Shown: positions 1 to 64,000 of the stretch, piece by piece
Layout: each line of letters starts with the position of its first letter
Numbering within the stretch: the first letter of the stretch is position 1
DNA from: Acidithiobacillus ferrianus
Lineage (GTDB): Bacteria > Pseudomonadota > Gammaproteobacteria > Acidithiobacillales > Acidithiobacillaceae
Assembly: GCF_010378095.1 (NCBI RefSeq)
Contig: NZ_WNJL01000030.1
Location: 114,501-178,500 of the forward strand
Length of the DNA: 64,000 nucleotides
Direction of reading: 5' to 3'
The notes under the pieces: generated by a model
The model's input: only the letters and a program-made list of their open reading frames with translations
What the model was told of the DNA's origin: nothing
Database searches by the model: none
Translations under genes and position numbers: made by a program

Positions 1-245
1 AGGCAAATGCGGGCCGTTGCCAGCGCCTCGCTCAGCCGGCCTTTATAGAAGTAAAATTTGTACAAACCCAGGTAAACGACCATGTGTTCCGGCGCGATGG
101 CGATGGCATCCATCAGGTGATCTTCGGCACACGCATCGTCCGCATAGGAGCGCGCCGCGAGATGCAGATGGCGTTCCGCCGCTTCGGGCAGGATACCTTC
201 GTAATAACGGCGGTTGAGCCATTCATCCTCCCAGATATTACTCAT
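1..245 (-). CDS. TPR-like nif-associated protein, partial (cut by window edge)
   Basis: The first 81 or so residues are visible; the rest lies beyond base 1. The ATG at 245-243 overlaps the TGA of the upstream small gene (ATGA), so translation is probably coupled. The visible part is helical and holds a tetratricopeptide-like segment (APEHMVVYLGLYKFYFYKGR) that clearly resembles the protein at 45416-45916 (DPDDLPAYFALYKLLFRQSR). Both sit at the end of a nif-related unit, so they look like paralogues. TPR proteins usually bind other proteins; no specific role can be assigned. It is the last visible gene of the nifB operon. Confidence 0.75.
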   Translation of the reverse strand, partial: MSNIWEDEWLNRRYYEGILPEAAERHLHLAARSYADDACAEDHLMDAIAIAPEHMVVYLGLYKFYFYKGRLSEALATARIC

Positions 246-472
246 GCGGCACCTCGATGCTTCGCGCTGTCACACAACGCCGCCTCGCATTCCGCACAGC
301 ACGTGTAGTTGCTGTAGGTCCGTGCCAAATGCCGTTGTTCCCGGCCTTGCACGCGCGTGAACAACTCCGCGCCACGGAAGTTGATGGCGTCCAGATGCGC
401 AGGCAGTGCAGACGCATTCGCCGCACACCGATGAATAGTCGCCGTCGGGTGATGCACAATCCAGGTTTCCAT
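242..472 (-). CDS. small Cys-rich hypothetical protein of the nifB operon
   Basis: This 76-residue protein starts at an ATG preceded by a strong ribosome binding site (GGGGAGG, five bases upstream). Its stop overlaps the start of the next gene by four bases. It contains a CCAEC motif followed by another Cys (CCAECEAALC), which could bind a metal or an Fe-S cluster, and several His residues near the N-terminus. I do not recognise the family. Position between an IscA-like gene and a TPR-like gene in the nifB unit suggests a role in nitrogenase cofactor or ferredoxin maturation, but this is inference from context only. Confidence 0.65.
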   Translation of the reverse strand: METWIVHHPTATIHRCAANASALPAHLDAINFRGAELFTRVQGREQRHLARTYSNYTCCAECEAALCDSAKHRGAA

Positions 473-510
473 GCTTGCCTCCCCTCAATGTTCAACTCGG
501 AGTCGGGGTC

Positions 511-846
511 TTATTCCTTGGGTGTAAATGAGGTCCCGCAACCACAGCTGGCCGCCGCGTTGGGATTGGTAAACACCAGCCCGGTATGCATCAGGCTATC
601 CTCGCAATCGACGACGACCCCGTTCAGAAAAGGCACACTCTCCTGTTCCAGAAACACCGGAATGCCGCTACTGGTGATGGCCACATCGCCAGGTTCCGGG
701 GACTCCACGATGCGGAACTCATAGGAAAGGCCGGAACATCCACCCGGCTTCACCGCAAGGCGGAAAGCGCTGGCCGAGCTCCCGCCACCGAAGGTGATCA
801 TCCGTTGAATAAAGCGCTCCGCTTTAGGCGTAAAGGTGAGTTCCAT
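511..846 (-). CDS. HesB/IscA-type iron-sulfur scaffold or carrier protein
   Basis: The 111-residue length and the three conserved cysteines (Cys37 in GGCSG, Cys101 and Cys103 in SCGCG) are diagnostic of the A-type Fe-S carrier family. Such proteins receive Fe-S clusters and pass them to apo-targets in the cytoplasm. A good ribosome binding site (AGGAG, six bases before the ATG) supports the start. It follows the ferredoxin gene by nine bases and is co-directional with nifB, so it probably serves NifB or the ferredoxin. A second, different A-type gene heads the nifUSV operon at 16678. Confidence 0.92.
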   Translation of the reverse strand: MELTFTPKAERFIQRMITFGGGSSASAFRLAVKPGGCSGLSYEFRIVESPEPGDVAITSSGIPVFLEQESVPFLNGVVVDCEDSLMHTGLVFTNPNAAASCGCGTSFTPKE

Positions 847-855
847 GGCAAACTC

Positions 856-1074
856 CTAAGCACTGTAACGCGGATAGTTGTTGTCGATAATGCAGGTGTC
901 ATCCACCGGGCATACCGCCACGCACTGGGGTTCATCGAAATAGTTGATGCATTCCGTACATTTGGCCGGATCGATCACGAAGGTGCCGTTTTTTTCAGAA
1001 ATAGCCATGTTCGGGCATTCCGGCTCGCAGGCCGAACAACTGGTACATTGAGAACTCACGATCTTAAAAGCCAC
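856..1074 (-). CDS. fdxN: 2[4Fe-4S] ferredoxin of the nifB operon (FdxN type)
   Basis: This small ferredoxin has two cysteine clusters: C-X2-C-X2-C-X3-C near the N-terminus ([11 protein letters not shown]) and a second set with an insertion between the first cysteines ([17 protein letters not shown]), as in FdxN-like ferredoxins encoded beside nifB. In Azotobacter vinelandii the equivalent protein supports NifB during NifB-co synthesis. I chose the GTG at 1074-1072 because AAGGAGA lies seven bases upstream; a further in-frame GTG at 1092 lies on the other side of that site. The gene is 53 bases downstream of nifB. Confidence 0.92.
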
Positions 1075-1127
1075 GATGCTTCTCCTTTTCACAAAAATGG
1101 GAGGAGGCGTTCTCCCCCCGAATATGC

Positions 1128-2696
1128 TCAGGCCGCGACGTATGCCCCTTGCCGGATCTGCGCGTCTCCGCGTTGACCATGCACGACGGACCCGCTGCGG
1201 ATCTTGTCGAGATAGTCCCGGTAGTAGGCAATGACGGACTGTTCGATATACTCAAACGCGTAACGGTCCACCGCATCGATTCCGGCGGACTCCAGAGAGG
1301 CTTTCGGACAACCGCCGATCTTGGCCACGAAAACCGCCGTACAATCGTTGATCGCGCGGATGATGGTGGTTTCCAGCGCTTCCTCTTCGCCATACCCCCC
1401 TTGACAGTAGAGATCCACGCGACGGTGCCCGACAAACTTCGCCCCGGATGCGCTCGCCTCATAAATCTGGAACTCGGTGGCATGGCCGAAGTGTTCATTG
1501 ATCCGTCCGCTGCCCTTGGTGGCCACGGCGATCAGGATTTTGACATCGGACTGTTCACCCGCCAGGGTTTCCAGCTCCATCCGTTTGGCGTCCGCCGTGG
1601 CCTGACGCTCCTGCTCGACCAGCGTCTGATAGGCTTTGCGCGAATCGATGTCGTAATCCACCTCCATTGCCATTACCGCCTCGGTGGTGAATTCCGCCGA
1701 ACGATCCTCACCCAGCAGACCCACCGCGTCCGCGCGGCATTGCCGGCAGTGGCGCATCATGTTCATCTCGCCTTCGCAACTGTCCTGTAGGCTCTTGAGC
1801 TCCTGGGCGGTCGGACCGCGCTGACCGTTCAACCCGAACACCGTGCCGTGTTCGGGCGCGGAAATCAGAGGCATGATGTTGTGAAGGAAGGCACCGCGGC
1901 TCTTGACCGCCCGGTTGACCTCCACCAGATGGTGATCGTTGATGCCCGGAATCATGACCGAATTGACCTTGCAAAGAATGCCGCGTTCGGTCAGCATCTC
2001 CAGTCCCTGCATTTGCCGGTCCGTCAGTATCTGTGCCGCCTCACGCCCCTTGTAACGTTTGTTTTTGTAATAAATCCAGGGATAGATTTGCGCACCGACG
2101 TCGGCATCCACCATATTGATGGTGATGGTGACGTGATCCACGTTATATCCGGCAATGGTATTCACATGATCCGGGAGCATCAGGCCGTTGGTGGACAGGC
2201 AGAGTTTGATGTCCGGCGCCGTTTTCGAGATCAGTTCAAAAGTCTTGAAGGTTTTCTCGGGATTGGCCAGGGGGTCTCCCGGACCGGCGATACCCAGCAC
2301 GGTCATTTGCGGAATGGTGGAGGCAACGGCCAGCACCTTTTTGGCCGCTTGCTCCGGGGTCAGTTTTTCGCTGACCACTCCCGGACGGCTTTCGTTGGCA
2401 CAGTCGTATTTGCGATTGCAATAGTTGCATTGGATATTGCAAGCGGGAGCCACCGCGACGTGCATGCGGGCGTAGTGATGATGCGCTTCCTCACTGTAGC
2501 AGGGATGGTTTTTGACCTTTTCCCAGATCTCCGGGGCCAGATCACCCTGCCCCGCCCCGGTGCCACAACTGGCCTTGCCGGAACCACCACTCGTACCACA
2601 ACCCTGATGCTCTGCCTTTTGCTGCATGATCTCATCCAGATCCACCCCGTTATTGGGCGTGGCGACGCTGGCGAGAGAAACTATTTGGGATGCCAT
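1128..2696 (-). CDS. nifB: NifB, radical SAM FeMo-cofactor core synthase
   Basis: NifB builds NifB-co, the 8Fe-9S-C precursor of FeMo-co, by a radical SAM reaction. The 522-residue protein has a Gly/Cys-rich N-terminus, the radical SAM motif C-X3-C-X2-C (CNIQCNYC, about residues 87-94), the conserved [11 protein letters not shown] segment, and a C-terminal NifX/NafY-like domain from about residue 385 ([21 protein letters not shown]). Length and the two-domain design match proteobacterial NifB. GGAGG lies nine bases before the ATG. A sigma-54 promoter and a NifA site lie upstream, so it heads its own unit: nifB, ferredoxin, IscA-like gene, small Cys protein, TPR-like gene. Confidence 0.98.
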
Positions 2697-2797
2697 GGGC
2701 GTAATCCTCCATACGGATCTTCGATAAACGATGGAAAACCGCGCGCCTCATGGATGTATCGGCTTGCTCCTAAGAAGCTGACGCTTGCAGGATCTTT

Positions 2798-2813
2798 AGC
2801 AAAAGCAATGCCA
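2798..2813 (-). promoter_or_regulatory. sigma-54 (-24/-12) promoter of nifB
   Basis: Read on the minus strand the sequence is TGGCATTGCTTTTGCT, an excellent match to the TGGCAC-N5-TTGCW consensus with exact GG-N10-GC spacing. It lies about 100 bases before the nifB start and about 95 bases downstream of a TGT-N10-ACA NifA site, the usual geometry for NifA-dependent promoters. Confidence 0.88.
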
Positions 2814-2906
2814 GCATAGGCAGTCTTTATTTTTCAATGGATTGGAATGAGATATGGGGTGATTTGTCGGTAACGCTACGCGCGTATCCGACACAGCCGC
2901 GGAAAT

Positions 2907-2922
2907 TGTCGAAAACCAGACA
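2907..2922. promoter_or_regulatory. NifA upstream activator site for nifB
   Basis: TGTCGAAAACCAGACA matches TGT-N10-ACA, the NifA binding consensus. The element is expected by chance about once per 4 kb, but its position about 95 bp upstream of a good sigma-54 promoter makes it credible. An imperfect inverted repeat at 2865-2893 (TGTCGG...CCGACA) lies between this site and the promoter. It may be part of the end of the nifA transcript, but it has no T-tract. Confidence 0.78.
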
Positions 2923-2954
2923 AAGGAAGGGGTGAAGACGGTCGGCACCCAGGA

Positions 2955-4580
2955 TCAGAGCTTTTTGACTTCTATGCCATGTTTATGGAGGGCATAACCG
3001 AGTTTGCGGGTAGTGGTCCCCAGCAAACGAGCGGCTTTGGCTTGTACCCAGCCACAACGATCCATGGCCTGGATCAGGCGGTTCCTTTCCGACAAGGGGG
3101 CGGCGCTCTCCATGTCGTTGGCCGCCGCTGGCTCCGCGGCCTCCGGCATGAGGGGGGGCGGCACACCACCACCGCTAGACACCCGCATGGTGACAATGGG
3201 GTGTCCCCCCTCCAGCGGTCGCAAGGCCATCGAGAGACACTGATTGCGCTGGCAGGGCACGTCGAGATTGCGAATGATGTCCCCGCGTATCATGGTGGCG
3301 GTGCGTTCGACGCAGTTTTCCAACTCCCGCACGTTGCCCGGCCAGTAGCAGGACACCATGGTTTGCAACGCTTCCGGGCTGAGGGTCAGTTTGCGCTGAT
3401 TCTCGACGTTGTAGCGGGCGAGGAAGTGTTCGATCAGGGCGGGAATATCCTCGCGCCGCTCCCGCAACGGAGGCAGAAAGATACTGACGACATTGATCCG
3501 GTAGTAGAGGTCGGCGCGGAATTCGCCCTTGCTCACCGCCTCTTCAAGATTGCGGTTGGTGGCCGTAATGATGCGCACATTGATCCGCCGGGTCTGCGTG
3601 CCGCCCACCCGCTCGAATTCACGCTCCTGCAGCACCCGCAGAAGTTTGGCCTGGAAAGCCGGAGAGATGTCGCCGATCTCATCGAGAAACAGCGTGCCGC
3701 CATCCGCCAATTCGAATCGCCCCTTACGCTCCTGGGTGGCTCCAGTAAAAGCGCCGCGCTCATGCCCGAAAAGCTCTGATTCCAGAATGCTTTCAGGAAG
3801 CGCCGCGCAGTTGAGGGAAACAAAGGCCTTGTCGCGACGGGGACTGAGATAATGAATGGCGCGGGCGATCACTTCCTTGCCGGTGCCCGACTCACCGCGC
3901 AGCAGCACGGTCGCCTTGCCCGGTGCCGCCTGATGCACATCGGCAAACACGGTCTGCATGGCTCGGCTGTGCCCGATAACGTTCTTGATGCTATAGCGCT
4001 TCTGGAGTTCTTTCTGCAAGCGGTGTTTTTCCCGTAAAAGGCGGTTTCTTTCCGCGCTGATCCCCTGATGCAGATTGACGGTCTGTCCCACCAGATTGGC
4101 GATCATCTGTAGCAGGCGGACGTCGGACCGGAAACTCACGCCCTTGTGCCGCTCGCTGCGATAGATGGCCAGCACGCCGATACATTCATAACCGACTTTG
4201 ATGGGCACGCCCACAAAGGCGTGCAGACGCTGGTGGATCTCCGGCTCGTAAGCGCGATGCAGGAAGGCCGGTTCCTGGGAAACATCAGGGATGACCACCG
4301 GCATACCGGCCCGCATGATCTTGCCCACCATCCCTTCGCCCAGACGATACCGCCCCCGTTCCATTTCCGCGACGGACAGGCCGGTTGCGGCAATCACCCC
4401 CACCAGATCCTCATCCATCCGCAAGAGAATCATGGACGGGGAGATATACAGATGGCTTTCCAGCGTCTTGAGCACATCGTTCAGCGTGTGCTCGAGGTCC
4501 ATGGAGGAACTGAGCACCTTGCTTACCTCGTAGATGGTCGTCAGTTCCTGAAAATGGTTGGGGGTAATGCGATCTTTCAT
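2955..4580 (-). CDS. nifA: NifA, sigma-54-dependent activator of nif genes (oxygen-sensitive type)
   Basis: The 541-residue enhancer-binding protein has an N-terminal GAF domain (about 25-170), an AAA+ sigma-54 interaction domain with Walker A GESGTGKE and the GAFTGA loop, and a C-terminal Fis-type helix-turn-helix (about 495-535). It binds TGT-N10-ACA sites and activates sigma-54 RNA polymerase. Cys411, Cys423, Cys443 and Cys448 form the exact C-X11-C-X19-C-X4-C pattern known from oxygen- and metal-sensitive NifA proteins of rhizobia; enteric and Azotobacter NifA lack the C-X4-C. No nifL is nearby. The gene follows a small ORF by 25 bases and is probably part of the draT unit. Confidence 0.97.
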   Translation of the reverse strand: MKDRITPNHFQELTTIYEVSKVLSSSMDLEHTLNDVLKTLESHLYISPSMILLRMDEDLVGVIAATGLSVAEMERGRYRLGEGMVGKIMRAGMPVVIPDVSQEPAFLHRAYEPEIHQRLHAFVGVPIKVGYECIGVLAIYRSERHKGVSFRSDVRLLQMIANLVGQTVNLHQGISAERNRLLREKHRLQKELQKRYSIKNVIGHSRAMQTVFADVHQAAPGKATVLLRGESGTGKEVIARAIHYLSPRRDKAFVSLNCAALPESILESELFGHERGAFTGATQERKGRFELADGGTLFLDEIGDISPAFQAKLLRVLQEREFERVGGTQTRRINVRIITATNRNLEEAVSKGEFRADLYYRINVVSIFLPPLRERREDIPALIEHFLARYNVENQRKLTLSPEALQTMVSCYWPGNVRELENCVERTATMIRGDIIRNLDVPCQRNQCLSMALRPLEGGHPIVTMRVSSGGGVPPPLMPEAAEPAAANDMESAAPLSERNRLIQAMDRCGWVQAKAARLLGTTTRKLGYALHKHGIEVKKL

Positions 4581-4605
4581 GATGGCATCCTCTTCTCTAC
4601 AGCGC

Positions 4606-4848
4606 TCAGGAAGCGTTGGTTTGGGATGAGGTGGATGGAATCTTCAACCGATCCCGGTTTGCCCCGACCGTTGGGCAGGGCACCGGACGTCGCCAATCTT
4701 CTGGGCTGGCACCGACGCTTACAGCATACCTTCCGGGAAATGCGGAAGTCCAGCGCGCCAGAAGGGCATCCACCTGGATCGGGATATCCCGGCCAACCGC
4801 CGATCCCGGGTAGACGCCCATCGCTCTTTCCCGCCAGTCGCAGCCCAT
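4606..4848 (-). CDS. hypothetical protein between draT and nifA
   Basis: This 80-residue reading frame fills the gap between draT and nifA on the same strand. Its ATG lies nine bases past the draT stop and is preceded by GAGGGCGAG at suitable spacing; its stop is 25 bases before nifA. I recognise no domain, signal peptide or cysteine motif. The tight spacing favours a real gene, but the composition is not decisive and conservation would have to be tested. It could instead be untranslated spacer. Confidence 0.4.
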   Translation of the reverse strand: MGCDWRERAMGVYPGSAVGRDIPIQVDALLARWTSAFPGRYAVSVGASPEDWRRPVPCPTVGANRDRLKIPSTSSQTNAS

Positions 4849-4857
4849 TTCTCGCCC

Positions 4858-5661
4858 TCAGTAATAACCCATATGCGCCGCGTACTCACCGCCAACCACC
4901 AAGTACTCACTCTCGGCATGCAGCGCGGGGCATGGCACCAGCCCCTTGAAAAAAAGTAATTTTACCAGCGGCACCTCGATCTCCAGGATCGCATCGCCAA
5001 ACACGCTGGCCACCTGTCGATCGCTACTGAAAGAAACCAGATTGTTCAGCCGGATTACCCCGTGCCGCATCCCGGTTTTCCAGAGAATGGGGTGTTCGGT
5101 AAAGCCATTCGTTCCGCGGTACAGCCGCAAATGCCGTTGTCCCGGCGCCAGAAAACGTCGCGCCGACCACTGGGCGAACTCAAACAACAGGTCAAGCTGC
5201 AGACGTATGCCATTATTGTCGAAACGTCCCGCCATCTTGTCCGTCATATACCGCACCCAGGCGGGGTCGCCCAATCGACTGATCACCTGTCCATGAAAAG
5301 TCGGCGCGATTCCGAACCGGCTCTCCACCCAGCTTTTCAGAACGGCGCCCTCCGGTGAATTGCTGTCATATCCCCACCCCCGCAGCAATCGCAGATAACT
5401 GCTCTTGAAGCGCCGTTGCGATGTGGTACCGGACGCGCGATCAAATACCGCTGCCATGTAGTCTTGAAAGATCCGTCCCGCCTCCCGCTGATCCCGTGCC
5501 CGGTCCAAGCGTTGAAAAAGGGTCTGGTGACTGTCCCGCACCCCGGTGATATGCACGGGTATCGGGAACGTTTGAAATTCCGCACTGTTCAGCAAACCCG
5601 ACGGAATGCCGGTCAAATTGCTGCCGAGACTGCCGCGATCAAAAAGCGTCCCCAACGCCAA
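4858..5661 (-). CDS. draT: DraT, NAD+-dinitrogen-reductase ADP-D-ribosyltransferase
   Basis: DraT switches off nitrogenase by moving ADP-ribose from NAD+ to one arginine of NifH when ammonium or darkness/energy stress is sensed. The 267-residue sequence shows family hallmarks: the N-terminal SNLTGIPS and a HITGVRD block, LRLYRGTN, and LVSFSSDRQVASVFGD with ILEIEVPL. No ATG fits: TTG at 5661 is the first start after an in-frame TAA (5667-5665), and it lacks a clear ribosome binding site. It probably depends on reinitiation after the preceding gene, which is in the same frame. The partner glycohydrolase DraG is not in the window. Confidence 0.93.
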   Translation of the reverse strand: MALGTLFDRGSLGSNLTGIPSGLLNSAEFQTFPIPVHITGVRDSHQTLFQRLDRARDQREAGRIFQDYMAAVFDRASGTTSQRRFKSSYLRLLRGWGYDSNSPEGAVLKSWVESRFGIAPTFHGQVISRLGDPAWVRYMTDKMAGRFDNNGIRLQLDLLFEFAQWSARRFLAPGQRHLRLYRGTNGFTEHPILWKTGMRHGVIRLNNLVSFSSDRQVASVFGDAILEIEVPLVKLLFFKGLVPCPALHAESEYLVVGGEYAAHMGYY

Positions 5662-5664
5662 AGG

Positions 5665-6048
5665 TTACTGCAACACCGTGGCCACCGTGGCCCTGACATT
5701 TTCGAGTCGCAATGGCGTATACAACAAGGCGAAACCCTTGCTGACCGTCGCTTGGGTCAGGGCGGACCCGGCTTCGCCCACCACGAGCAACAGGCGCGCC
5801 TGGGGAAACTGTTGAGAAACGCGCTCCACGGTCAACGCGCCATCGCGCAGCGGCGCCTCGCCAAGAATGATCAGATCCGGCGGCCAGTCTCTGGCTTTGG
5901 CGACCGCCGCATCCAGATTGGCGAGCTCATGGGTCTCATACTCATCATGCAGCATGAATTGCAGCGCCATACGGCCAATTTCATCCGTATCCAGTACAAA
6001 GATGCGCGAGTTTTTTACTGCAAGGGCAGAATCCACACCGATTTGCAT
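5665..6048 (-). CDS. degenerate response-regulator receiver protein upstream of draT
   Basis: The 127-residue protein looks like a stand-alone CheY-type receiver fold: an N-terminal FVLDTDE resembling the acidic pair, and a DLIILGEAP strand where true receivers have the phosphorylated Asp (DLVLLDxxMP). That Asp is replaced, so phosphotransfer is unlikely. The ATG at 6048 has GGGAGG five bases upstream. The gene is first behind a sigma-54 promoter and ends one codon before draT in the same frame. It may regulate DraT or bind a signal; this is inference. Confidence 0.75.
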   Translation of the reverse strand: MQIGVDSALAVKNSRIFVLDTDEIGRMALQFMLHDEYETHELANLDAAVAKARDWPPDLIILGEAPLRDGALTVERVSQQFPQARLLLVVGEAGSALTQATVSKGFALLYTPLRLENVRATVATVLQ

Positions 6049-6100
6049 ACACACCTCCCGAGTCGCGGACACACGTTTTCTGGATGAGATGTGAGGGACA

Positions 6101-6116
6101 TGCAGATTCTATGCCA
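6101..6116 (-). promoter_or_regulatory. sigma-54 promoter of the pseudo-receiver-draT-nifA unit
   Basis: On the minus strand the sequence is TGGCATAGAATCTGCA, with GG-N10-GC spacing and good -24 and -12 elements. It lies about 53 bases before the ATG at 6048. The two NifA sites shared with nifH are 155-200 bp away, within the range for looping. If used, it would place nifA under positive autocontrol. Confidence 0.72.
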
Positions 6117-6269
6117 TTCATCTTCGACCTTATTTTCAAATACGGAACACGCGCTTTCGAAATCAGCGAGGAAAAAACTTTCATTGTCTGGCAGGGCATT
6201 AGCTGACCCGATCTTCGCGGAAGGCGCGAGATTCGCCGGACCGGCAATCCATCGACCGACTTTCAGACC

Positions 6270-6315
6270 TGTGGGTTTCCTGACAGACAAAATGTGTTTT
6301 GTCGCTTTTCAAACA
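6270..6315. promoter_or_regulatory. tandem NifA upstream activator sites
   Basis: Two TGT-N10-ACA elements occur at 6270-6285 (TGTGGGTTTCCTGACA) and 6300-6315 (TGTCGCTTTTCAAACA). Their start-to-start distance is 30 bp, close to three helical turns, so both lie on the same face of the DNA. They are about 70-115 bp upstream of the nifH -24 element. Confidence 0.88.
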
Positions 6316-6374
6316 GTCGGGAAAATCCGCCGCAATCTCATTTAATTGGTTTTTAATCAAGTTGTTATATATAA

Positions 6375-7376
<1,002 letters not shown>

Positions 7377-7381
7377 TGGAC

Positions 7382-7420
7382 AGAGGGTATCCGCCGCCCG
7401 GTGGCTGCCCTCTCTTTTTC
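7382..7420 (+). terminator. hairpin with T-tract between nifH and nifD (probable attenuator)
   Basis: AGAGGG (7382-7387) pairs with CCCTCT (7408-7413), with additional GC pairing inside, and CTTTTTC follows. It resembles a leaky terminator or an mRNA end-stabilising hairpin. Such elements after nifH are known to give NifH excess over NifDK in other bacteria. Confidence 0.6.
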
Positions 7421-7439
7421 TCGCTAAAGGAGAGATGTG

Positions 7440-8915
7440 ATGAGCATTACCGCTGAAGAAACCCGGGAGCGGATTGTCGCCGAGACCAAGACGCGCAATC
7501 GTGCCCTGATCGATGAAGTCCTCAAGGTCTATCCGGAGAAAACCGCCAAGAGACGCGCCAAACACCTGGGTGTGTATGAGGAGGGAAAACCGGATTGCGG
7601 CGTCAAATCCAATATCAAGTCGGTGCCCGGCGTCATGACCATTCGCGGTTGCGCCTATGCGGGTTCCAAGGGCGTGGTCTGGGGCCCGATCAAGGACATG
7701 ATTCATATTTCCCACGGACCCGTCGGTTGCGGTCAGTATTCCTGGGCGTCACGCCGCAACTATTATATCGGCACCACGGGTGTGGATACCTTTGTCACGA
7801 TGCAGTTCACCTCCGATTTTCAGGAAAAAGACATCGTTTTCGGTGGCGATAAGAAACTCGAAAAGATCATGGATGAAATCGAGGATCTCTTCCCGCTGAA
7901 CCACGGTATTACCGTGCAATCGGAATGCCCCATCGGCCTGATCGGAGACGACATCGAAGCGGTATCCAAGAAGAAGTCGAAGGAATTCGGTGGGAAGACC
8001 ATTGTTCCGGTGCGTTGTGAGGGCTTCCGGGGGGTATCCCAATCGCTCGGCCACCATATCGCCAACGACAGCATCCGTGACTATGTCTTCGAGAAGCAAG
8101 GTGCGGAACCCAAGCCATTTGAAAAGACGCCGTATGACGTCGCCATCATCGGTGACTACAACATCGGCGGTGATGCCTGGAGTTCACGGATTCTGCTGGA
8201 AGAGATGGGTTTGCGGGTGATCGCCCAGTGGTCCGGTGACGGCTCTCTGGCCGAGTTGGAAAACACCCCCATGGCCAAATTGAATGTCCTGCACTGCTAT
8301 CGCTCCATGAACTATATCTCCCGCTATATGGAAGAAAAGCACGGCGTGCCGTGGGTGGAATACAACTTCTTCGGACCTTCCAAAATCGCCGAATCCTTAC
8401 GGACGATCGCCAGCTATTTTGATGACCACATCAAGGAAGGCGCGGAACGGGTCATCGAGAAGTACAACCGTCTCACCGAGGAAGTGATCGCCAAATACCG
8501 GCCACGCCTGGAAGGCAGAACGGTCATGCTTTTCGTCGGCGGCTTGCGGCCTCGCCATGTCATCGGCGCCTATGAGGATCTCGGCATGAATGTGGTCGGA
8601 ACCGGCTATGAATTCGGCCACAACGACGACTATCAACGGACCACCCATTACGTGAAAGACGGCACGTTGATTTATGACGATGTCACCGGCTACGAGTTTG
8701 AAAAAATGGTGGAAGCCATCCAGCCCGATCTCGTGGGTTCCGGCATCAAGGAAAAGTATGTCTTCCAGAAAATGGGCGTGCCTTTCCGGCAGATGCACTC
8801 CTGGGACTATTCCGGTCCTTATCACGGCTACGATGGCTTCGCCATCTTCGCCCGGGACATGGATATGGCCATCAATAACCCGGTGTGGAGCTTGACCAAA
8901 ACGCCCTGGGAATAA
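7440..8915 (+). CDS. nifD: NifD, nitrogenase MoFe protein alpha chain
   Basis: The alpha subunit of the alpha2beta2 MoFe protein holds FeMo-co and shares the P-cluster with NifK. The 491-residue protein contains the P-cluster cysteine regions ([38 protein letters not shown]), the FeMo-co cysteine in [10 protein letters not shown], and the FeMo-co histidine in [18 protein letters not shown]. The ATG at 7440 is preferred over the overlapping GTG at 7437 because AAGGAG lies seven bases upstream. It lies 63 bases after nifH and 79 before nifK. Confidence 0.99.
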
Positions 8916-8935
8916 GCACTGTGGGGGGCGGCGTT

Positions 8936-8953
8936 CGCCGCCCGCTGAGCGGC
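8936..8953 (+). repeat. GC-rich hairpin in the nifD-nifK gap
   Basis: GGGCGGCG and CGCCGCCC form a perfect 8-bp inverted repeat with almost no loop; a second GGCGG...CCGCC pairing follows within 8955-8975. There is no T-tract, so it is more likely an mRNA-stabilising or processing element than a terminator. Confidence 0.6.
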
Positions 8954-8994
8954 GGATAACGGGCCGCCCCAACGATCGAATGAGGAATATCGCC

Positions 8995-10554
8995 ATGAGT
9001 CAGAATGCTGAAAAGGTGCTTGACCATTTCAACCTGTTCCGTGAACCGGAATATCAGGAGATGCTCAAGAACAAGAAGGAACAGTTTGAAAATCCCGAAC
9101 CCGCCGACAAGCTCGTGCAGGTCCGGGAGTGGACAAAGACCTGGGACTATCGGGAAAAGAATTTCGCCCGTGAGGCGTTGACGGTGAATCCGGCCAAGGC
9201 CTGCCAGCCCCTGGGGGCGGTATTCGCCGCGGTCGGCTTTGAAAGCACCATGCCCTTTGTCCATGGTTCGCAAGGCTGCGTCGCTTACTATCGCAGTCAT
9301 CTGAGCCGGCACTTCAAGGAACCCACCTCCTGCGTGTCCTCTTCCATGACTGAGGATGCGGCGGTGTTTGGCGGTCTCAACAACATGATTGACGGCCTCG
9401 CCAATACCTACGCCATGTACAAACCCAAAATGATCGCCGTTTCCACCACCTGTATGGCGGAGGTGATCGGTGACGATCTCAATGCCTTCATCAAAACCTC
9501 CAAGGAAAAAGGCAGTGTGCCAGCGGAATACGACGTCCCCTTCGCCCATACCCCGGCCTTCGTCGGCAGCCATATCACCGGCTATGACAACGCCTTGAAG
9601 GGTGTGCTTTCCCACTTCTGGGATGGCAAGGCGGGTACCGTACCGGCGCTCGTGCGTGAACCCAACGAGAAAATCAACTTCATTGGCGGATTTGACGGCT
9701 ATACGGTCGGCAACACCCGGGAAGTGAAGCGTATCTTCGATCTCATGGGTTTGGACTATACGATCCTCGCCGATACCAGCGATGTCTTCGATACGCCCAG
9801 CGATGGGGAGTTCCGTATGTATGACGGCGGTACCACCCTGGAAGACACGGTCGCCGCCCTGAATGCCAAGGCCACCTTTTCCATGCAGGAATATTGCACG
9901 GAAAAAACCCTGCCCTTCATCGCGGAACATGGTCAGGAAGTGGTCGCCCTGAACTGTCCCATCGGCGTCGCAGCTACCGACAAGTTCCTCATGGAGTTGT
10001 CCCGCGTCAGCGGCAAAGCGATTCCCGATGCGCTGAAAAAGGAACGCGGGCGCTTGGTGGATGCCATCGCCGACTCCACGGCGCACATCCACGGCAAAAA
10101 ATTCGCCCTCTATGGAGATCCGGATCAGTGCCTTGGTCTGGCGGCCTTCCTGATGGAACTGGGCGGCGAACCCACCCATGTACTGGCGACCAATGGCAGC
10201 AAGCATTGGGCGGAGAAGGTGCAGGCGTTGTTCGATGGCTCCCCCTTCGGCAAGGATTGTCACGTGTATGCCGGCAAGGATCTTTGGCATATGCGCAGCC
10301 TGCTGTTCACCGAGCCGGTGGATTTCCTCTTCGGTAACACCTATGGAAAATATCTGGAGCGCGATACGGGCACACCCCTCATCCGTTACGGCTTCCCGAT
10401 TTTCGATCGTCATCATCATCACCGTTATCCCATCTGGGGCTATCAGGGCGGCCTCAATATGCTGGTGCGCATATTGGACAAGATTTTTGATGAGATCGAC
10501 AACAACAGTAATGTTCCGGCCCAAAGCGATTACAGTTTCGACATCATTCGATAA
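8995..10554 (+). CDS. nifK: NifK, nitrogenase MoFe protein beta chain
   Basis: The beta subunit contributes three P-cluster cysteines and docks NifH. The 519-residue protein shows [39 protein letters not shown] and [19 protein letters not shown] blocks (here [13 protein letters not shown]) carrying the expected cysteines, and ends with YSFDIIR, the typical NifK tail. The ATG at 8995 is preceded by GAGGAAT at seven bases; an upstream in-frame ATG at 8980 overlaps that site. Length matches long group I NifK proteins with an N-terminal extension. Confidence 0.99.
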
Positions 10555-10578
10555 TCCCTCCGGCCAGGCCGGCCATCC

Positions 10579-10598
10579 GGCGGCGCCAAGGCGCCGCC
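10579..10598 (+). repeat. GC-rich hairpin in the nifK-nifE gap
   Basis: GGCGGCGCC and GGCGCCGCC form a perfect 9-bp inverted repeat with a two-base loop, 25 bases after nifK. No T-tract follows. The rest of the 222-base gap (10555-10776) shows no gene and no fully convincing sigma-54 site, so nifE is probably read from the nifH promoter. Confidence 0.6.
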
Positions 10599-10776
10599 AT
10601 TCAGGGGGAAGCGGATTCGTGCCGCGCCGTTTAAAGACGCCGAACCAAAAATCTGCCGCCGTCGTGGCGTCTGGCGTGCCAGTGCATCGGGTGTGATGAA
10701 GAGGTTCTGGTATGGCAAAAAAGTGGGAACCGGTGATTCATCCTTTGTCGCATTCTGACTTACCAGGGGGTGTTTT

Positions 10777-12168
10777 ATGTTGCAGAACAAAATCCAGGAC
10801 GTTTTTAATGAGCCGGGATGCGGCAAGAACCAAAGCAAGTCCGACAAAGAACGCAAGAAGGGCTGCACCAAGGCGCTGCAGCCGGGCGGCGCGGCCGGCG
10901 GTTGCGCTTTCGATGGTGCGAAAATCGCCCTGCAACCCATCACCGACGTCGCCCATCTGGTCCACGGCCCCATCGCCTGTGAGGGCAACTCCTGGGATAA
11001 CCGCGGTTCAAAATCGTCTGGTTCGCAACTATATCGCACCAGCTTTACCACCGACATCAATGAACTGGATGTGGTCTACGGTGGCGAAAAACACCTCTTC
11101 AAATCCATCAAAGAGGTGATCGATAAATACGATCCGCCGGCGGTGTTTGTCTATCAGACCTGCGTGCCGGCGATGATCGGGGACGATATCGAAGCCGTCT
11201 GTAAAGCGGCGAGCCAAAAATTTGCAACGCCCATCATTCCCGTCAATTCTCCCGGTTTTGTCGGCGCCAAGAATCTCGGCAACAAGCTGGCGGGAGAGGC
11301 CCTGCTCGATTATGTCATCGGCACGGAGGAACCGGAATACAGCACGCCCTATGACATTAACATCATTGGCGAGTACAACCTTTCCGGTGAACTCTGGCAG
11401 GTCAAACCGCTCCTCGATCATCTGGGAATCCGGGTCACCTGCTGCATCAGCGGCGACGCCAGATATCATGACGTGGCCCAATCCCATCGCGCCCGGGCCA
11501 ACATGATGGTCTGCTCCAAATCCATGATCAATATCGCGCGCAAAATGGAAGAGCGTTATCAGATTCCGTTCTTTGAAGGGTCCTTTTATGGCATCTCCGA
11601 TACCACGGAATCGCTCCGGGAGATCACCCGCCTGCTGATCCAGCAGGGTGCTCCCGAAGAACTCCGGGAACGCACCGAAGCGCTGATCGCCCGGGAAGAG
11701 GCAAGGGCCTGGCAGCGTATCGCCGAATATACCCATCGTCTGCGCGGCAAACGGGTGCTGCTCTTTACCGGGGGTGTCAAATCCTGGTCGGTGGTGTCTG
11801 CCTTGCAGGAAGGCGGGATGGAAGTGGTGGGGACCAGTGTCAAGAAATCCACCAAGGAAGATAAAGAAAAAATCAAGGAGCTCATGGGGCAGGACGCGCA
11901 CATGATTGATGACCTGACACCGCGGGAAATGTACAAAATGTTTCAGGAGGCGCGTGCGGATGTGTTGCTGTCGGGCGGACGCTCACAATTCGCCGCCCTC
12001 AAAAACAAAATGCCCTGGGTGGACATCAACCAGGAGCGCCATCACGCCTATAACGGTTACGAAGGAATGGTCAATCTGGTGAAACAGATCGACCTGGCCC
12101 TCTACAATCCCATGTGGACGCTACTGCGCAAAGCCGCGCCCTGGGATATCCGGGAAGCACGGGCATGA
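10777..12168 (+). CDS. nifE: NifE, FeMo-cofactor assembly scaffold subunit
   Basis: NifE and NifN form a NifDK-like alpha2beta2 scaffold on which NifB-co matures into FeMo-co. The 463-residue protein has the typical NifE N-terminus (DVFNEPGC...CTKALQPGGAAGGCAFDGAKIALQPI), a HGPIACEGNSWDNRGS block and [19 protein letters not shown] lies a little upstream of the ATG. The stop overlaps the nifN start by four bases, so the two scaffold subunits are translationally coupled. Confidence 0.98.
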   Translation: MLQNKIQDVFNEPGCGKNQSKSDKERKKGCTKALQPGGAAGGCAFDGAKIALQPITDVAHLVHGPIACEGNSWDNRGSKSSGSQLYRTSFTTDINELDVVYGGEKHLFKSIKEVIDKYDPPAVFVYQTCVPAMIGDDIEAVCKAASQKFATPIIPVNSPGFVGAKNLGNKLAGEALLDYVIGTEEPEYSTPYDINIIGEYNLSGELWQVKPLLDHLGIRVTCCISGDARYHDVAQSHRARANMMVCSKSMINIARKMEERYQIPFFEGSFYGISDTTESLREITRLLIQQGAPEELRERTEALIAREEARAWQRIAEYTHRLRGKRVLLFTGGVKSWSVVSALQEGGMEVVGTSVKKSTKEDKEKIKELMGQDAHMIDDLTPREMYKMFQEARADVLLSGGRSQFAALKNKMPWVDINQERHHAYNGYEGMVNLVKQIDLALYNPMWTLLRKAAPWDIREARA

Positions 12169-13526
12169 GTACCGTCGTTCAGAACCGCAAGGCCTGCACG
12201 GTCAATCCCCTCAAAATGAGTCAGCCCATCGGGGGGGCGCTGGCCTTCATGGGTATCGCCGACTGCATGCCCATGCTGCACGGTTCCCAGGGCTGCACCG
12301 CCTTTGGTCTGGTGCTTTTTCAACGGCATTTCAATGAGGGCATTCCCATGCAGACCACCGCCATGAGTGAGGTGGCGACGGTCATGGGCGGGCTGGATAA
12401 TATCGGTATCGCCATTCTCAGTATTCAGCAGCGCACCAAACCGGCCATCATCGGCATCTGTTCCACCGGCGTCACCGAGACCAAAGGCGATGATGTGGAG
12501 GGCTATCTCAAAAACTTTCGCGCCAGCCACCCCGAACTGGACCAGTTAGCCCTGGTTTACGTCTCTACCCCGGATTTCAAGGATGCTTTTCAGGACGGCT
12601 GGGCCAAGGCCGTGGAGAGCATGGTGAAGGGACTGGCCGAACCCAGCAGTGCGCGCCGGGAGGGTTCCGTCAATTTCCTCGTGGGGTCCCATCTCACCGC
12701 CGCGGACATCGAAGAACTCCGGGAGATCAGTGAAGCCTTCGGGCTGGAGGCGACCATCCTGCCCGATATTTCCGGCTCCATGGACGGTCATATTCCGGAC
12801 GACTTCACGCCCAACACCCTGGGCGGCACCCCAGTGGAGGCCATCCGGCGCATGGGCGAGGCGGAACTGACTATCGCCCTGGGTGAACAAATGCGGCCTG
12901 CGGCTGAAGCCCTGATGACCAAGACCGGCCAGCCTTATGTGCTCTTCGATCGCATTACCGGCATCGAAGCGACGGATCAGTTGTTGGATTGCCTGAGTCA
13001 GTTGAGCGGACAACCGGTGCCCGGCAAATATCGTCGGCAACGCAGTCAGTTGATCGACGCCATGCTCGATGGCCATTTTTTCTTCGGCGGCAAAAAAATC
13101 GCCATCGGCGCCGAACCCGACCTGCTCTGGAATATCGGATCGTGGTTCAACGACATGGGGGCGATCATCGCCGCCGCAGTGACCACCACCCACTCGCCGC
13201 TCCTCGAACAAATGCCTTGTGCAGAAGTGCTCATCGGTGATCTGGAAGATCTGGAGGCACGGGCCGGCGGGTGTGACCTGCTCATCACCCACTCCCATGG
13301 CCGGCAGGCGGCGGCACGCCTGGGTATCGCTTTCCTGCGCATGGGACTGCCTATTTTTGACCAGCTCGGTGCCGCCCATCGCCTGTCTCTCGGCTATCGT
13401 GGCGCCCGCGATCTGACCTTCGAGATCGGTAACCTGCTCATGGCGCAAGAAGCGGAGAATCGCCCGGATAGTTGGCCACTGCCCCTGGAGGATCATGATG
13501 CACATGCGCCGTTTGCGCTTGGTTAA
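12165..13526 (+). CDS. nifN: NifN, FeMo-cofactor assembly scaffold subunit
   Basis: The 453-residue NifN partner of NifE shows the N-terminal KACTVNPLKMSQPIGGALAF, LHGSQGCTAFG and GICSTGVTETKGDD blocks seen in the family. An earlier in-frame ATG at 12114 would lie deep inside nifE, so I placed the start at the ATG overlapping the nifE TGA (ATGA). The 3' end overlaps nifX by about 29 bases. Confidence 0.98.
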   Translation: MSTVVQNRKACTVNPLKMSQPIGGALAFMGIADCMPMLHGSQGCTAFGLVLFQRHFNEGIPMQTTAMSEVATVMGGLDNIGIAILSIQQRTKPAIIGICSTGVTETKGDDVEGYLKNFRASHPELDQLALVYVSTPDFKDAFQDGWAKAVESMVKGLAEPSSARREGSVNFLVGSHLTAADIEELREISEAFGLEATILPDISGSMDGHIPDDFTPNTLGGTPVEAIRRMGEAELTIALGEQMRPAAEALMTKTGQPYVLFDRITGIEATDQLLDCLSQLSGQPVPGKYRRQRSQLIDAMLDGHFFFGGKKIAIGAEPDLLWNIGSWFNDMGAIIAAAVTTTHSPLLEQMPCAEVLIGDLEDLEARAGGCDLLITHSHGRQAAARLGIAFLRMGLPIFDQLGAAHRLSLGYRGARDLTFEIGNLLMAQEAENRPDSWPLPLEDHDAHAPFALG

Positions 13527-13995
13527 GGATGCGGAACGCAGTAGCCACTTTTTATCTGGTCAACGCCCGGGAGGCACCATGAAAGTCGCATTTTCAACGC
13601 AGGACATGCAGAGGGTCGACGCCCATTTTGGTTGGGCGAAAAATATCGCCATCTATGAACTCAGCGCGGAAGGTCATCATTTTTTGGAGGCCGTGCAATT
13701 TGACGGTGAACTTGCCGAAGATGGCAACGAGGACAAGCTGGCCCCCAAACTGGAAGCCATCAAAGATTGCGCCATTTTGTATGTGGCCGCCATAGGCGGC
13801 TCCGGCGCGGCACGGGTGGTGGCCATGAAAATTCATCCCATCAAGGTGAACGAGCCGGAAGCTATCCACGAAATACTCGACAAGCTGCAGGTCGTATTAC
13901 AGGGAACTCCACCCCCCTGGCTGCGTAAGGTCATGAATAAGGGTGCAGAAAAAGCGTTCAATTTTGATGACGAGGAGGAATTAAGTCATGCCTGA
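13498..13995 (+). CDS. nifX: NifX, NifB-co/VK-cluster binding protein
   Basis: NifX carries FeMo-co precursors between NifB and NifEN. The 165-residue protein has a short basic N-terminus and then the NifX/NafY-type domain ([36 protein letters not shown]). GGAG lies seven bases before the ATG at 13498; ATGs at 13495 and 13504 are also in frame. The gene begins inside nifN, so coupling is likely, and its stop overlaps the next gene by eight bases. Confidence 0.95.
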
Positions 13996-14455
13996 GCATA
14001 CTGCGGCCGCAGTGGTTTTGCCGGAAGAGTCCCTGTTTTTTCGCGAGTTGGTCAAGCAGTGGCGGGCCCAGGACAGCTATGGCGCCTGGGAAAAAAAGTC
14101 AGACCTGGCGCTGCTGTCGCCCTATGTGCTGGACAAGGAGCAGCGCCGGGCCATACCGATCATCGGTGATCCCGATCCCGAAACATTGTGGCGGGTGGAA
14201 CTTTTTTATAACGCCGTGGGACTGGCTACGGAGCGCGCTTCCGGGATCATGGTGTCGCCCATGATGAAAATGAGCCATGAAGGTTTTGGCCGCATGGTGC
14301 TGATTGCCGGACGCCTGATCGTGGTCAACAAACAGTTGCGCGATGTGCATCGTTTTGGTTTCCCCAGCATGGAAAAACTGGCCGAAGAAGGGGACAAACT
14401 GGTGGCAGGCGCCCTGGAAATGATTGAAAAGTTTCCGGAGGTGGCCCGCTATTAA
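13988..14455 (+). CDS. NifX-associated nitrogen fixation protein (DUF269)
   Basis: The 155-residue protein matches the family always found next to nif[40 protein letters not shown] and [27 protein letters not shown] are recognisable blocks. Its biochemical role is not established, though co-occurrence with FeMo-co genes is strict. GAGGAGG lies nine bases before the ATG, and the gene overlaps the end of nifX. Confidence 0.95.
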
Positions 14456-14511
14456 CCCGAGAACCGGCGCTCTGATGATCAAGGTTCGATAGCACATGGG
14501 AGTACGACATT

Positions 14512-14775
14512 ATGACGACATGCATGGAGATGTTACCCGTAGTAGAGGAAAAGACCAATCACTGGGAGTTGATCGTGGACGAAAAGGACGCATTGAAAAC
14601 AGACATTAAACGGCTCAATGCCCAGGCCACCCAGGCCAAAATGGATCTGCACGATCTGGCCGAAGATTTACCCGTCGGCTGGGAGAACATTCTGGATCTG
14701 GCGAATCGCACCTACGCGGCCTATCGCGATCTGACGGCGGCCAGGGCACGGCTCGCGTCCTTCCCCGGGGGATGA
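14512..14775 (+). CDS. small nif-associated protein, DUF683/CCE_0567 family
   Basis: The 87-residue, mostly helical protein contains [26 protein letters not shown] and [18 protein letters not shown], as in the CCE_0567 family encoded between the DUF269 protein and the nif-specific ferredoxin. The family forms helical bundles and may bind metal. Several in-frame ATGs exist in the first ten codons; the first is used here. It is four bases from the following ferredoxin gene. Confidence 0.88.
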
Positions 14776-14779
14776 CGGC

Positions 14780-15088
14780 ATGCACGATATCACCGGCATC
14801 ACCAAGGGCGGGCTCGGCTGGACCCCCCAGTTTGTCGAACAGATCAATGCAGAAAAGTGCATCGGTTGCGGGCGCTGTTTCCGCGCCTGCGGCCGGGATG
14901 TACTGAATCTCGTGGGCATCACTGAAGAGGGGGAGTTGGTGGCGGCGGACGATGACGAGGCGGAACGTAAATTCATGACCATTGCGCATCCGGAGAAATG
15001 CATCGGCTGCGAGGCCTGTTCCAGGGTCTGTCCCAAGGACTGTTATACCCACGCATCCATGTCCCTGGCGGTCAGCGTCCCGGCATAG
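14780..15088 (+). CDS. fdxB: nif-specific ferredoxin III
   Basis: The 102-residue ferredoxin has two C-X2-C-X2-C-X3-C/C-P-type clusters: [14 protein letters not shown] and [15 protein letters not shown], separated by an insertion rich in acidic residues, which is typical of the nif-specific ferredoxin III family. It is probably an electron carrier or cofactor-assembly donor in the cytoplasm. It sits between the DUF683 gene and nifQ, as in other proteobacterial nif clusters. Confidence 0.95.
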
Positions 15089-15110
15089 TGCGCCAACAGC
15101 GCGTGCAACG

Positions 15111-15764
15111 ATGAAGACGGCCATATACGATTTTCTGATGTCCAGTCGCAGCCCGGATGAGGCATTCTCCGATGCCCGTTTTTTTGCGCTGTGTATCAGC
15201 CATCGCGCCATGGAACGCGAGGGCGGCATCGCCATGGCGCTTGGCCTGGAGAGGCGGCAACTGAGCCATCTGTTTTCCCGTTATTTCCCGCGGATAGAGG
15301 AATCGCGCTCGACCGCACAATGCACGAAGGTCTATCTCCATAGCGCTGCAGGCGGTACTTTTCTGTGTCAATGTCTAGGAAAAGAACACAAAGCGTCCGC
15401 GCGCGCTGAGGAAACCAGCGATCTGGTCAAGCTCTTAGGGGATCACCGTGCCAGCGTCAACCAGGCCACGGAGTGGATAGCGGCCATTCTCGCTGCGGGC
15501 TGCCTAGGCGATGATCACTTGTGGCAGGACCTGGGCCTGACGCATCGTGAAGACCTCAGTGACGTGATTAAACGCCATTTTCCGGGACTGTATTTCAAAA
15601 ACACCGGCAACATGAAATGGAAGAAATTCTTTTATAAGCAGTTGTGTGACCAGGTCGAAATCCGGCTCTGCCAGGCACCCAGTTGCAGCGTTTGTCATGA
15701 TTATGCCCAATGCTTCGGCCCGGAAGATGCCCGTGGTTGGAACCTGCTGGCCGCCCAGGGCTAA
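15111..15764 (+). CDS. nifQ: NifQ, molybdenum donor for FeMo-co synthesis
   Basis: NifQ carries a Mo-Fe-S cluster and gives molybdenum to NifEN/NifH. The 217-residue protein ends with the diagnostic C-X4-C-X2-C-X5-C motif (CQAPSCSVCHDYAQC) and contains MALGLERRQLSHLFSRYFP. In-frame ATGs further upstream would overlap the ferredoxin gene; the ATG at 15111, 23 bases after it, gives the normal length. No strong ribosome binding site is visible, so expression may be modest. Confidence 0.93.
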   Translation: MKTAIYDFLMSSRSPDEAFSDARFFALCISHRAMEREGGIAMALGLERRQLSHLFSRYFPRIEESRSTAQCTKVYLHSAAGGTFLCQCLGKEHKASARAEETSDLVKLLGDHRASVNQATEWIAAILAAGCLGDDHLWQDLGLTHREDLSDVIKRHFPGLYFKNTGNMKWKKFFYKQLCDQVEIRLCQAPSCSVCHDYAQCFGPEDARGWNLLAAQG

Positions 15765-15830
15765 AGCCCATTAAGCATCCGCAACCCGATCAGGAGGCAC
15801 TATTTTACCTCTACCCATATGGAGTCATTT

Positions 15831-16424
15831 ATGTCCATCAACATCGAACAAAGCGCATTTGCAGGGCTCGACCGTCAGAAAAGGCTGCTGAACCAGGTAT
15901 TCAAGGGCGAACTGAATGCGCAGGGGCGCTTCGGTTTTCGCGGTGAGTTGGCCATTAAATTCGCTACCGCGGTAGCCGATGAAGCGCGCCCACCGGAACT
16001 CCTCGCGCAACAAGTCATCAGTTCGGCAGAGCCCGGCGCCCAAAAGATTGCTTTTCTATCCTGCTATCTACTGTCTTTTGGTTACCTGGACGCGCTGGTA
16101 GCCGCCCTGGGTGACACGCTCGAACCCTCGGGCAAATATTTTATCTACTGCAATAATATCGATTTGAGCAAGCGTTACCATCTGGAATATAAGGGTATTC
16201 CATTTTATATCCTGCCGCTGGACGAAGCGACGGTCTACAATGAACTGCTGGACTTGTTCGGACTGGAACGCAACGATCTCAAAAAGCTCGACACCGCGGG
16301 GAAGATCAACCGTATCGCCGAGAGCGCCTTGCGATATAACGATCTATTTCCTGAGATCAACTATGCGGACTGCCTGGCGGGTATGGGTCCGGTACGCGAT
16401 CCCGGTGAAAATCGGCCCGTATAA
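15831..16424 (+). CDS. hypothetical protein, last gene of the nifH operon
   Basis: The 197-residue protein is not recognised. It has alternating helical and strand-like segments, no signal peptide, and one internal cysteine pair region (LSCYLL, FIYCNN). I chose the ATG at 15831 because GGAG lies six bases upstream; an in-frame ATG at 15819 overlaps that site. It follows nifQ by 66 bases and is followed by the operon terminator, so it is very likely co-expressed with nitrogenase. Function unknown. Confidence 0.8.
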   Translation: MSINIEQSAFAGLDRQKRLLNQVFKGELNAQGRFGFRGELAIKFATAVADEARPPELLAQQVISSAEPGAQKIAFLSCYLLSFGYLDALVAALGDTLEPSGKYFIYCNNIDLSKRYHLEYKGIPFYILPLDEATVYNELLDLFGLERNDLKKLDTAGKINRIAESALRYNDLFPEINYADCLAGMGPVRDPGENRPV

Positions 16425-16450
16425 GCGTTTTTTCACTGTTTTAGCGAAAA

Positions 16451-16478
16451 CCCGGAGACCAGTGGTCTCCGGGTTTTT
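16451..16478 (+). terminator. rho-independent terminator of the nifH operon
   Basis: CCCGGAGACC and GGTCTCCGGG form a perfect 10-bp stem with a three-base loop, followed directly by TTTTT. It lies 27 bases after the last gene of the operon. Confidence 0.96.
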
Positions 16479-16533
16479 GAGATTTCGGTGCCGCCCCGTA
16501 TGTTCGTTTTCTTGCAAAACCGTCCCGGACCAT

Positions 16534-16549
16534 TGTAAAGAAACCAACA
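16534..16549. promoter_or_regulatory. NifA upstream activator site for iscA-nifUSV
   Basis: TGTAAAGAAACCAACA matches TGT-N10-ACA and lies 74-89 bp before the -24 element at 16623. Confidence 0.8.
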
Positions 16550-16622
16550 AAACGCCTGACGACACCCCATCGTTAGCTGTTAATCGTCATAATAACAATA
16601 AGTTGAGAGCAATCCCCCAAAC

Positions 16623-16638
16623 TGGCCCGAGTCTTGCA
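16623..16638 (+). promoter_or_regulatory. sigma-54 promoter of the iscA-nifUSV operon
   Basis: TGGCCCGAGTCTTGCA fits the -24/-12 consensus with GG-N10-GC spacing. It is 40 bases before the iscA start and follows the terminator of the preceding operon, so it marks a separate transcription unit. Confidence 0.88.
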
Positions 16639-16677
16639 AGAAACGTACAGGAACCCCATCGCGTCAAGGAGAATGTC

Positions 16678-17046
16678 ATGTTGATATTAACGGAAAAGGC
16701 CATTGGCATCGTCAGAAACCTGCTAGCCGAAAATCCTGAAGCGAGCGGATTGCGGGTCGCGGTGACCGGAGGCGGCTGTTCTGGCTATCAATATGGAATG
16801 GGCCTGGAAGCCGAGGCCGGCGCCGAAGACACCGTGGTGGCGATAGAGGACGTGCCCGTTTACGTGGACAACGCCAGCGCCCCCCTGCTGCATGGAGTCG
16901 TCATCGACTATGTGGATGAACTCAGCGGCAGCGGTTTCCGTTTTGAAAATCCCAATGCCACGGGAACCTGCGGTTGCGGGTCGTCATTCACCACGGGGGA
17001 CGAGGCCGCAAACTCCTCGGCATCCTCCTGCGGACATCGGAGCTAA
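16678..17046 (+). CDS. iscA: IscA-type Fe-S protein of the nifUSV operon
   Basis: The 122-residue A-type carrier has [12 protein letters not shown] and TCGCGSSF, supplying the three conserved cysteines, plus a short Ser-rich tail. In Azotobacter a comparable gene precedes nifU. AAGGAG lies before the ATG at 16678; a much longer frame starting at 16240 would cross the operon terminator and the promoter and is rejected. It lies four bases before nifU. Confidence 0.94.
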
Positions 17047-17050
17047 TGCC

Positions 17051-17926
17051 ATGTGGGACTATACGGACAAAGTCAAGGATTACTTTTTCAATCCCAAGAA
17101 TACCGGCGTCCTGGAAGAGGCCAACGCGGTCGGCGAAGTCGGTTCCATCAGTTGCGGGGACGCCCTGCGCCTGATGCTCAAGGTGGACCCGGATACGGAT
17201 GTCATTCTGGATGCCCGCTTCCAGACTTTCGGCTGCGGCTCCGCCATCGCCTCGTCATCGGCGCTGACTGAGCTGATCAAGGGCAAGACGCTGGATGAAG
17301 CGATGCAAATCACCAATCAGGACATCGCCGAGTTTTTGGGCGGACTGCCTCCGGAAAAGATGCACTGTTCCGTCATGGGTGCCGAGGCCCTGCACGCCGC
17401 CATCGCCAACTATCGCGGCGAAGCATGGGCGGACGATCACGAGGAAGGCGCCCTGGTCTGCAAATGCTTCGCCATCGACTCGGCGCTCATCGAGAAGGTG
17501 GCCAGAGAAAACCATTTGTCGACGGTCGAGCAGATCACTTTCTATACCAAGGCGGGCGGTGGCTGCCAGAGTTGCCATGAGCAGATCGAAGATATCCTCG
17601 CGGCGGTAAACGGCAGCGCGCCGATACCGGTGGTGGCGGCGAAACCCGCCGCCAAAGCCGCTCCGTCCCCCATGACCATGGTCCAGAAAATCCAGAAAAT
17701 ATCCGCCGTGATCGATGAAATGCGCCCGCAATTCCGGATGGATGGCGGCGACATCGAACTGGTCGACGTGGATGGCGATACGGTCATGGTGGCCATGAGC
17801 GGCTCGTGCATGAACTGCCAGTCCTCCGGAATCACCATTTCCGGCATCCAGGAGCGTCTGATGCTGACGCTCGGCCGCCCGGTGCGCGTGGTTCCGGCCA
17901 GCATGCCGCAAGCCGTGGGAGTGTAG
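17051..17926 (+). CDS. nifU: NifU, Fe-S cluster assembly scaffold
   Basis: NifU assembles Fe-S clusters from NifS-derived sulfur for NifH and other nif proteins. The 291-residue protein has all three modules: an IscU-like domain (Cys35, Cys62, Cys106), a permanent [2Fe-2S] domain (Cys137, Cys139, Cys172, Cys175) and a C-terminal Nfu domain with C-X2-C (Cys253, Cys256). An Ala/Pro linker joins the last two. GGAG lies eight bases before the ATG. Confidence 0.98.
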
Positions 17927-17928
17927 CC

Positions 17929-19137
17929 ATGCACAGCGCCTATATGGACAACAACGCCACCACGCGGGTGGACCCGCGGATACTGGAGACCATTCTCCCT
18001 TACTTCAGCACGTATTACGGCAACCCCTCCTCCATGCACAGTTTCGGCGGCGATGTCGGCGCACGCCTGGAGGATGCGCGCGCCTCCGTGCAAGCCCTGC
18101 TGGGGGTGGAGCACGACTCGGAAATCATTTTTACCTCCTGCGGTACGGAGTCCGACAACACCGCCATCCTTTCGGCCCTGGCCATACAGCCCGGTCGCCG
18201 GGAAATCATCACCAGCGTGGTGGAGCATCCCGCCATCCTCTCCCTCTGCGACCATCTGGAACGGCATGAAGGCTACAAGGTCCACTACATCCCCGTGGAC
18301 CGGCTGGGGCGCATCTCCATGGAGGCGTATGCCGCGGCGCTCAGCGAACGGGTGGCGGTCGTCTCCATGATGTATGCCAACAATGAGACGGGAACGATCT
18401 TCCCCGTCGAAACCATGGCCCGGATGGCCAAAGCGCAAGGTGTCCTCTTCCACACGGACGCCGTGCAGGCGGTGGGCAAAATTGCCCTGAACCTGCGGGA
18501 GTCGGCCATCGACATGCTCTCCCTCTCCGGCCACAAACTGCACGCACCGAAAGGCGTCGGCGCGCTCTACGTGCGCCGGGGCACCCGCTACCGGCCATTG
18601 TTGCGCGGTGGCCACCAGGAACGCGGGCGCCGGGCCGGCACCGAAAACACCACAGGCATCATCGCCCTGGGTCTGGCGGCGGATCTGGCCGTGGAGCACA
18701 TGGCCTATGAAAACACCATGGTGCGCGCTTTAAGGGATCGCCTGGAGGCCGGGATACTGGCACAGGTGCCTTACGCGTTCGTCAACGGTGATCCGGAACA
18801 CCGCCTGCCCAATACGGCCAGCATCTCGTTCGAATACATCGAGGGCGAAGCCATCCTGATGCTCCTGAGCCGGGTCGGTATCGCCGCCTCCTCGGGTTCC
18901 GCCTGCACCTCCGGATCTCTGGAACCGTCCCATGTGCTGCGCGCCATGGATATCCCCTACACGGCGGCGCACGGCACCATCCGTTTCTCCCTGTCCCGGG
19001 AGACCACCGAAGCCGACGTGGACTGGGTGATTGCGCAGACACCGCCCATCATCGAGCAATTGCGGCGTCTGTCCCCCTATTGGGGTGCCAACGGCCCCAT
19101 TCTCACTGACAACGCTTTTGCACCCGTGTATGCATGA
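17929..19137 (+). CDS. nifS: NifS, cysteine desulfurase
   Basis: This PLP enzyme releases sulfur from L-cysteine for NifU. The 402-residue protein carries the PLP lysine Lys203 ([10 protein letters not shown]), the substrate-binding MDNNATT start, and the catalytic Cys326 (SSGSACTSG). Length and motifs match group I NifS. The ATG is two bases after the nifU stop with GGGAG upstream. Its end overlaps nifV by eight bases. Confidence 0.98.
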
Positions 19138-20290
19138 AATCAGCCCGACCCCCAAAAGCTTCTCGGTAATCCACGACACCACCCTGCGCGATGGCGAGCA
19201 GACCGCAGGGGTAGCCTTCCGTCCCGAGGAAAAACTGGCTATCGCCGAGAGCCTGGCCAACGCCGGGATTCCGGAGCTGGAGATCGGCATTCCCGCCATG
19301 GGGAGCGAAGAGGAGGACACCATCCGGGGCATTGCCCAGATGGGCCTTCCCGCCCGCCTCGTGGTCTGGTGCCGGATGCACGACAAGGATCTCGCCGCGG
19401 CGAAGCGTTGTGGCGTGGATATGGTCAATGCCTCCGTACCGGTTTCAGACATCCAGATTCGCGGCAAGCTGGGCAAAAACCGTCAATGGGTCTTGCAGGA
19501 GGTGGATCGCCGGGTGAAGCAGGTGCTGGACAGCGGCATGGACGTGGCGGTGGGCGGCGAAGACGCCTCCCGGACCCCTCTGGATTTCGTGCTGCGGGTC
19601 ATGGAGATCGCTCAACGCGCGGGCGCGCGCCGCTTTCGTTACGCCGACACCCTGGGTCTTCTGGAACCCTTCAATACCGCCCATATCATGCAGCGCCTAA
19701 GGGCGGCCACGGACCTGGAAATCGAGATACATGCCCACAACGACCTGGGTCTGGCCACGGCCAACTCCATCGCCGCCCTGTGTTTTGGCGCCACCCATGT
19801 GAACACGACGGTGAACGGTCTCGGAGAGCGCGCCGGCAATGCCGCGCTGGAGGAAGTGGTCATGTGCCTGCATCATTTGCACGGCTTCGAGACCGGTATT
19901 GAAGTGCGTCAGTTCAAGGCGATTTCGCAACTGGTGGCGCTGGCTTCCGCGCGGCCGGTGCCGGCTGGCAAAAGCATCGTCGGCGATGCCATTTTCAGCC
20001 ACGAGTCGGGTATCCACGTCGATGGGCTGATCAAAAACCCCCGCAATTATCAGAGCTTCGATCCGGAGGAACTGGGACGCCAACATCATATGGTGCTGGG
20101 CAAGCATTCCGGCACCCGGGCCATCATGCGCGCCTATGCCGAACTCGGCAGTGCCATCACGGAATTACAAGCGCAAAGCATCCTCAAACAGATTCGCCTC
20201 TATGTGCTTCAGCACAAGGCCCCACCGCCCGTAGAGGACCTGCATCGCTTTCTTCTGGAGAGCGTGGAGTCCCTGCACGCGCATTCCTGA
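19130..20290 (+). CDS. nifV: NifV, homocitrate synthase
   Basis: NifV condenses acetyl-CoA and 2-oxoglutarate to homocitrate, the organic ligand of FeMo-co. The 386-residue DRE-TIM metallolyase has [16 protein letters not shown] near the N-terminus, the metal-binding [16 protein letters not shown], and [18 protein letters not shown]. The start chosen (ATG at 19130) overlaps nifS by eight bases; the next gene begins directly after its stop. Confidence 0.97.
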
Positions 20291-21115
20291 ATGGAGGACA
20301 CGCCCGTGGCTGCCACCCTGCTCGACACGGAACCATCCCGCAAGTCCAGTCTGTGGCGCAATCTGCGCGACGATATTCACTGCGTTTTCGAACGCGATCC
20401 GGCCGCCCGGAACACCCTGGAAGTCCTCACCACCTATCCCGGAGTACACGCGCTGCTGGCGCACCGCGTGGCCCATTGCTGGTGGCAGCGGGGCTGGAGA
20501 TACCCCGCCCGCGTGTTGAGCGCCGCGGCGCGTTTCTCGACCGGCATCGATATCCACCCGGGAGCGCGGATCGGGCGCCGCTTCTTTGTCGATCACGGCA
20601 TGGGCGTGGTGATTGGCGAGACGGCGGAGATCGGTGATGATTGCACCCTGTACCACGGGGTGACGCTGGGGGGCACGAGCTGGAACCCGGGCAAGCGTCA
20701 TCCCACATTGCAGGATCGGGTCATGGTGGGCGCCGGCGCGAAGATTCTCGGACCCGTCACCATCGGACATGACAGCCAGGTGGGTGCCAACGCGGTGGTC
20801 ATCCACGATGTGGCGCCGGGCATGACGGTCGTGGGCATCCCCGGCCGCGTCGTGCTGCCCGCGGAACGCCGCCGCATCACCGCCCACGGCATCGACCTGG
20901 ATCATCACCTCATGCCCGATCCGGTGGGCAAGGCCATCCAGTGTCTGATGGAACGGATTTCCCAACTGGAACGACAGGTCCAGTCCAGCGGACACGCTGT
21001 GCGGCTGGCGGAGAAAGACTGCGATAGCTGCCCGGATTCCGATCCCACCCTATGCGCCCCACACAACAGTCCCGCAGTTCTAACGCCCTTCCTATCCGAC
21101 GAATGCAAAGGATGA
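20291..21115 (+). CDS. cysE: serine O-acetyltransferase, nif-associated (CysE/NifP)
   Basis: The enzyme makes O-acetylserine for cysteine synthesis, which feeds NifS. The 274-residue protein has the SAT N-terminal helices and a left-handed hexapeptide-repeat domain ([31 protein letters not shown], then YHGVTLGGT). A nif-linked SAT (NifP) is known in Azotobacter, and the family's nif copies are thought to raise cysteine supply. The ATG follows the nifV stop with no gap. The Cys-containing C-terminal tail (about 230-274) is unusual for ordinary CysE. Confidence 0.94.
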
Positions 21116-21119
21116 TGCC

Positions 21120-21452
21120 ATGAGCCATTTGCGTAAAACCCTGGCGAATTTGTCCTCCGCCGAGGATTTCCTGAAGTTTTTGAATATCGACTATGAGGAA
21201 ACGGTCGTCCATATCAACCGCCTTCATATCCTCAAACGTTTTCATGACTATCTGAAAAGAGAGAAGAATACGGAAGACTTAGATGACCAGTCTCTCAAGA
21301 CGCTTTATGTGAAGCTGCTCAGCCAGGCGTATCAGGATTTTGTGGTATCTGACGCGGTCTCCGAAAAGGTCTTCAAAGTTTTTCATCAAGCCATCGGTGT
21401 CAGTCATGTTTCTCTGGAAAAGGTGGCGGTCAGCGCGCCGAAAGCGCGTTGA
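21120..21452 (+). CDS. nifW: NifW, nitrogenase stabilising/protective protein
   Basis: NifW associates with the MoFe protein and helps its full activity, possibly under oxygen. The 110-residue sequence shows SSAEDFLKFLNIDYEETVVHINRLHILKRFHDYL and VFKVFHQAIGVS-type family blocks. AAGGA lies seven bases before the ATG, four bases after the cysE stop. Confidence 0.95.
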   Translation: MSHLRKTLANLSSAEDFLKFLNIDYEETVVHINRLHILKRFHDYLKREKNTEDLDDQSLKTLYVKLLSQAYQDFVVSDAVSEKVFKVFHQAIGVSHVSLEKVAVSAPKAR

Positions 21453-21516
21453 CAAGTGGTTGCCGCAGCGGCATACCATGTCACGACCAGGACTGACTCA
21501 CGGAGCGGCGCGCATC

Positions 21517-23136
21517 ATGGTGACAGGCGATAGGCGCGAAGCGGCGGGACACGTGGTGATGGCCTACCATGAACGGTCCAAGCATCACCTGAATCGTTAT
21601 GCCGCCGGGCCGGAAACGCTGGACTGGGACGCGCAACCCGACCCCTTCCGCGTGTTCACCGGGAGTCCGCGGCGCGTCTTACCGTTGTTGGCGGACGAAA
21701 CGGCCGTCACCTTCGCCGGGTTACCCGCCGCCACGCCCCAACCCTTCACGCTCCAGACGGTCGCGCAGCTTTTGGAACTGTCCCTCGGACTGGCGGCCTG
21801 GAAGGAATACGGCCCGGATCGCTGGGCGTTGCGCTGCAACCCGTCCAGCGGCAACCTGCATCCCACCGAGACCTATCTTCTCGCCTTCGGGGTGCAGGGC
21901 CTGGAAGACGGACTGTATCACTACCTGAGCAGGGATCACCTGCTCGAACAACGCTGGTCTCCCGATACCCAACCGCGCGCTCCCGGATTATATATTGGAC
22001 TGAGTTCCATCCCGTGGCGCGAAGCGTGGAAATATGGCGAGCGGGCGCTGCGTTATTGCCAACTGGATATTGGCCATGCGCTGGGGGCCCTGCGCTACGC
22101 CGCGGGCACCTTGGGCTGGCACCTCCATTGGCGCGGGGATGTGGACGATGCCCGGCTGCACGGTCTCCTCGGTCTGGATCGTTCCGGCGACTTCGCGCAC
22201 GCCGAAGGCGAGGATGCGGAGTGTCTGCTGGAAGTTCTCCCAACCGATACCATGCCCTCCGCCATCGCTAGTCCCGCCGCGCTGCCGGGACAATGGCGGG
22301 GTCAGGCCAATTGCCTGGATCCCCACCCCCTGTATCAGTGGCCGGTGATCGCCGAAACAACAAGCGCCAGCAGGATGCCGGTGCTCACTCCCGACCCGAT
22401 TCCGCCGGATCCGTGGCCAGCGCGCAAAAAAGCGGGGCAGACTGCCGCCAGCGCCCTGATCCGCCGCCGGCGCAGCGCCCAGCGCTTCGACCCGAACACG
22501 GTCATGGCGGCCGACGATTTCTTTACCCTCCTGGATGCGTTGCTGCCCCGTTCCACCCTGCCCTGGGATCTCTGGCCCTTCACTCCGCGCATCCATCCGA
22601 TCCTTTTTGTGCATCGCGTCAGTGGCCTGAGCAGTGGCCTCTATGCCCTGCCCCGTACCGCAGAGGGTGGACCCGTGCTACGCATGGCCCTCCATCCCGA
22701 CTTCTCCTGGGAAGCGGTGGCTGCCGCGCCTACCCATCTGCCCCTGTGGCGACTCTATGGCGGGGACGTGCGCGGTATCGCCCGGACCCTGTCCTGTCAT
22801 CAGGCCATTGCCGCCGATGGCTGCTTTGCCGTGGCCTTTCTGGCGGAGTATGCCGATCCCCTGAAGAGCGGTGCCTGGCGCTACCGTTTGCTTTACCAGG
22901 AAGCCGGGCTGCTGGGCCAGATACTGTATCTGGAAGCCGAGTCCCTGGGTCTGAACGGCACCGGCATCGGCTGTTTTTTTGATGATGCCGCGCATGAGAT
23001 ATTGGGGATCCAGGATAAGCGCCTGCAATCCCTCTACCACTTCACCGTGGGTCGTGCCCTGACGGATACGCGGATCAGCACCCTCCCACCCTACGCCCAC
23101 CGGGAACTGAACACCCACACCGGAGAAAACGCATGA
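21517..23136 (+). CDS. tandem SagB-type nitroreductase/dehydrogenase-like protein
   Basis: The 539-residue protein holds two SagB/ThcOx-type nitroreductase folds: one beginning YHERSKHHLNRY with PSSGNLHPTETYLL (about 15-260), the second beginning RRRRSAQRF with GLSSGLYALPR and EAGLLGQILYLEAESLGLNGTGIGCFFDD (about 310-530). Such proteins bind FMN and oxidise small substrates or peptides. The start is uncertain: ATGs at 21478, 21517 and 21559 are possible; 21517 has GGAG ten bases upstream. It lies in the nifUSV operon and overlaps the next gene by four bases. No peptide-maturation partner is nearby. Confidence 0.88.
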   Translation: MVTGDRREAAGHVVMAYHERSKHHLNRYAAGPETLDWDAQPDPFRVFTGSPRRVLPLLADETAVTFAGLPAATPQPFTLQTVAQLLELSLGLAAWKEYGPDRWALRCNPSSGNLHPTETYLLAFGVQGLEDGLYHYLSRDHLLEQRWSPDTQPRAPGLYIGLSSIPWREAWKYGERALRYCQLDIGHALGALRYAAGTLGWHLHWRGDVDDARLHGLLGLDRSGDFAHAEGEDAECLLEVLPTDTMPSAIASPAALPGQWRGQANCLDPHPLYQWPVIAETTSASRMPVLTPDPIPPDPWPARKKAGQTAASALIRRRRSAQRFDPNTVMAADDFFTLLDALLPRSTLPWDLWPFTPRIHPILFVHRVSGLSSGLYALPRTAEGGPVLRMALHPDFSWEAVAAAPTHLPLWRLYGGDVRGIARTLSCHQAIAADGCFAVAFLAEYADPLKSGAWRYRLLYQEAGLLGQILYLEAESLGLNGTGIGCFFDDAAHEILGIQDKRLQSLYHFTVGRALTDTRISTLPPYAHRELNTHTGENA

Positions 23137-23915
23137 ATACCCGCTCCTTTCAGCGTATCGATGTGCACAAGGCCCGCGAACTCCTGCAAAGGCCGGACAT
23201 CGTGTTGCTGGACTGCCGCCATCCCAGCGACTTCCGGGCCGGACATATTGCCGGAGCTTCTCCCCTGGGCGATGACAATACCGGTGACTATGTGCTGAAC
23301 ATGGCCAAACATCGTCCCGTGCTGATCTATTGCTACCATGGCAACGCCAGCCAGATGCGTGCCCAACTCTTTGCCGATTTTGGTTTTGCGGAGGTGTATA
23401 GCCTGGATGGCGGTTATGAAGCCTGGCGCAAGGCGCATGCGCCCGCAAATCCGCAACTCACCGAGGCGCTGCAATGCTGGCTGACGGCGCAGGGGTTTCC
23501 CGTCACCGACATCCATGCGCGCACCCGCGACGGGGTGACGCCCTTGATGCGCGCCGCCGGTGAAGGCCATCCTGAACGGGTGGCCGAACTGCTCGCCGCC
23601 GGTGCCGACCCGCACCAGCGCAACAACGATGGCAATCAGGCCCTCTGGTTCGCTTGTGTCAGTGAAAATCTGGACACATTGGACCTGCTGGTGGCGGTCG
23701 GCGCCCACCTCAACCACCAGAATGACAACGGCGCCACCTGCCTGATGTATGCGGCATCCGCGGGCAAGACGGCGGTAGTGGCGCGTTTGCTGGCATTCGG
23801 CGCGGATCGGAGCCTCCTTTCGCTCGATGATTTCACCGCGCTGGATATGGCCGCCAATCTGGAATGCCTGAATTTGTTGCGTGTAACGCCACGGCGTGCA
23901 AAAACCGCCATCTGA
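23133..23915 (+). CDS. rhodanese-ankyrin repeat fusion protein
   Basis: Residues 1-105 are a GlpE-like single-domain rhodanese with active-site Cys67 (IYCYHGNASQ); residues 125-250 contain about four ankyrin repeats (GVTPLMRAAGEGHPERVAEL and following). Rhodanese-ankyrin proteins occur in several nif clusters. It could deliver persulfide sulfur to cluster assembly with ankyrins as docking surface; this is inference. ATGA overlap with the SagB-like gene shows coupling. Confidence 0.92.
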   Translation: MNTRSFQRIDVHKARELLQRPDIVLLDCRHPSDFRAGHIAGASPLGDDNTGDYVLNMAKHRPVLIYCYHGNASQMRAQLFADFGFAEVYSLDGGYEAWRKAHAPANPQLTEALQCWLTAQGFPVTDIHARTRDGVTPLMRAAGEGHPERVAELLAAGADPHQRNNDGNQALWFACVSENLDTLDLLVAVGAHLNHQNDNGATCLMYAASAGKTAVVARLLAFGADRSLLSLDDFTALDMAANLECLNLLRVTPRRAKTAI

Positions 23916-23983
23916 ACAGGCATCATTATTGCATGGCCCAATACCAACGCCATTTTTGTCCATAACCTGACAAAGGAGCACAG

Positions 23984-24214
23984 ATGCCTATCTTCGATTA
24001 CCATTGTTGCGACTGCGACACCGATGTTGAATTGCTGGTCATGGGCTCAAACATCCCGAACTGCCCGCACTGTGGCGGCCAACATCTGGAAAAGCAGCTT
24101 TCGCGGGTGGCCGCACCTGGCCGTAGCGCCGGACTGATGGCGCGTGGTCGCGCGCAAGCGGCGAAAGAGGGGCACTTGAGCCATTTTTCGCCCGCCGAGC
24201 GCAAATTGCGCTGA
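23984..24214 (+). CDS. FmdB family zinc-ribbon protein
   Basis: The 76-residue protein begins MPIFDYHCCDCDTDVE and has a second pair C-X2-C (CPHC), the FmdB regulatory-protein zinc ribbon. FmdB-like proteins are frequent at the ends of nif and metal-enzyme operons, with unknown role. AAAGGAG lies seven bases before the ATG. The basic C-terminal half is unstructured-looking. Confidence 0.9.
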   Translation: MPIFDYHCCDCDTDVELLVMGSNIPNCPHCGGQHLEKQLSRVAAPGRSAGLMARGRAQAAKEGHLSHFSPAERKLR

Positions 24215-24275
24215 CTCGGCAGGCATCGTTTCACCCCCACCGACTTTTTGAAACAACGGCAGCGAGGATTTAATC

Positions 24276-24509
24276 ATGGGTGGTTTTTTCATGGATTGGG
24301 ATGGCAATTTACGCAGCGTCGAGGACCCGGGAGGCGGTTACGTTTGCGATGTCGATCTGCCGGCACGCTATGTCGCCGTAATGCAGGGCAGCATATTGGC
24401 CCATGAAGCGACCCTCTATAAAACCCTCACCGATGTTGAAAAAGCCGGAATCAAAGCGGAAGTGGTTCCCGGCTCCCATCCCTGGGGAAGCAAGAGAGAC
24501 GGGTTTTAG
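24276..24509 (+). CDS. small hypothetical protein at the end of the nifUSV operon
   Basis: The 77-residue protein (MGGFFMDWDGNLRSVEDPGGG...) is not recognised. GAGGA precedes the ATG at suitable spacing and the gene is co-directional with fmdB, 61 bases upstream. It has no cysteine motif beyond a single Cys and no membrane segment. It faces the Rieske gene tail-to-tail; no terminator is evident in the 29-base gap. Confidence 0.7.
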   Translation: MGGFFMDWDGNLRSVEDPGGGYVCDVDLPARYVAVMQGSILAHEATLYKTLTDVEKAGIKAEVVPGSHPWGSKRDGF

Positions 24510-24538
24510 TGCGTATCCAGCCCTATTTACCCATGGCT

Positions 24539-24868
24539 TTAGCGCGGTCCATTAGGTGCAAAATCACCGGTATCCACTAGCACCTCGCCATTTTCAATCT
24601 TCAGTGGAAACTCCCTGAGGGTGCAGGGCTGGCCCTTGATGCACGCGCCGGTTTCACTGCTGAACGCCCAATCATGATGGGCGCAAGTCAGGGTCTCCCC
24701 ATCGAAACGGGCATCGGCCAGTGGTTCATTGGCGTGGGGACACATCCCATGAAAAGCCCGGGGTTCACTCCGTGTGGGCCACACAATCATGAGCAGTATC
24801 CGGTTGACCACCGCCACTTCATATTTTCCTTGTCGCAGCTCGTTAAAATCACAGGCTTTACCAAACAT
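24539..24868 (-). CDS. Rieske [2Fe-2S] ferredoxin-like protein
   Basis: The 109-residue soluble Rieske domain has CPH (GMCPHANEP) and CAHHDW (LTCAHHDWAF), giving the Cys-His pairs that hold a Rieske cluster. There is no signal peptide or membrane anchor, so it resembles dioxygenase-type ferredoxins working in the cytoplasm. AGGAG lies seven bases before the ATG. It is the last gene of an operon with an AAA+ ATPase and an unknown protein under a sigma-54-type promoter; it may be an electron carrier linked to nitrogen fixation. Confidence 0.92.
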   Translation of the reverse strand: MFGKACDFNELRQGKYEVAVVNRILLMIVWPTRSEPRAFHGMCPHANEPLADARFDGETLTCAHHDWAFSSETGACIKGQPCTLREFPLKIENGEVLVDTGDFAPNGPR

Positions 24869-24910
24869 GGTGAAACTCCTTTTTAATCCAGAAAACCAAA
24901 AATAGATTGA

Positions 24911-25225
24911 TTATGCTGATAGGGCATCCCTGTCATCCGCCGCCGCACTCCGCACCATCATGTAAAGATCGATATCCCGACTCATCCAGCCAATAGTGGC
25001 TTTGTGCCAGGCGGCATAATTGGCTTCTTCCCAGATGGCGCACAATAATGCCTCCTCCCGGGTAATTTCCGCATCACTGTACTGCTTCTGATTGGCCATC
25101 TCGCAAGCCATGGGGTCAGCCTCATGCTGTGCGAAGACCTCCTCGGCCGCCTGTATGGCGAGGGCCATATCCTTTTCACTCACCAATCCCACATCCCGGC
25201 CTGCCAGGGTAATGACTATACGCAT
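24911..25225 (-). CDS. hypothetical protein between AAA+ ATPase and Rieske genes
   Basis: The 104-residue acidic, mainly helical protein is not recognised. It contains MACEMANQKQYSDAEITREE and a Trp-rich stretch (AIWEEANYAAWHKATIGW). ATGs at 25231 and 25225 are possible; the latter has GAGAG eight bases upstream. Being sandwiched between an AAA+ remodeller and a Rieske protein, it might be a substrate or adaptor, but this is only context. Confidence 0.75.
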   Translation of the reverse strand: MRIVITLAGRDVGLVSEKDMALAIQAAEEVFAQHEADPMACEMANQKQYSDAEITREEALLCAIWEEANYAAWHKATIGWMSRDIDLYMMVRSAAADDRDALSA

Positions 25226-25268
25226 ATTCATTTCTCTCTATCGCATTAAAAAATTTATATCACAGAGG

Positions 25269-26966
25269 TCACGCGGCGGCTGGTTCCAGTCCGCGAAATA
25301 CCGAACAGCGTTTAAAGACCTCCACGGTCGGCGGTACCTGTTTCTGTTTACAGAATTTAGCCACCAGTTTGGCCAGTCCTTTAATATCCCTGCCGGTGGC
25401 CGCCGGAAAAATATCCACCAATTCGTCCATGGCCGACATGGAGATATCGAGACAAAACTGGTTGCACATCACCTGCCAGATTTGCCGGCGTCCATTGCTG
25501 TCCGGGGGATTGTATTTAATCAAGGCGATGCAACGGGAGACAATGGCTTCGTCGATGTCGTCCACCCGGTTCGTGGTCAAGAATAACAGGCCATTGAAAT
25601 ACTCCAGCACCCGCAGAAAAACGCCCACCACCGCGTTCATCGTCATGTTATCGTCTCGGCGCTTGATATAGACATCCGCTTCATCAATCAGCATAACCGC
25701 GCCCCAGCGTTGGGCGCGGGTCAGTATTTCCTTCAGCGCGGTCTCCATACTGGCCACATTCAGTCCTAGTTGTCCTGAATGCACCCGATACAGCGGTCGC
25801 TGAATAATTTCCGAATACACCTCGGCAGTGAGCGTTTTTCCCACCCCGGCGGGTCCGGCGCAGAGCACGGTGGTCCCGCCGGATTTACCGGTGATGATAT
25901 CGTCCATCAGGACATCCATTTCGGCGGTCAAGATGTCAATCAGATCCGTCTGTTCAGCCGGTAAAATCAGCTTCTGCTTCAATGCGGGCTGGTAAGCATA
26001 AGGCTCCATATCGCTGACATGTACCCAGAGATAATGATGAAGCTCCAGATGAAACATGAATAAATAGGGGTGCACGGGGATTTTCGTGAACAAACCATGC
26101 TCGATAACGGTCTGGAATTGCCCCATCTCCTCTTCGGCGCTATAGCGATTGCTTTTTGCCGCTTTGCGCAAATAGGGGCCGAGAATATCCCCGGTCACAT
26201 CCAGTGTCGTGACCCTGGCGGTCAGAATACCCTCATCATTGACCAGACGCGCCCTGCCCTCGCCCGCCGACAAAATGATCACATCTTTTCGTGACCAGTC
26301 GGTATCCCGATGTGTCGCGCTGGGATCTTCGGCATAAAAGCCGACTCCGAGCGCCGAATATTGTGCGCCATAATGTCCCCGCCATTCGAAATAACAGGAG
26401 GTTTCTGCATCGTAGGCGGCAATCAGTTCCGGAGTTTCTTTCAGAAATCCCTTTGCAGCGAGAATTTCCCTTACGGAACGATTGGCCATATCATTCGCGG
26501 AAATACGAATGATCGGGCTTGCAATGACGCCTTTGGCGTTCGCTTTCAGTTCCATGACAATCTTACCGGTTTCGTCATTCCCCGGTGCCACATAATCCAG
26601 TCTGGTGATGACGTAAGCCAGGGCTTTACCATCCACATTGATACTGAACAGCCAGCCCCGGATGGCGTCTTCAATCAGCAGGCCGGCCAGCGCTGGCAAT
26701 AACCGTTCGAGGTCGTCCTCCGGTCCGAAACGCAGATCATTACCCTGCCTGACTTTTTGCAGGGCAAGCAATATGGCGGACTGCGCATGCCACTCCGGTC
26801 CCGCTGCCTGATACAGCGCGGCGAGAAAACCCAGTTCAGAATACGTCAATTGCTGAAAAGAGCATTCAGCAACTTCCCCGAACCGCAGTTGTTCCCGCAA
26901 GCTCACCAGATGGGGGAACTCCCGCGCCATCGCTTCGGCATGCGCCCGCCGTATCCGCAGTTTCAA
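25269..26966 (-). CDS. AAA+ ATPase with a large unknown N-terminal domain
   Basis: The 565-residue protein has about 330 unrecognised residues followed by an AAA+ module with Walker A GPAGVGKT, Walker B MLIDEAD, a sensor-type TTNRV and an arginine-rich second region. It resembles CDC48/FtsH-type remodelling modules rather than helicases. I chose the TTG at 26966 because AAGGAGA lies six bases upstream; a GTG at 26996 has none. A sigma-54-type promoter lies about 90 bases upstream. An activase-like role for a metalloenzyme is possible but unproven. Confidence 0.85.
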   Translation of the reverse strand: MKLRIRRAHAEAMAREFPHLVSLREQLRFGEVAECSFQQLTYSELGFLAALYQAAGPEWHAQSAILLALQKVRQGNDLRFGPEDDLERLLPALAGLLIEDAIRGWLFSINVDGKALAYVITRLDYVAPGNDETGKIVMELKANAKGVIASPIIRISANDMANRSVREILAAKGFLKETPELIAAYDAETSCYFEWRGHYGAQYSALGVGFYAEDPSATHRDTDWSRKDVIILSAGEGRARLVNDEGILTARVTTLDVTGDILGPYLRKAAKSNRYSAEEEMGQFQTVIEHGLFTKIPVHPYLFMFHLELHHYLWVHVSDMEPYAYQPALKQKLILPAEQTDLIDILTAEMDVLMDDIITGKSGGTTVLCAGPAGVGKTLTAEVYSEIIQRPLYRVHSGQLGLNVASMETALKEILTRAQRWGAVMLIDEADVYIKRRDDNMTMNAVVGVFLRVLEYFNGLLFLTTNRVDDIDEAIVSRCIALIKYNPPDSNGRRQIWQVMCNQFCLDISMSAMDELVDIFPAATGRDIKGLAKLVAKFCKQKQVPPTVEVFKRCSVFRGLEPAAA

Positions 26967-27052
26967 AAAGCCTCTCCTTAATATGTCAATAAGCACACAT
27001 TTTTGTCATAAAATGAACAAATAAGTGGGTAATAGGGCCGCGTGGAAGACGC

Positions 27053-27068
27053 AGCAAAAAAGATGCCA
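27053..27068 (-). promoter_or_regulatory. sigma-54-type promoter of the AAA+/Rieske operon
   Basis: On the minus strand the sequence is TGGCATCTTTTTTGCT, with GG-N10-GC spacing and an almost consensus -24/-12. No TGT-N10-ACA site lies upstream of it within 100 bases; one at 27004-27019 lies just downstream of the predicted start. The activator is therefore uncertain. Confidence 0.65.
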
Positions 27069-27110
27069 AATTCATGGCACATCGGGGCATAACCAGCTTA
27101 AAAAAACCTG

Positions 27111-27140
27111 TTGACAGCAAAAAATATTTGCCGGTATATT
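27111..27140 (+). promoter_or_regulatory. sigma-70 promoter of the WtpA/ModA-like gene
   Basis: TTGACA (27111-27116) and TATATT (27135-27140) are separated by 18 bases. The -10 lies inside the palindrome at 27132-27155, so a repressor bound there would block it. Confidence 0.75.
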
Positions 27141-27155
27141 CCATTGAATATTTCG
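27132..27155. promoter_or_regulatory. Mo-box-like palindrome (candidate ModE site)
   Basis: CGGTATATT-N6-AATATTTCG contains a perfect inner inverted repeat (ATATTC-CATT-GAATAT). It resembles ModE operators (left half CGTTATATT in E. coli, recalled from memory) and aligns with a second site at 39324-39347. It overlaps the -10 of the promoter at 27111-27140. Confidence 0.55.
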
Positions 27156-27176
27156 CAAACCACAGGAGTAGAGCCC

Positions 27177-28100
27177 GTGAAACACCGTCACACTCAAAGT
27201 TCCCTTGCACTGATCGCCGCCGCCAGCCTGCTGGGTTTATCGCCCCAGGCCATGGCCAAAGACCTGCATGTCGCTTACGCAGGCTCCATGGGTGCGGTCA
27301 TGGACCTGCATCTCGGACCGGCCTTCGCCAAAGCCCATAACGTGCAATATCAGGGCGAGGGCCAGGGCGCTTACGGCCTCGCCCAGCTCATCGCCGCCCA
27401 TAAACTGCGCACCGACGTTTTTGTCTCCATCACCCCCGGCCCCATCGAGGTGCTGATCAAGGCCGGTCTGGTCAAGGCGGCCTATCCGGTCGCCAGTACT
27501 GCCATGTGCATCGCTTATAGTCCCGACAGCCCCTACGCCAAAGACTTCAAGGAAGCCGCGGAAGGCAAAGTACCCTGGTATGAAATCCTGCAGAAGCCGG
27601 GGGTAGTCTTCGGCCGCACAGATCCCAAAACCGATCCCCAAGGGCAAAATATCGTCTTTACCTTCATGCTGGCGGAAAAGTATTACCACCAGCCGGATCT
27701 GGTGCACAAAATCCTCGGCCCGGTCGAGAACCCGCAGCAGATATTCACGGAGACATCCTTGCTTTCCCGCCTCAAGAGCGGCCAGATGGCCGCCTCATCG
27801 GGTTATCTCAGCGCGGTAAAATCCCTGCATCTGCCTTATATCACCCTGCCCGATCAGATCAATCTCAGCAATCCGGCCATGGTCAAAGGCTGGTACAGCA
27901 AAGTCCACTTCACCCTGAATGTGAACGGAAAACCCAAGACCGTGCATACCCAGCCCCTGGTCTTCTATGCCGCGGTACCCGTCGACGCGCCCGACCCCAA
28001 ACTGGGCATGGCCTTTATCCACTTCATGACCAGCCCCCAGGGTCAGGCCATGTTCAAAGAGACCGGCTATAACCCGCCCAAGGGTGACCTGTTGAAATAA
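27177..28100 (+). CDS. molybdate/tungstate-type ABC substrate-binding protein (WtpA/ModA-like)
   Basis: The 307-residue protein has a Sec signal peptide ending near ALA-type QAMA-K (residues 1-27) and a periplasmic binding fold: YAGSMGAVMDLHLGPAF, a GEGQGAYGLAQLI block, TDVFVSITPGPIEVLIKAGL and a C-terminal IHFMTSPQGQAMF. These match the WtpA/ModA oxyanion-binding group. GTG at 27177 has AGGAG eight bases upstream. No cognate permease or ATPase follows, so it may share a transporter encoded elsewhere. Substrate (molybdate, tungstate or another oxyanion) cannot be read with certainty. Confidence 0.85.
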   Translation: MKHRHTQSSLALIAAASLLGLSPQAMAKDLHVAYAGSMGAVMDLHLGPAFAKAHNVQYQGEGQGAYGLAQLIAAHKLRTDVFVSITPGPIEVLIKAGLVKAAYPVASTAMCIAYSPDSPYAKDFKEAAEGKVPWYEILQKPGVVFGRTDPKTDPQGQNIVFTFMLAEKYYHQPDLVHKILGPVENPQQIFTETSLLSRLKSGQMAASSGYLSAVKSLHLPYITLPDQINLSNPAMVKGWYSKVHFTLNVNGKPKTVHTQPLVFYAAVPVDAPDPKLGMAFIHFMTSPQGQAMFKETGYNPPKGDLLK

Positions 28101-28253
28101 AGCGGGTCTGCGCCAGGGCGTTCGGCGCCCGGCGTAAACAGTTCGCCGGTCCGCTGGGGTGAGGCATCCCTCCGCGACCCGGCTGATGATGCCGCGTTAT
28201 ATTCAAAATACCGTAATGAAACCCACCATACTCGATACGCAGGAGCCATTCCC

Positions 28254-29582
28254 ATGCAGAAAAATATCCTTCACCTGATGACAGCAGCCAGCCTGATGGG
28301 CGCCTTCAACGCCAGTGCCCAAGCCGAAACCCTGTCCCAGTTTTTTGCGAAAAGCCACATTGACGGACAAATCCGTTCCTATTACTTCAGCCGTCTCTAT
28401 GGCACGCCCAACACCGTCAATGCGTATGCCTACTCCCTGGCCGGACGCATCAATATCGTCACCGCACCCTTCCTCTCGGGTTTCCGGGTCGGCGTCAGTT
28501 TTTACACCGCCAACGCACTGGGCACACAGCCCGGCAATCCGGCACGGATCGACAAGACCCTCATGGGCACCAGCCCCTCCGTCAATGCGCTGGGTCAGGC
28601 CTATCTGGAATATCGGGACAAATGGATCACCGCCAAGGCAGGCAATCAGTTGGTGGATACCCCGTGGCTGAACCGGGTCGGCGGGCGGGTGATTCCCGTC
28701 ACTTATCAGGGGGTGACCCTGGAGGCCCATCCCATCAGCGGCCTGCAACTCAGCGCGCTGCGGATTTTCCGCTGGAAAGACCGCACCACCGGCCAGTTTT
28801 ATCGGGACAACCTCTATTACCCCGGCCACTATGCAGGCGATTCCCTCTATGGTGGACCCAATGTGCTGCCCGCCGGTACTCCGCCTACCAACGGGGCGCT
28901 CGCCTTTGGCGCCCAATATCACGCGTATCACGCCGAAACTGCTGCCTACTTTTACCAGTTCGACCAGTTCGCCAACATGTTCTACTGGAGCGGCCACTAC
29001 GCCCTGCCGACATCATTCGTCCTCAAGCCTTTTGTGGATGCGCAGTTCACCCGGGAATGGGGTGCCGGAGAGGCCTTTGCGAGCACCGGTACCACCCTCT
29101 TTGGCCAGCCAGGACAAGGTGTGAACAGCACCAACTGGGGTATCAAGACCGGTATCGCATTTCCTCACGGTAGTCTGTGGTGGGGTTATGATGCTACAGA
29201 ATTGCATGCCCACGCCTTGGGCGGCGGCGCCATTATTTCCCCCTATACCGTCGGCTATACGGCAGACCCGCTGTATGTGGACAGCATGATACAGGGCCTG
29301 GTCGGCGTGGGCCCGGGACATGGCTGGCGGGTGCGGGCCGCTTACTGGGTGCTGCCTGAACAAGTCCAACTGACCGCAGGCTACTCACAATTCACCACCT
29401 ATTTCTCCGGTAACAGCAACTGGACCCACTTTAACGTGAGCTATTTCCCCCAGGGCATGTTCAGGGGGCTGTGTTTGCGGGATCAGGTGGAGGTGGGGAA
29501 CGGTGGTGTGGCCGGGCTGTTTCCGGGCTCAGGGCAGCACTCCTTTGTCTACAATCGGGTGATGATGACTTATCAGTTTTAG
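28254..29582 (+). CDS. OprD-like outer membrane porin
   Basis: The 442-residue protein has a signal peptide ending near SAQA (about residue 24) and a long, aromatic-rich, beta-strand-like body with a C-terminal MMTYQF, typical of outer membrane beta-barrels. The pattern (DGQIRSYYFSR near the N-terminus, repeated Gly-Tyr strands) fits the OprD/MOMP-type porin group, which passes small solutes. It lies 153 bases after the binding protein gene; the gap holds a GC hairpin (GGGCG...CGCCC near 28116-28130) and a CGTTATATT half-site at 28195. Confidence 0.82.
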   Translation: MQKNILHLMTAASLMGAFNASAQAETLSQFFAKSHIDGQIRSYYFSRLYGTPNTVNAYAYSLAGRINIVTAPFLSGFRVGVSFYTANALGTQPGNPARIDKTLMGTSPSVNALGQAYLEYRDKWITAKAGNQLVDTPWLNRVGGRVIPVTYQGVTLEAHPISGLQLSALRIFRWKDRTTGQFYRDNLYYPGHYAGDSLYGGPNVLPAGTPPTNGALAFGAQYHAYHAETAAYFYQFDQFANMFYWSGHYALPTSFVLKPFVDAQFTREWGAGEAFASTGTTLFGQPGQGVNSTNWGIKTGIAFPHGSLWWGYDATELHAHALGGGAIISPYTVGYTADPLYVDSMIQGLVGVGPGHGWRVRAAYWVLPEQVQLTAGYSQFTTYFSGNSNWTHFNVSYFPQGMFRGLCLRDQVEVGNGGVAGLFPGSGQHSFVYNRVMMTYQF

Positions 29583-29652
29583 CACCAGGTATCGCTGCTG
29601 CGTGGCGGATCCCGCGTTGAGGTATCATCACGCAGGATGGCGAGTGGCGACC

Positions 29653-30660
29653 ATGGACGCGATGGATACACCGGAAAAAATCACCCCCTCTGAGCTGGCG
29701 GAACGGCAGAAATCCCGTTGGATGATGGCATCCACGGGGCTCAATGGCCTGCTCTCCATAGCAAAAATCGGCTGGGGTGTTTACTCCGGCAGCACCGTCG
29801 TCATCGCCGACGCCGTGCATAGCATTTCCGATGTATTGGGTGCGCTGCTCATCCTTGCGGCCATCCGCTTTTCCCGCCACCGCTCCTTGCGATTTCCCTA
29901 CGGTCTCCATAAGATGGAGGACATGGCTGCCCTGGGCGGCGCCTTGCTGGTCGTCGTTGCCGCCTATGAGATCGCCCGCGCGGTGTTTTTCTCCGGCGGT
30001 GCGCGGCCACCTGACAATCCTTTGGCCACCATGGGTTTCATGACGGCCATTCTGGTGGCCGAAGGAATTTTTTATGTTTTCGAGCGACGCGCCGCCACCC
30101 ACCTCCACTCCCCCGGACTGCAGAGCGATGTGGTCAACTGGCTGGGCGATATCGGCGCCGGGGTGGTGGTCATGGCCGGAATCGGCGGGCATCTCCTGCG
30201 AATACCCTTTGCGCAGGAAATCGCCGTTCTCATCATCCTTCTCCTGATCCTGCAGGGTACCTGGGGGGTGCTGAAAAACGCCATCCTTTCGCTGCTGGAC
30301 GCATCGGTGGAATCCGAACTGTACGCGAAGGCAAAAAACCTGCTGCTGACCACGCCGGAAGTGGAAGCCGTGGAGGGACTGCGTCTGCGCCACGCCGGAA
30401 GTGTCCTGTTCGCGGACGCCACCATCGGTGTCGCTGCGGCGAACTTCGCGCACGCCCATGAAGTAGCCGACCGCGCCCAACGGCGCTTACAAGAAGCGTT
30501 TCCCGAACTGGAAAACATCACACTTCATTATGAGCCGCCCTTCAAGCCATTCAAAAGACGGGCATTCCTTCTGACTGCGGAAGGATCGGCGCTGGCCACA
30601 CGCTTTGGGATGGCGCGCGTATTCGTTTTGAGGACGAAAACCGCGAGGGTGTCCTGCTGA
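29653..30660 (+). CDS. cation diffusion facilitator (CDF) transporter, probably frameshifted at the 3' end
   Basis: The 335-residue CDF protein has the metal-binding motif VVIADAVHSISDVLG in the first helices, HKMEDMAALG in helix IV, and about six membrane segments, then a cytoplasmic domain (VEAVEGLRLRHAG...). CDF proteins export divalent metals (Zn, Fe, Mn, Co) by proton exchange. ATGs at 29653 and 29662 are possible. The last ten or so codons before 30660 look out of frame: another frame continues with a NifX-like tail to 30863 (see next entry). The break is near the GC run at 30611-30618. Confidence 0.88.
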   Translation: MDAMDTPEKITPSELAERQKSRWMMASTGLNGLLSIAKIGWGVYSGSTVVIADAVHSISDVLGALLILAAIRFSRHRSLRFPYGLHKMEDMAALGGALLVVVAAYEIARAVFFSGGARPPDNPLATMGFMTAILVAEGIFYVFERRAATHLHSPGLQSDVVNWLGDIGAGVVVMAGIGGHLLRIPFAQEIAVLIILLLILQGTWGVLKNAILSLLDASVESELYAKAKNLLLTTPEVEAVEGLRLRHAGSVLFADATIGVAAANFAHAHEVADRAQRRLQEAFPELENITLHYEPPFKPFKRRAFLLTAEGSALATRFGMARVFVLRTKTARVSC

Positions 30661-30863
30661 AACCTCAAACCCTGAACAACCCCGTACCTGGTGCCGAAAA
30701 AGGACGTGGCATACGGCTGGCGGCATGGCTCATTGCCCAGGGGGCGGACGAAATTCACATGCGCGCCGGGCAGTTGGAACCGGCTCTGGAGGCATTGCTC
30801 TCGGCGGCCGGAGTGACACTGGTGATTAACGAGAATCCCCCTCTCCCACCGCACGCAGAATGA
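30618..30863 (+). pseudogene. frameshifted C-terminal NifX/FeMo-co-type domain of the CDF gene
   Basis: In the third frame relative to the CDF gene, codons from 30618 to the TGA at 30861-30863 encode RIRFEDENREGVLL, then GRGIRLAAWLIAQGADE and LEALLSAAGVTLVINE. This is the typical end of the dinitrogenase iron-molybdenum cofactor (NifX/NifB C-terminal) domain. The matching start (FLLTAEGSALATRFGMA) lies in the CDF frame. One base missing near GGCGCGCG (30612-30619) explains the split. It has no own start codon. Confidence 0.75.
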
Positions 30864-30923
30864 AAACCATGCAGGAGTCACCAGCACAGGAACCCAACCC
30901 CCGGTGTACGCAACGGGGCAAGG

Positions 30924-31949
30924 TTAGACCCACGCCTTCCGTATTTGCCTGAGCACCAGTAAAAACGCAGGCACCCCCAGAAGTTCCGCAAATACGCCCA
31001 CCGGGACATCCACGGAGAACAGATTGCGGGCCATGGCGTCTGCGAGCAAAAGGTAGGCGGCACCCAGAATACTGCTCCCGATCAGGAGCCGGCGATTACC
31101 CGGACCGAGCATCAGACGCGCCAGATGGGGGATGATGAGCCCGATCCAGCCGATCATCCCCGCCATCATCACGGCCATAGCCGCCAGCAGCGTCGCAAGC
31201 ACGATGACCAGCAAACGAATCTGGCGCACAGGCAGACCAAGACTATGGGCCTCCTCGTCCCCCAGACTGAGGGCATCGAGACGATGACCTTGCAACATCA
31301 ACAGCGCGATCCCGATAAAAACCGGCAAGGCAAAGTAGGGTATTTGCCGCAGGGGCACGTTGGAAAGACTGCCCATCAACCAGAAAACGATACTGGGTAG
31401 CTGCTGGTACGGATCGGCGGCATATTTCACTAGGGAAAGCAGCGCGGTAAACAAGGCTCCGGCCAGGATGCCACCAATCACCAGCATCAGGGTGGGCTGC
31501 CCGGGAAAATGCCGGGCGATCAGATAAGCCATCACCACGGCGATCAGCCCGAAAATAAAGGCGGCCACCTGTATCGTCCACCAGGGTCCACCTACAATGA
31601 TACCCAAGGCACCGCCGAAAGCGGCGCCGGCCATAACGCCCAGAATATCCGGGGCCGCCAGCGGATTGCGGAACACCGCCTGAAAGACCGTGCCACTGGC
31701 CGCCAGCGCCGCACCCACCAGGATCGCCACCGAGAGGCGCGGCAGGCGGATCTCCACCATCAACAACTGGATCTGCATGGCTTTTCCCGGCGATAACAAT
31801 GGGCTGCCCCGCAGCCATTGCCAGAATTGCAGCCAGGACAGCGGGTAATGTCCCCAGGACATTTCCAGCACAACCATAGCGGTCAGGAGCACGAGCAGTA
31901 ATGGCATGGTCAGCCTCTTGGCCGACCCTGGCAGCGCCGTTATCCTCAC
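30924..31949 (-). CDS. FecCD/BtuC-type ABC permease (MolB-like)
   Basis: The 341-residue integral membrane protein has the family blocks VEIRLPRLSVAILVGAALAASGTVFQAVFRNPLAAPDILGVMAGA and LATLLAAMAVMMAGMIGWIGLIIPHLAR, with about ten helices. It moves metal chelates or molybdate across the inner membrane with an ATPase dimer. The GTG at 31949 overlaps the TGA of the binding protein gene (GTGA), which favours it over the ATG at 31907. Substrate is not determined by sequence; MolB of Haemophilus, in the same family, carries molybdate. Confidence 0.92.
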   Translation of the reverse strand: MRITALPGSAKRLTMPLLLVLLTAMVVLEMSWGHYPLSWLQFWQWLRGSPLLSPGKAMQIQLLMVEIRLPRLSVAILVGAALAASGTVFQAVFRNPLAAPDILGVMAGAAFGGALGIIVGGPWWTIQVAAFIFGLIAVVMAYLIARHFPGQPTLMLVIGGILAGALFTALLSLVKYAADPYQQLPSIVFWLMGSLSNVPLRQIPYFALPVFIGIALLMLQGHRLDALSLGDEEAHSLGLPVRQIRLLVIVLATLLAAMAVMMAGMIGWIGLIIPHLARLMLGPGNRRLLIGSSILGAAYLLLADAMARNLFSVDVPVGVFAELLGVPAFLLVLRQIRKAWV

Positions 31950-32980
31950 GGCTGCCACATCGCCTGCGCCTGCGCCTTGCTCACGTTTACCTGCAGAAAA
32001 GTCTTGAAGAAGTCCTGTATCTCCTGATTCAGATGAATTTTGGACTGCTGCGGATACAGCACGTGTGCCAGCCACAAAGCGCCCAAACCCTGCATGAACG
32101 AAGGCGGACGATCCATCCAGTTAAAAGGCTGGCGGGGCACCAGGTAAACTCGATGATCTTTTACCGCCTGGAGGCCCTGCCAGGCCGGAAGGCTATACAC
32201 GCGCCGGTAAAAAACCGGGTCCTGCACCAGAATCACGTCGGGATTCCAGCCCAGCACCTGCCCCATACTCACCCGTTCCATCCCTTTCAGCGCCGTCGCC
32301 TTGCCGGTAAACACATTGTCACCGCCTGCGGCACGGATCACCTGGGTATGGGGAGAATTCGCCGTGTCGGTCATCAGGCCGTCCACGCCTTCCGCATAAT
32401 ACACCGTCTGGCGCTGTGTCTGGGGAATGGCGTTGCGCAACTGCCGAAGCCGATTCAGGATATTCTGAAACGTCGTGGCCAGCAGCTCGCCGCGTGCGCT
32501 TTGCCCCAATTTATCGCCCAGCAGACGGTACGCGGCCGGGTAGTCGTTCAGACTTTCAAGATTTACCGCCAGCGTGGGCACATCAATGCGCTGTAACTCA
32601 TTACGCAGGCGAACATTATCCAGGTAAGGTGCCCAGAGCAAAGCCAGCTTTGGATGAATGGCGAGGACGCGTTCCAATTCGGGCTTGTCGCCAGGGTCCC
32701 AACCACCCAGTACCGGCAAATTGCGCGTAGCCGGCAGGAGGTACTCGGAATTCGCACTCATACCCAGCCCCCCCATTTTATTCAGCGGGAAATTCCACCC
32801 GGCCAGCAAATCTGGGGCGAGACTGTAAACCAGCAGGGTCATTGGCGGCGCGGTGCCGTAAACACTGTGGGGCGGAAGTTGGGTGGGGGCCGTGGCCGCC
32901 CACGATGGCAAAGAGAGCAACAGGCTGGTGCCCAATGCCGCAGTAGGTAGGCGCCATTTGCCTGGCAAAATATTAAACAT
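31946..32980 (-). CDS. periplasmic metal-chelate/oxyanion binding protein (FepB/BtuF/MolA-like)
   Basis: The 344-residue protein has a signal peptide ending about SWA-AT (residue 28) and a class III binding fold: VYGTAPPMTLLVYSLAPDLL, PELERVLAIHPKLALLW, WNPDVILVQDPVF and DRPPSFMQGLGALWLAH. The last motif with an Asp-Arg-Pro-Pro-Ser occurs in relatives that bind iron chelates or molybdate. It is placed between the fused ATPase gene and the permease gene, with a four-base overlap with the latter. Confidence 0.9.
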   Translation of the reverse strand: MFNILPGKWRLPTAALGTSLLLSLPSWAATAPTQLPPHSVYGTAPPMTLLVYSLAPDLLAGWNFPLNKMGGLGMSANSEYLLPATRNLPVLGGWDPGDKPELERVLAIHPKLALLWAPYLDNVRLRNELQRIDVPTLAVNLESLNDYPAAYRLLGDKLGQSARGELLATTFQNILNRLRQLRNAIPQTQRQTVYYAEGVDGLMTDTANSPHTQVIRAAGGDNVFTGKATALKGMERVSMGQVLGWNPDVILVQDPVFYRRVYSLPAWQGLQAVKDHRVYLVPRQPFNWMDRPPSFMQGLGALWLAHVLYPQQSKIHLNQEIQDFFKTFLQVNVSKAQAQAMWQP

Positions 32981-32999
32981 GTCACGTTCTCCTTATCTT

Positions 33000-34550
33000 T
33001 CAGAAAGCGTTCAGCAATGGTTGTCGATTCACGACGGGAGCGAAGCCCGCCAATTCCAGTATTTTCTGTGCAGAGTCCGTCTGCAGGTAGGCGACAAAAG
33101 CACGGGCCAGTTCTGGTTCTGCTCCCTTGGTGGTAACAGCCACGGGATAGTGCATGGAAACGCCGACTGGAATATCCACGACATGGGCCTTTCCCGATAC
33201 GCTGTTGGCCGTCGATGCAAAAATAAAAACCGCATCTGCCCTGCCTTCCAGCACCGCTTGCAGAGGCCGGAGACCGTCTGGGTATTTCTGCAGGCGCGCT
33301 TCCAGGTCTTGCCATAATCCGGCCTTTTCCAGCGCCATGCGCGCATAACGTCCGGGCGGAACCGATTCGGGATCCCCCACGGCAATGCGCGCATAGCGCT
33401 CTTCCATGAGATCTTCGAGTTTGGGTGCCACCGGATAATCCCTCATCAAACTGACGAGTACGAGCCGATTCCGTGCATAGTTCACCGCCGTATCGGTCTG
33501 CACGAATCCCTGCCCCGCAGCCTTTGCCAGCATGGGCTCCGAAGAGGGGGCAAACACATCGGCTGGCGCACCTGCCGCCATTTGTTCCATCAGCGCACCG
33601 CAAAAACCATAGGTGGGTTTCACAGAGACATCCGGGTGGGCGCTGGTAAAGCCCTGGATGATTTCCTGAAAAGGTTCGGCCAAGGTAAGGGAGGCAAAAA
33701 TGTGCAGAGTATGGGTCATGGGATATTCCTCAGAAGACAAGTTCAAACAGGCCCCGCGTCTGCTCGGGGACACGGCGGAAGCAAGCACTTTAGGCAAGAT
33801 AACGCGGCGACCGTCGCTGATTTCGAGACACTCCGTGTCTATTCCATACAATGCGCGTAGACGTTCCGGGTGGAGCACTTCCGCAGGTGGGCCGTCAGCA
33901 AGTACACGTCCGTCCTTCAGCAGAATGACCCGGTTTGCTGTGGAAAGGGCGTGTTCCGGATAATGACTGCTCTGAAGGATGGCATAACCGCTGTCCGCCA
34001 AGTCCTGAATCTGCGCCATCAGGCGATGTTGATTGCCATAATCCAGCCCGGTTACCGGCTCATCGAGAATCAGTATCGGTGTCTCCTGGGCCAATGCGCG
34101 GGCGATGATGACCAGTTGCCGCTGACCCCCGCTCAGTTCCATGTAGGAACGCTCCGCGAGACTACTGATACCCAGCCGGGCGAGCGCCGCTTCCGCCTGC
34201 TCCCGATCATGGGCGCTGGCAGCGCCCAGCCATGATTGGTGGGGCATGCGGCCCATGAGCACCACGTCCCGCACCAGGAAAGGAAAGACCGCCCCATGAT
34301 CCTGGGGTACATAAGCCAGTCGTTGCGCCCGCTCTTTGGCCGATAGGGCATGCAAGTCGGTATCCCCAAGGCGAATCTCGCCCCGCAGCGGTTTCAGAAT
34401 GCCGAGAAGCAGACGAATGAGGGTGCTTTTTCCGCTGCCGTTAGCCCCAAGCAGGGCTACCGACTCTCCGGCATTCAACTGCAGTGAGACATCTTCCAGG
34501 ACCATGCGATGGCCATGGGCATAGGCTAAATGCGAAGTGCTCAGCATCAT
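33000..34550 (-). CDS. ABC ATPase fused to a ModA-like molybdate-binding domain
   Basis: Residues 1-about 255 are a FecE/MolC-type ATPase: Walker A GANGSGKST, Q-loop VPQDHGAVF, signature LSGGQRQ, Walker B ILILDEPVTGLD and an H-loop SSHYPEHA. After a poor linker (about 255-277), residues 278-516 form a ModA-type fold (IFASLTLAEPFQEII, MAAGAPADVFAPSSEPML, GRADAVFIFAS). The ModA part has no signal peptide. An internal ATG at 33719 with GAGGAATATCCC upstream could also start a separate 239-residue ModA. No stop separates the two. The usual Ser of the anion site (FGxSGAL) appears as Cys (YGFCGAL). Confidence 0.85.
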   Translation of the reverse strand: MMLSTSHLAYAHGHRMVLEDVSLQLNAGESVALLGANGSGKSTLIRLLLGILKPLRGEIRLGDTDLHALSAKERAQRLAYVPQDHGAVFPFLVRDVVLMGRMPHQSWLGAASAHDREQAEAALARLGISSLAERSYMELSGGQRQLVIIARALAQETPILILDEPVTGLDYGNQHRLMAQIQDLADSGYAILQSSHYPEHALSTANRVILLKDGRVLADGPPAEVLHPERLRALYGIDTECLEISDGRRVILPKVLASAVSPSRRGACLNLSSEEYPMTHTLHIFASLTLAEPFQEIIQGFTSAHPDVSVKPTYGFCGALMEQMAAGAPADVFAPSSEPMLAKAAGQGFVQTDTAVNYARNRLVLVSLMRDYPVAPKLEDLMEERYARIAVGDPESVPPGRYARMALEKAGLWQDLEARLQKYPDGLRPLQAVLEGRADAVFIFASTANSVSGKAHVVDIPVGVSMHYPVAVTTKGAEPELARAFVAYLQTDSAQKILELAGFAPVVNRQPLLNAF

Positions 34551-35284
34551 GGGTTGGCATCCGTCAGACGAAAACGAATCGGCACTTTTACCTGCATGGC
34601 CACCGGTTTTCCGTCGCGTGTACCGGGGGTGAAGCGCCAGTGCTGCACGGCCTTTTCGGCCGCCCGATCCAGGCTGGTGTAGCCGGAACTGCGGGCCACC
34701 GTTATTTTTTCCGGCAGACCGGACACATTGACCAGTACGCGCAGCAGTACTGTGCCCTCCTCCCCATCCCAGCGCGCCGACTGGGGATAATCCGGTGCGG
34801 GGTTGTGGGCATAAGCAGGGATGCTGGGGCGGGTTTCCGCCGCTGGAGCGGGAGGGGATGGAGGTAAAGTGGGCACGACCGGTGCGACAGCGACCGGTGT
34901 CGCCGGAGCAGGCGCCAGGAACATGGTGGATGGGGCTGCGGGTGCAGCCAGCGCACTCGGCGCCGAGAGCGGGGTGCGGACCGGCACTTTGACCTCCCGC
35001 AGCGGTCTGGGGGGCAGCTTGGGCGGAGTGGGAACGGATTTTCGCGGTATCAAGGCGGTGGTCTGAAGCGCTGGCGGTTTGGGAGCGGGCTGTGGGGTGG
35101 CACTGGGCTGCGGCCAGGAAACCAGTTGGACCGCCATGGGCGGGGTGATCACCGGCGTGGGCAGAGGAGATGCCCGCATCCAGACGGCCAGAACCGCCAG
35201 AATGCCCGATTCCAGGATCAGGGCCAGCAGAAAAACCACGGCCCTAGGCGGCTGCGGGCTGAAGGGGAGCGCCAGAGTGCTCAC
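34547..35284 (-). CDS. tonB: TonB energy-transducing protein
   Basis: The 245-residue TonB has one N-terminal membrane anchor (VVFLLALILESGILAVLAVW), a long Pro/Ala/Val-rich periplasmic spacer, and a C-terminal domain with HNPAPDYPQSARWDGEEGTVLLRVLV and a VQHWRFTPG motif. It couples the proton gradient via ExbBD to the outer membrane receptor. It overlaps exbD and the ATPase-ModA gene by four bases each, placing it within the operon. Confidence 0.95.
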   Translation of the reverse strand: MSTLALPFSPQPPRAVVFLLALILESGILAVLAVWMRASPLPTPVITPPMAVQLVSWPQPSATPQPAPKPPALQTTALIPRKSVPTPPKLPPRPLREVKVPVRTPLSAPSALAAPAAPSTMFLAPAPATPVAVAPVVPTLPPSPPAPAAETRPSIPAYAHNPAPDYPQSARWDGEEGTVLLRVLVNVSGLPEKITVARSSGYTSLDRAAEKAVQHWRFTPGTRDGKPVAMQVKVPIRFRLTDANP

Positions 35285-35676
35285 GGCTGCCCCGCACGGG
35301 TAGCGATGCCCATCTGGCTGATGCCGGCGTGGCGGCAGGCATCCATCACCGCCACGAGCTGCTGCAAGGTCACCGTTTTGGCACCCGCCAAAATGACTTG
35401 GGTATGGACCGGATCGTTCTGGGCCAATTGTTGCTCCAGTTGGCTCAGACTGACGGTCTTATCCCGAAAATGCAGACTGCCGTCGCTTTGCAATTCTACG
35501 ACCAGCGGGGTTTTTGGCAGAATCTGCGCACTGCTGCTGGTCGGCAACCGAGTGCTGATCCCAGACGCGGGGATCATGCGCAAGGTAATCATGATGAAGA
35601 ACACCAGCAGAAAAAGCATGATGTCGATCATGGGAATGATCTCGATGCGCCCCTTGCGTGCCTCGAAATAACGCAT
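35281..35676 (-). CDS. exbD: ExbD biopolymer transport protein
   Basis: The 131-residue protein has the ExbD/TolR pattern: a short cytoplasmic start, one membrane helix with the key Asp (IIPMIDIMLFLLVFFIM), and a periplasmic domain. It works with ExbB as a proton-driven motor. The ATG follows exbB by one base. Confidence 0.96.
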   Translation of the reverse strand: MRYFEARKGRIEIIPMIDIMLFLLVFFIMITLRMIPASGISTRLPTSSSAQILPKTPLVVELQSDGSLHFRDKTVSLSQLEQQLAQNDPVHTQVILAGAKTVTLQQLVAVMDACRHAGISQMGIATRAGQP

Positions 35677-35677
35677 C

Positions 35678-36331
35678 TCAGATCTCCCCTCGCCGCGCCA
35701 GCAGACTGACGGGGGTTTCCCCGTGGGGTCTGGCGGGCTGCCGGTAGAGGCGGTTGAGGGCGGTCACCTTGACCGCCTCCATCTGATGGAGCACGAGGCG
35801 CACCCGCTGGTTCAGGGCGTTGAAAAAAATCAGGCCAATAATGGCTACCGTCAAACCGGCAGCCGTCGCCACCAGTGCCTCGGCCACATGGCCGGTGATA
35901 GCGGTCGGAGCAGTGCTTTGATCGCCCAGTATCTGAAAGGCCTTAAACATGCCAATGATGGTCCCCAGGAGCCCCAGTAAGGGTGCCAGGGTGACGGCGG
36001 TATCCAGCATCCACAAACCGCGGTCCAGCAAAGTCGCCTGAGCGAGCATGGCTTCCTCGGCGTAGCCATCGCCGCTGTCCAGATCATGGGAACCCAGCAC
36101 CGCCGCGAGCACGGCCAGCTGCGGACTCGGCAGCGCCATTGTCAGCCGTTCCCCCAGACCATCCCGTCCTTTCGCCCCCTGCATATCTCTCAGGAGCGTC
36201 GCTCCCTGGCGTAGAAGCCGAGCCAAGGCCCAACTCCGCTCCAACGCCACGAAGAGCACCACCAGTAACAGCAGGGGCATCAAGTACAGGATACCTCCGG
36301 ATACCGCTGCCAGATGCCACCAGGTTTGCAT
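35678..36331 (-). CDS. exbB: ExbB/TolQ-type proton channel protein
   Basis: The 217-residue protein has three membrane helices and the ExbB hallmark LAPLLGLLGTIIGMFKAF and EALVATAAGLTVAIIGLIFFN. I chose the ATG at 36331, preceded by GGGGGCAG, rather than upstream in-frame codons inside the receptor gene. It lies ten bases after the receptor stop. Confidence 0.95.
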   Translation of the reverse strand: MQTWWHLAAVSGGILYLMPLLLLVVLFVALERSWALARLLRQGATLLRDMQGAKGRDGLGERLTMALPSPQLAVLAAVLGSHDLDSGDGYAEEAMLAQATLLDRGLWMLDTAVTLAPLLGLLGTIIGMFKAFQILGDQSTAPTAITGHVAEALVATAAGLTVAIIGLIFFNALNQRVRLVLHQMEAVKVTALNRLYRQPARPHGETPVSLLARRGEI

Positions 36332-36341
36332 GGTCTGCCCC

Positions 36342-38606
36342 CTAAAACTGTAGCGAAACCGTACCCGCCACTGTAATCGGCGCGCCCGGGAAAAAACTTG
36401 CACCAGACGATTGCAGATAGCTGGTATCTATCAACCCGATGTAATGGCGGTTGAAAAGATTCATGATAGCCAGGTTGGCGCTTAATGTACTAATGCCGGC
36501 CAGATGTTGTTTGTACCCGAAATTGAGGTTCGCCAGGAAATAACCAGGTACCACCTCGGTATGCATGGAATCCACATAACGGCTGGTAAGGTACTGGACA
36601 TTCGGTGAGACAGAGAACCTATGATAGCGATAAGACGCGCCCAAGCTGCCCACGAAGAGCGGTGTATCGGGGAACTGCAATCCATTCACCGGTAATATGG
36701 TACCACCAAGCGTACGGATATTTTGGGTAAAATTCGCTCGATCATAGGCGAGATTGCTGAAAACTGTCAGATCAGGCAATGGATTTACACCGGCAGAGAG
36801 TTCTGCACCCCAGGCATGCCCCGTGCCGGCGTTCTGGTCATAGGAGATGCCCACCCGCGGATCGTAGAAGGTCACATATTTGTTGCGATAGGTGGCAAAA
36901 AAAAGCGCGGGGCGCAGGTACCAGCGGTCGTAATGGATATTCAGACCGAGGTTGAAGGCGTTGGAGGTTTCCGGCTTCACTGTGTCCCAGCCGGACTGCA
37001 CGGTCATGCCGGCTTTTTGAAAGGCGGACCAATTCATCTGCAGTTGCGGCCAGTTATTGAAAGCCGGCGCGCCATTATCCCGGCCGTAGGCGAAGGTAGC
37101 CTGCATATGCGGGGTGGCCTTATAAACCATTCCGAAGTATGGCAACCACTGGTAAAAAGTGTGCCCGGAAGCGCTGCGTATCGGGTTGACAGAAGTGGCC
37201 TGGGCGAGGGCTGCGTCGTAGGACACATTGCCGATCCCCTGGGTGTTATATACAGTGAAAGAGGGAGTCTGCTCCATAAGATAGCGCGCACCGCCGGTCA
37301 CCTGCAACGCCCCGAAATCGTGGGATACCGTGAAATAAGGGCTGTTAAAGACATGATTTGCAGTCGCCCGCGCCAGCAGCGCCCAACCGCCAAAGGTCAG
37401 CCCTCCGGCGGGATCGATACGGTATATTTTCCAGGAAGTAGGTGGTCCAGGTGGATTCAAATTCTCGAACCAGTAACCCACCGTCACCTGAGTCCCGGAA
37501 AAACTCCCTTGATACTGGGCAACAAGACCATAGGAATGGTGATTGATACCCCAATGCAGCAGACCCGGCTGATCTCCTCCGATGGCGCTCTTTCCCATGA
37601 GATAATAGCCATTTTCCTGGCTGTAAAAAGGTTTGAGTACAAAGGTACACTGCGCATTGGGGTGCCAGTTCAGTTCACCAAAAATGGCATAATCCTGGAA
37701 TTTTTGCCGGTTGTAACCGTAATAATTGACATCTTGTGCGGCGTTTCCCGTCAGGTTGGCGTTGTAACCCAGATTATAATATTTACCAGGATCACTGGCC
37801 TGAGCATAACTGAGCGGAAGGTAATTGTTCTCTTTCATATTGTCATAAGCGGCATAGAGCTTGGCGGTAAGGGTGGGGCTGAAGTCCTGACTGATGCCAA
37901 TTTCACCGTTATAGCGAAAATCCGGTGAGCCCCCGGAACCCCGCCATTGACCGGCATGGGTATATGAACCAGAGACAAAAAACCGGGTTCCGGTAGGCAA
38001 GGCACCAGAATCCAGACGGATAAAAGTGCGATGAAAATCGAAAGAACCGAAACTCTGGCTGACCACACCGCCAAATTGTGCCTGTGGCCAAAGCACTTCA
38101 CTGTTCAGATAGCCCTGAGTGGTAAATACCGACAGATTATTGGGAGCAAAGGGCGGACGCAGCAAAGTGACGCTGCGGATATCCTCCATATCGAAAAGAA
38201 ACTGTTCGCCGGGCCCGGGATTGATGGCCGACAGAGGCATGCCTTCCACCGTACCGATGCCACCGTGCGGATTGCGCTCGCCCCGGATACGGATACCTTT
38301 ATTGCCGCCTGGGACATTGGCGAGCCCGTAAGGGTCGGGATTTTGCGCTATTACCGAGGGTAACAGCGAGATGGCCTGATAGGGATTGGTCTGACCCGGC
38401 CCACCCAGTATTTTCAACGCAGAACCGCTGATGGTTTCGCCTTGCTCAGCACCCGATGCAGGAGTCTGCAATGCGCCTTCGGGCCGCGCTTTCACGGTGA
38501 CTGTACCTAAGGTCGGCAATGGGGTATCTGCCCAGGCAGAAACCGTAGTTCCGCCCAATGCGCTAGCTACAGCTAAATATAATGAATGGCGTAAAAATGG
38601 CTTCAT
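36342..38606 (-). CDS. TonB-dependent outer membrane receptor
   Basis: The 754-residue receptor has a signal peptide (to about SAWA-DT, residue 26), a TonB-box-like start (LGTVTVKA), a plug domain with LPSVIAQNPDPYGLANVPGGNKGIRIRGERN, and a 22-strand-type barrel ending VAGTVSLQF. It binds a large or scarce ligand at the cell surface. The operon (exbBD, tonB and a MolABC-like ABC system) and the Mo-box-like site suggest a molybdenum compound, but iron chelate or cobalamin cannot be excluded. AGGAG lies nine bases before the ATG. Confidence 0.95.
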   Translation of the reverse strand: MKPFLRHSLYLAVASALGGTTVSAWADTPLPTLGTVTVKARPEGALQTPASGAEQGETISGSALKILGGPGQTNPYQAISLLPSVIAQNPDPYGLANVPGGNKGIRIRGERNPHGGIGTVEGMPLSAINPGPGEQFLFDMEDIRSVTLLRPPFAPNNLSVFTTQGYLNSEVLWPQAQFGGVVSQSFGSFDFHRTFIRLDSGALPTGTRFFVSGSYTHAGQWRGSGGSPDFRYNGEIGISQDFSPTLTAKLYAAYDNMKENNYLPLSYAQASDPGKYYNLGYNANLTGNAAQDVNYYGYNRQKFQDYAIFGELNWHPNAQCTFVLKPFYSQENGYYLMGKSAIGGDQPGLLHWGINHHSYGLVAQYQGSFSGTQVTVGYWFENLNPPGPPTSWKIYRIDPAGGLTFGGWALLARATANHVFNSPYFTVSHDFGALQVTGGARYLMEQTPSFTVYNTQGIGNVSYDAALAQATSVNPIRSASGHTFYQWLPYFGMVYKATPHMQATFAYGRDNGAPAFNNWPQLQMNWSAFQKAGMTVQSGWDTVKPETSNAFNLGLNIHYDRWYLRPALFFATYRNKYVTFYDPRVGISYDQNAGTGHAWGAELSAGVNPLPDLTVFSNLAYDRANFTQNIRTLGGTILPVNGLQFPDTPLFVGSLGASYRYHRFSVSPNVQYLTSRYVDSMHTEVVPGYFLANLNFGYKQHLAGISTLSANLAIMNLFNRHYIGLIDTSYLQSSGASFFPGAPITVAGTVSLQF

Positions 38607-38618
38607 GTCCTTGTTCTC

Positions 38619-39233
38619 CTAAGGGTGCAGTTGCGCGACAATCGTGCTGTAAGGCACCCGTACCGGTTCAGCAACGGTGGTGCGGCGGTTGATCATGCGG
38701 ATGGACAGAGATTCCACCCAGCGCCAGTATTCCTCAGCCACCTCCAGCGGGAATGCGACATTGCGCAGGGCCTGTACGTAGAGATCCAGCCAGAGTTCAC
38801 GGTCCTGTTCCCTTATGGTGAACGGGAAATGCCGCTCCCGCAGGTGGGGATGGCCTTTGCGTTCCGTATAAAGCTTGGCACCACCACAAACCTCGGCGTG
38901 GAAATCCGCCGTCAACCCCACGGCTTTCCAGAAATGCTTTTCGTTGTGACCGAAGATGGGCTGTAGCGGGCTGTGCCAGATCAGCCGATGATGTTCCAGA
39001 ACCAGTTCCCGGACTTTTTCTACCCCAGCCACCCGACCTACCCGGCTGGTCGGAAAAATCACTTCGGGAAAATGCATATCGGTAACGGCGGGCCGCACAA
39101 TGGATTCCTCCTCACCAAAATGACGGATATCCAGCGTCTCCGAGCCGGGGCAGTGCGGGCCCTGCTCCGAGAGGACAGCATCATCGTGAACGGACAACTT
39201 CAGGACGGCTGATCTTTCCTGTTCCATATTCAT
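38619..39233 (-). CDS. truncated-haemoglobin-like protein heading the TonB operon
   Basis: The 204-residue protein has about 60 unknown residues, then a region that looks like a truncated globin: LVLEHHRLIWHSPLQPIFGHNEKHFW, HPHLRERHFPFTIREQDRELWLDLYVQAL. The GHPHLRERHFPF segment matches the proximal-histidine helix of group II truncated haemoglobins. Such proteins bind O2 or NO or serve as haem sensors. ATGs at 39233 and 39227 are both plausible (GAGGG upstream). It is twelve bases from the receptor gene and the first gene of the operon. Confidence 0.65.
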   Translation of the reverse strand: MNMEQERSAVLKLSVHDDAVLSEQGPHCPGSETLDIRHFGEEESIVRPAVTDMHFPEVIFPTSRVGRVAGVEKVRELVLEHHRLIWHSPLQPIFGHNEKHFWKAVGLTADFHAEVCGGAKLYTERKGHPHLRERHFPFTIREQDRELWLDLYVQALRNVAFPLEVAEEYWRWVESLSIRMINRRTTVAEPVRVPYSTIVAQLHP

Positions 39234-39730
39234 TTTCCCTCTTCATATATAGCCGGATATGACGCATGGCGCGCACATCCCCAGCGAAACCGAACAGAGA
39301 CCCGCAGAAGCGTGCCCCGGATATGATATATTTGTCCAAATATAGCGTTGCCTGATAGGGGCGGCAACAGCGATTGAGCAAGCAATAACCGTTCCAAAAA
39401 ACAACTACAATATTATCATGTGGTTATATTTTAACGTCACGTAAGAGATTGAACATCTTGTACGCTTGTTACCTACTTACGTGTCCGTGTCTCATCAAAC
39501 CAGCAATGCCAGACAAACTTTGTCGCAAATCTGACCAGACTCCACTAAAAGGCCATCTAACGACAACCTCGTCTAATCACACCCGCATCCGCAAGAACTG
39601 CACAGATAGCATCTACTCAATTGTTTATATGAGTGATATAGCGTTACCGCCGATGCCGCCATCCCACGCTCCGCATCCCGGTATAAATATTGCTGGATAC
39701 GCAAAAGATGCAGCCAGGAGGACCGGAACC
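39234..39730. other. long intergenic control region with no clear gene
   Basis: This 497-base region is AT-rich around 39240-39640. It contains a Mo-box-like palindrome (39324-39347). Reading frames that extend the oxidase gene upstream to 39449 have no ribosome binding site and look non-coding. I see no RNA gene. Confidence 0.6.
39324..39347. promoter_or_regulatory. Mo-box-like palindrome (candidate ModE site) before the TonB operon
   Basis: TGATATATT-N6-AATATAGCG contains a perfect 8-bp inverted repeat (TATATTTG-TC-CAAATATA). The right half AATATAGCG fits the TATATAGCG half of published Mo-boxes (recalled from memory). It is about 90 bases upstream of the globin/receptor operon. Confidence 0.6.
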
Positions 39731-41329
39731 GTGCCAGATACAATCATTGTTGGTGGTGGCTTATGCGGGCTTGCATTGGCCCAAAGCCTGCAGGAGCGCG
39801 GGCGGGATTTCACACTCTATGAAGCGCGTGAGCGCATGGGCGGGCGTATATTTTCCGAACGCTGCCGGCGCAATAATCTGGCGGTGGATCTGGGGCCAAC
39901 CTGGTTCTGGCCGGATACCCAACCGCGCGTCACCCGGATGATCTCGGGCCTCGGGCTCGACACTTTTGCCCAGCACGACCAGGGTGACACCCTGCGCCTG
40001 AATACAACGGATGAAAAACCGGAGGTCATGGCGTTGACGGAGGTACATGGGGGTGCCCGCCGCGTGGTAGGCGGGATGGGACGTCTCGTGACCGCCATGA
40101 CCGCGCAACTCCCTGTGGACCGGTTGCACCTGGGCCATACGCTGCTCTCCGTGGAGGAAGATGACGATCACGTCATACTCAGTTTCCGCCACAACGCAGG
40201 GGCCGTGCAGGTCCATGCGCGGCATGCGGTTCTGGCCCTCCCTCCCCGTCTGCTGGAAGAACACGTCCGTTTCGACCCTCCCCTGAACGCGTCCCTGCGC
40301 GAGGCCATGCGCGCGACCCACACCTGGATGGCCGATCAGGCCAAAGTAGTCGTGGCTTACGATCAGGCGTTCTGGCGGGAGTCGGGCCAGTCCGGGAACG
40401 CCTTCGTCACCCACGAACAGGTGGTACTCCCCGAAATTTTCGACGCCTGTGATGCGACCGGCGAGCAGGCCGCGCTCGGCGCCTTTTTTTCCCTTCCACC
40501 GGCATTTCGCGTCACCATCCCGCCCGCCACCATGGCCTTGCTGATCTCCAGCCAACTGGTACAGGTCTTTGATCTGCCGGCGGAAGACGGCGAACAACAT
40601 GTCCATGACTGGGCTCAGGAAGCCTACACCTGTAGCACCCTGGACCGCACGCCTCCCAGTACGCATCCCGAATACGGCAACCCGAACCTGCGCCTGCCGC
40701 TGTGGGAAAACAAGCTGTTTTTCGGCGGTTCCGAAACGGCGGGCTATGGTGGCGGCTATCTGGAAGGCGCCCTGGAATCCGCCGCCCGCATTCAGCGGGC
40801 ACTCGTGCCTGACCCCATATCGCGCGGCCCGGAAGCACTGAACGGCCCTGCCGGCAACACCGCCTGCATCACCCTATTCGGTACCTGGGTGACCGCGCAA
40901 CAGCCGGACTTGCTGGCGACCTATCGCCGCCACCTGAATCAATATCTGGCCCGCCAGCACAAGGAACAGTTGACCCAGCGCGCCCTGCTCGACACCCTGG
41001 AGCAATTCTACAGCGAGGCATTGCGTCAACTGAGCGAATTGCCCTTTGACACCCGCGGCACGGGTGTCCATAAGGGACGTTCTGCGCTCACGCCGGAAGT
41101 GCATGCACCTTTCGCAACTGTTCATCAGACACTGATCCGTGAGGTCCTCGCCTTCAACCACAGTTCCTGTGCGCTCTCCAATTTTCCCGAAGAGCACGCA
41201 CCCGGCAAGGAATACCTGTCCACCATCGCCCGCGATCTCGCTGCCGCCTGGCGCGAGTTTGCCCTCAGCAGCAACGCGATACTCCTCGCCAAAGCCGGAT
41301 ACGGTACCGATCGGCAGCGGGCCGGTTGA
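39731..41329 (+). CDS. FAD-dependent amine oxidase-like protein with extra C-terminal domain
   Basis: The 532-residue flavoprotein begins with a Rossmann dinucleotide motif (IIVGGGLCGLALA), then ERMGGRIFSE and DLGPTWFWP, and a FAD-binding FGGSETAGYGGGYLEGALESA near residue 345, as in monoamine-oxidase-type enzymes. Residues from about 380 to the end are a helical domain not seen in ordinary amine oxidases. The GTG at 39731 has AGGAGG nine bases upstream and puts the FAD motif at the N-terminus; an ATG at 39629 lacks one. Substrate unknown. Confidence 0.85.
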   Translation: MPDTIIVGGGLCGLALAQSLQERGRDFTLYEARERMGGRIFSERCRRNNLAVDLGPTWFWPDTQPRVTRMISGLGLDTFAQHDQGDTLRLNTTDEKPEVMALTEVHGGARRVVGGMGRLVTAMTAQLPVDRLHLGHTLLSVEEDDDHVILSFRHNAGAVQVHARHAVLALPPRLLEEHVRFDPPLNASLREAMRATHTWMADQAKVVVAYDQAFWRESGQSGNAFVTHEQVVLPEIFDACDATGEQAALGAFFSLPPAFRVTIPPATMALLISSQLVQVFDLPAEDGEQHVHDWAQEAYTCSTLDRTPPSTHPEYGNPNLRLPLWENKLFFGGSETAGYGGGYLEGALESAARIQRALVPDPISRGPEALNGPAGNTACITLFGTWVTAQQPDLLATYRRHLNQYLARQHKEQLTQRALLDTLEQFYSEALRQLSELPFDTRGTGVHKGRSALTPEVHAPFATVHQTLIREVLAFNHSSCALSNFPEEHAPGKEYLSTIARDLAAAWREFALSSNAILLAKAGYGTDRQRAG

Positions 41330-41357
41330 GTAGTCTCCCGTGACAAAGTCTGCATTT

Positions 41358-41373
41358 TGTCACAAAACCTACA
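41358..41373. promoter_or_regulatory. NifA upstream activator site for fixABCX
   Basis: TGTCACAAAACCTACA matches TGT-N10-ACA and is 78-93 bp before the -24 element at 41451. Confidence 0.8.
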
Positions 41374-41450
41374 TGAGCTGTTCGCCGTATTTTTTGGAGC
41401 GTATTTTTCCAACAGACTGTTTACGTTTAATTTAGCAAGAGATCACCATC

Positions 41451-41466
41451 TGGAATAAAGATTGCT
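41451..41466 (+). promoter_or_regulatory. sigma-54 promoter of fixABCX
   Basis: TGGAATAAAGATTGCT has GG-N10-GC spacing and a good -12 (TTGCT); the -24 is TGGAAT rather than TGGCAC. It lies 55 bases before the fixA start. Confidence 0.8.
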
Positions 41467-41520
41467 TAGGTCATGGTGACAGCCCTTCAGATCACCGGTG
41501 GATCGGAACAGGAGTACATC

Positions 41521-42363
41521 ATGCATATTGTCGTCTGCATCAAACAGGTTCCCGATAGCGCTCAGATCCGGGTGCATCCGGTCACCAACACCATCATGCG
41601 GCAGGGTGTACCCGCCATCATCAACCCCTTTGATGTGTTTGCCATTGAAGAGGCCCTGCGCCTGAAGGACCGCTTCGGCGGGCGAATCACCGTGCTGACC
41701 ATGGGACCGCCCCAGGCGGAGGACGCCCTACGCAAGGCCATCGCCTATGGCGCCGACGATGTGATACTCCTGACCGACCGCGCCTTCGCCGGCGCCGATA
41801 CCCTGGCGACCTCCTTCGCCCTGGCACAGACCATCCGCAAAATTGCTGAGGAACATCCCGTCGATCTGGTATTCACGGGCAAGCAGACCATTGACGGCGA
41901 TACCGCGCAGGTCGGACCGGGCATTGCCAAGCGCCTCGGCCTGCAACTCCTCACCTACGTATCGGCTATCGACTCCCTGGACCTTGAGGAGCGCAGCATC
42001 ACCGTACAGCGTCGCTCGGAAGGCGGTGTGCAAGTCATCAGAACCCGCCTGCCTGCCCTGATCACCATGCTGGAGGGTAGCAACCAGATCCGCTTCGCGG
42101 GTATGGATGATATGTTCCGCTCGGCCCGCTTCGAGGTGCCGAAATGGAATAAAGAGCGCGCCGGTATTGAAGATGTCAGCAAAATTGGCCTCAAGGGCTC
42201 GCCCACGGTGGTCAGCAAGATATTCACCCCCAGGCCCCGGGCCGTGAGGGCACAGATGATTGGCGCCGATCTGGACGCCAGCGGCACCGCCAACGCCGTC
42301 CTGGATACGCTCAGCAGCCAGCACCTGCGCCTGGCGCAGGAACTCGGCCTGATCACCGCATAA
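41521..42363 (+). CDS. fixA: FixA, electron-bifurcating flavoprotein beta subunit
   Basis: FixA and FixB form an ETF-like flavoprotein that, with FixC and FixX, splits NADH electrons between quinone and low-potential ferredoxin/flavodoxin for nitrogenase. The 280-residue protein has the ETF-beta start MHIVVCIKQVPDS, GADDVILLTDRAF and GKQTIDGDTAQVGPGIAKRLG. AGGAG lies eight bases before the ATG. First gene behind a UAS/sigma-54 pair. Confidence 0.97.
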   Translation: MHIVVCIKQVPDSAQIRVHPVTNTIMRQGVPAIINPFDVFAIEEALRLKDRFGGRITVLTMGPPQAEDALRKAIAYGADDVILLTDRAFAGADTLATSFALAQTIRKIAEEHPVDLVFTGKQTIDGDTAQVGPGIAKRLGLQLLTYVSAIDSLDLEERSITVQRRSEGGVQVIRTRLPALITMLEGSNQIRFAGMDDMFRSARFEVPKWNKERAGIEDVSKIGLKGSPTVVSKIFTPRPRAVRAQMIGADLDASGTANAVLDTLSSQHLRLAQELGLITA

Positions 42364-42381
42364 ATACACAGGAGCATCCGC

Positions 42382-43476
42382 ATGAGCGAGAACACTGCCG
42401 CACCCGCCAAACCCAAGGGCAAGAAGCGCCTGGAACTGGACCCCCGCCTGGCGGCCTACAAGGGAATCTGGGTGTTTGTCGAAATGGAAAGGGGACAGGT
42501 ACACCAGGTGTCCTGGGAATTGCTCGGCGAAGGGCGCAAGCTGGCCGATATTCTCCACGTAGAACTGGGCGCCGTCATCCTCGGCGGCAGCAGCGATGCA
42601 CTCGGTGGCGCGGCCCGCAGCGCTTTCACCTATGGCGCCGATGTGGCCTATATCGTGGCCGATCCCATTCTCGCGGACTATCGCAACGAGCCCTACACCA
42701 AGGCCATGACCGACCTCGTCAACCGCTATCAGCCGGAGATTCTGTTGCTCGGCGCCACCACCCTGGGCCGCGATCTCGCCGGTAGTGTGGCCACCACGCT
42801 GCTCACGGGTTTGACCGCGGACTGCACGGAACTCGCCATCGATCCGGACAATCGCGGACTGCTCGCCACCCGTCCGACCTTTGGCGGCAGCCTGCTCTGC
42901 ACCATCCAGACCCTGAATTACCGTCCGCAGATGGCGACCATCCGCCCCCGGGTCATGGCCATGCCCGACGCCGTGCCGGAGCGCAGCGGTCGGATTGTTG
43001 CCGAAAACCTGCAGATGCGGGAGGACGACATTATCGCCAAGGTCCTGACGTTCATCCCCGACGACGCCCAGGAGCAGGCTCAACTCGCCTATGCCGACAT
43101 TATCGTGGCGGGCGGCCGGGGTCTGGGCAAAGCCGAAAACTTTCGCCTGATCTGGGACCTGGCTGCCGTGCTCGGCGCCGAAGTGGGCGGATCGCGTCCG
43201 GTGACCCATGCCGGCTGGCTACCCGCCGACCGTCAGGTCGGGCAATCGGGCAAGACCGTGCGTCCCAAGCTCTATATTGCCGCGGGCATCTCCGGGGCGA
43301 TTCAGCACCGCGTCGGCATGGAAGCCTCCGACGTCATCATCGCCATCAACAACGATCCCAATGCGCCCATCTTCGATTTTGCCACTTATGGCATTGTCGG
43401 CGATGCCGTGCAGATCCTTCCCGCCCTCACCGACGCCTTGCGCAGCCGTCTGGCTGTGAACCGCCGGGCCGGTTAA
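42382..43476 (+). CDS. fixB: FixB, electron-bifurcating flavoprotein alpha subunit
   Basis: The 364-residue ETF-alpha homologue has [30 protein letters not shown] and the FAD-binding C-terminal block [45 protein letters not shown]. It carries the FAD at the subunit interface. AGGAG lies eight bases before the ATG, 18 bases after fixA. Confidence 0.97.
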
Positions 43477-43492
43477 TCACAGGAGTCACGCC

Positions 43493-44791
43493 ATGGCCGA
43501 AAAATTTGATGCCATTGTGGTAGGTGCCGGCCCCGCCGGTAATGCAGCCGCGTACACCATGGCCAAGGCGGGGCTGAGCGTATTGCAACTGGAACGCGGT
43601 GAAACCCCCGGCACCAAAAACGTCCAGGGAGCCATTCTCTACGCCGACGCGCTGGAGCGCATCATTCCCGATTTCCGCGACGATGCCCCGTTGGAACGCC
43701 ACGTCATCGAACAGCGCATGTGGGTGCTGGATGAAAAATCCTTCATCGGGACCAACTATCGCTCCGAAGCCTTCAACAGCGACCAGCCCAATCGTTATAC
43801 CATTCTCCGGGCGCCTTTCGACAAGTGGTTCTCCGGGAAGGTCAAGGCCGCCGGCGGCCTGGTCATCTGCGAGACGACGGTCACCGAACTCATCCAGGAA
43901 GGCAAAAAGGTCATCGGCGTCCGCACCGACCGTGAGGGGGGCGATATTTATGCCGATGTGGTGATTCTGGCGGACGGCGTCAATTCGCTGTTGGCCAAAA
44001 AAGCCGGGTTCCATGGCGAACTCGAAGCCAAAAATGTGGCGCTCGCGGTCAAGGAAATTCATTTTCTGCCCGAGGAGGTCGTCCAGAGCCGTTTCAACAT
44101 CAAGGGCAACGAAGGGGTGGTCATTGAGATCGCCGGTGCCGTCACCCACGGCATGGTCGGCACCGCCTTCCTCTATACCAACAAGGAATCCATCACGCTG
44201 GGCATCGGTTGCCTCTTGTCCGACTTCAAAAAAGCGGGCATCGCGCCCTATACCCTCCTCGAAGAACTCAAGGCGCATCCGGCCATTGCCCCGTTGATTG
44301 AGGGGGGCGAAATGAAGGAGTATGCCGCCCACCTGATTCCCGAAGGGGGCTACAAGGCCGTTCCGACCCTCTACGGCGAGGGCTGGATGATTGCAGGGGA
44401 CAGCGCCGGACTGGTCAATGCGGTCCACCGCGAAGGCTCCAACCTGGCGATGACCAGTGGCCGGCTGGCCGCAGAAACGGTTATCGCGCTGAAAGAGATG
44501 AAGCTCCCCTGCACGGCCCCCCATCTTGCCCGTTACAAAGCCGCGCTGGACGACAGTTTCGTCATGAAAGATTTACGGAAGTACAAGGAGTTGCCCGATA
44601 TCCTGCACGGCAATCCACATTTCTTTTCAGTGTATCCGCGACTCCTCAACCGCGCCGCGCATACCATGCTGATGGTCGATGGCCAGGATAAGCACAGCAA
44701 GGAAAAGACCATTCGTGGCAGCTTTGTAGAGCAACGCTCGTTGTGGGGTTTGGTGGGAGACGCTTACCGCATGTGGAGGGCAACGCGATGA
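43493..44791 (+). CDS. fixC: FixC, flavoprotein-quinone oxidoreductase
   Basis: The 432-residue protein resembles ETF-quinone oxidoreductase: FAD motif [32 protein letters not shown] and [27 protein letters not shown]. It passes the high-potential electron to quinone at the membrane surface. The start has AGGAG seven bases upstream, and its stop overlaps fixX by four bases. Confidence 0.97.
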
Positions 44792-45075
44792 TCAAGATCG
44801 AAGAGAAACTGTTTCAAAACCGCTATCGGGTCGATGAAGGCCGGCCGCATATCCAGATCAGCGATCCTCAGGTCTGCGCGAATGATTGTAAAACACAGTC
44901 CTGCACCTTCGCCTGTCCCGCGGCCTGTTACGCCAAAGACGAGGGTGGTGGTGTGGTCCTGACCACGGACGGCTGCCTGGAGTGCGGCACCTGTCGGGTC
45001 ATTTGTTCGGAATATCGCAACGTGGATTGGTCCTATCCACGGGGCGGTCACGGCATCCTCTTCAAGTTCGGTTAA
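44788..45075 (+). CDS. fixX: FixX, ferredoxin-like protein
   Basis: The 95-residue protein carries cysteine clusters [10 protein letters not shown]...CPAAC and [11 protein letters not shown]. It takes the low-potential electron of the FixABCX complex. The ATG at 44788 overlaps the fixC stop and has GGAGG upstream; an earlier in-frame codon at 44743 lies inside fixC. Confidence 0.96.
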
Positions 45076-45090
45076 GCCGGAGGCACCCTC

Positions 45091-45426
45091 ATGAGCAAAC
45101 CGGAACGCCACGTCTTTGTCTGCGTCCAGTCCAGGCCGCCGAGCCATCCCAAGGGCTCCTGCGGCGCCCAAGGCGCTGCGGATCTGCTCCGCGCTTTTCA
45201 GGACAGCTTTGAAGCGCGCAAACTCTGGGGGCGTTTCGCCCTGACGCAGTGCGGTTGTCTGGGACCCTGCGGCGAGGGTCCCAATGTACTGGTTTATCCC
45301 GAAGGCATCCTTTACGCGGGAGTACGTCAGGACGATATCGACATCATTATCGACGAACACCTGATCGGCGGCACCCCCGTCACCCGCCTCTACCCGACGC
45401 CGGAGGCCTGGGCCAATGAGCCCTGA
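45091..45426 (+). CDS. thioredoxin-fold [2Fe-2S] ferredoxin
   Basis: The 111-residue protein is of the Shethna I/Clostridium pasteurianum type: an N-terminal FVCVQSRPP with KGSCG twelve residues on, and QCGCLGPCGEGPNVLVYPEG giving the C-X3-C pair. Such proteins are found in nif regions of Azotobacter and may donate electrons or protect nitrogenase. It lies 15 bases after fixX in the same operon and overlaps the next gene by eleven bases. Confidence 0.93.
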   Translation: MSKPERHVFVCVQSRPPSHPKGSCGAQGAADLLRAFQDSFEARKLWGRFALTQCGCLGPCGEGPNVLVYPEGILYAGVRQDDIDIIIDEHLIGGTPVTRLYPTPEAWANEP

Positions 45427-45916
45427 CGGCGCCCTTCGAGAGATCACCTTGCCCTTTTCCGGGCCGGCCAGGCCGGCGGCTTCGCTGCTAGAGGCCGCAT
45501 TGGCCAGTAACACACACCCGACCGCGGTGGAACCACTGCTGAGGCAGCATCTGCTGAGCGATCCGGATGATCTGCCCGCCTATTTTGCCCTGTACAAGCT
45601 GCTGTTTCGCCAGTCCCGGCTGGCGGAAGCCGAGGAGATGGCACGTACCGCCCTGGCCAGAGGGGCACGACTGGGCGGATTCCCCCCCGACTGGCAGCAA
45701 CTCGCTCCAGGCACGGCGGACTGGTCCATGATTCACAGTCCTGCCCATTTTTACCTCTTCACCCTGAAGGCTCTGAGTTTCATCCTGCTACGCCGCAAGC
45801 AACTGGACGAATGCCGGGAGATTCTGGAAAAGATCGGTGAACTGGACCCCCGTGATCTGGTGGGGTCGTCCGTCATCCGCGCCTATGCCGACGGTGTGAT
45901 GGCGCATGGAGTTTGA
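45416..45916 (+). CDS. TPR-like nif-associated protein
   Basis: The 166-residue helical protein has at least one TPR-like hairpin (DPDDLPAYFALYKLLFRQSRLAEAEEMAR) and a C-terminal repeat (RKQLDECREILEKIGELDPRD). It resembles the partial protein at the left window edge. It probably mediates protein contacts within the fix/nif system; function unknown. The start overlaps the ferredoxin gene, suggesting coupling. Confidence 0.85.
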   Translation: MSPDGALREITLPFSGPARPAASLLEAALASNTHPTAVEPLLRQHLLSDPDDLPAYFALYKLLFRQSRLAEAEEMARTALARGARLGGFPPDWQQLAPGTADWSMIHSPAHFYLFTLKALSFILLRRKQLDECREILEKIGELDPRDLVGSSVIRAYADGVMAHGV

Positions 45917-45952
45917 TGATGCGTCATACAAAATGAAATACCCACCCGGTGC

Positions 45953-46312
45953 ATGCCCATGCTGAACATCTCGCCCTTTAACGCGATTGAAGAGGCGGGG
46001 ACTGCCGTACTCACGCTGACTGAAGGGCTGGAGAAGGAAGAGTTTCTCGCGTCGCACCTCACCCGCGCAGAAACGCGACGCCAGCTTCGCCTCATGAGCA
46101 AGTCCGCCCTGCTCCTGTCGCCAGAGATCCACGCCCTGTTGGTGGAAATAGACTGGGAAGGCTGGCGCGCCCTCGACCAGCGCCTCGCAACCAGTGATAA
46201 AGCAGAGGACACCCTGCTTTGGCTCGCGGTGCGCGCGCTGGCACCAGATACCTTGATGTGGCTGCGGGTGTACCGCAAAAACCAGCCGGAATGCTTCAAA
46301 GTGGATGCTTGA
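45953..46312 (+). CDS. hypothetical protein downstream of fixABCX
   Basis: The 119-residue helical protein is not recognised. It contains FLASHLTRAETRRQLRLMSKSALLLSPEI and LLWLAVRALAPDTLMWLRVYRK. ATGs at 45953 and 45959 are possible; neither has a strong ribosome binding site. It is co-directional with, and 36 bases after, the TPR-like gene. Confidence 0.72.
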   Translation: MPMLNISPFNAIEEAGTAVLTLTEGLEKEEFLASHLTRAETRRQLRLMSKSALLLSPEIHALLVEIDWEGWRALDQRLATSDKAEDTLLWLAVRALAPDTLMWLRVYRKNQPECFKVDA

Positions 46313-46359
46313 TGGACCAGACCCGCCGTGCAGCGTGTACTGCGCGAGGAAGGCTATCG

Positions 46360-46554
46360 ATGACCACGGAAAACGCAAACCGCTTTGTTCTGGCGGAAAT
46401 GCGCACCCATCATTTCACCTTCCAGGGCGCCGGCATTGAATCCCGCTTCAGGATCAGTTATCAAGAAATGGGAGCAGATGCCTGTTATCCCGCCATTTCA
46501 CCCGGCACAGGAGTCCGTCCATGCACTACGCCTTCCCGCCCGCCCCTGTCGTGA
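46360..46554 (+). CDS. possible small protein overlapping the FAH gene
   Basis: A 64-codon frame with GAGGAAGG six bases before its ATG fills the 208-base gap before the FAH gene and overlaps it by 34 bases. The first 46 residues (to YPAIS) look protein-like; the overlapping tail is Pro/Ser-rich and may be chance. I do not recognise it. Confidence 0.4.
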   Translation: MTTENANRFVLAEMRTHHFTFQGAGIESRFRISYQEMGADACYPAISPGTGVRPCTTPSRPPLS

Positions 46555-47204
46555 CTCTGGACGCCATGTCCAGCAACCCGTTCCCGGTGCGACGCATTTT
46601 TTGCGTCGGGCAGAACTACGCCGATCACGCCCGGGAAATGGGCGCCGCGCCTGATGCCGAACCCTTCTTTTTCATGAAACCGGCCAGCGCCATTTTGCAG
46701 AATAATTCGGTGCTGCCCTACCCGCCCGGCACCACCGACCTGCAACCCGAGGTGGAGCTGGTGGTGGCGCTGCACAAGGGCGGCAAGAACATCCCCATGG
46801 ACAAGGTCGATTACGACTACGTGTTCGGCTATGCCGTGGGTCTGGACATGACCCGCCGCGACCTGCAACGCGCCGCCCGCGAAAAGGGCCAGCCCTGGGA
46901 GATGGCCAAAGCATTCGACCATTCGGCGCCCTGCACGGCCATCACGCCCGAGTTTTATTCGGGGACCATCGCCCGCGGCAAGATCGAACTCAAGGTGAAT
47001 GGTCACATTCGCCAGAGCGCCGACGTCGGTGACATGCTCTGGAAGATTCCGCAGCTTGTTCATTGCCTGTCGAACCAGGTGGAATTATTTCCCGGCGATC
47101 TCATCTTTACCGGCACCCCCGCCGGCGTGGGCGCCGTGGTGACCGGCGACGTGATTGAAGCGGCCGTCGCCGGGCTGGAACCACTGACGATTACCATCAC
47201 CTAG
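46521..47204 (+). CDS. fumarylacetoacetate hydrolase family protein (acylpyruvase type)
   Basis: The 227-residue enzyme has the FAH fold: RRIFCVGQNYADHAREMG, FFFMKPASAIL, metal-binding PEVELVVALH, YAVGLDMTRRDLQ and GDLIFTGTPAGVG. This size class includes acylpyruvases and oxaloacetate decarboxylases, which use Mg2+. AGGAG precedes the ATG. Its link with nitrogen fixation could be homocitrate/2-oxoacid metabolism, but that is speculative. Confidence 0.93.
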   Translation: MHYAFPPAPVVTLDAMSSNPFPVRRIFCVGQNYADHAREMGAAPDAEPFFFMKPASAILQNNSVLPYPPGTTDLQPEVELVVALHKGGKNIPMDKVDYDYVFGYAVGLDMTRRDLQRAAREKGQPWEMAKAFDHSAPCTAITPEFYSGTIARGKIELKVNGHIRQSADVGDMLWKIPQLVHCLSNQVELFPGDLIFTGTPAGVGAVVTGDVIEAAVAGLEPLTITIT

Positions 47205-47237
47205 CCCGATCATCCCCACTCGACCAGGAATCCCCGG

Positions 47238-47669
47238 ATGCCAACCCCCAGCATTTTCCAGCATCATCGCATGATCCTCTGTCACTTCGACAGCTACAGT
47301 ACCGCCCTGCGTTTCGCCCGCTTTGGCGATAGCGTCATGATTCCCACGCCACTGCCGGAACAGGTCAGCCTGAGCACGGTATCTGACACGGATGATCATC
47401 CACCCGCCGCGGTCCTCGATGCCGTACTGGCGCGGCTTGGCATCCCTCCCGCGCGGCTGGAACTGGACCACCGCTTCAATGCCTCACTCTCCAGCGACCG
47501 TGGCCGCATCCACATCCACCTTGCGCGTTTCATGGATTTCGACGCCCCGCACGCATTCATCGAAGCGCATGACGGCGTTTTCAAGCCCCTCAGCGAATTA
47601 CGACGCCTGCCCATGATGGAGTTAAACCTGCTGCGCGACATCTTCAATCTGATCATGGGAAATGGTTGA
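47238..47669 (+). CDS. hypothetical protein
   Basis: The 143-residue protein is not recognised. It starts ATGCCAACCCCC with AGGAAT upstream, is rich in His and Asp, and has no membrane segment or cysteine motif. It lies 33 bases after the FAH gene. A CCCCT...AGGGG pairing at about 47672-47692 follows its stop and may be a weak terminator. Confidence 0.7.
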   Translation: MPTPSIFQHHRMILCHFDSYSTALRFARFGDSVMIPTPLPEQVSLSTVSDTDDHPPAAVLDAVLARLGIPPARLELDHRFNASLSSDRGRIHIHLARFMDFDAPHAFIEAHDGVFKPLSELRRLPMMELNLLRDIFNLIMGNG

Positions 47670-47794
47670 GACCCCTTGAGAAAAGAGGGGCTAGATTTGG
47701 TACCCTCCGCACCAACTATGTTAGTCTTGCCGGATACGCCGCCATCCGACCTGCCGGGCGACCTGCCGGGAGGCTTTAACAGGGGAATCCGTTC

Positions 47795-48550
47795 GTGCCG
47801 ACCATATCCGATGCCACTTCCAGCCACCGGGATCTCGCCCAGAACGTCATCGACATCCGCGGGCAGCCGGGCGCGATTGCACAACCCTGGGTATTTGCCG
47901 CCGCGAAGCGGCTAGGCATCGGCCAGCGGATACAGATTTTGACGGATACCGATCCCAGCGCCATGATGCGCGCGGTTGCCTTTCAGTTGCGCAACACCAT
48001 CTCCTGGCGCCATGAAACGGATGGCGGGCTCTGGCGGGTGGAAGTGCGCCCGCGCGCCGAAACGGAGGCCAGGGATGTAGTGGACTTGCTCACCTGGGAC
48101 CATTTCCGCCTCGATCGCCGGTTCTCGGATGTACTGACCGCGGCCAACGAAAACCGGGGCGCCGAAGCCGCGGTGATTTTCAGCGACTACTGGGTCGGCT
48201 TACGGCGCCATGCCTATCTCGAAAACCACATCCTGGGCCCCGCATTGGGGGGAGGTGTCGACCACGGACCACTTGCCGACATGCTTTTCGAGCACGACAG
48301 CATCATCGTTCAGTCCCGTCTGGTCGAGGAAACTTTGGCTGAACAGGACTACGGCATGCTACCGGCCATTTGCGCGATGCTTTCCGGCGCTCTGGCCAAA
48401 CATGAAAATCGCGAAGAAAACACCCTCTTTCCGATCTGGCAGGCCAGCGACAACCGTGACCGCGGACGTGCCACGGAACTTCTGGCCCAGGCCAAGGAAG
48501 TGCTGGCCGGGGCCGAAGACCCGCAAGTCGACACCGTGTTTCCCGGATAA
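47795..48550 (+). CDS. DUF2249-hemerythrin fusion protein
   Basis: The 251-residue protein has an N-terminal TusA/DUF2249-like segment (DIRGQPGAIAQPWVFAAAKRLGIGQRIQILTDTDP, about 20-90) and a C-terminal hemerythrin domain from about 95 with the spaced His/Glu ligands (LTWDHFRLDRRF, RRHAYLENHILG, FEHDSIIVQSRLVEE, LAKHENREENTLFP). Hemerythrins bind O2 or NO at a diiron site, so it may act in oxygen handling near nitrogenase. The start is a GTG with AGGGG nine bases upstream. A 12-base direct repeat (CGACCTGCCGGG) precedes it at 47747-47770. Confidence 0.88.
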   Translation: MPTISDATSSHRDLAQNVIDIRGQPGAIAQPWVFAAAKRLGIGQRIQILTDTDPSAMMRAVAFQLRNTISWRHETDGGLWRVEVRPRAETEARDVVDLLTWDHFRLDRRFSDVLTAANENRGAEAAVIFSDYWVGLRRHAYLENHILGPALGGGVDHGPLADMLFEHDSIIVQSRLVEETLAEQDYGMLPAICAMLSGALAKHENREENTLFPIWQASDNRDRGRATELLAQAKEVLAGAEDPQVDTVFPG

Positions 48551-48593
48551 GGTGCAGCCGCCGATTGGACCAGCGCCGCGCCCCACCGCGTGC

Positions 48594-49505
48594 CTATCCG
48601 GGATAGACGCCCATGCGGCGCTGTCCGCGCCGGAGTAACCAGCGGCCGGTCAGAATCAGCAGCAACACCCCACTCGTGATCAGGAAGGCCGCCGCGAAAG
48701 CCAGTCTGTGCGATTCGGCGAATGGCTCGTTGATAAAGGTCCAGATCACATAGGTCAGGTAGCCGATCGGCTCCTTGGTGAAATGTCCGTTCCACATATA
48801 ATTAGACCAGCCCGCCGTGTACAGCAAAGGGGCGGTTTCTCCCATGGAAAGGGCGACGGCGTAAAAAAGCCCCGTCATAATCGCTGGCGCGGCACCCGGC
48901 ATCAGAATGTGCAACACGACACGCCCTTCGTTGGCGCCCAGTCCGTAACCTGCCTCGCGTACCGCCACCGGAATATTGCGCAGCGCAAACTCGGTGGAAC
49001 GGGCGATGTAAGGCAGCAACATCACGGTCAACGTGATGATGCCCGCCGCGACGGAGAACTGCCACCCCAAGTAGATCACCATGGTGATATAACCCACATA
49101 GCCCAGCACAATGGATGGGACACCCACGAGAACGTCGGAGAGGAAACGCAGCATCTTTCCCGTCCCGGCCTCACCATGCTCGCTCAAATAAATTCCCGAG
49201 GCGATGCCGATAGGCGCGGCCAGGAGCAATGCCCCCAGGGACATCACCATGGATCCCTCTATGGCGTTTTTGAGCCCTCCGCCAATACCATTGGTGATTT
49301 CCGTCAGCAATTGAGGGGTGAGAGCGGGCCACGCATGAATAAACACATCGCCGATTATGGAAATAAACATGGCGGCGACAAACAGAAAGGAAAAGACGAC
49401 AAAACACCAGGCAAAAGCCGTCGTCAGTCTGCGTGACCACGACACTCTGAAACCCTCTGAACCGGCTTTCCGGAAAACGCCGACGTCCATCTCTTTAGCG
49501 GCCAT
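48594..49505 (-). CDS. pstA: PstA, phosphate ABC transporter permease
   Basis: The 303-residue protein has six membrane helices and the family blocks GIYLSEHGEAG, VGVPSIVLGYVGY and RNIPVAVREAGYGLGANEGRVV. With PstC it forms the phosphate channel. The ATG at 49505 overlaps the pstC stop (TGATG). No pstB or phoU follows; the next gene is convergent. Confidence 0.96.
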   Translation of the reverse strand: MAAKEMDVGVFRKAGSEGFRVSWSRRLTTAFAWCFVVFSFLFVAAMFISIIGDVFIHAWPALTPQLLTEITNGIGGGLKNAIEGSMVMSLGALLLAAPIGIASGIYLSEHGEAGTGKMLRFLSDVLVGVPSIVLGYVGYITMVIYLGWQFSVAAGIITLTVMLLPYIARSTEFALRNIPVAVREAGYGLGANEGRVVLHILMPGAAPAIMTGLFYAVALSMGETAPLLYTAGWSNYMWNGHFTKEPIGYLTYVIWTFINEPFAESHRLAFAAAFLITSGVLLLILTGRWLLRRGQRRMGVYPG

Positions 49506-50461
49506 CAACGCACCCTCGCCATCCAGAGCAGCAATCGTGCCGCCACATTCACCACCACCGTAATCAGCAGCAGGGCGAGCGCGATTTCTGACAACGCCTT
49601 GACGGCCATATTGGTAGGATCCTGCAATGCACTATCCAGCTGAGAGGCAATGAATGCCGCCATGGTGGAGATGGGCGCATAAATATTATTGGGGAGATAA
49701 TTGAGCGCATTGCCACTCACCATGAGCACGGCCATGGTTTCTCCCAGGGCGCGCCCCAGGGCAAGAATACCCACCCCGATCAACACGGTCTTGAGTTTAG
49801 GTAATGTGACATGCCAAAAGACTTCCAGGCGGTTCAGGCCCAGGCTCAAACCCGCCTCCTTCAACGCGGGCTCCGTCATCTGAATGGACTCGCGCAAGGT
49901 GGCAGAAATCAGGGGAATGATCATCACGGCCAGCACAAAAGCCGCGGTCAATAACCCGTATCCACTGCCCGGATCACCGTTCAGGAAGGGAATAAAAGAA
50001 AAAATGTGGGCCATGAACGGAAAGATATATCGACCGAACAGCGGCACCAGTAAGGCGTAGCCCCACAAACCATATACGACGCTGGGAATGGCCGCCAGCA
50101 AATCCACAAACAGGGAGAGCGGACCGGCCCAGGATTTACGAATCCCTTCACCAAGAAAATAGGCCGCACCTATGGCAATAGGCATCGCTATGAGCATGGC
50201 CAGGGCGGAACTCACTATGGTGCCGACGACCAGAAACCAGATGCCATACTTCGCGCCTGGCATGATCTGGGCCCCCTGTACGGTAATCGGGTTACCGTAA
50301 AGATTCCCGAGATTCCAGTCGTTGGTCCATAAAAAATGCAATTGATTGAATTGGATGGCGGGCCAGGAATAGATCACCAGGAAAACGATCAACGCTATCA
50401 GCGAGAGCGGCAAAAAACTGGCTGTAACGATCAAGCCTGCCCTGAACACAGGAAGCTTCAT
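49505..50461 (-). CDS. pstC: PstC, phosphate ABC transporter permease
   Basis: The 318-residue protein has six membrane helices and SWPAIQFNQLHFLWTNDWN, GPLSLFVDLLAAIPSVVYGLWG and ESIQMTEPALKEAGLSLGLNRLE, typical of PstC. GGGAGAG lies seven bases before the ATG. It is 121 bases after pstS; the gap contains a GC hairpin. Confidence 0.96.
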   Translation of the reverse strand: MKLPVFRAGLIVTASFLPLSLIALIVFLVIYSWPAIQFNQLHFLWTNDWNLGNLYGNPITVQGAQIMPGAKYGIWFLVVGTIVSSALAMLIAMPIAIGAAYFLGEGIRKSWAGPLSLFVDLLAAIPSVVYGLWGYALLVPLFGRYIFPFMAHIFSFIPFLNGDPGSGYGLLTAAFVLAVMIIPLISATLRESIQMTEPALKEAGLSLGLNRLEVFWHVTLPKLKTVLIGVGILALGRALGETMAVLMVSGNALNYLPNNIYAPISTMAAFIASQLDSALQDPTNMAVKALSEIALALLLITVVVNVAARLLLWMARVR

Positions 50462-50547
50462 TAAAAAACTCTCCCGGCTCTACCGCGTCTGCGTGTCGGC
50501 ACGAATAACCATAAAATGAGCCACTGGGTTCCGCATCTATCATGGAA

Positions 50548-50567
50548 GAGCCGGGCTACCCCGGCTC
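50548..50567 (-). repeat. hairpin between pstS and pstC
   Basis: GAGCCGGG and CCCGGCTC form a perfect 8-bp stem with a four-base loop. There is no T-tract on the minus strand, so it is probably an mRNA-stabilising or partial termination element that lets pstS be made in excess. Confidence 0.6.
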
Positions 50568-50582
50568 CGGTACAAGTAAGTT

Positions 50583-51671
50583 TTACTGGATTTCCGCAAT
50601 CTGCTTGCGGGACAGTTTCACTGCGCTCTCGGGCAGTGGCACGAAGTTCACCGCGTCGATGAAGTGTGGCGCATTACCACCCTTCGGATCAAGTGCCCAG
50701 TTCAGGAACTTGCGCATGGCCGCGGCCACTTCCGCATTAGGCTGGGTCTTGCTGACGATGGCGTACTCGTAGTTGATGATGGGGTAGGACTTGGCGCCCG
50801 GCGCGTAGACCAGACTGATACGCTCGTCAGCCGGGGTCTTGCTGACCATCTCGCTCGCCGCCACCTTCGCATTACCCACGGTAGGCAGCACAAACTTGCC
50901 CGCGCGATTCTGCAGCATGGCCAAACCCAGCTTCGCCTCTTCAACCGGCTTCTTCCAGCTGATGCCAATGTAGGCGATGCCATAAGGGGTGGTTTTCAGC
51001 GCCTGCACCATGCCGGGGTTTCCTTCAGCGCCAATGCCGCCGGGTACCGCGGGCCAGCTCACCGTAGTGCTGTAACCGATGCTGTTGCTCCACGACGGGG
51101 TCGTGTCGGACAGATAAGTGGTGAAAATGAAGGTATCGCCGGAACCATCGGTACGATGTACCGGGATGATCTTGTGGTGGGGCAGTTTCACTCCCGGATT
51201 CAACTTGGCAATTGCCGCATCGTTCCAATCAACGATCTTGCCTGAATAGATGCCGGCGAGCACCGGACCCGATAGTTTCAGATGCACATGATTCAGTCCG
51301 GGAATATTGTAGTTGACCATCTGGATGGAGATGGCCAGGGGAATATTCAGAATGTTGGGATGTTGCTTGATCTGCGCGTCGCTCATATACGCGTCAGAGG
51401 CACCGATCTGCGCCACACCGGAAATCGCCTCGGCGATGCCGGTGCCACTGCCCGTGCCCTGAGTGGTGATCTGGATGCCGGGGTTCATCTTGGTGTAGAC
51501 GGGCACCCACAGATTGAAGAGCGGGTACAACAGGGTGGAACCGGTTTCGAGCAGCGAGATCGTCGGGGCTGCGGAAGCAGGCATGGTGTATAGGGCGGAA
51601 AGGCCCAGCGCGGACAAGATCACAACGCCTTTGACACTACGCGATACTTCTTTCTTCAAGCGATGCAGCAT
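50583..51671 (-). CDS. pstS: PstS, phosphate-binding periplasmic protein
   Basis: The 362-residue protein has a signal peptide (to about ASA-AP, residue 34) and the phosphate-site blocks ETGSTLLYPLFNLW, GTGSGTGIAEAISGVAQIGASDA and RTDGSGDTFIFTTYLS. It binds phosphate for PstCA. Tandem Pho-box repeats lie 117-160 bases upstream. Confidence 0.97.
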   Translation of the reverse strand: MLHRLKKEVSRSVKGVVILSALGLSALYTMPASAAPTISLLETGSTLLYPLFNLWVPVYTKMNPGIQITTQGTGSGTGIAEAISGVAQIGASDAYMSDAQIKQHPNILNIPLAISIQMVNYNIPGLNHVHLKLSGPVLAGIYSGKIVDWNDAAIAKLNPGVKLPHHKIIPVHRTDGSGDTFIFTTYLSDTTPSWSNSIGYSTTVSWPAVPGGIGAEGNPGMVQALKTTPYGIAYIGISWKKPVEEAKLGLAMLQNRAGKFVLPTVGNAKVAASEMVSKTPADERISLVYAPGAKSYPIINYEYAIVSKTQPNAEVAAAMRKFLNWALDPKGGNAPHFIDAVNFVPLPESAVKLSRKQIAEIQ

Positions 51672-51787
51672 AATAAAGCCTCCAGGGATGGCAGTGATAT
51701 TGGTTTACGGCTTGTCCATTGAGCATCTCGCACTCAGACGGGCACTACGGCGCCTCCTCAGCGAATGTCGAGAAGCAATCTAGCACA

Positions 51788-51831
51788 GTCATGTGACATT
51801 TTGATGAATGTTTTATGTCAAATTGATGACA
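51788..51831 (-). promoter_or_regulatory. tandem Pho-box repeats before pstS
   Basis: On the minus strand four consecutive 11-bp units begin TGTCAT, TGACAT, ATTCAT and TGTCAC, the direct-repeat arrangement of PhoB binding sites (TGTCA-like half every 11 bp). Their position upstream of pstS supports phosphate-starvation control. The interval 51672-51928 otherwise shows no gene. Confidence 0.72.
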
Positions 51832-51928
51832 AAGGATATACCGGGATCATAATATCAAGAAATTATGCCCCCAGTGGCAAGACCCGCCCGGTGGACGGGC
51901 CTCCGCTACCCGAACACCGGAGCGACTT

Positions 51929-52300
51929 CTACCAGGTAAGCACACGTCCAGCAGCAGCCAGAGAGGGCAGGGCCGCGCTCGGATTCATCATGGGAACCGG
52001 TTTCGCCAGGTCATCCCTGGTCATACCGTTGAGTTCCAACGATTGCAGGCAACCGATGATCTGCACCCCGTTGTCTTCGGCCAGCTTCATGAAATCGGCC
52101 ACGCTTTTGCCACCCGACATGGGGAAAATGGTCTCCGCCTTGCCCTTGGCCAGCAACTCGGTGGCCGGACCGGTGAAGTACATCACCACCTTCTGCTCCG
52201 CGGCGGCAGCCGTGGCGGCGAGAAAAAAGGCGGAAGGCAAGCGTTTGGGGTTTTCAGGGCCAGTAATGAGAATAATGACCAGATCGGCAGCTTCGGACAT
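51929..52300 (-). CDS. DsrE/DsrF-like small protein
   Basis: The 123-residue protein has the DsrE fold pattern: LVIILITGPENPKRLPSAFFLAATAAA, VVMYFTGPATELL, and a Cys in GVQIIGCLQSLELNGM. DsrE-like proteins act in sulfur transfer, fitting a sulfur-oxidising host. I chose the ATG at 52300 because AGGAGG lies six bases upstream. Confidence 0.88.
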   Translation of the reverse strand: MSEAADLVIILITGPENPKRLPSAFFLAATAAAAEQKVVMYFTGPATELLAKGKAETIFPMSGGKSVADFMKLAEDNGVQIIGCLQSLELNGMTRDDLAKPVPMMNPSAALPSLAAAGRVLTW

Positions 52301-52404
52301 CGTACACCTCCTGATAACGGTACATGGCACATGGGAGAAGATCACGGTGCTTTACCCAGCGACTCCAGCCAGTATAACGCAAGCCGGCTTTGATGCCGAA
52401 TGGA

Positions 52405-52902
52405 TTAACGCGCGCGATCGCTCGCATGTTCGCCCAGGCGGGCCAGGGTTTCGGGTAGCGCATACCAGAGCAATCGGCCGCCAATACCCGAGCGATCCAA
52501 GGCAATCGCCATGGCACTCGCCTTCTTGACCGGCAGGGAGACCCCCATCAGCAACTCCCCCCAGACACCAAGATGCGGCTGATGACCCACCACGATCAAG
52601 GTATCCGTCTGCGCGGAAAGCGCTTGCCAGTCATGACGAAGCCGATGGAGATCACCGGCGGGAATCGCGTCGTGATAACGCGTCACCTCCACGTGCAGCG
52701 CCGCACTGAGATGGGCCGCTGTTTCTCTGGTCCGCAGCAGCGGACTGCTCCAGAGCGTCACGGATCCGCGCACGCACCATGCCAATCCTGCCGCCATGGC
52801 GATCGCGCTGGCATGGCCCCGCACGGTCAAGGGACGTGCATAATCCGACCCCCCGGCCTCCGCATCTTCCGCCTCAGCGTGGCGGACGAGCAATAGATCC
52901 AC
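52405..52902 (-). CDS. sixA: SixA-type phosphohistidine phosphatase
   Basis: The 165-residue histidine phosphatase has the RHG-type motif LLLVRHAEAED, SPLLRTRETA and VVGHQPHLG, with the catalytic His residues. SixA removes phosphate from phosphohistidine proteins. The GTG at 52902 has AGGAGG nine bases upstream. Its start overlaps the preceding membrane protein gene by 29 bases. Confidence 0.9.
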   Translation of the reverse strand: MDLLLVRHAEAEDAEAGGSDYARPLTVRGHASAIAMAAGLAWCVRGSVTLWSSPLLRTRETAAHLSAALHVEVTRYHDAIPAGDLHRLRHDWQALSAQTDTLIVVGHQPHLGVWGELLMGVSLPVKKASAMAIALDRSGIGGRLLWYALPETLARLGEHASDRAR

Positions 52903-53290
52903 GACGCACCACCTCCTGTCCAAACCAAAAACGAGTCATAGTCGACGGTAACACCCGGGCCAGAATAGTCACCACCGCGATGCCCATGAGCGCGGTCATC
53001 CACGCATCGATACGCACGTTGCCCACCGGGCCCGTACCCACAAAAACATCCAGACCGGAAAGCGCGGCGCCCAGGAAAATCGTCACCGGACGCCAGCCAT
53101 AAGGAGAGAGCGCGGGGGCAAAACGCGCGATGGCACCCAAGGCCAAAGCGGCCCAGAGCGCGTACTCCGCGGCTCGCAACCAGATGGTTTGCGCATCGAC
53201 GGGAAGCTGGCGATTGCCCACCACGATGAGCACATAAACGCATAAGGCCATCAGCGCCCAGCGCCGCCACGTTGGAAGACGCGGCGCCAT
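52874..53290 (-). CDS. hypothetical membrane protein
   Basis: The 138-residue protein has about four hydrophobic segments (WALMALCVYVLIVVG, AAEYALWAALALGAIARF, VTIFLGAALSGLDVFVG, MTALMGIAVVTILARVL). I do not recognise the family. Its ATG follows the der stop directly, implying coupling. Confidence 0.72.
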   Translation of the reverse strand: MAPRLPTWRRWALMALCVYVLIVVGNRQLPVDAQTIWLRAAEYALWAALALGAIARFAPALSPYGWRPVTIFLGAALSGLDVFVGTGPVGNVRIDAWMTALMGIAVVTILARVLPSTMTRFWFGQEVVRRGSIARPPR

Positions 53291-54637
53291 TCAGGATGAC
53301 CCCCGCCCCGGTTGCGGATCGTATGGATTCTCGCCCTGCCGGAAAACCAGACGCAGCGGAACGGCATCCAGCCGAAGCGTGCGACGGAACGCGCTCTCCA
53401 GATAACGCTTGTAGGATCCCGGCAAGCGCGTCAGTTGATTACCGTGAAAAACCAGGGTGATAGGATTCTCCCCCCCCTGATGACAGTAACGCACCTTGAT
53501 GCGCCGTCCACTGACGATAGGGGGCTGATGGGTCTCGAGCACATCGGCCAATGCCCGATTCAGTTCGCCGGTGGAAAAATGGCGACGGGCGTCGAGCCAC
53601 AACCGATCGATACTCTGGTAAAGGTCACCCACACCCGTACCGTGCAACGCGGATATGGTGTAGACCGGCGCGTAGGCAATGAAGTCCAGCCGCCGCGCCA
53701 TTTCCTGGCGGATGGCTTTACGATCCTCGGGATTCAGCCCGTCCCACTTGTTGATCACCAAGATGATGGGGCGCCCCAATTCGACCGCCACCCCCACCAG
53801 ATGCGCGTCCTGCTCGGCGATGCCTTGGCGGGCATCGAGCACCATCAGCACCACATCCGCTTCACGCAAGGCGCTCAGCGTTTTGAGCACGCTCAACTTC
53901 TCCAATCCTTCACCGACCCTGGCGCGGCGGCGCATCCCCGCAGTATCGATCATCACGTACGTTTTGCCCTGACGCGCATAAGGGATGCGAATACTGTCCC
54001 GGGTGGTGCCTGGCGCATCGAAAACAATCACGCGGTTTTCTCCCAGCATTGCGTTGACCAGAGTGGACTTTCCCACATTGGGACGACCGAGCACGGCGAT
54101 GCGCGGCCCCTTTCCTTCCAGATCGGCGGTGCTGCTCTCCATCAGCGGCAGACCCGAAAAAATCGCCTCCAGCAAAGGTTCAACGCCGTGTCCGTGGGCG
54201 GCGGAGATAGTATGAGGCAAGCCCAAACCCAAACGGTGGAACTCGGGAAGTTCACTCACCGCTCCTTTCGCGTCCATCTTGTTCACGACCAGATAGATCG
54301 GTTTCCCCCCCCGGCGAAGTTCTTCGGCAATTTCCACGTCCTGCGCGGACAGCCCTTCTTTGGCATCCACCAGAAAGCAGATCGCATCGGCTTCCATGAT
54401 CGCCAGGCGGGTTTGCCCGGCCATGGCGGCCACCAGGCCGTCACGCTCTTCTGGTTCAAAACCGCCGGTGTCGATCACCAGATACGGGCGGCCTTCAAAT
54501 TGCGCGGTACCATAATGGCGGTCCCGGGTGAGACCCGGAAGATCCGCCACCAGCGCCTCTCGAGTACGGGTCAGGCGATTGAACAGCGTGGACTTGCCCA
54601 CATTGGGGCGTCCCACCAGCGCAATAACAGCGGTCAT
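53291..54637 (-). CDS. der: Der (EngA), double-domain ribosome-assembly GTPase
   Basis: Der has two tandem GTPase domains, each with GRPNVGKSTL, and NKMD/NKWD motifs, then a KH-like C-terminal domain. It matures the 50S subunit. The 448-residue length is normal. The ATG at 54637 has GAGG seven bases upstream and lies nine bases after bamB. Confidence 0.98.
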   Translation of the reverse strand: MTAVIALVGRPNVGKSTLFNRLTRTREALVADLPGLTRDRHYGTAQFEGRPYLVIDTGGFEPEERDGLVAAMAGQTRLAIMEADAICFLVDAKEGLSAQDVEIAEELRRGGKPIYLVVNKMDAKGAVSELPEFHRLGLGLPHTISAAHGHGVEPLLEAIFSGLPLMESSTADLEGKGPRIAVLGRPNVGKSTLVNAMLGENRVIVFDAPGTTRDSIRIPYARQGKTYVMIDTAGMRRRARVGEGLEKLSVLKTLSALREADVVLMVLDARQGIAEQDAHLVGVAVELGRPIILVINKWDGLNPEDRKAIRQEMARRLDFIAYAPVYTISALHGTGVGDLYQSIDRLWLDARRHFSTGELNRALADVLETHQPPIVSGRRIKVRYCHQGGENPITLVFHGNQLTRLPGSYKRYLESAFRRTLRLDAVPLRLVFRQGENPYDPQPGRGSS

Positions 54638-54646
54638 CAACGTGCC

Positions 54647-55834
54647 TCAGCGTTTTGCCAGTTTGATTCGATACAAGGTGCCCGCATCGCTGAGGACGAG
54701 GATTTGACCATTCCCCAAACAGACCGGGGTACTCTGAATGCCATGGCCGGACATCCGTGTCTGGCCAATCCGGTGTCCGGTCCGCGGATCGATCACATAG
54801 AGATAACCTCTGTTGTCTGTCGCCAGCAAGTCACTACCGCACATGCCAAATCCGGTGAGATAGTGCCCGTTGAGCCGGTCGTTGCGCCAGAGCACGCTCC
54901 CGGAGTCGGGATCCACCGAAGAGATTCGTCCATCGGCATCGGCCACAAAAAGATGCCCGTCATAGAGCACGGGCGTCTGATAAACAGACATGGGAATGCT
55001 CCAGCTCTGGGTGCCCCCCTGCAAGGCATAGGCGGCCAGGTTCCCCTGATACGCGGCGGTAATGACCCGGTTCTTCCAGATCACCGGACTCGCCGCCACA
55101 TCCACCATCCGCGCCAACGCGCTGCTGCCATGGGGCAGGGCCACCTGCGCCCGCCAGAGTTCCGCGCCCGACGAAAGGCTCAAGGCCACCACCGTGCCAT
55201 CGGCGAATCCGGCATAGACCACCCCATCTCCCACCGTGGGTGTCGCAATCGCGCGCAGGATGAGCGATGGCTCATTCATGGAGAAAGTCCACTGCACCTT
55301 ACCGTCCTTGGGATCCAGCGCCCAGAGATGGCCGTCCACCGTCTGTACCAAAAGATGGCCATGCGCCACCACCGCCGGGGTGAGCACCTCGGAACTCAGT
55401 TGCACAGCCCAGAGTTTGTGCCCGTCTTTGGCGGTAAAGGCGTACACCTTGCCCGCATCGGTGCCGGCGTACACCACGCCATCGGCCAAGGTCGGGCCGC
55501 GCGCCGTCTTGCCGTCGAGACTGCGCACCCACCTCTGGCGACCATTGTCCGTCAGGCTGACCAGATGCCCGGAAGCATCGGCCACTACGATTTGCCCCTT
55601 TCCGGACGCGATCTGCGTCCCCTGGTAAGGATCCACTTGCCAGATACCGTAGAGACGGGCTTGCCATTCCGTGGAAAAAGCGACCTTGTCCTGCCCTTTG
55701 GCGAGGGGCGGAGGTGCTTTGGGACTCGGCGTGGAATGAAACCAGGACAGCATGCCGCAGCCGTCCAGCAGGAGCGCCAGGGCGCCTAGTGTCAACAGAC
55801 GCCAGAGCGATGGAAAGGGAATTCGCGAGGTCAT
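54647..55834 (-). CDS. bamB: BamB, outer membrane assembly lipoprotein
   Basis: The 395-residue protein has a lipoprotein signal (LALLLDGC, Cys at about 26) and an eight-blade PQQ-type beta-propeller (repeated Trp-containing G-x-x-x-W motifs). BamB helps BamA insert outer membrane proteins. It overlaps the upstream yfgM-like gene by four bases and precedes der, the usual order. Confidence 0.96.
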   Translation of the reverse strand: MTSRIPFPSLWRLLTLGALALLLDGCGMLSWFHSTPSPKAPPPLAKGQDKVAFSTEWQARLYGIWQVDPYQGTQIASGKGQIVVADASGHLVSLTDNGRQRWVRSLDGKTARGPTLADGVVYAGTDAGKVYAFTAKDGHKLWAVQLSSEVLTPAVVAHGHLLVQTVDGHLWALDPKDGKVQWTFSMNEPSLILRAIATPTVGDGVVYAGFADGTVVALSLSSGAELWRAQVALPHGSSALARMVDVAASPVIWKNRVITAAYQGNLAAYALQGGTQSWSIPMSVYQTPVLYDGHLFVADADGRISSVDPDSGSVLWRNDRLNGHYLTGFGMCGSDLLATDNRGYLYVIDPRTGHRIGQTRMSGHGIQSTPVCLGNGQILVLSDAGTLYRIKLAKR

Positions 55835-56442
55835 GGCGCCACTCCGATATTGGCCATTTTCATCTGCAGATAGTCACGGTAGGGATCCGTTGCGGGAAGT
55901 GCCTGGATGGCCGCTTGATAAGCCCGCATGGCATTGCCGTCCTGATGGAGCGCCACATAAGCGTCCCCTTGGATCTCATCCTGCAGGACGGCAAAGGCAT
56001 CGTCTGGCGTCCGCAACAGATTCAACGCGTTCCGCGCCTGTTTCTGTTGAAGATACAAGCGTGCCAGGCTGAGCTTGGCGACGCTTTTCAAACCTTGTGG
56101 CGCGTGTTTCATCTGAATGACTTGGTTGAGTTCCATTTCCGCCGCTGGAATCTGTCCGCTTTCACGGTCCATACGGGCCAGAAAGAAATGAGCGAAGGTA
56201 GCATAAGGGGTATGCCCGTATAGATGCACCAAGGTGTCCGCGCTGGCGCGCGCCGTGCTGGTCTGTCCGGCGACGAGGGTGCTCACGAGCTCGTTGTAGA
56301 GGACCGCCGCGCGTTGCACCTGATGCCGCTGATATTTTTCATAGCCGAAATACCCCATCACGGCGAGCAGGGCCACGAGGAGGATCCCGATGAAGGTGAT
56401 TCGATGGCGATAGAGGAAATGAAAGAGTTCTGAACCAGTCAC
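55831..56442 (-). CDS. yfgM: YfgM-like TPR protein (BamB-linked, membrane anchored)
   Basis: The 203-residue protein has one N-terminal membrane helix (ITFIGILLVALLAVMGYFGY) and TPR-like repeats in the periplasmic part. YfgM is a chaperone partner of the Sec/PpiD system in E. coli. It lies between hisS and bamB as in most gammaproteobacteria, overlapping both by four bases. Confidence 0.93.
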   Translation of the reverse strand: MTGSELFHFLYRHRITFIGILLVALLAVMGYFGYEKYQRHQVQRAAVLYNELVSTLVAGQTSTARASADTLVHLYGHTPYATFAHFFLARMDRESGQIPAAEMELNQVIQMKHAPQGLKSVAKLSLARLYLQQKQARNALNLLRTPDDAFAVLQDEIQGDAYVALHQDGNAMRAYQAAIQALPATDPYRDYLQMKMANIGVAP

Positions 56443-57758
56443 AATGATGTTCTAGCTGTAGCAAAATTGCGCACAGTATGGGGCGCACGTTCCGGGAAAT
56501 CAACGCCGAGGCTATGCAGACCCTCGTGAATGGCGTTCAGACTGCCTTGCCATTGCCCATTTCCCGCCTGCTCCTTGAGGCGCAGCGCCGCGCCGGCAAG
56601 TTGTTCTCCCCCGACCATACCCTGGAAGCGCGCACGGGAACGCTCGGCCTGTTTCATGAGCTGTTTGAAATGGGTGGGGCCACCCGTCACGACACTCAGG
56701 CCGGCATCCCGCAATCGCTCGGCGATTTGCCAGGTTCGGGCCACCGCGGCATCTTCCAGCGCGCCGAGGAAAAGGAGTGGCGGAACAACGTCCGCCACTC
56801 CGCTCTGCAGCCTCTGCAAGGCAAGCAGCCGCTCCAATCCCACCGCGAAACCCATCGCGGGCGTATCGGCGCCACCCAATTGCGCGACCAGGCCGTCATA
56901 ACGTCCGCCGGCCAGTACCGTGCCCTGGGCGCCCAGGGCATCCGTCACCCACTCAAAAACGGTGCGGTTATAGTAATCCAGGCCGCGCACCAGGCGATGG
57001 TTGATTTGATAAGGGATCTCCAAGGCGGTCAGAAGCCCCTGCAAGCTGTTGAAATGAAGAAAAGAATCTTCGTCCAGATGGTCCACCAGACGCGGTGCGG
57101 CATGGGCGATGTCCTGACAAACCGCCACCTTGCAGTCCAACACCCGCAACGGGTTATGCTCCATGCGTTCCCGGCAGTCCACACAGAGCTCGGCGCGCCG
57201 GGGTCGCAGATAGTCGAGGAGCAGGGCACGATAACGGAGGCGCGCGGCGGGGCTCCCCAGGGAATTGATCTGCAGAGACGCGGTCACGCCCGCCGTGCGC
57301 AAAACGCGTGCCGACAGGGCAATGACCTCCGCATCGATACTGGCCGCCGACAGCCCGAAAACCTCGACCCCCAGTTGATGGAACTGCCGATAACGGCCCT
57401 TCTGCGGACGCTCATGCCGAAACATTGGTCCCAAATAGTAGAAGCGCGGCGTCTGGCCACGCAGACGCCGCGCCTGAATGGCCGCGCGCGCGCAACCCGC
57501 GGTTCCTTCGGGACGCAGGGTAAGGCTATCCCCATTGCGATCCACGAAGGTATACATCTCTTTCTGTACGATATCCGTCACGTCTCCGATGGCGCGGGCG
57601 AAAAGATCGGTGGACTCGAGCAGAGGCAAACGCACTTCGCCATAGCCGTAGAGCGCCAGCAACGCGCGCAGATCGCCTTCCAGCGCTTGCCAGGCGACAC
57701 TTTCCTCCGGAAAGGTGTCGTTCATGCCGCGCACGCCCTGCGGTATTTTAACCGCCAT
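56439..57758 (-). CDS. hisS: histidyl-tRNA synthetase
   Basis: This class II synthetase has GVRGMNDTFPEES, LRPEGTAGCARA, FRHERPQKGRYRQFHQLGVEVFG (motif 2) and LVRGLDYYNRTVFEWV with AGGRYDGLVAQLGG, and a motif 3 in AMGFAVGLERL. The 439-residue length is normal. It charges tRNA-His with histidine. Confidence 0.98.
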   Translation of the reverse strand: MAVKIPQGVRGMNDTFPEESVAWQALEGDLRALLALYGYGEVRLPLLESTDLFARAIGDVTDIVQKEMYTFVDRNGDSLTLRPEGTAGCARAAIQARRLRGQTPRFYYLGPMFRHERPQKGRYRQFHQLGVEVFGLSAASIDAEVIALSARVLRTAGVTASLQINSLGSPAARLRYRALLLDYLRPRRAELCVDCRERMEHNPLRVLDCKVAVCQDIAHAAPRLVDHLDEDSFLHFNSLQGLLTALEIPYQINHRLVRGLDYYNRTVFEWVTDALGAQGTVLAGGRYDGLVAQLGGADTPAMGFAVGLERLLALQRLQSGVADVVPPLLFLGALEDAAVARTWQIAERLRDAGLSVVTGGPTHFKQLMKQAERSRARFQGMVGGEQLAGAALRLKEQAGNGQWQGSLNAIHEGLHSLGVDFPERAPHTVRNFATARTSL

Positions 57759-57790
57759 GCGGACTCCAGAATTTGAGTCCGAGCACTCGC

Positions 57791-58891
57791 TCAGACCTCA
57801 TGCCGCGCTGCCTGCCGCTCGGCGATCTCCGCACGAATCCGCTGTTCCAGCACGTCGACGATATCCTTGTTCTCTACGCGGTCGACCTGTTTGCCACGAT
57901 AATAAAGGATGCTGCGCCTGTCGCCGCCGGCCAGGCCGATATCGGCTTCTTTCGCTTCGCCGATGCCATTGACCACACAGCCAATCACCGAGACATCCAT
58001 GGGTTCAAGGATGTCTTCCAGACGCGCCTCGAGGGCATTGATGGTATTGATCACATCAAACTCTTGCCGGGAACAGGACGGACAGGCGATCAGATTGATC
58101 CCTTTCTGGCGCAAATGCAGACTCTTGAGAATATCGAAGCCGACGCGGACCTCTTCCACCGGATCGGCCGCCAGCGAGATGCGGATGGTGTCGCCAATGC
58201 CTTCCCGCAGCAGCAGACCCAGGCCTATGGCGGATTTGACGGTACCCGAACGCAGGCCGCCCGCCTCGGTGATCCCCAAATGCAGCGGGTAGTCCACCTT
58301 TTCCGAGAGGAGACGATAGGCTCCGACGGCGAGAAAAACGTCGGAGGCCTTGACGCTGATCTTCACATCATGAAAGTTGAGTTCATCGAGAATACCGACA
58401 TGGCGCAAGGCGGATTCGACCAACGCCTCCGGCGTCGGCTCGCCATACTTCTCCTGGATATCTTTTTCCAGAGACCCGGCGTTGACGCCGATGCGGATGG
58501 GAATGCCCTTGTCCTTGGCCATTTCCACCACCCGTCGCGTCTTGTCCAGAGAACCGATATTACCGGGGTTGATGCGCAGGCCATCCACACCATCCTCCAT
58601 CACCTGCAAAGCGATGCGATGATCGAAGTGAATATCGGCGACCAGAGGGGTTTCCACCTGCGCCCGGATGGCCTTGAAGGCTTCCGCGGCATCCATGCCG
58701 GGTACGGACACCCGGACGATATCGACACCAACGGCTTCCAGGCGCCGGATCTGCGCGACCGTGGCAGCCACATCGCGGGTTTCGGTGTTGGTCATGCTCT
58801 GTACGCTGATCGGCGCACCACCGCCGATCGCCACCTTGCCAACGTGGATTTGCCGGGTTTTGCGGCGATGGATGGGAGATTCATGGTGCAT
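57791..58891 (-). CDS. ispG: IspG (GcpE), HMBPP synthase
   Basis: The [4Fe-4S] enzyme of the MEP isoprenoid pathway converts MEcPP to HMBPP. The 366-residue protein has [29 protein letters not shown] and the cluster cysteines [10 protein letters not shown] and [16 protein letters not shown]. It overlaps rodZ by eleven bases and precedes hisS. Confidence 0.98.
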
Positions 58892-59855
58892 GGGAAACCT
58901 CGCTGGAAACGATTGCGGTGCTGGGCCCCGCAGCGGAAGAAACGGTAGCGGCGGACCCGCCGGCTATCGGAACAGCGACAGTGCCCTGCCGACCAGAGAT
59001 AGCCCCATGCACCGAAGCGCTGTTGACCGGCCCGCTCATGGCGGGGGCGGTGCCCACCTGCAATCTTGCCACACCCAGGGCATTGGCGGGAAGCGCGACC
59101 GGGTTACCCTGGTACCGGATGGTCACCGCGCTGGCCTTGCCCACCAGCACCCGGTAAGGCGGCGTTCCGGAATCGATGCGCAACCGGTTGCCTCGCCGTC
59201 CCAGCGCGGCGAGCAGTGTCCTTCCGGAAGCATCTTTGACCTGAACCCAGCAATCCGCACTGAATTGGAAGGTCAGTCCACGCGCATGCGCTACGGAGGA
59301 GTCGGTTGTCATCACCGGCGGCAAGGCCTCTGCGTTCAGCGCCAACGCGGCCGCAGAAGCCTTGGGCGCGGTATTCGTCGCCGAAACCGGGGCGACCGGG
59401 TGTTTCACGGTGGCCGAACGCCCCGTTGCGCTGGGCGAGGATTTCAACGGAGGTGCATGACGCGCCGGCGCATTGCTCCAGAACCACCAGACCGCCGCGA
59501 TGATAGCGATGCCAATGAGGATGGAAAAGGTCAAGATCCGCCGACTGTAATCCAATAGCGGGCCCTCGTTGCCAGGCAGCACCGTTTCGGTGGGACGCAA
59601 GCCGGAGCCATTATTGTGCGCATCATACGCCTTAAGCATGGGCTCTGGGTCCATATTCAGCAAACGGGCGTAATTCTTCAAAAAACCGCGGGCAAAGGCC
59701 GCGCCGGGCAGGGCGGCGTAGTTTTCCTCCTCCAGCCCTTTTACCTGAGCCTCGGTGATATGCAACCGTTCAGCCGCCTGGCGCAGACTCCAGCCGCGCG
59801 CTTCCCGCGCCGCCCGTAGACTCTGGGGAGTATCGCTGTCCACTTCCGGATCCAT
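58881..59855 (-). CDS. rodZ: RodZ, cytoskeletal cell-shape protein
   Basis: RodZ links MreB to the membrane. The 324-residue protein has an N-terminal HTH ([34 protein letters not shown]), a membrane helix ([20 protein letters not shown]), a Pro/Ala/Thr-rich linker and a DUF4115 C-terminal domain. The ATG at 59855 has GAGG upstream; a longer start at 59924 lies inside pilF. Confidence 0.94.
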
Positions 59856-59862
59856 AACTGCC

Positions 59863-60705
59863 TCAACCGTTTTGCAGGAGCAATCGTTGCGCCTGCTTGC
59901 CCGCCACAGAATAAGGCGATGCATTCACGCAACGTTGCCAGAACGACCGCGCCTGTGCCGTCCGTCCCTGTTGGGCCGCGATCCGGCCCGCCAGTAACAA
60001 CGCACGCGCATTGTCCGGTTCTTGCGCCAGCACCACTTGCAGATGGGCAAAGGCGGCATCCGCTTTGCCTTCCCTAAAATCCATTTCGGCAAGCATTTGC
60101 AGCGCAGGCGGATAGTTGGCTACCAGATAGAGGGCGCGGTTCAACGCATTGCGCGCCGACGACATCTCCTTCAATCCCGCGTAAGCCTGTGCAAGGTTGG
60201 TCCAGGCGAACTGCGGGGTGCTGTACAAAGGATCTTCGGTGGCCTTCTTCAGTTCCACGACCGCCCCGGCGTAGTCGCCCGAGTGGAGGAGAAAGGCGCC
60301 ATAATTGTTGCGATACTCCGGATTCTTGCGGTCAATGGAGAGGGCCCGATGAAAGGCCCCGCGGGCCGCGGCATCCTGCTGCAATTGCGCATAGGCCAGG
60401 CCCATCACATTGTACGCGTCGGCGTAACCGCTGTCGTCGGCAATCGCCCTCTGCAATTCCCGGATCGCCTGCCGGGGATGGCCCTCTTGCAGGTACGCCG
60501 CGCCCAGGGAGGTATAGATCCCCGCTTTGGCTTTTTTGGGATTGGCTGGCGGGGGGGCGAAGTTCGAAGCGGCATCGACTTTGTGTGCATGCGCGATATA
60601 CCGGGCCATTTGCTGGTCGGGTGTCAGCGCCGCCTCCCGCCCCCCAAACAGTCCGCAACCGCTCAGCAGAAGCACGCCGACACCCAAGCTCAGGAATTTT
60701 TTCAT
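59863..60705 (-). CDS. pilF: PilF/PilW, type IV pilus assembly TPR lipoprotein
   Basis: The 280-residue lipoprotein has a lipobox LLLSGC (Cys about 17) and about six TPR repeats ([24 protein letters not shown] and following). It helps PilQ secretin assemble. It lies between rlmN and rodZ, the typical position, overlapping rlmN by four bases. Confidence 0.94.
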
Positions 60706-61790
60706 GCGCGCCTCGCCAGAGGAACGCTGCGCCGGCCATCGCGCACCTGCCCGGCTAATTGGCCGCAGGCGGCGGCGATGTCGTCGCCGCGTGGTCGTCG
60801 GGTCACCGTCATGACATTTCCCCGGAGGATGATATCACGGAAGGCGTCGATGCGCGCCGGTGACGACCTGCGATAACCTGAACCAGGAAAAGGGTTGAAG
60901 GGAATCAGGTTCACCATGGAGGGGATGCCGCGCAGCAGACGGACGAGTTCACGGGCATGGATATCCGCATCATTGATGCCATCGAGCATCACATATTCGA
61001 AGGTGATCTTCCGCCGGGGTGGTAATGGGTAGCGACGGCAGGCGGCGAGCAGTTCGCTCAGTGGGTAATGGCGGTTGACCGGCACCAGGACATCGCGGAT
61101 GTCGTCGCGGCTGGCGTGCAAACTGATGGCCAGGTTCACGGGGCTTTCCGCGCCCAGGCGATCCAGGCCCGGGACGATCCCCGCGGTGCTGACGGTGATT
61201 CTCCGCGCACCCAAACCATACGCGCCATCGTCGCGCAACAGACTCAGGGCGGGAAAGACGTGACGCAGATTGAGCAGGGGTTCGCCCATGCCCATGAACA
61301 CCACATTGGTGATCGTCCCCATCCCGAGAATGCGCCGCGCCACGCGTATCTGGGCAATGATTTCATGCGCCTCCAGGTTGCGGCCGAGACCCTGCGCGCC
61401 CGTCGCGCAAAAACTGCAAGCCAGGGAACAGCCCACCTGAGAAGAAACGCATAACGTCCCCCGCGTTTCCTCGGGGATAAAGACGGTTTCAATGGCGTCC
61501 CCCCCGGGGAACGCCAGCAGCCATTTACGGGTGCCGTCAGCGGCCAGCTGGTCGGCGACGACTTCCGCTTCGTCCACCCAGGTTTCCGCGGCCAAGCGCG
61601 CGCGCAGGGACTTGCTGATATCGCTCATGACCGCAAAATCCGTCACCTGACGGCTGTGCAGCCATTGCAGAATCTGCTGGGCCCGAAAGGGAGATTCTCC
61701 CCAGGCGCACAGCAATGCCGACAGGGACCGGCGATCCAGTCCCAGCAGTCGTGGCCTTTCGGCGTCTCTCAGTGTAGAAGAAGCGCTCAT
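60702..61790 (-). CDS. rlmN: RlmN, 23S rRNA/tRNA adenine-C2 methyltransferase
   Basis: This radical SAM enzyme methylates A2503 of 23S rRNA and A37 of some tRNAs. The 362-residue protein has [20 protein letters not shown] (C-X3-C-X2-C), [24 protein letters not shown] and [14 protein letters not shown]. It overlaps ndk by four bases. Confidence 0.97.
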
Positions 61791-62218
61791 GATTCAGCGC
61801 GAAAAATCTCCCGTTGGCCAAAAAAGTAGGCGATTTCCCAAGCCGCCGTCTCCGCGCCATCGGAACCATGCACGGCATTGGCGTCGATGCTGTCGGCGAA
61901 ATCCGCGCGAATGGTACCGGCGGCGGCGTCTTTAGGATTGGTGGCCCCCATCAAGTCACGGTTTTTGGCGATGGCGCCCTCACCTTCCAGGACGAGGATC
62001 AACACCGGACCGCTACTCATGAAGTCGCAAAGCTCTCCGTAAAAAGGACGCGCCTCGTGGACCGCATAAAAACCGCCCGCATCCTCGCGGCTGAGGTGCA
62101 GCATCTTGGCGGCGGCAATCCGCAAGCCGGCCCCTTCAAATCGGCTCAAGATGGCGCCGATGACATTCTTCCGCACGGCATCGGGTTTGATGATGGAAAG
62201 GGTGCGCTCCACAGCCAT
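61787..62218 (-). CDS. ndk: nucleoside diphosphate kinase
   Basis: The 143-residue enzyme has [18 protein letters not shown] and the active-site His in [10 protein letters not shown]. It balances NTP pools. The ATG at 62218 has GAGG upstream and gives the normal length; an in-frame codon at 62254 would add twelve residues. Confidence 0.97.
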
Positions 62219-62341
62219 AAAATCCTCAACGGGGGGTAAAATCAAAGTGCCCATAGGCTAGCATTCCGCGCCATAGCTGGCAATCCGGCGCACGCCGTGA
62301 TCCGCTCTCCAAATCCGTCTATCGCGTCCGCTTTCCCAAAT

Positions 62342-63268
62342 TTACACCGCCCTTTCCGACAGCAGAGGCGTCACCCTCTGCAACAGACGAGCGGCGGCAC
62401 CGTTTGCGGAAGGATCCAGATAAAGATCCGCGGTTTCTCGGGTGAACCAGGTGTCCTGACGTTTGGCGAGCTGGCGAGTGGCGGCCAGGGCGGCCGCATA
62501 GGCCGCATCGCCGCTGCAACGTCCGTCGCAGAACGCGAAATACTGCCGATAACCCACGGCCCGCATGGCCGGCAGCGTCGCCGCATAGTGGCGCTGCCGC
62601 AGCGCCTCCAGCTCGCCGAGAAATCCTTGCGCCAGCATGGCGTCAAGGCGTAGCGCGATACGCCGATGCAGCCATGGCCGGGAGGGGCGCAGGATGATTT
62701 TGATCAGGGGGTCGGGAAATCGCCCCCGCCAGCCCCGGCGGGCGCTGAGCGGGGCGCCGGAACTAAGGATGATTTCCAGCGCCCGCTGGATGCGTTGCCG
62801 ATCCTGGGGCGCAATGGCGGCCGCGGCCTGCGGATCGAGCTCGGCCAGACGCTGGTGCAGGGCAGGCCAGCCCGCGCTTCGGGCCGCCACGCTCAAATGC
62901 TGGCGCAGATCCGGATCGGCGGGCGGCAACACGTCAATACCGCGCTCCAGTGCCCGGAAATACAGGCCGGTACCACCGACCAGCAACGGGATGCGGCCAC
63001 GCTCCCGCGCCGAGGCGATAGCGTGCAAGGCATCTTCACGAAACAGTCCGGCCGAATAGGCTTCATCGGGTTCACGGATATCCACCAGCGCGTGCGGGTA
63101 TCGCCGGCGCAAGGCCAGGCTGGGTTTGGCGCTGCCAATATCGAAATAACGATAAACCAGCAGTGAATCGACACTGATGATATCCACGGGCAGCGCATCG
63201 GCCAGGTGCATGGCCAAATCGGTTTTGCCGCTGGCGGTGGGACCCATCAGAAAAATGGCGGGAATCAT
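62342..63268 (-). CDS. miaA: MiaA, tRNA dimethylallyltransferase
   Basis: MiaA isopentenylates A37 of tRNAs. The 308-residue protein has IFLMGPTASGKTDLAMHL, SVDSLLVYRYFDIGSAKP and LLVGGTGLYFRALERG. The ATG at 63268 overlaps the mutL stop (ATGA); a longer frame to 63340 lies inside mutL. The 123-base gap after it shows no gene. Confidence 0.97.
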   Translation of the reverse strand: MIPAIFLMGPTASGKTDLAMHLADALPVDIISVDSLLVYRYFDIGSAKPSLALRRRYPHALVDIREPDEAYSAGLFREDALHAIASARERGRIPLLVGGTGLYFRALERGIDVLPPADPDLRQHLSVAARSAGWPALHQRLAELDPQAAAAIAPQDRQRIQRALEIILSSGAPLSARRGWRGRFPDPLIKIILRPSRPWLHRRIALRLDAMLAQGFLGELEALRQRHYAATLPAMRAVGYRQYFAFCDGRCSGDAAYAAALAATRQLAKRQDTWFTRETADLYLDPSANGAAARLLQRVTPLLSERAV

Positions 63269-64000
63269 CGTCCGCGCAGAAAGAGGCGGTCGAGATCGGC
63301 CAGGGAAAACTGCACCACCGTGGGCCGACCATGATTGCATTGCCCGAAACGGGGGGTGCCCTCCAGTTGCCGCAACAGGTCGTTCATTTCTTCCAGGCTG
63401 AGTGGGCGGCTGGTTTTGATCGCGGCACGGCAGGCCATATCCGCCAGGACGGCATCGCCATCCCCCGCCGCCCAGGGAGGATCCTCCGCGAGCAGGTCGG
63501 CGAGCATCTGTCCATAGACGGCCGCCGGAAGTGCCTGGGGTGCCGCATGAAGAGCCAGCGTTCCCGGACCCGCGACACTCACCTCGAGACCCGCCTGGTG
63601 CAGATCGTTCTGACGTTCAGCGAAGCGGGCCATCTGCATCGCCGTCACATGCACATATTCAGGTATAATAAACGTTTGTTTATCGGATTGATGCGACGTA
63701 TTCTTCATCTTTTCGTAGAGAATTCGCTCGTGAGCGGCGTGCTGATCCACCAGAATCATCCCGGTGCTGTTCTGGGCCAGGATGAAGCGCGCGTGGATTT
63801 GCGCCACGGCCTGTCCCAGCGGATAGTCGGGCACCCATTCCGCCGGTCCGGCCGGCTCTCCCCCTGCTCCAAGCGCCGCTGGGGCCAGGGGATGCTCTCC
63901 ATAGGCGCCCGCATGTTCATTCACCGCACCCGCCGACACCTGCCGGGTGGCGCAGGAAAGCGGCAAACTCGTCGCGGTCGCGGCGCGCGGCGGGAGAGAA
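63265..64000 (-). CDS. mutL: MutL, DNA mismatch repair protein, C-terminal part (partial)
   Basis: Only the end of a Pro/Ala-rich linker and the C-terminal dimerisation domain are visible, running off the right edge. It contains DQHAAHERILYE, which fits the DQHA-X2-E-X4-E endonuclease motif, plus ACRAAIKTSRPLS and QCNHGRP, the other nuclease-site segments. This is the MutL type of bacteria without MutH. It precedes miaA as in most gammaproteobacteria. Confidence 0.97.
   Translation of the reverse strand, partial: SLPPRAATATSLPLSCATRQVSAGAVNEHAGAYGEHPLAPAALGAGGEPAGPAEWVPDYPLGQAVAQIHARFILAQNSTGMILVDQHAAHERILYEKMKNTSHQSDKQTFIIPEYVHVTAMQMARFAERQNDLHQAGLEVSVAGPGTLALHAAPQALPAAVYGQMLADLLAEDPPWAAGDGDAVLADMACRAAIKTSRPLSLEEMNDLLRQLEGTPRFGQCNHGRPTVVQFSLADLDRLFLRGR

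Follow-up and report, generated by a model that had tools for sequence, protein, structure and literature searches.

We analysed a window of 64,000 nucleotides from Acidithiobacillus ferrianus (contig NZ_WNJL01000030.1, positions 114,501 to 178,500), in which a tightly packed gene run extends from 39233 to 30924 with gaps of -130 to 19. The run comprises, in order, a truncated globin, a TonB-dependent receptor, ExbB, ExbD, TonB, an ATPase fused to a ModA-like domain, a binding protein and a permease. The features referred to below, with the basis of each call in brackets, are as follows.

6480..20290, plus strand: nifH, nifD, nifK, nifE, nifN, nifU and nifV, all within this stretch (family search)
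27111..30660, plus strand: three-gene cluster of a WtpA-like binding protein, an OprD-like porin and a cation-efflux protein (profiles)
30924..32075, minus strand: FecCD-type permease, closest solved relative HI1471 (MolB) (Pfam, structure matches)
31946..32980, minus strand: solute-binding protein, Peripla_BP_2, MolA-like, with an N-terminal segment that looks signal-like by eye (Pfam, structure matches)
33000..33719, minus strand: signal-less ModA-fold domain, residues 278-516 of the fusion, with its own ATG (33719), plus the stop codon (profiles and model)
33720..33791, minus strand: linker, residues 254-277 (about 24 residues), of low model confidence at 265-276 (comparison and model)
33727..33731, minus strand: GAGGA, Shine-Dalgarno-like, 7 nt before the internal ATG (sequence)
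33792..34550, minus strand: ATPase part of FecE/MolC type, residues 1-253, complete (Pfam and family profiles)
34547..35284, minus strand: TonB (family match)
35281..35676, minus strand: ExbD-like protein (named by sequence and operon position)
35678..36403, minus strand: ExbB-like protein (named by sequence and operon position)
36342..38606, minus strand: TonB-dependent outer-membrane receptor (Pfam)
38619..39233, minus strand: truncated globin, the gloA of a 2008 paper and first gene of the packed run (Pfam)

The ATPase and the ModA-fold domain are joined in a single open reading frame of 516 codons (34550-33000, minus strand) whose translation has no internal stop. In a Pfam scan at E 0.001, residues 18-166 matched ABC_tran and residues 282-503 matched SBP_bac_11, and no TOBE/MOP domain was matched in the fusion; on the modA family TIGR01256 the fusion scored 121.9 bits, with the cut-off at 62.5. 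The translation of the ATPase part displays Walker A, ABC signature, Walker B and H-loop motifs. The initial annotation had described this stop-free frame, and its coordinates, linker position and internal start are all correct. The ribosome-binding site that it had proposed for the ATG at 33719 is also present, and it is unchanged in a close relative (G002). When the fusion was modelled, both domains were of high confidence, while linker residues 265-276 fell under a pLDDT of 50 and the pTM was 0.57, so that no contact between the ATPase and the ModA domain is predicted by the model. The ModA-fold domain was also modelled alone.

To follow the domain among relatives, we searched 29 genomes of the Acidithiobacillaceae family with the ModA part and counted matches at E 0.001. 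Seven of the 29 matched: the window genome (G000), G002, G006, G007, G005, G013 and G020. Identity was 90% in G002, 89% in G006 and 85% over the 40 residues of a remnant in G007, and the matches in G005, G013 and G020 were distant (25-36%). In G002, the domain is fused likewise, with the same linker as in the window. In G006, on the other hand, the ATPase relative stops at residue 263 and the ModA part is, at the DNA level, a separate gene that has an AAGGAG site of its own and follows a TonB-receptor-like gene. G007 keeps an ATPase 97% identical to that of the window while most of the ModA part is gone; a ModA-like remnant, out of frame, lies behind the intact ATPase part (L024, 7113-7223). 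Since the domain was lost there with such an ATPase retained, transport does not need the domain. In two further genomes (G010, 76% identity; G025, 60%), the ATPase is present without the ModA part.

A domain-restricted search of 5.8 billion proteins found the ATPase also present in 4 of 48 matches, the window's own cluster counted. These four fused clusters hold 22, 13, 1 and 10 member sequences (46 in total) at 69-92% identity to the window. One of them, P0003, is a 500-residue protein that resembles the G002 fusion with a 16-residue gap; another, P0004, is 69% identical over its full length and 64% over the domain, and its linker is shorter by 17 residues. A search with the domain alone gave, among the best 120 of 341 matches, free relatives of 237-239 residues (P0049-P0054, 66-92% identity) and one shortened free relative (P0055), beyond which identity was at most 40% among those matches. 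The free status of P0049-P0054 is a protein-level call that depends on gene calling, G006 being the one case checked at the DNA level. A contig scan of named public genomes for the ModA-like part returned 55 pattern matches and no relatives, in a collection from which records near the window are possibly absent.

We considered sequencing or assembly error as the source of the open frame and ruled it out, since the same frame occurs in G002 and in clusters P0002-P0004 and the fusion thus recurs in four protein clusters. The open linker was likewise set aside as a sole argument, because 24 open codons are unremarkable on their own; it is the recurrence that carries the case. A tree was built from 11 family members with 5 outgroup rows (P0003 and the truncated P0055 left out; the outgroup rows, like those used for folding, picked by hand from the matches). 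In it, fused and free rows interleave with four changes, at least two of them forced by well-supported branches, and the fused and free labels cluster no more than shuffled labels do. This alternation indicates that the fusion itself is not essential. The initial annotation had proposed a comparison with related genomes, in which a stop codon between the domains of close relatives would speak against the fusion: the fusion does recur in relatives, but G006 and P0049-P0054 carry the domain free. Together, these findings confirm that the ATPase-ModA fusion is real but optional.

Both domains are kept by purifying selection. Between G000 and G002, dN/dS was 0.13 for the ATPase part and 0.19 for the ModA part, fused against fused; against the free G006 copy, the ModA part gave 0.22 (G000) and 0.19 (G002). 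The operon's binding protein is close to the ATPase, with 0.13-0.14 for both. Across the 24 linker codons, we counted 4 nonsynonymous and 2 synonymous changes between G000 and G002 (dN/dS about 0.68), while the 15 bases from GAGGA through the ATG are identical in the two genomes. The first 18 linker codons, compared between G007 and G000, hold 2 synonymous and no nonsynonymous changes. The linker counts thus point both ways and the numbers are too small for a test, yet the linker resembles a one-time intergenic region whose start site has been retained, and the changes that it has taken while both domains are under purifying selection lend support to the initial annotation, which had viewed it in this way.

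The domain appears to be cytoplasmic whether fused or free, given that the free relatives also lack a signal. Ahead of domain position 6, the window part and all six complete free relatives have only 5 residues, compared to a median of 35 in 149 other homologues, 9 of which have 12 or fewer. Peak N-terminal hydrophobicity is 1.05-1.27 in the family, while among 113 others the median is 2.44 and the tenth percentile 1.69. Signal absence was judged here by N-terminal length and hydrophobicity rather than by a dedicated signal predictor, and on the same hydrophobicity scale the operon's own binding protein scores only 1.6, its signal-like start being a judgement by eye. In both models, the first strand of the ModA fold is formed by fusion residues 280-287 (residues 3-10 when the domain is modelled by itself); the mild hydrophobicity at the N-terminus therefore reflects core structure and not a signal. 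The missing signal peptide and the cytoplasmic location suggested by the initial annotation are therefore supported. Whereas ModA carries an export signal and is periplasmic, the window domain has no signal; delivery does not depend on the ModA fold, since the operon encodes a further binding protein, which does begin with a signal-like segment. These sequences argue against the periplasmic location published in 2008 for the ModA-like protein.

The anion pocket of the domain is remodelled. In E. coli ModA, the residues that contact molybdate are S12, S39, A125, V152 and Y170. At these columns, 149 other homologues have Ser (146 of 149), Ser (141 of 149), Ala or Val (145 of 149), Val (98%) and Tyr (144 of 149). 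The window family has instead T, C, P, G and F, a pattern that does not vary among the rows spanning these columns (9-10 of 10) and that holds down to 64-65% identity. The fourth and fifth columns correspond to domain positions 149 and 167; the neighbouring positions 150 and 168 hold mixed residues in other homologues, and although a pairwise alignment to 4rxl places a gap at that site and a Tyr opposite A168, the family has no Tyr in either reading. Pro at the third position is found in none of the 149 other homologues, and at the position of A125 it takes away a backbone NH on which known ModA proteins rely. An Asp near the contact Tyr, present in 148 of the 149, is Thr in the window family. 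In the available text on an Acinetobacter ModA, the contact pattern is Ser, Ser, Val, Val, Tyr (PMC11734730). Ligands vary among ModA proteins, and a Pseudomonas ModA is described, in the accessible part of its report, as being without the fifth, side-chain hydroxyl contact (PMC9171197), so the altered pocket may still bind an oxyanion.

Altogether, the domain has the family score and fold of ModA (TIGR01256) but not its conserved contact residues Ser, Ser, Ala/Val, Val and Tyr, and it differs from ModA further in being signal-less and in being fused to, or placed beside, a Mol-type rather than a ModBC transporter. The initial annotation had noted a Ser-to-Cys replacement in the anion site and had proposed a molybdate sensor. 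The replacement is borne out as C317 of the fusion (C40 of the domain), with the other four contact positions changed too. A sensor role remains the best analogy, but because all five contact positions are changed and invariant, molybdate as its ligand cannot be taken over.

The importer that the ATPase serves is likely MolBC-A-like, judging from sequence. MolBC-A of Haemophilus influenzae (HI1470-1472) provides the top solved match of both subunits, clearly for the permease (HI1471, 215.1 bits; next match 159.4) and by a thin margin of 4-8 bits for the ATPase (HI1470, MolBC, 2nq2_C, 135.6 bits; FhuC, 131.9; hemin HmuV, 128-129), which by structure is tied with hemin importers in VIA-align. 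The binding protein matched 4pag_A, labelled 'periplasmic binding protein', at 220.9 bits and then HI1472/MolA at 63.7. Among the matches listed, neither the ATPase nor the permease attained the cut-off of any curated NCBIfam importer family, and the receptor had no match to solved structures at E 0.001. The H. influenzae system differs in two respects: its ATPase chain has 253 residues and no added domain, whereas the window ATPase has the ModA fold, and the window operon includes a TonB system and receptor, unlike MolBC-A. Regulation of MolBC-A was called poorly understood in 2014, in the part of that paper that is available (PMC4031551). Likeness to MolBC-A and linkage to nif genes suggest molybdate or tungstate as the importer's substrate, although this is uncertain.

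A related cluster has been published. The available text of a 2008 study of A. ferrooxidans reports a genomic island that contains an operon for Fe-Mo transport dedicated to nitrogenase (PMC2631029; also PMC2621215); the operon comprises gloA, two receptors, TonB and three 'periplasmic' binding proteins, one of them ModA-like and the other two with predicted Fe(III)-siderophore affinity (PMC2631029). G006 matches this description. Its locus (L023, 4684-9521) has a second transporter set between tonB and the free modA-like gene, consisting of a binding protein and permease 43-45% identical, an ATPase 79% identical and a receptor-like gene, which indicates that the region has been shuffled. The 2008 paper also marks Fur boxes in a figure (PMC2631029); in the window, the best Fur-like site in the gap upstream of the operon (39234-39470) scores 11/19, compared to 14 at the window's best place. 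That gap, upstream of the globin gene, is A/T-rich with repeated GGATATGA/ATATAGC-like words and may be a regulator site. No Rfam riboswitch was matched in the window at gathering score.

The fusion operon lies about 26 kb from nifH in the window. NifH occurs in 14 of the 29 family genomes, ten of which have no ModA part. Each of the four that keep this part, or a remnant of it, has NifH on the same contig, 24-26 kb off; these four are close relatives and so count as one linkage, not four. The two genomes with the ATPase alone (G010 and G025) have no NifH. In a survey of 30 relatives, the fusion was the only ModA above cut-off in this genome, and the best ModB match here was below cut-off, with matches above it in 3 of the 29 family genomes (G005, G013 and G020). 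For ModE, there was one match of 84 bits, under the cut-off of 98.5, and the genome had no match to the nitrate reductase gamma subunit. The three-gene cluster at 27111-30660 adjoins the operon without an adjacent ABC permease, and elsewhere in the genome (L079, 3152-5018) a ModB/WtpB-like permease and a WtpC-like ATPase, below the cut-offs of the families listed, stand without an adjacent binding protein. On contig C188 of G013, a canonical modA-modB pair has nifH about 14 kb off on the same contig, where window-type genomes have the Mol-type operon. Two proteins (P0041 and P0048) combine ModA-like and permease domains in one chain (PF13531 with PF00528).

The domain of NrtC and CmpC belongs to another binding-protein family than ModA, so any likeness to these proteins lies in architecture. 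In a Foldseek search with the fused model, two of the best 50 of 1984 matches span both domains, namely CmpC (9u9z_C) and NrtC (8wm7_C), with alignments of 563-565 columns at 19% identity and an rmsd of 21-24; the other matches among those 50 are ATPases and ModA proteins. Given this rmsd, the arrangement of the domains is not shared. The VIA-align matches are filled by ATPases and ModA chains, and the absence of CmpC and NrtC among them says nothing against the likeness. Like the window protein, NrtC and CmpC of the cyanobacterial nitrate/nitrite and bicarbonate importers combine an ATPase and a C-terminal cytoplasmic binding-protein-like domain in one chain. They differ in that the window ATPase is of MolC/FecE type and that free copies of the domain exist in the window family. 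In addition, their domain is homologous to the importer's own binding protein, whereas here an SBP_bac_11/ModA domain stands beside a Peripla_BP_2/MolA-like binding protein. According to one source on NrtC, nitrate uptake no longer responds to ammonium once the C-terminal domain has been truncated, and the authors speculated on nitrate sensing (PMC6603209). For CmpC, another source describes a domain that blocks both ATPase domains at low nitrate and releases them on nitrate binding, and that senses nitrate rather than the transported bicarbonate (PMC13249358); the sensing of an anion that is not transported fits the remodelled pocket here. By this analogy, the window fusion may work like NrtC and CmpC, but we do not file it as a member of that group.

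The initial annotation had drawn its analogy to the MOP domains of ModC. In Methanosarcina acetivorans ModBC, as described in the available portion of the source, the molybdate importer ATPase ModC has a C-terminal MOP/TOBE domain and there is trans-inhibition (PMC10710835). That domain is also C-terminal on an importer ATPase but has a different fold from the window ModA domain; with no TOBE/MOP match in the fusion, the Foldseek result makes NrtC/CmpC the closest known design instead. In a search by title and the start of the abstract, with subscription literature largely outside its scope, we found no publication describing a union of an ATPase with ModA.

Starting from the binding protein of the operon, we came upon a parallel case in Seleniivibrio and Deferribacteraceae MAGs, where an ATPase is fused to a signal-less MolA-like (Peripla_BP_2) domain (L076, 7972-9858; L077, 7952-9856); a second binding-protein gene follows in both. 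Restricting a search to that domain gave such fusions in at least 28 of the best 120 of 942 matches, all 28 among the 32 proteins P0171-P0202, and also in P0169 and P0170, the named sources being Deferribacterales, Pseudodesulfovibrio and Desulfovibrio. The five sequences looked at had no signal-like linker. Four free signal-less MolA-like copies, two of them named Desulfuromonas, are among the matches listed. By eye, the two Deferribacterota loci have ATPases near the MolC type, whereas those of desulfovibrios look different in type, one source name being TauB. These proteins have the same arrangement as the window fusion, a signal-less domain on an importer ATPase, but with another fold; importer ATPases have thus acquired a cytoplasmic domain of binding-protein type on more than one occasion.

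We consider it probable, though by no means secure, that the fused gene, in an operon that is TonB-dependent and linked to nitrogenase, encodes the ATPase of a MolBC-A-like importer, and that its ModA fold serves as a cytoplasmic regulatory domain of NrtC/CmpC design. A cytoplasmic ligand would bind the remodelled ModA-like cleft, and its binding or release would alter the contact of the domain with the ATPase pair and so throttle import. The domain would work attached, or free beside the transporter where it is made in that form, and the internal start may supply both forms in fused strains. Alternatively, the ATPase gene may simply have lost its stop and now read on into its neighbour. What does the work would then be a separate ModA-like protein, translated in the cytoplasm from the internal ATG, which might buffer or carry Mo or act as a chaperone when the nitrogenase cofactor is assembled, and the fusion would be tolerated without a role. 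The near-neutral linker, on few sites, the alternation of fused and free forms on the tree, the nearby nif genes and the internal ribosome site, kept in G000 and G002 at the place where the free copies start, are all consistent with this account. We nevertheless regard it as rather unlikely, as the fused frame persists across 31% protein divergence and a 17-residue difference in the linker, unless P0004 fused independently, and as importer ATPases have likewise been joined by a MolA-like fold, which makes it more likely that closeness to the ATPase is what selection has kept.

That the domain is a captured modA without function, on its way out as in G007, seems improbable to us. Its changed contact residues and the G007 remnant would suit such decay, but its dN/dS of about 0.19 is close to the 0.13-0.14 of the ATPase and the operon's binding protein, and the altered pocket residues do not vary down to 64-65% identity. 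Far harder to sustain is the role drawn for A. ferrooxidans in 2008, in the part of that paper available, of a periplasmic binding protein that delivers molybdate (PMC2631029). It would agree with the ModA family score above cut-off, the operon context and the nif linkage, yet the protein has no signal segment, fused or free, and begins with a core strand of its fold; it is fused to a cytoplasmic ATPase, its molybdate-contact residues are altered, and this genome has no ModB above cut-off.

Returning to the regulatory reading that we prefer, a broader version of it is possible but tentative: signal-less binding proteins of different folds, ModA-like in Acidithiobacillaceae and MolA-like in Deferribacterales and desulfovibrios, may have been recruited repeatedly as cytoplasmic sensors on ATPases of Mol-type and related importers. 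What the domain of Acidithiobacillus would then sense, through its Cys/Pro/Phe pocket, is another anion or a nitrogenase-tied Mo species instead of free molybdate, and it would thereby set metal import for nitrogen fixation, with attached and free forms interchangeable. The close relatives offer a small testable set of proteins in which the domain is fused, free or deleted. If the regulatory reading is true, a protein published as a periplasmic binding protein would be an internal sensor, the model of how bioleaching bacteria supply Fe and Mo to nitrogenase would be corrected, and the NrtC/CmpC principle would extend to importers of the metal-oxyanion type as well as to two more folds of binding proteins.
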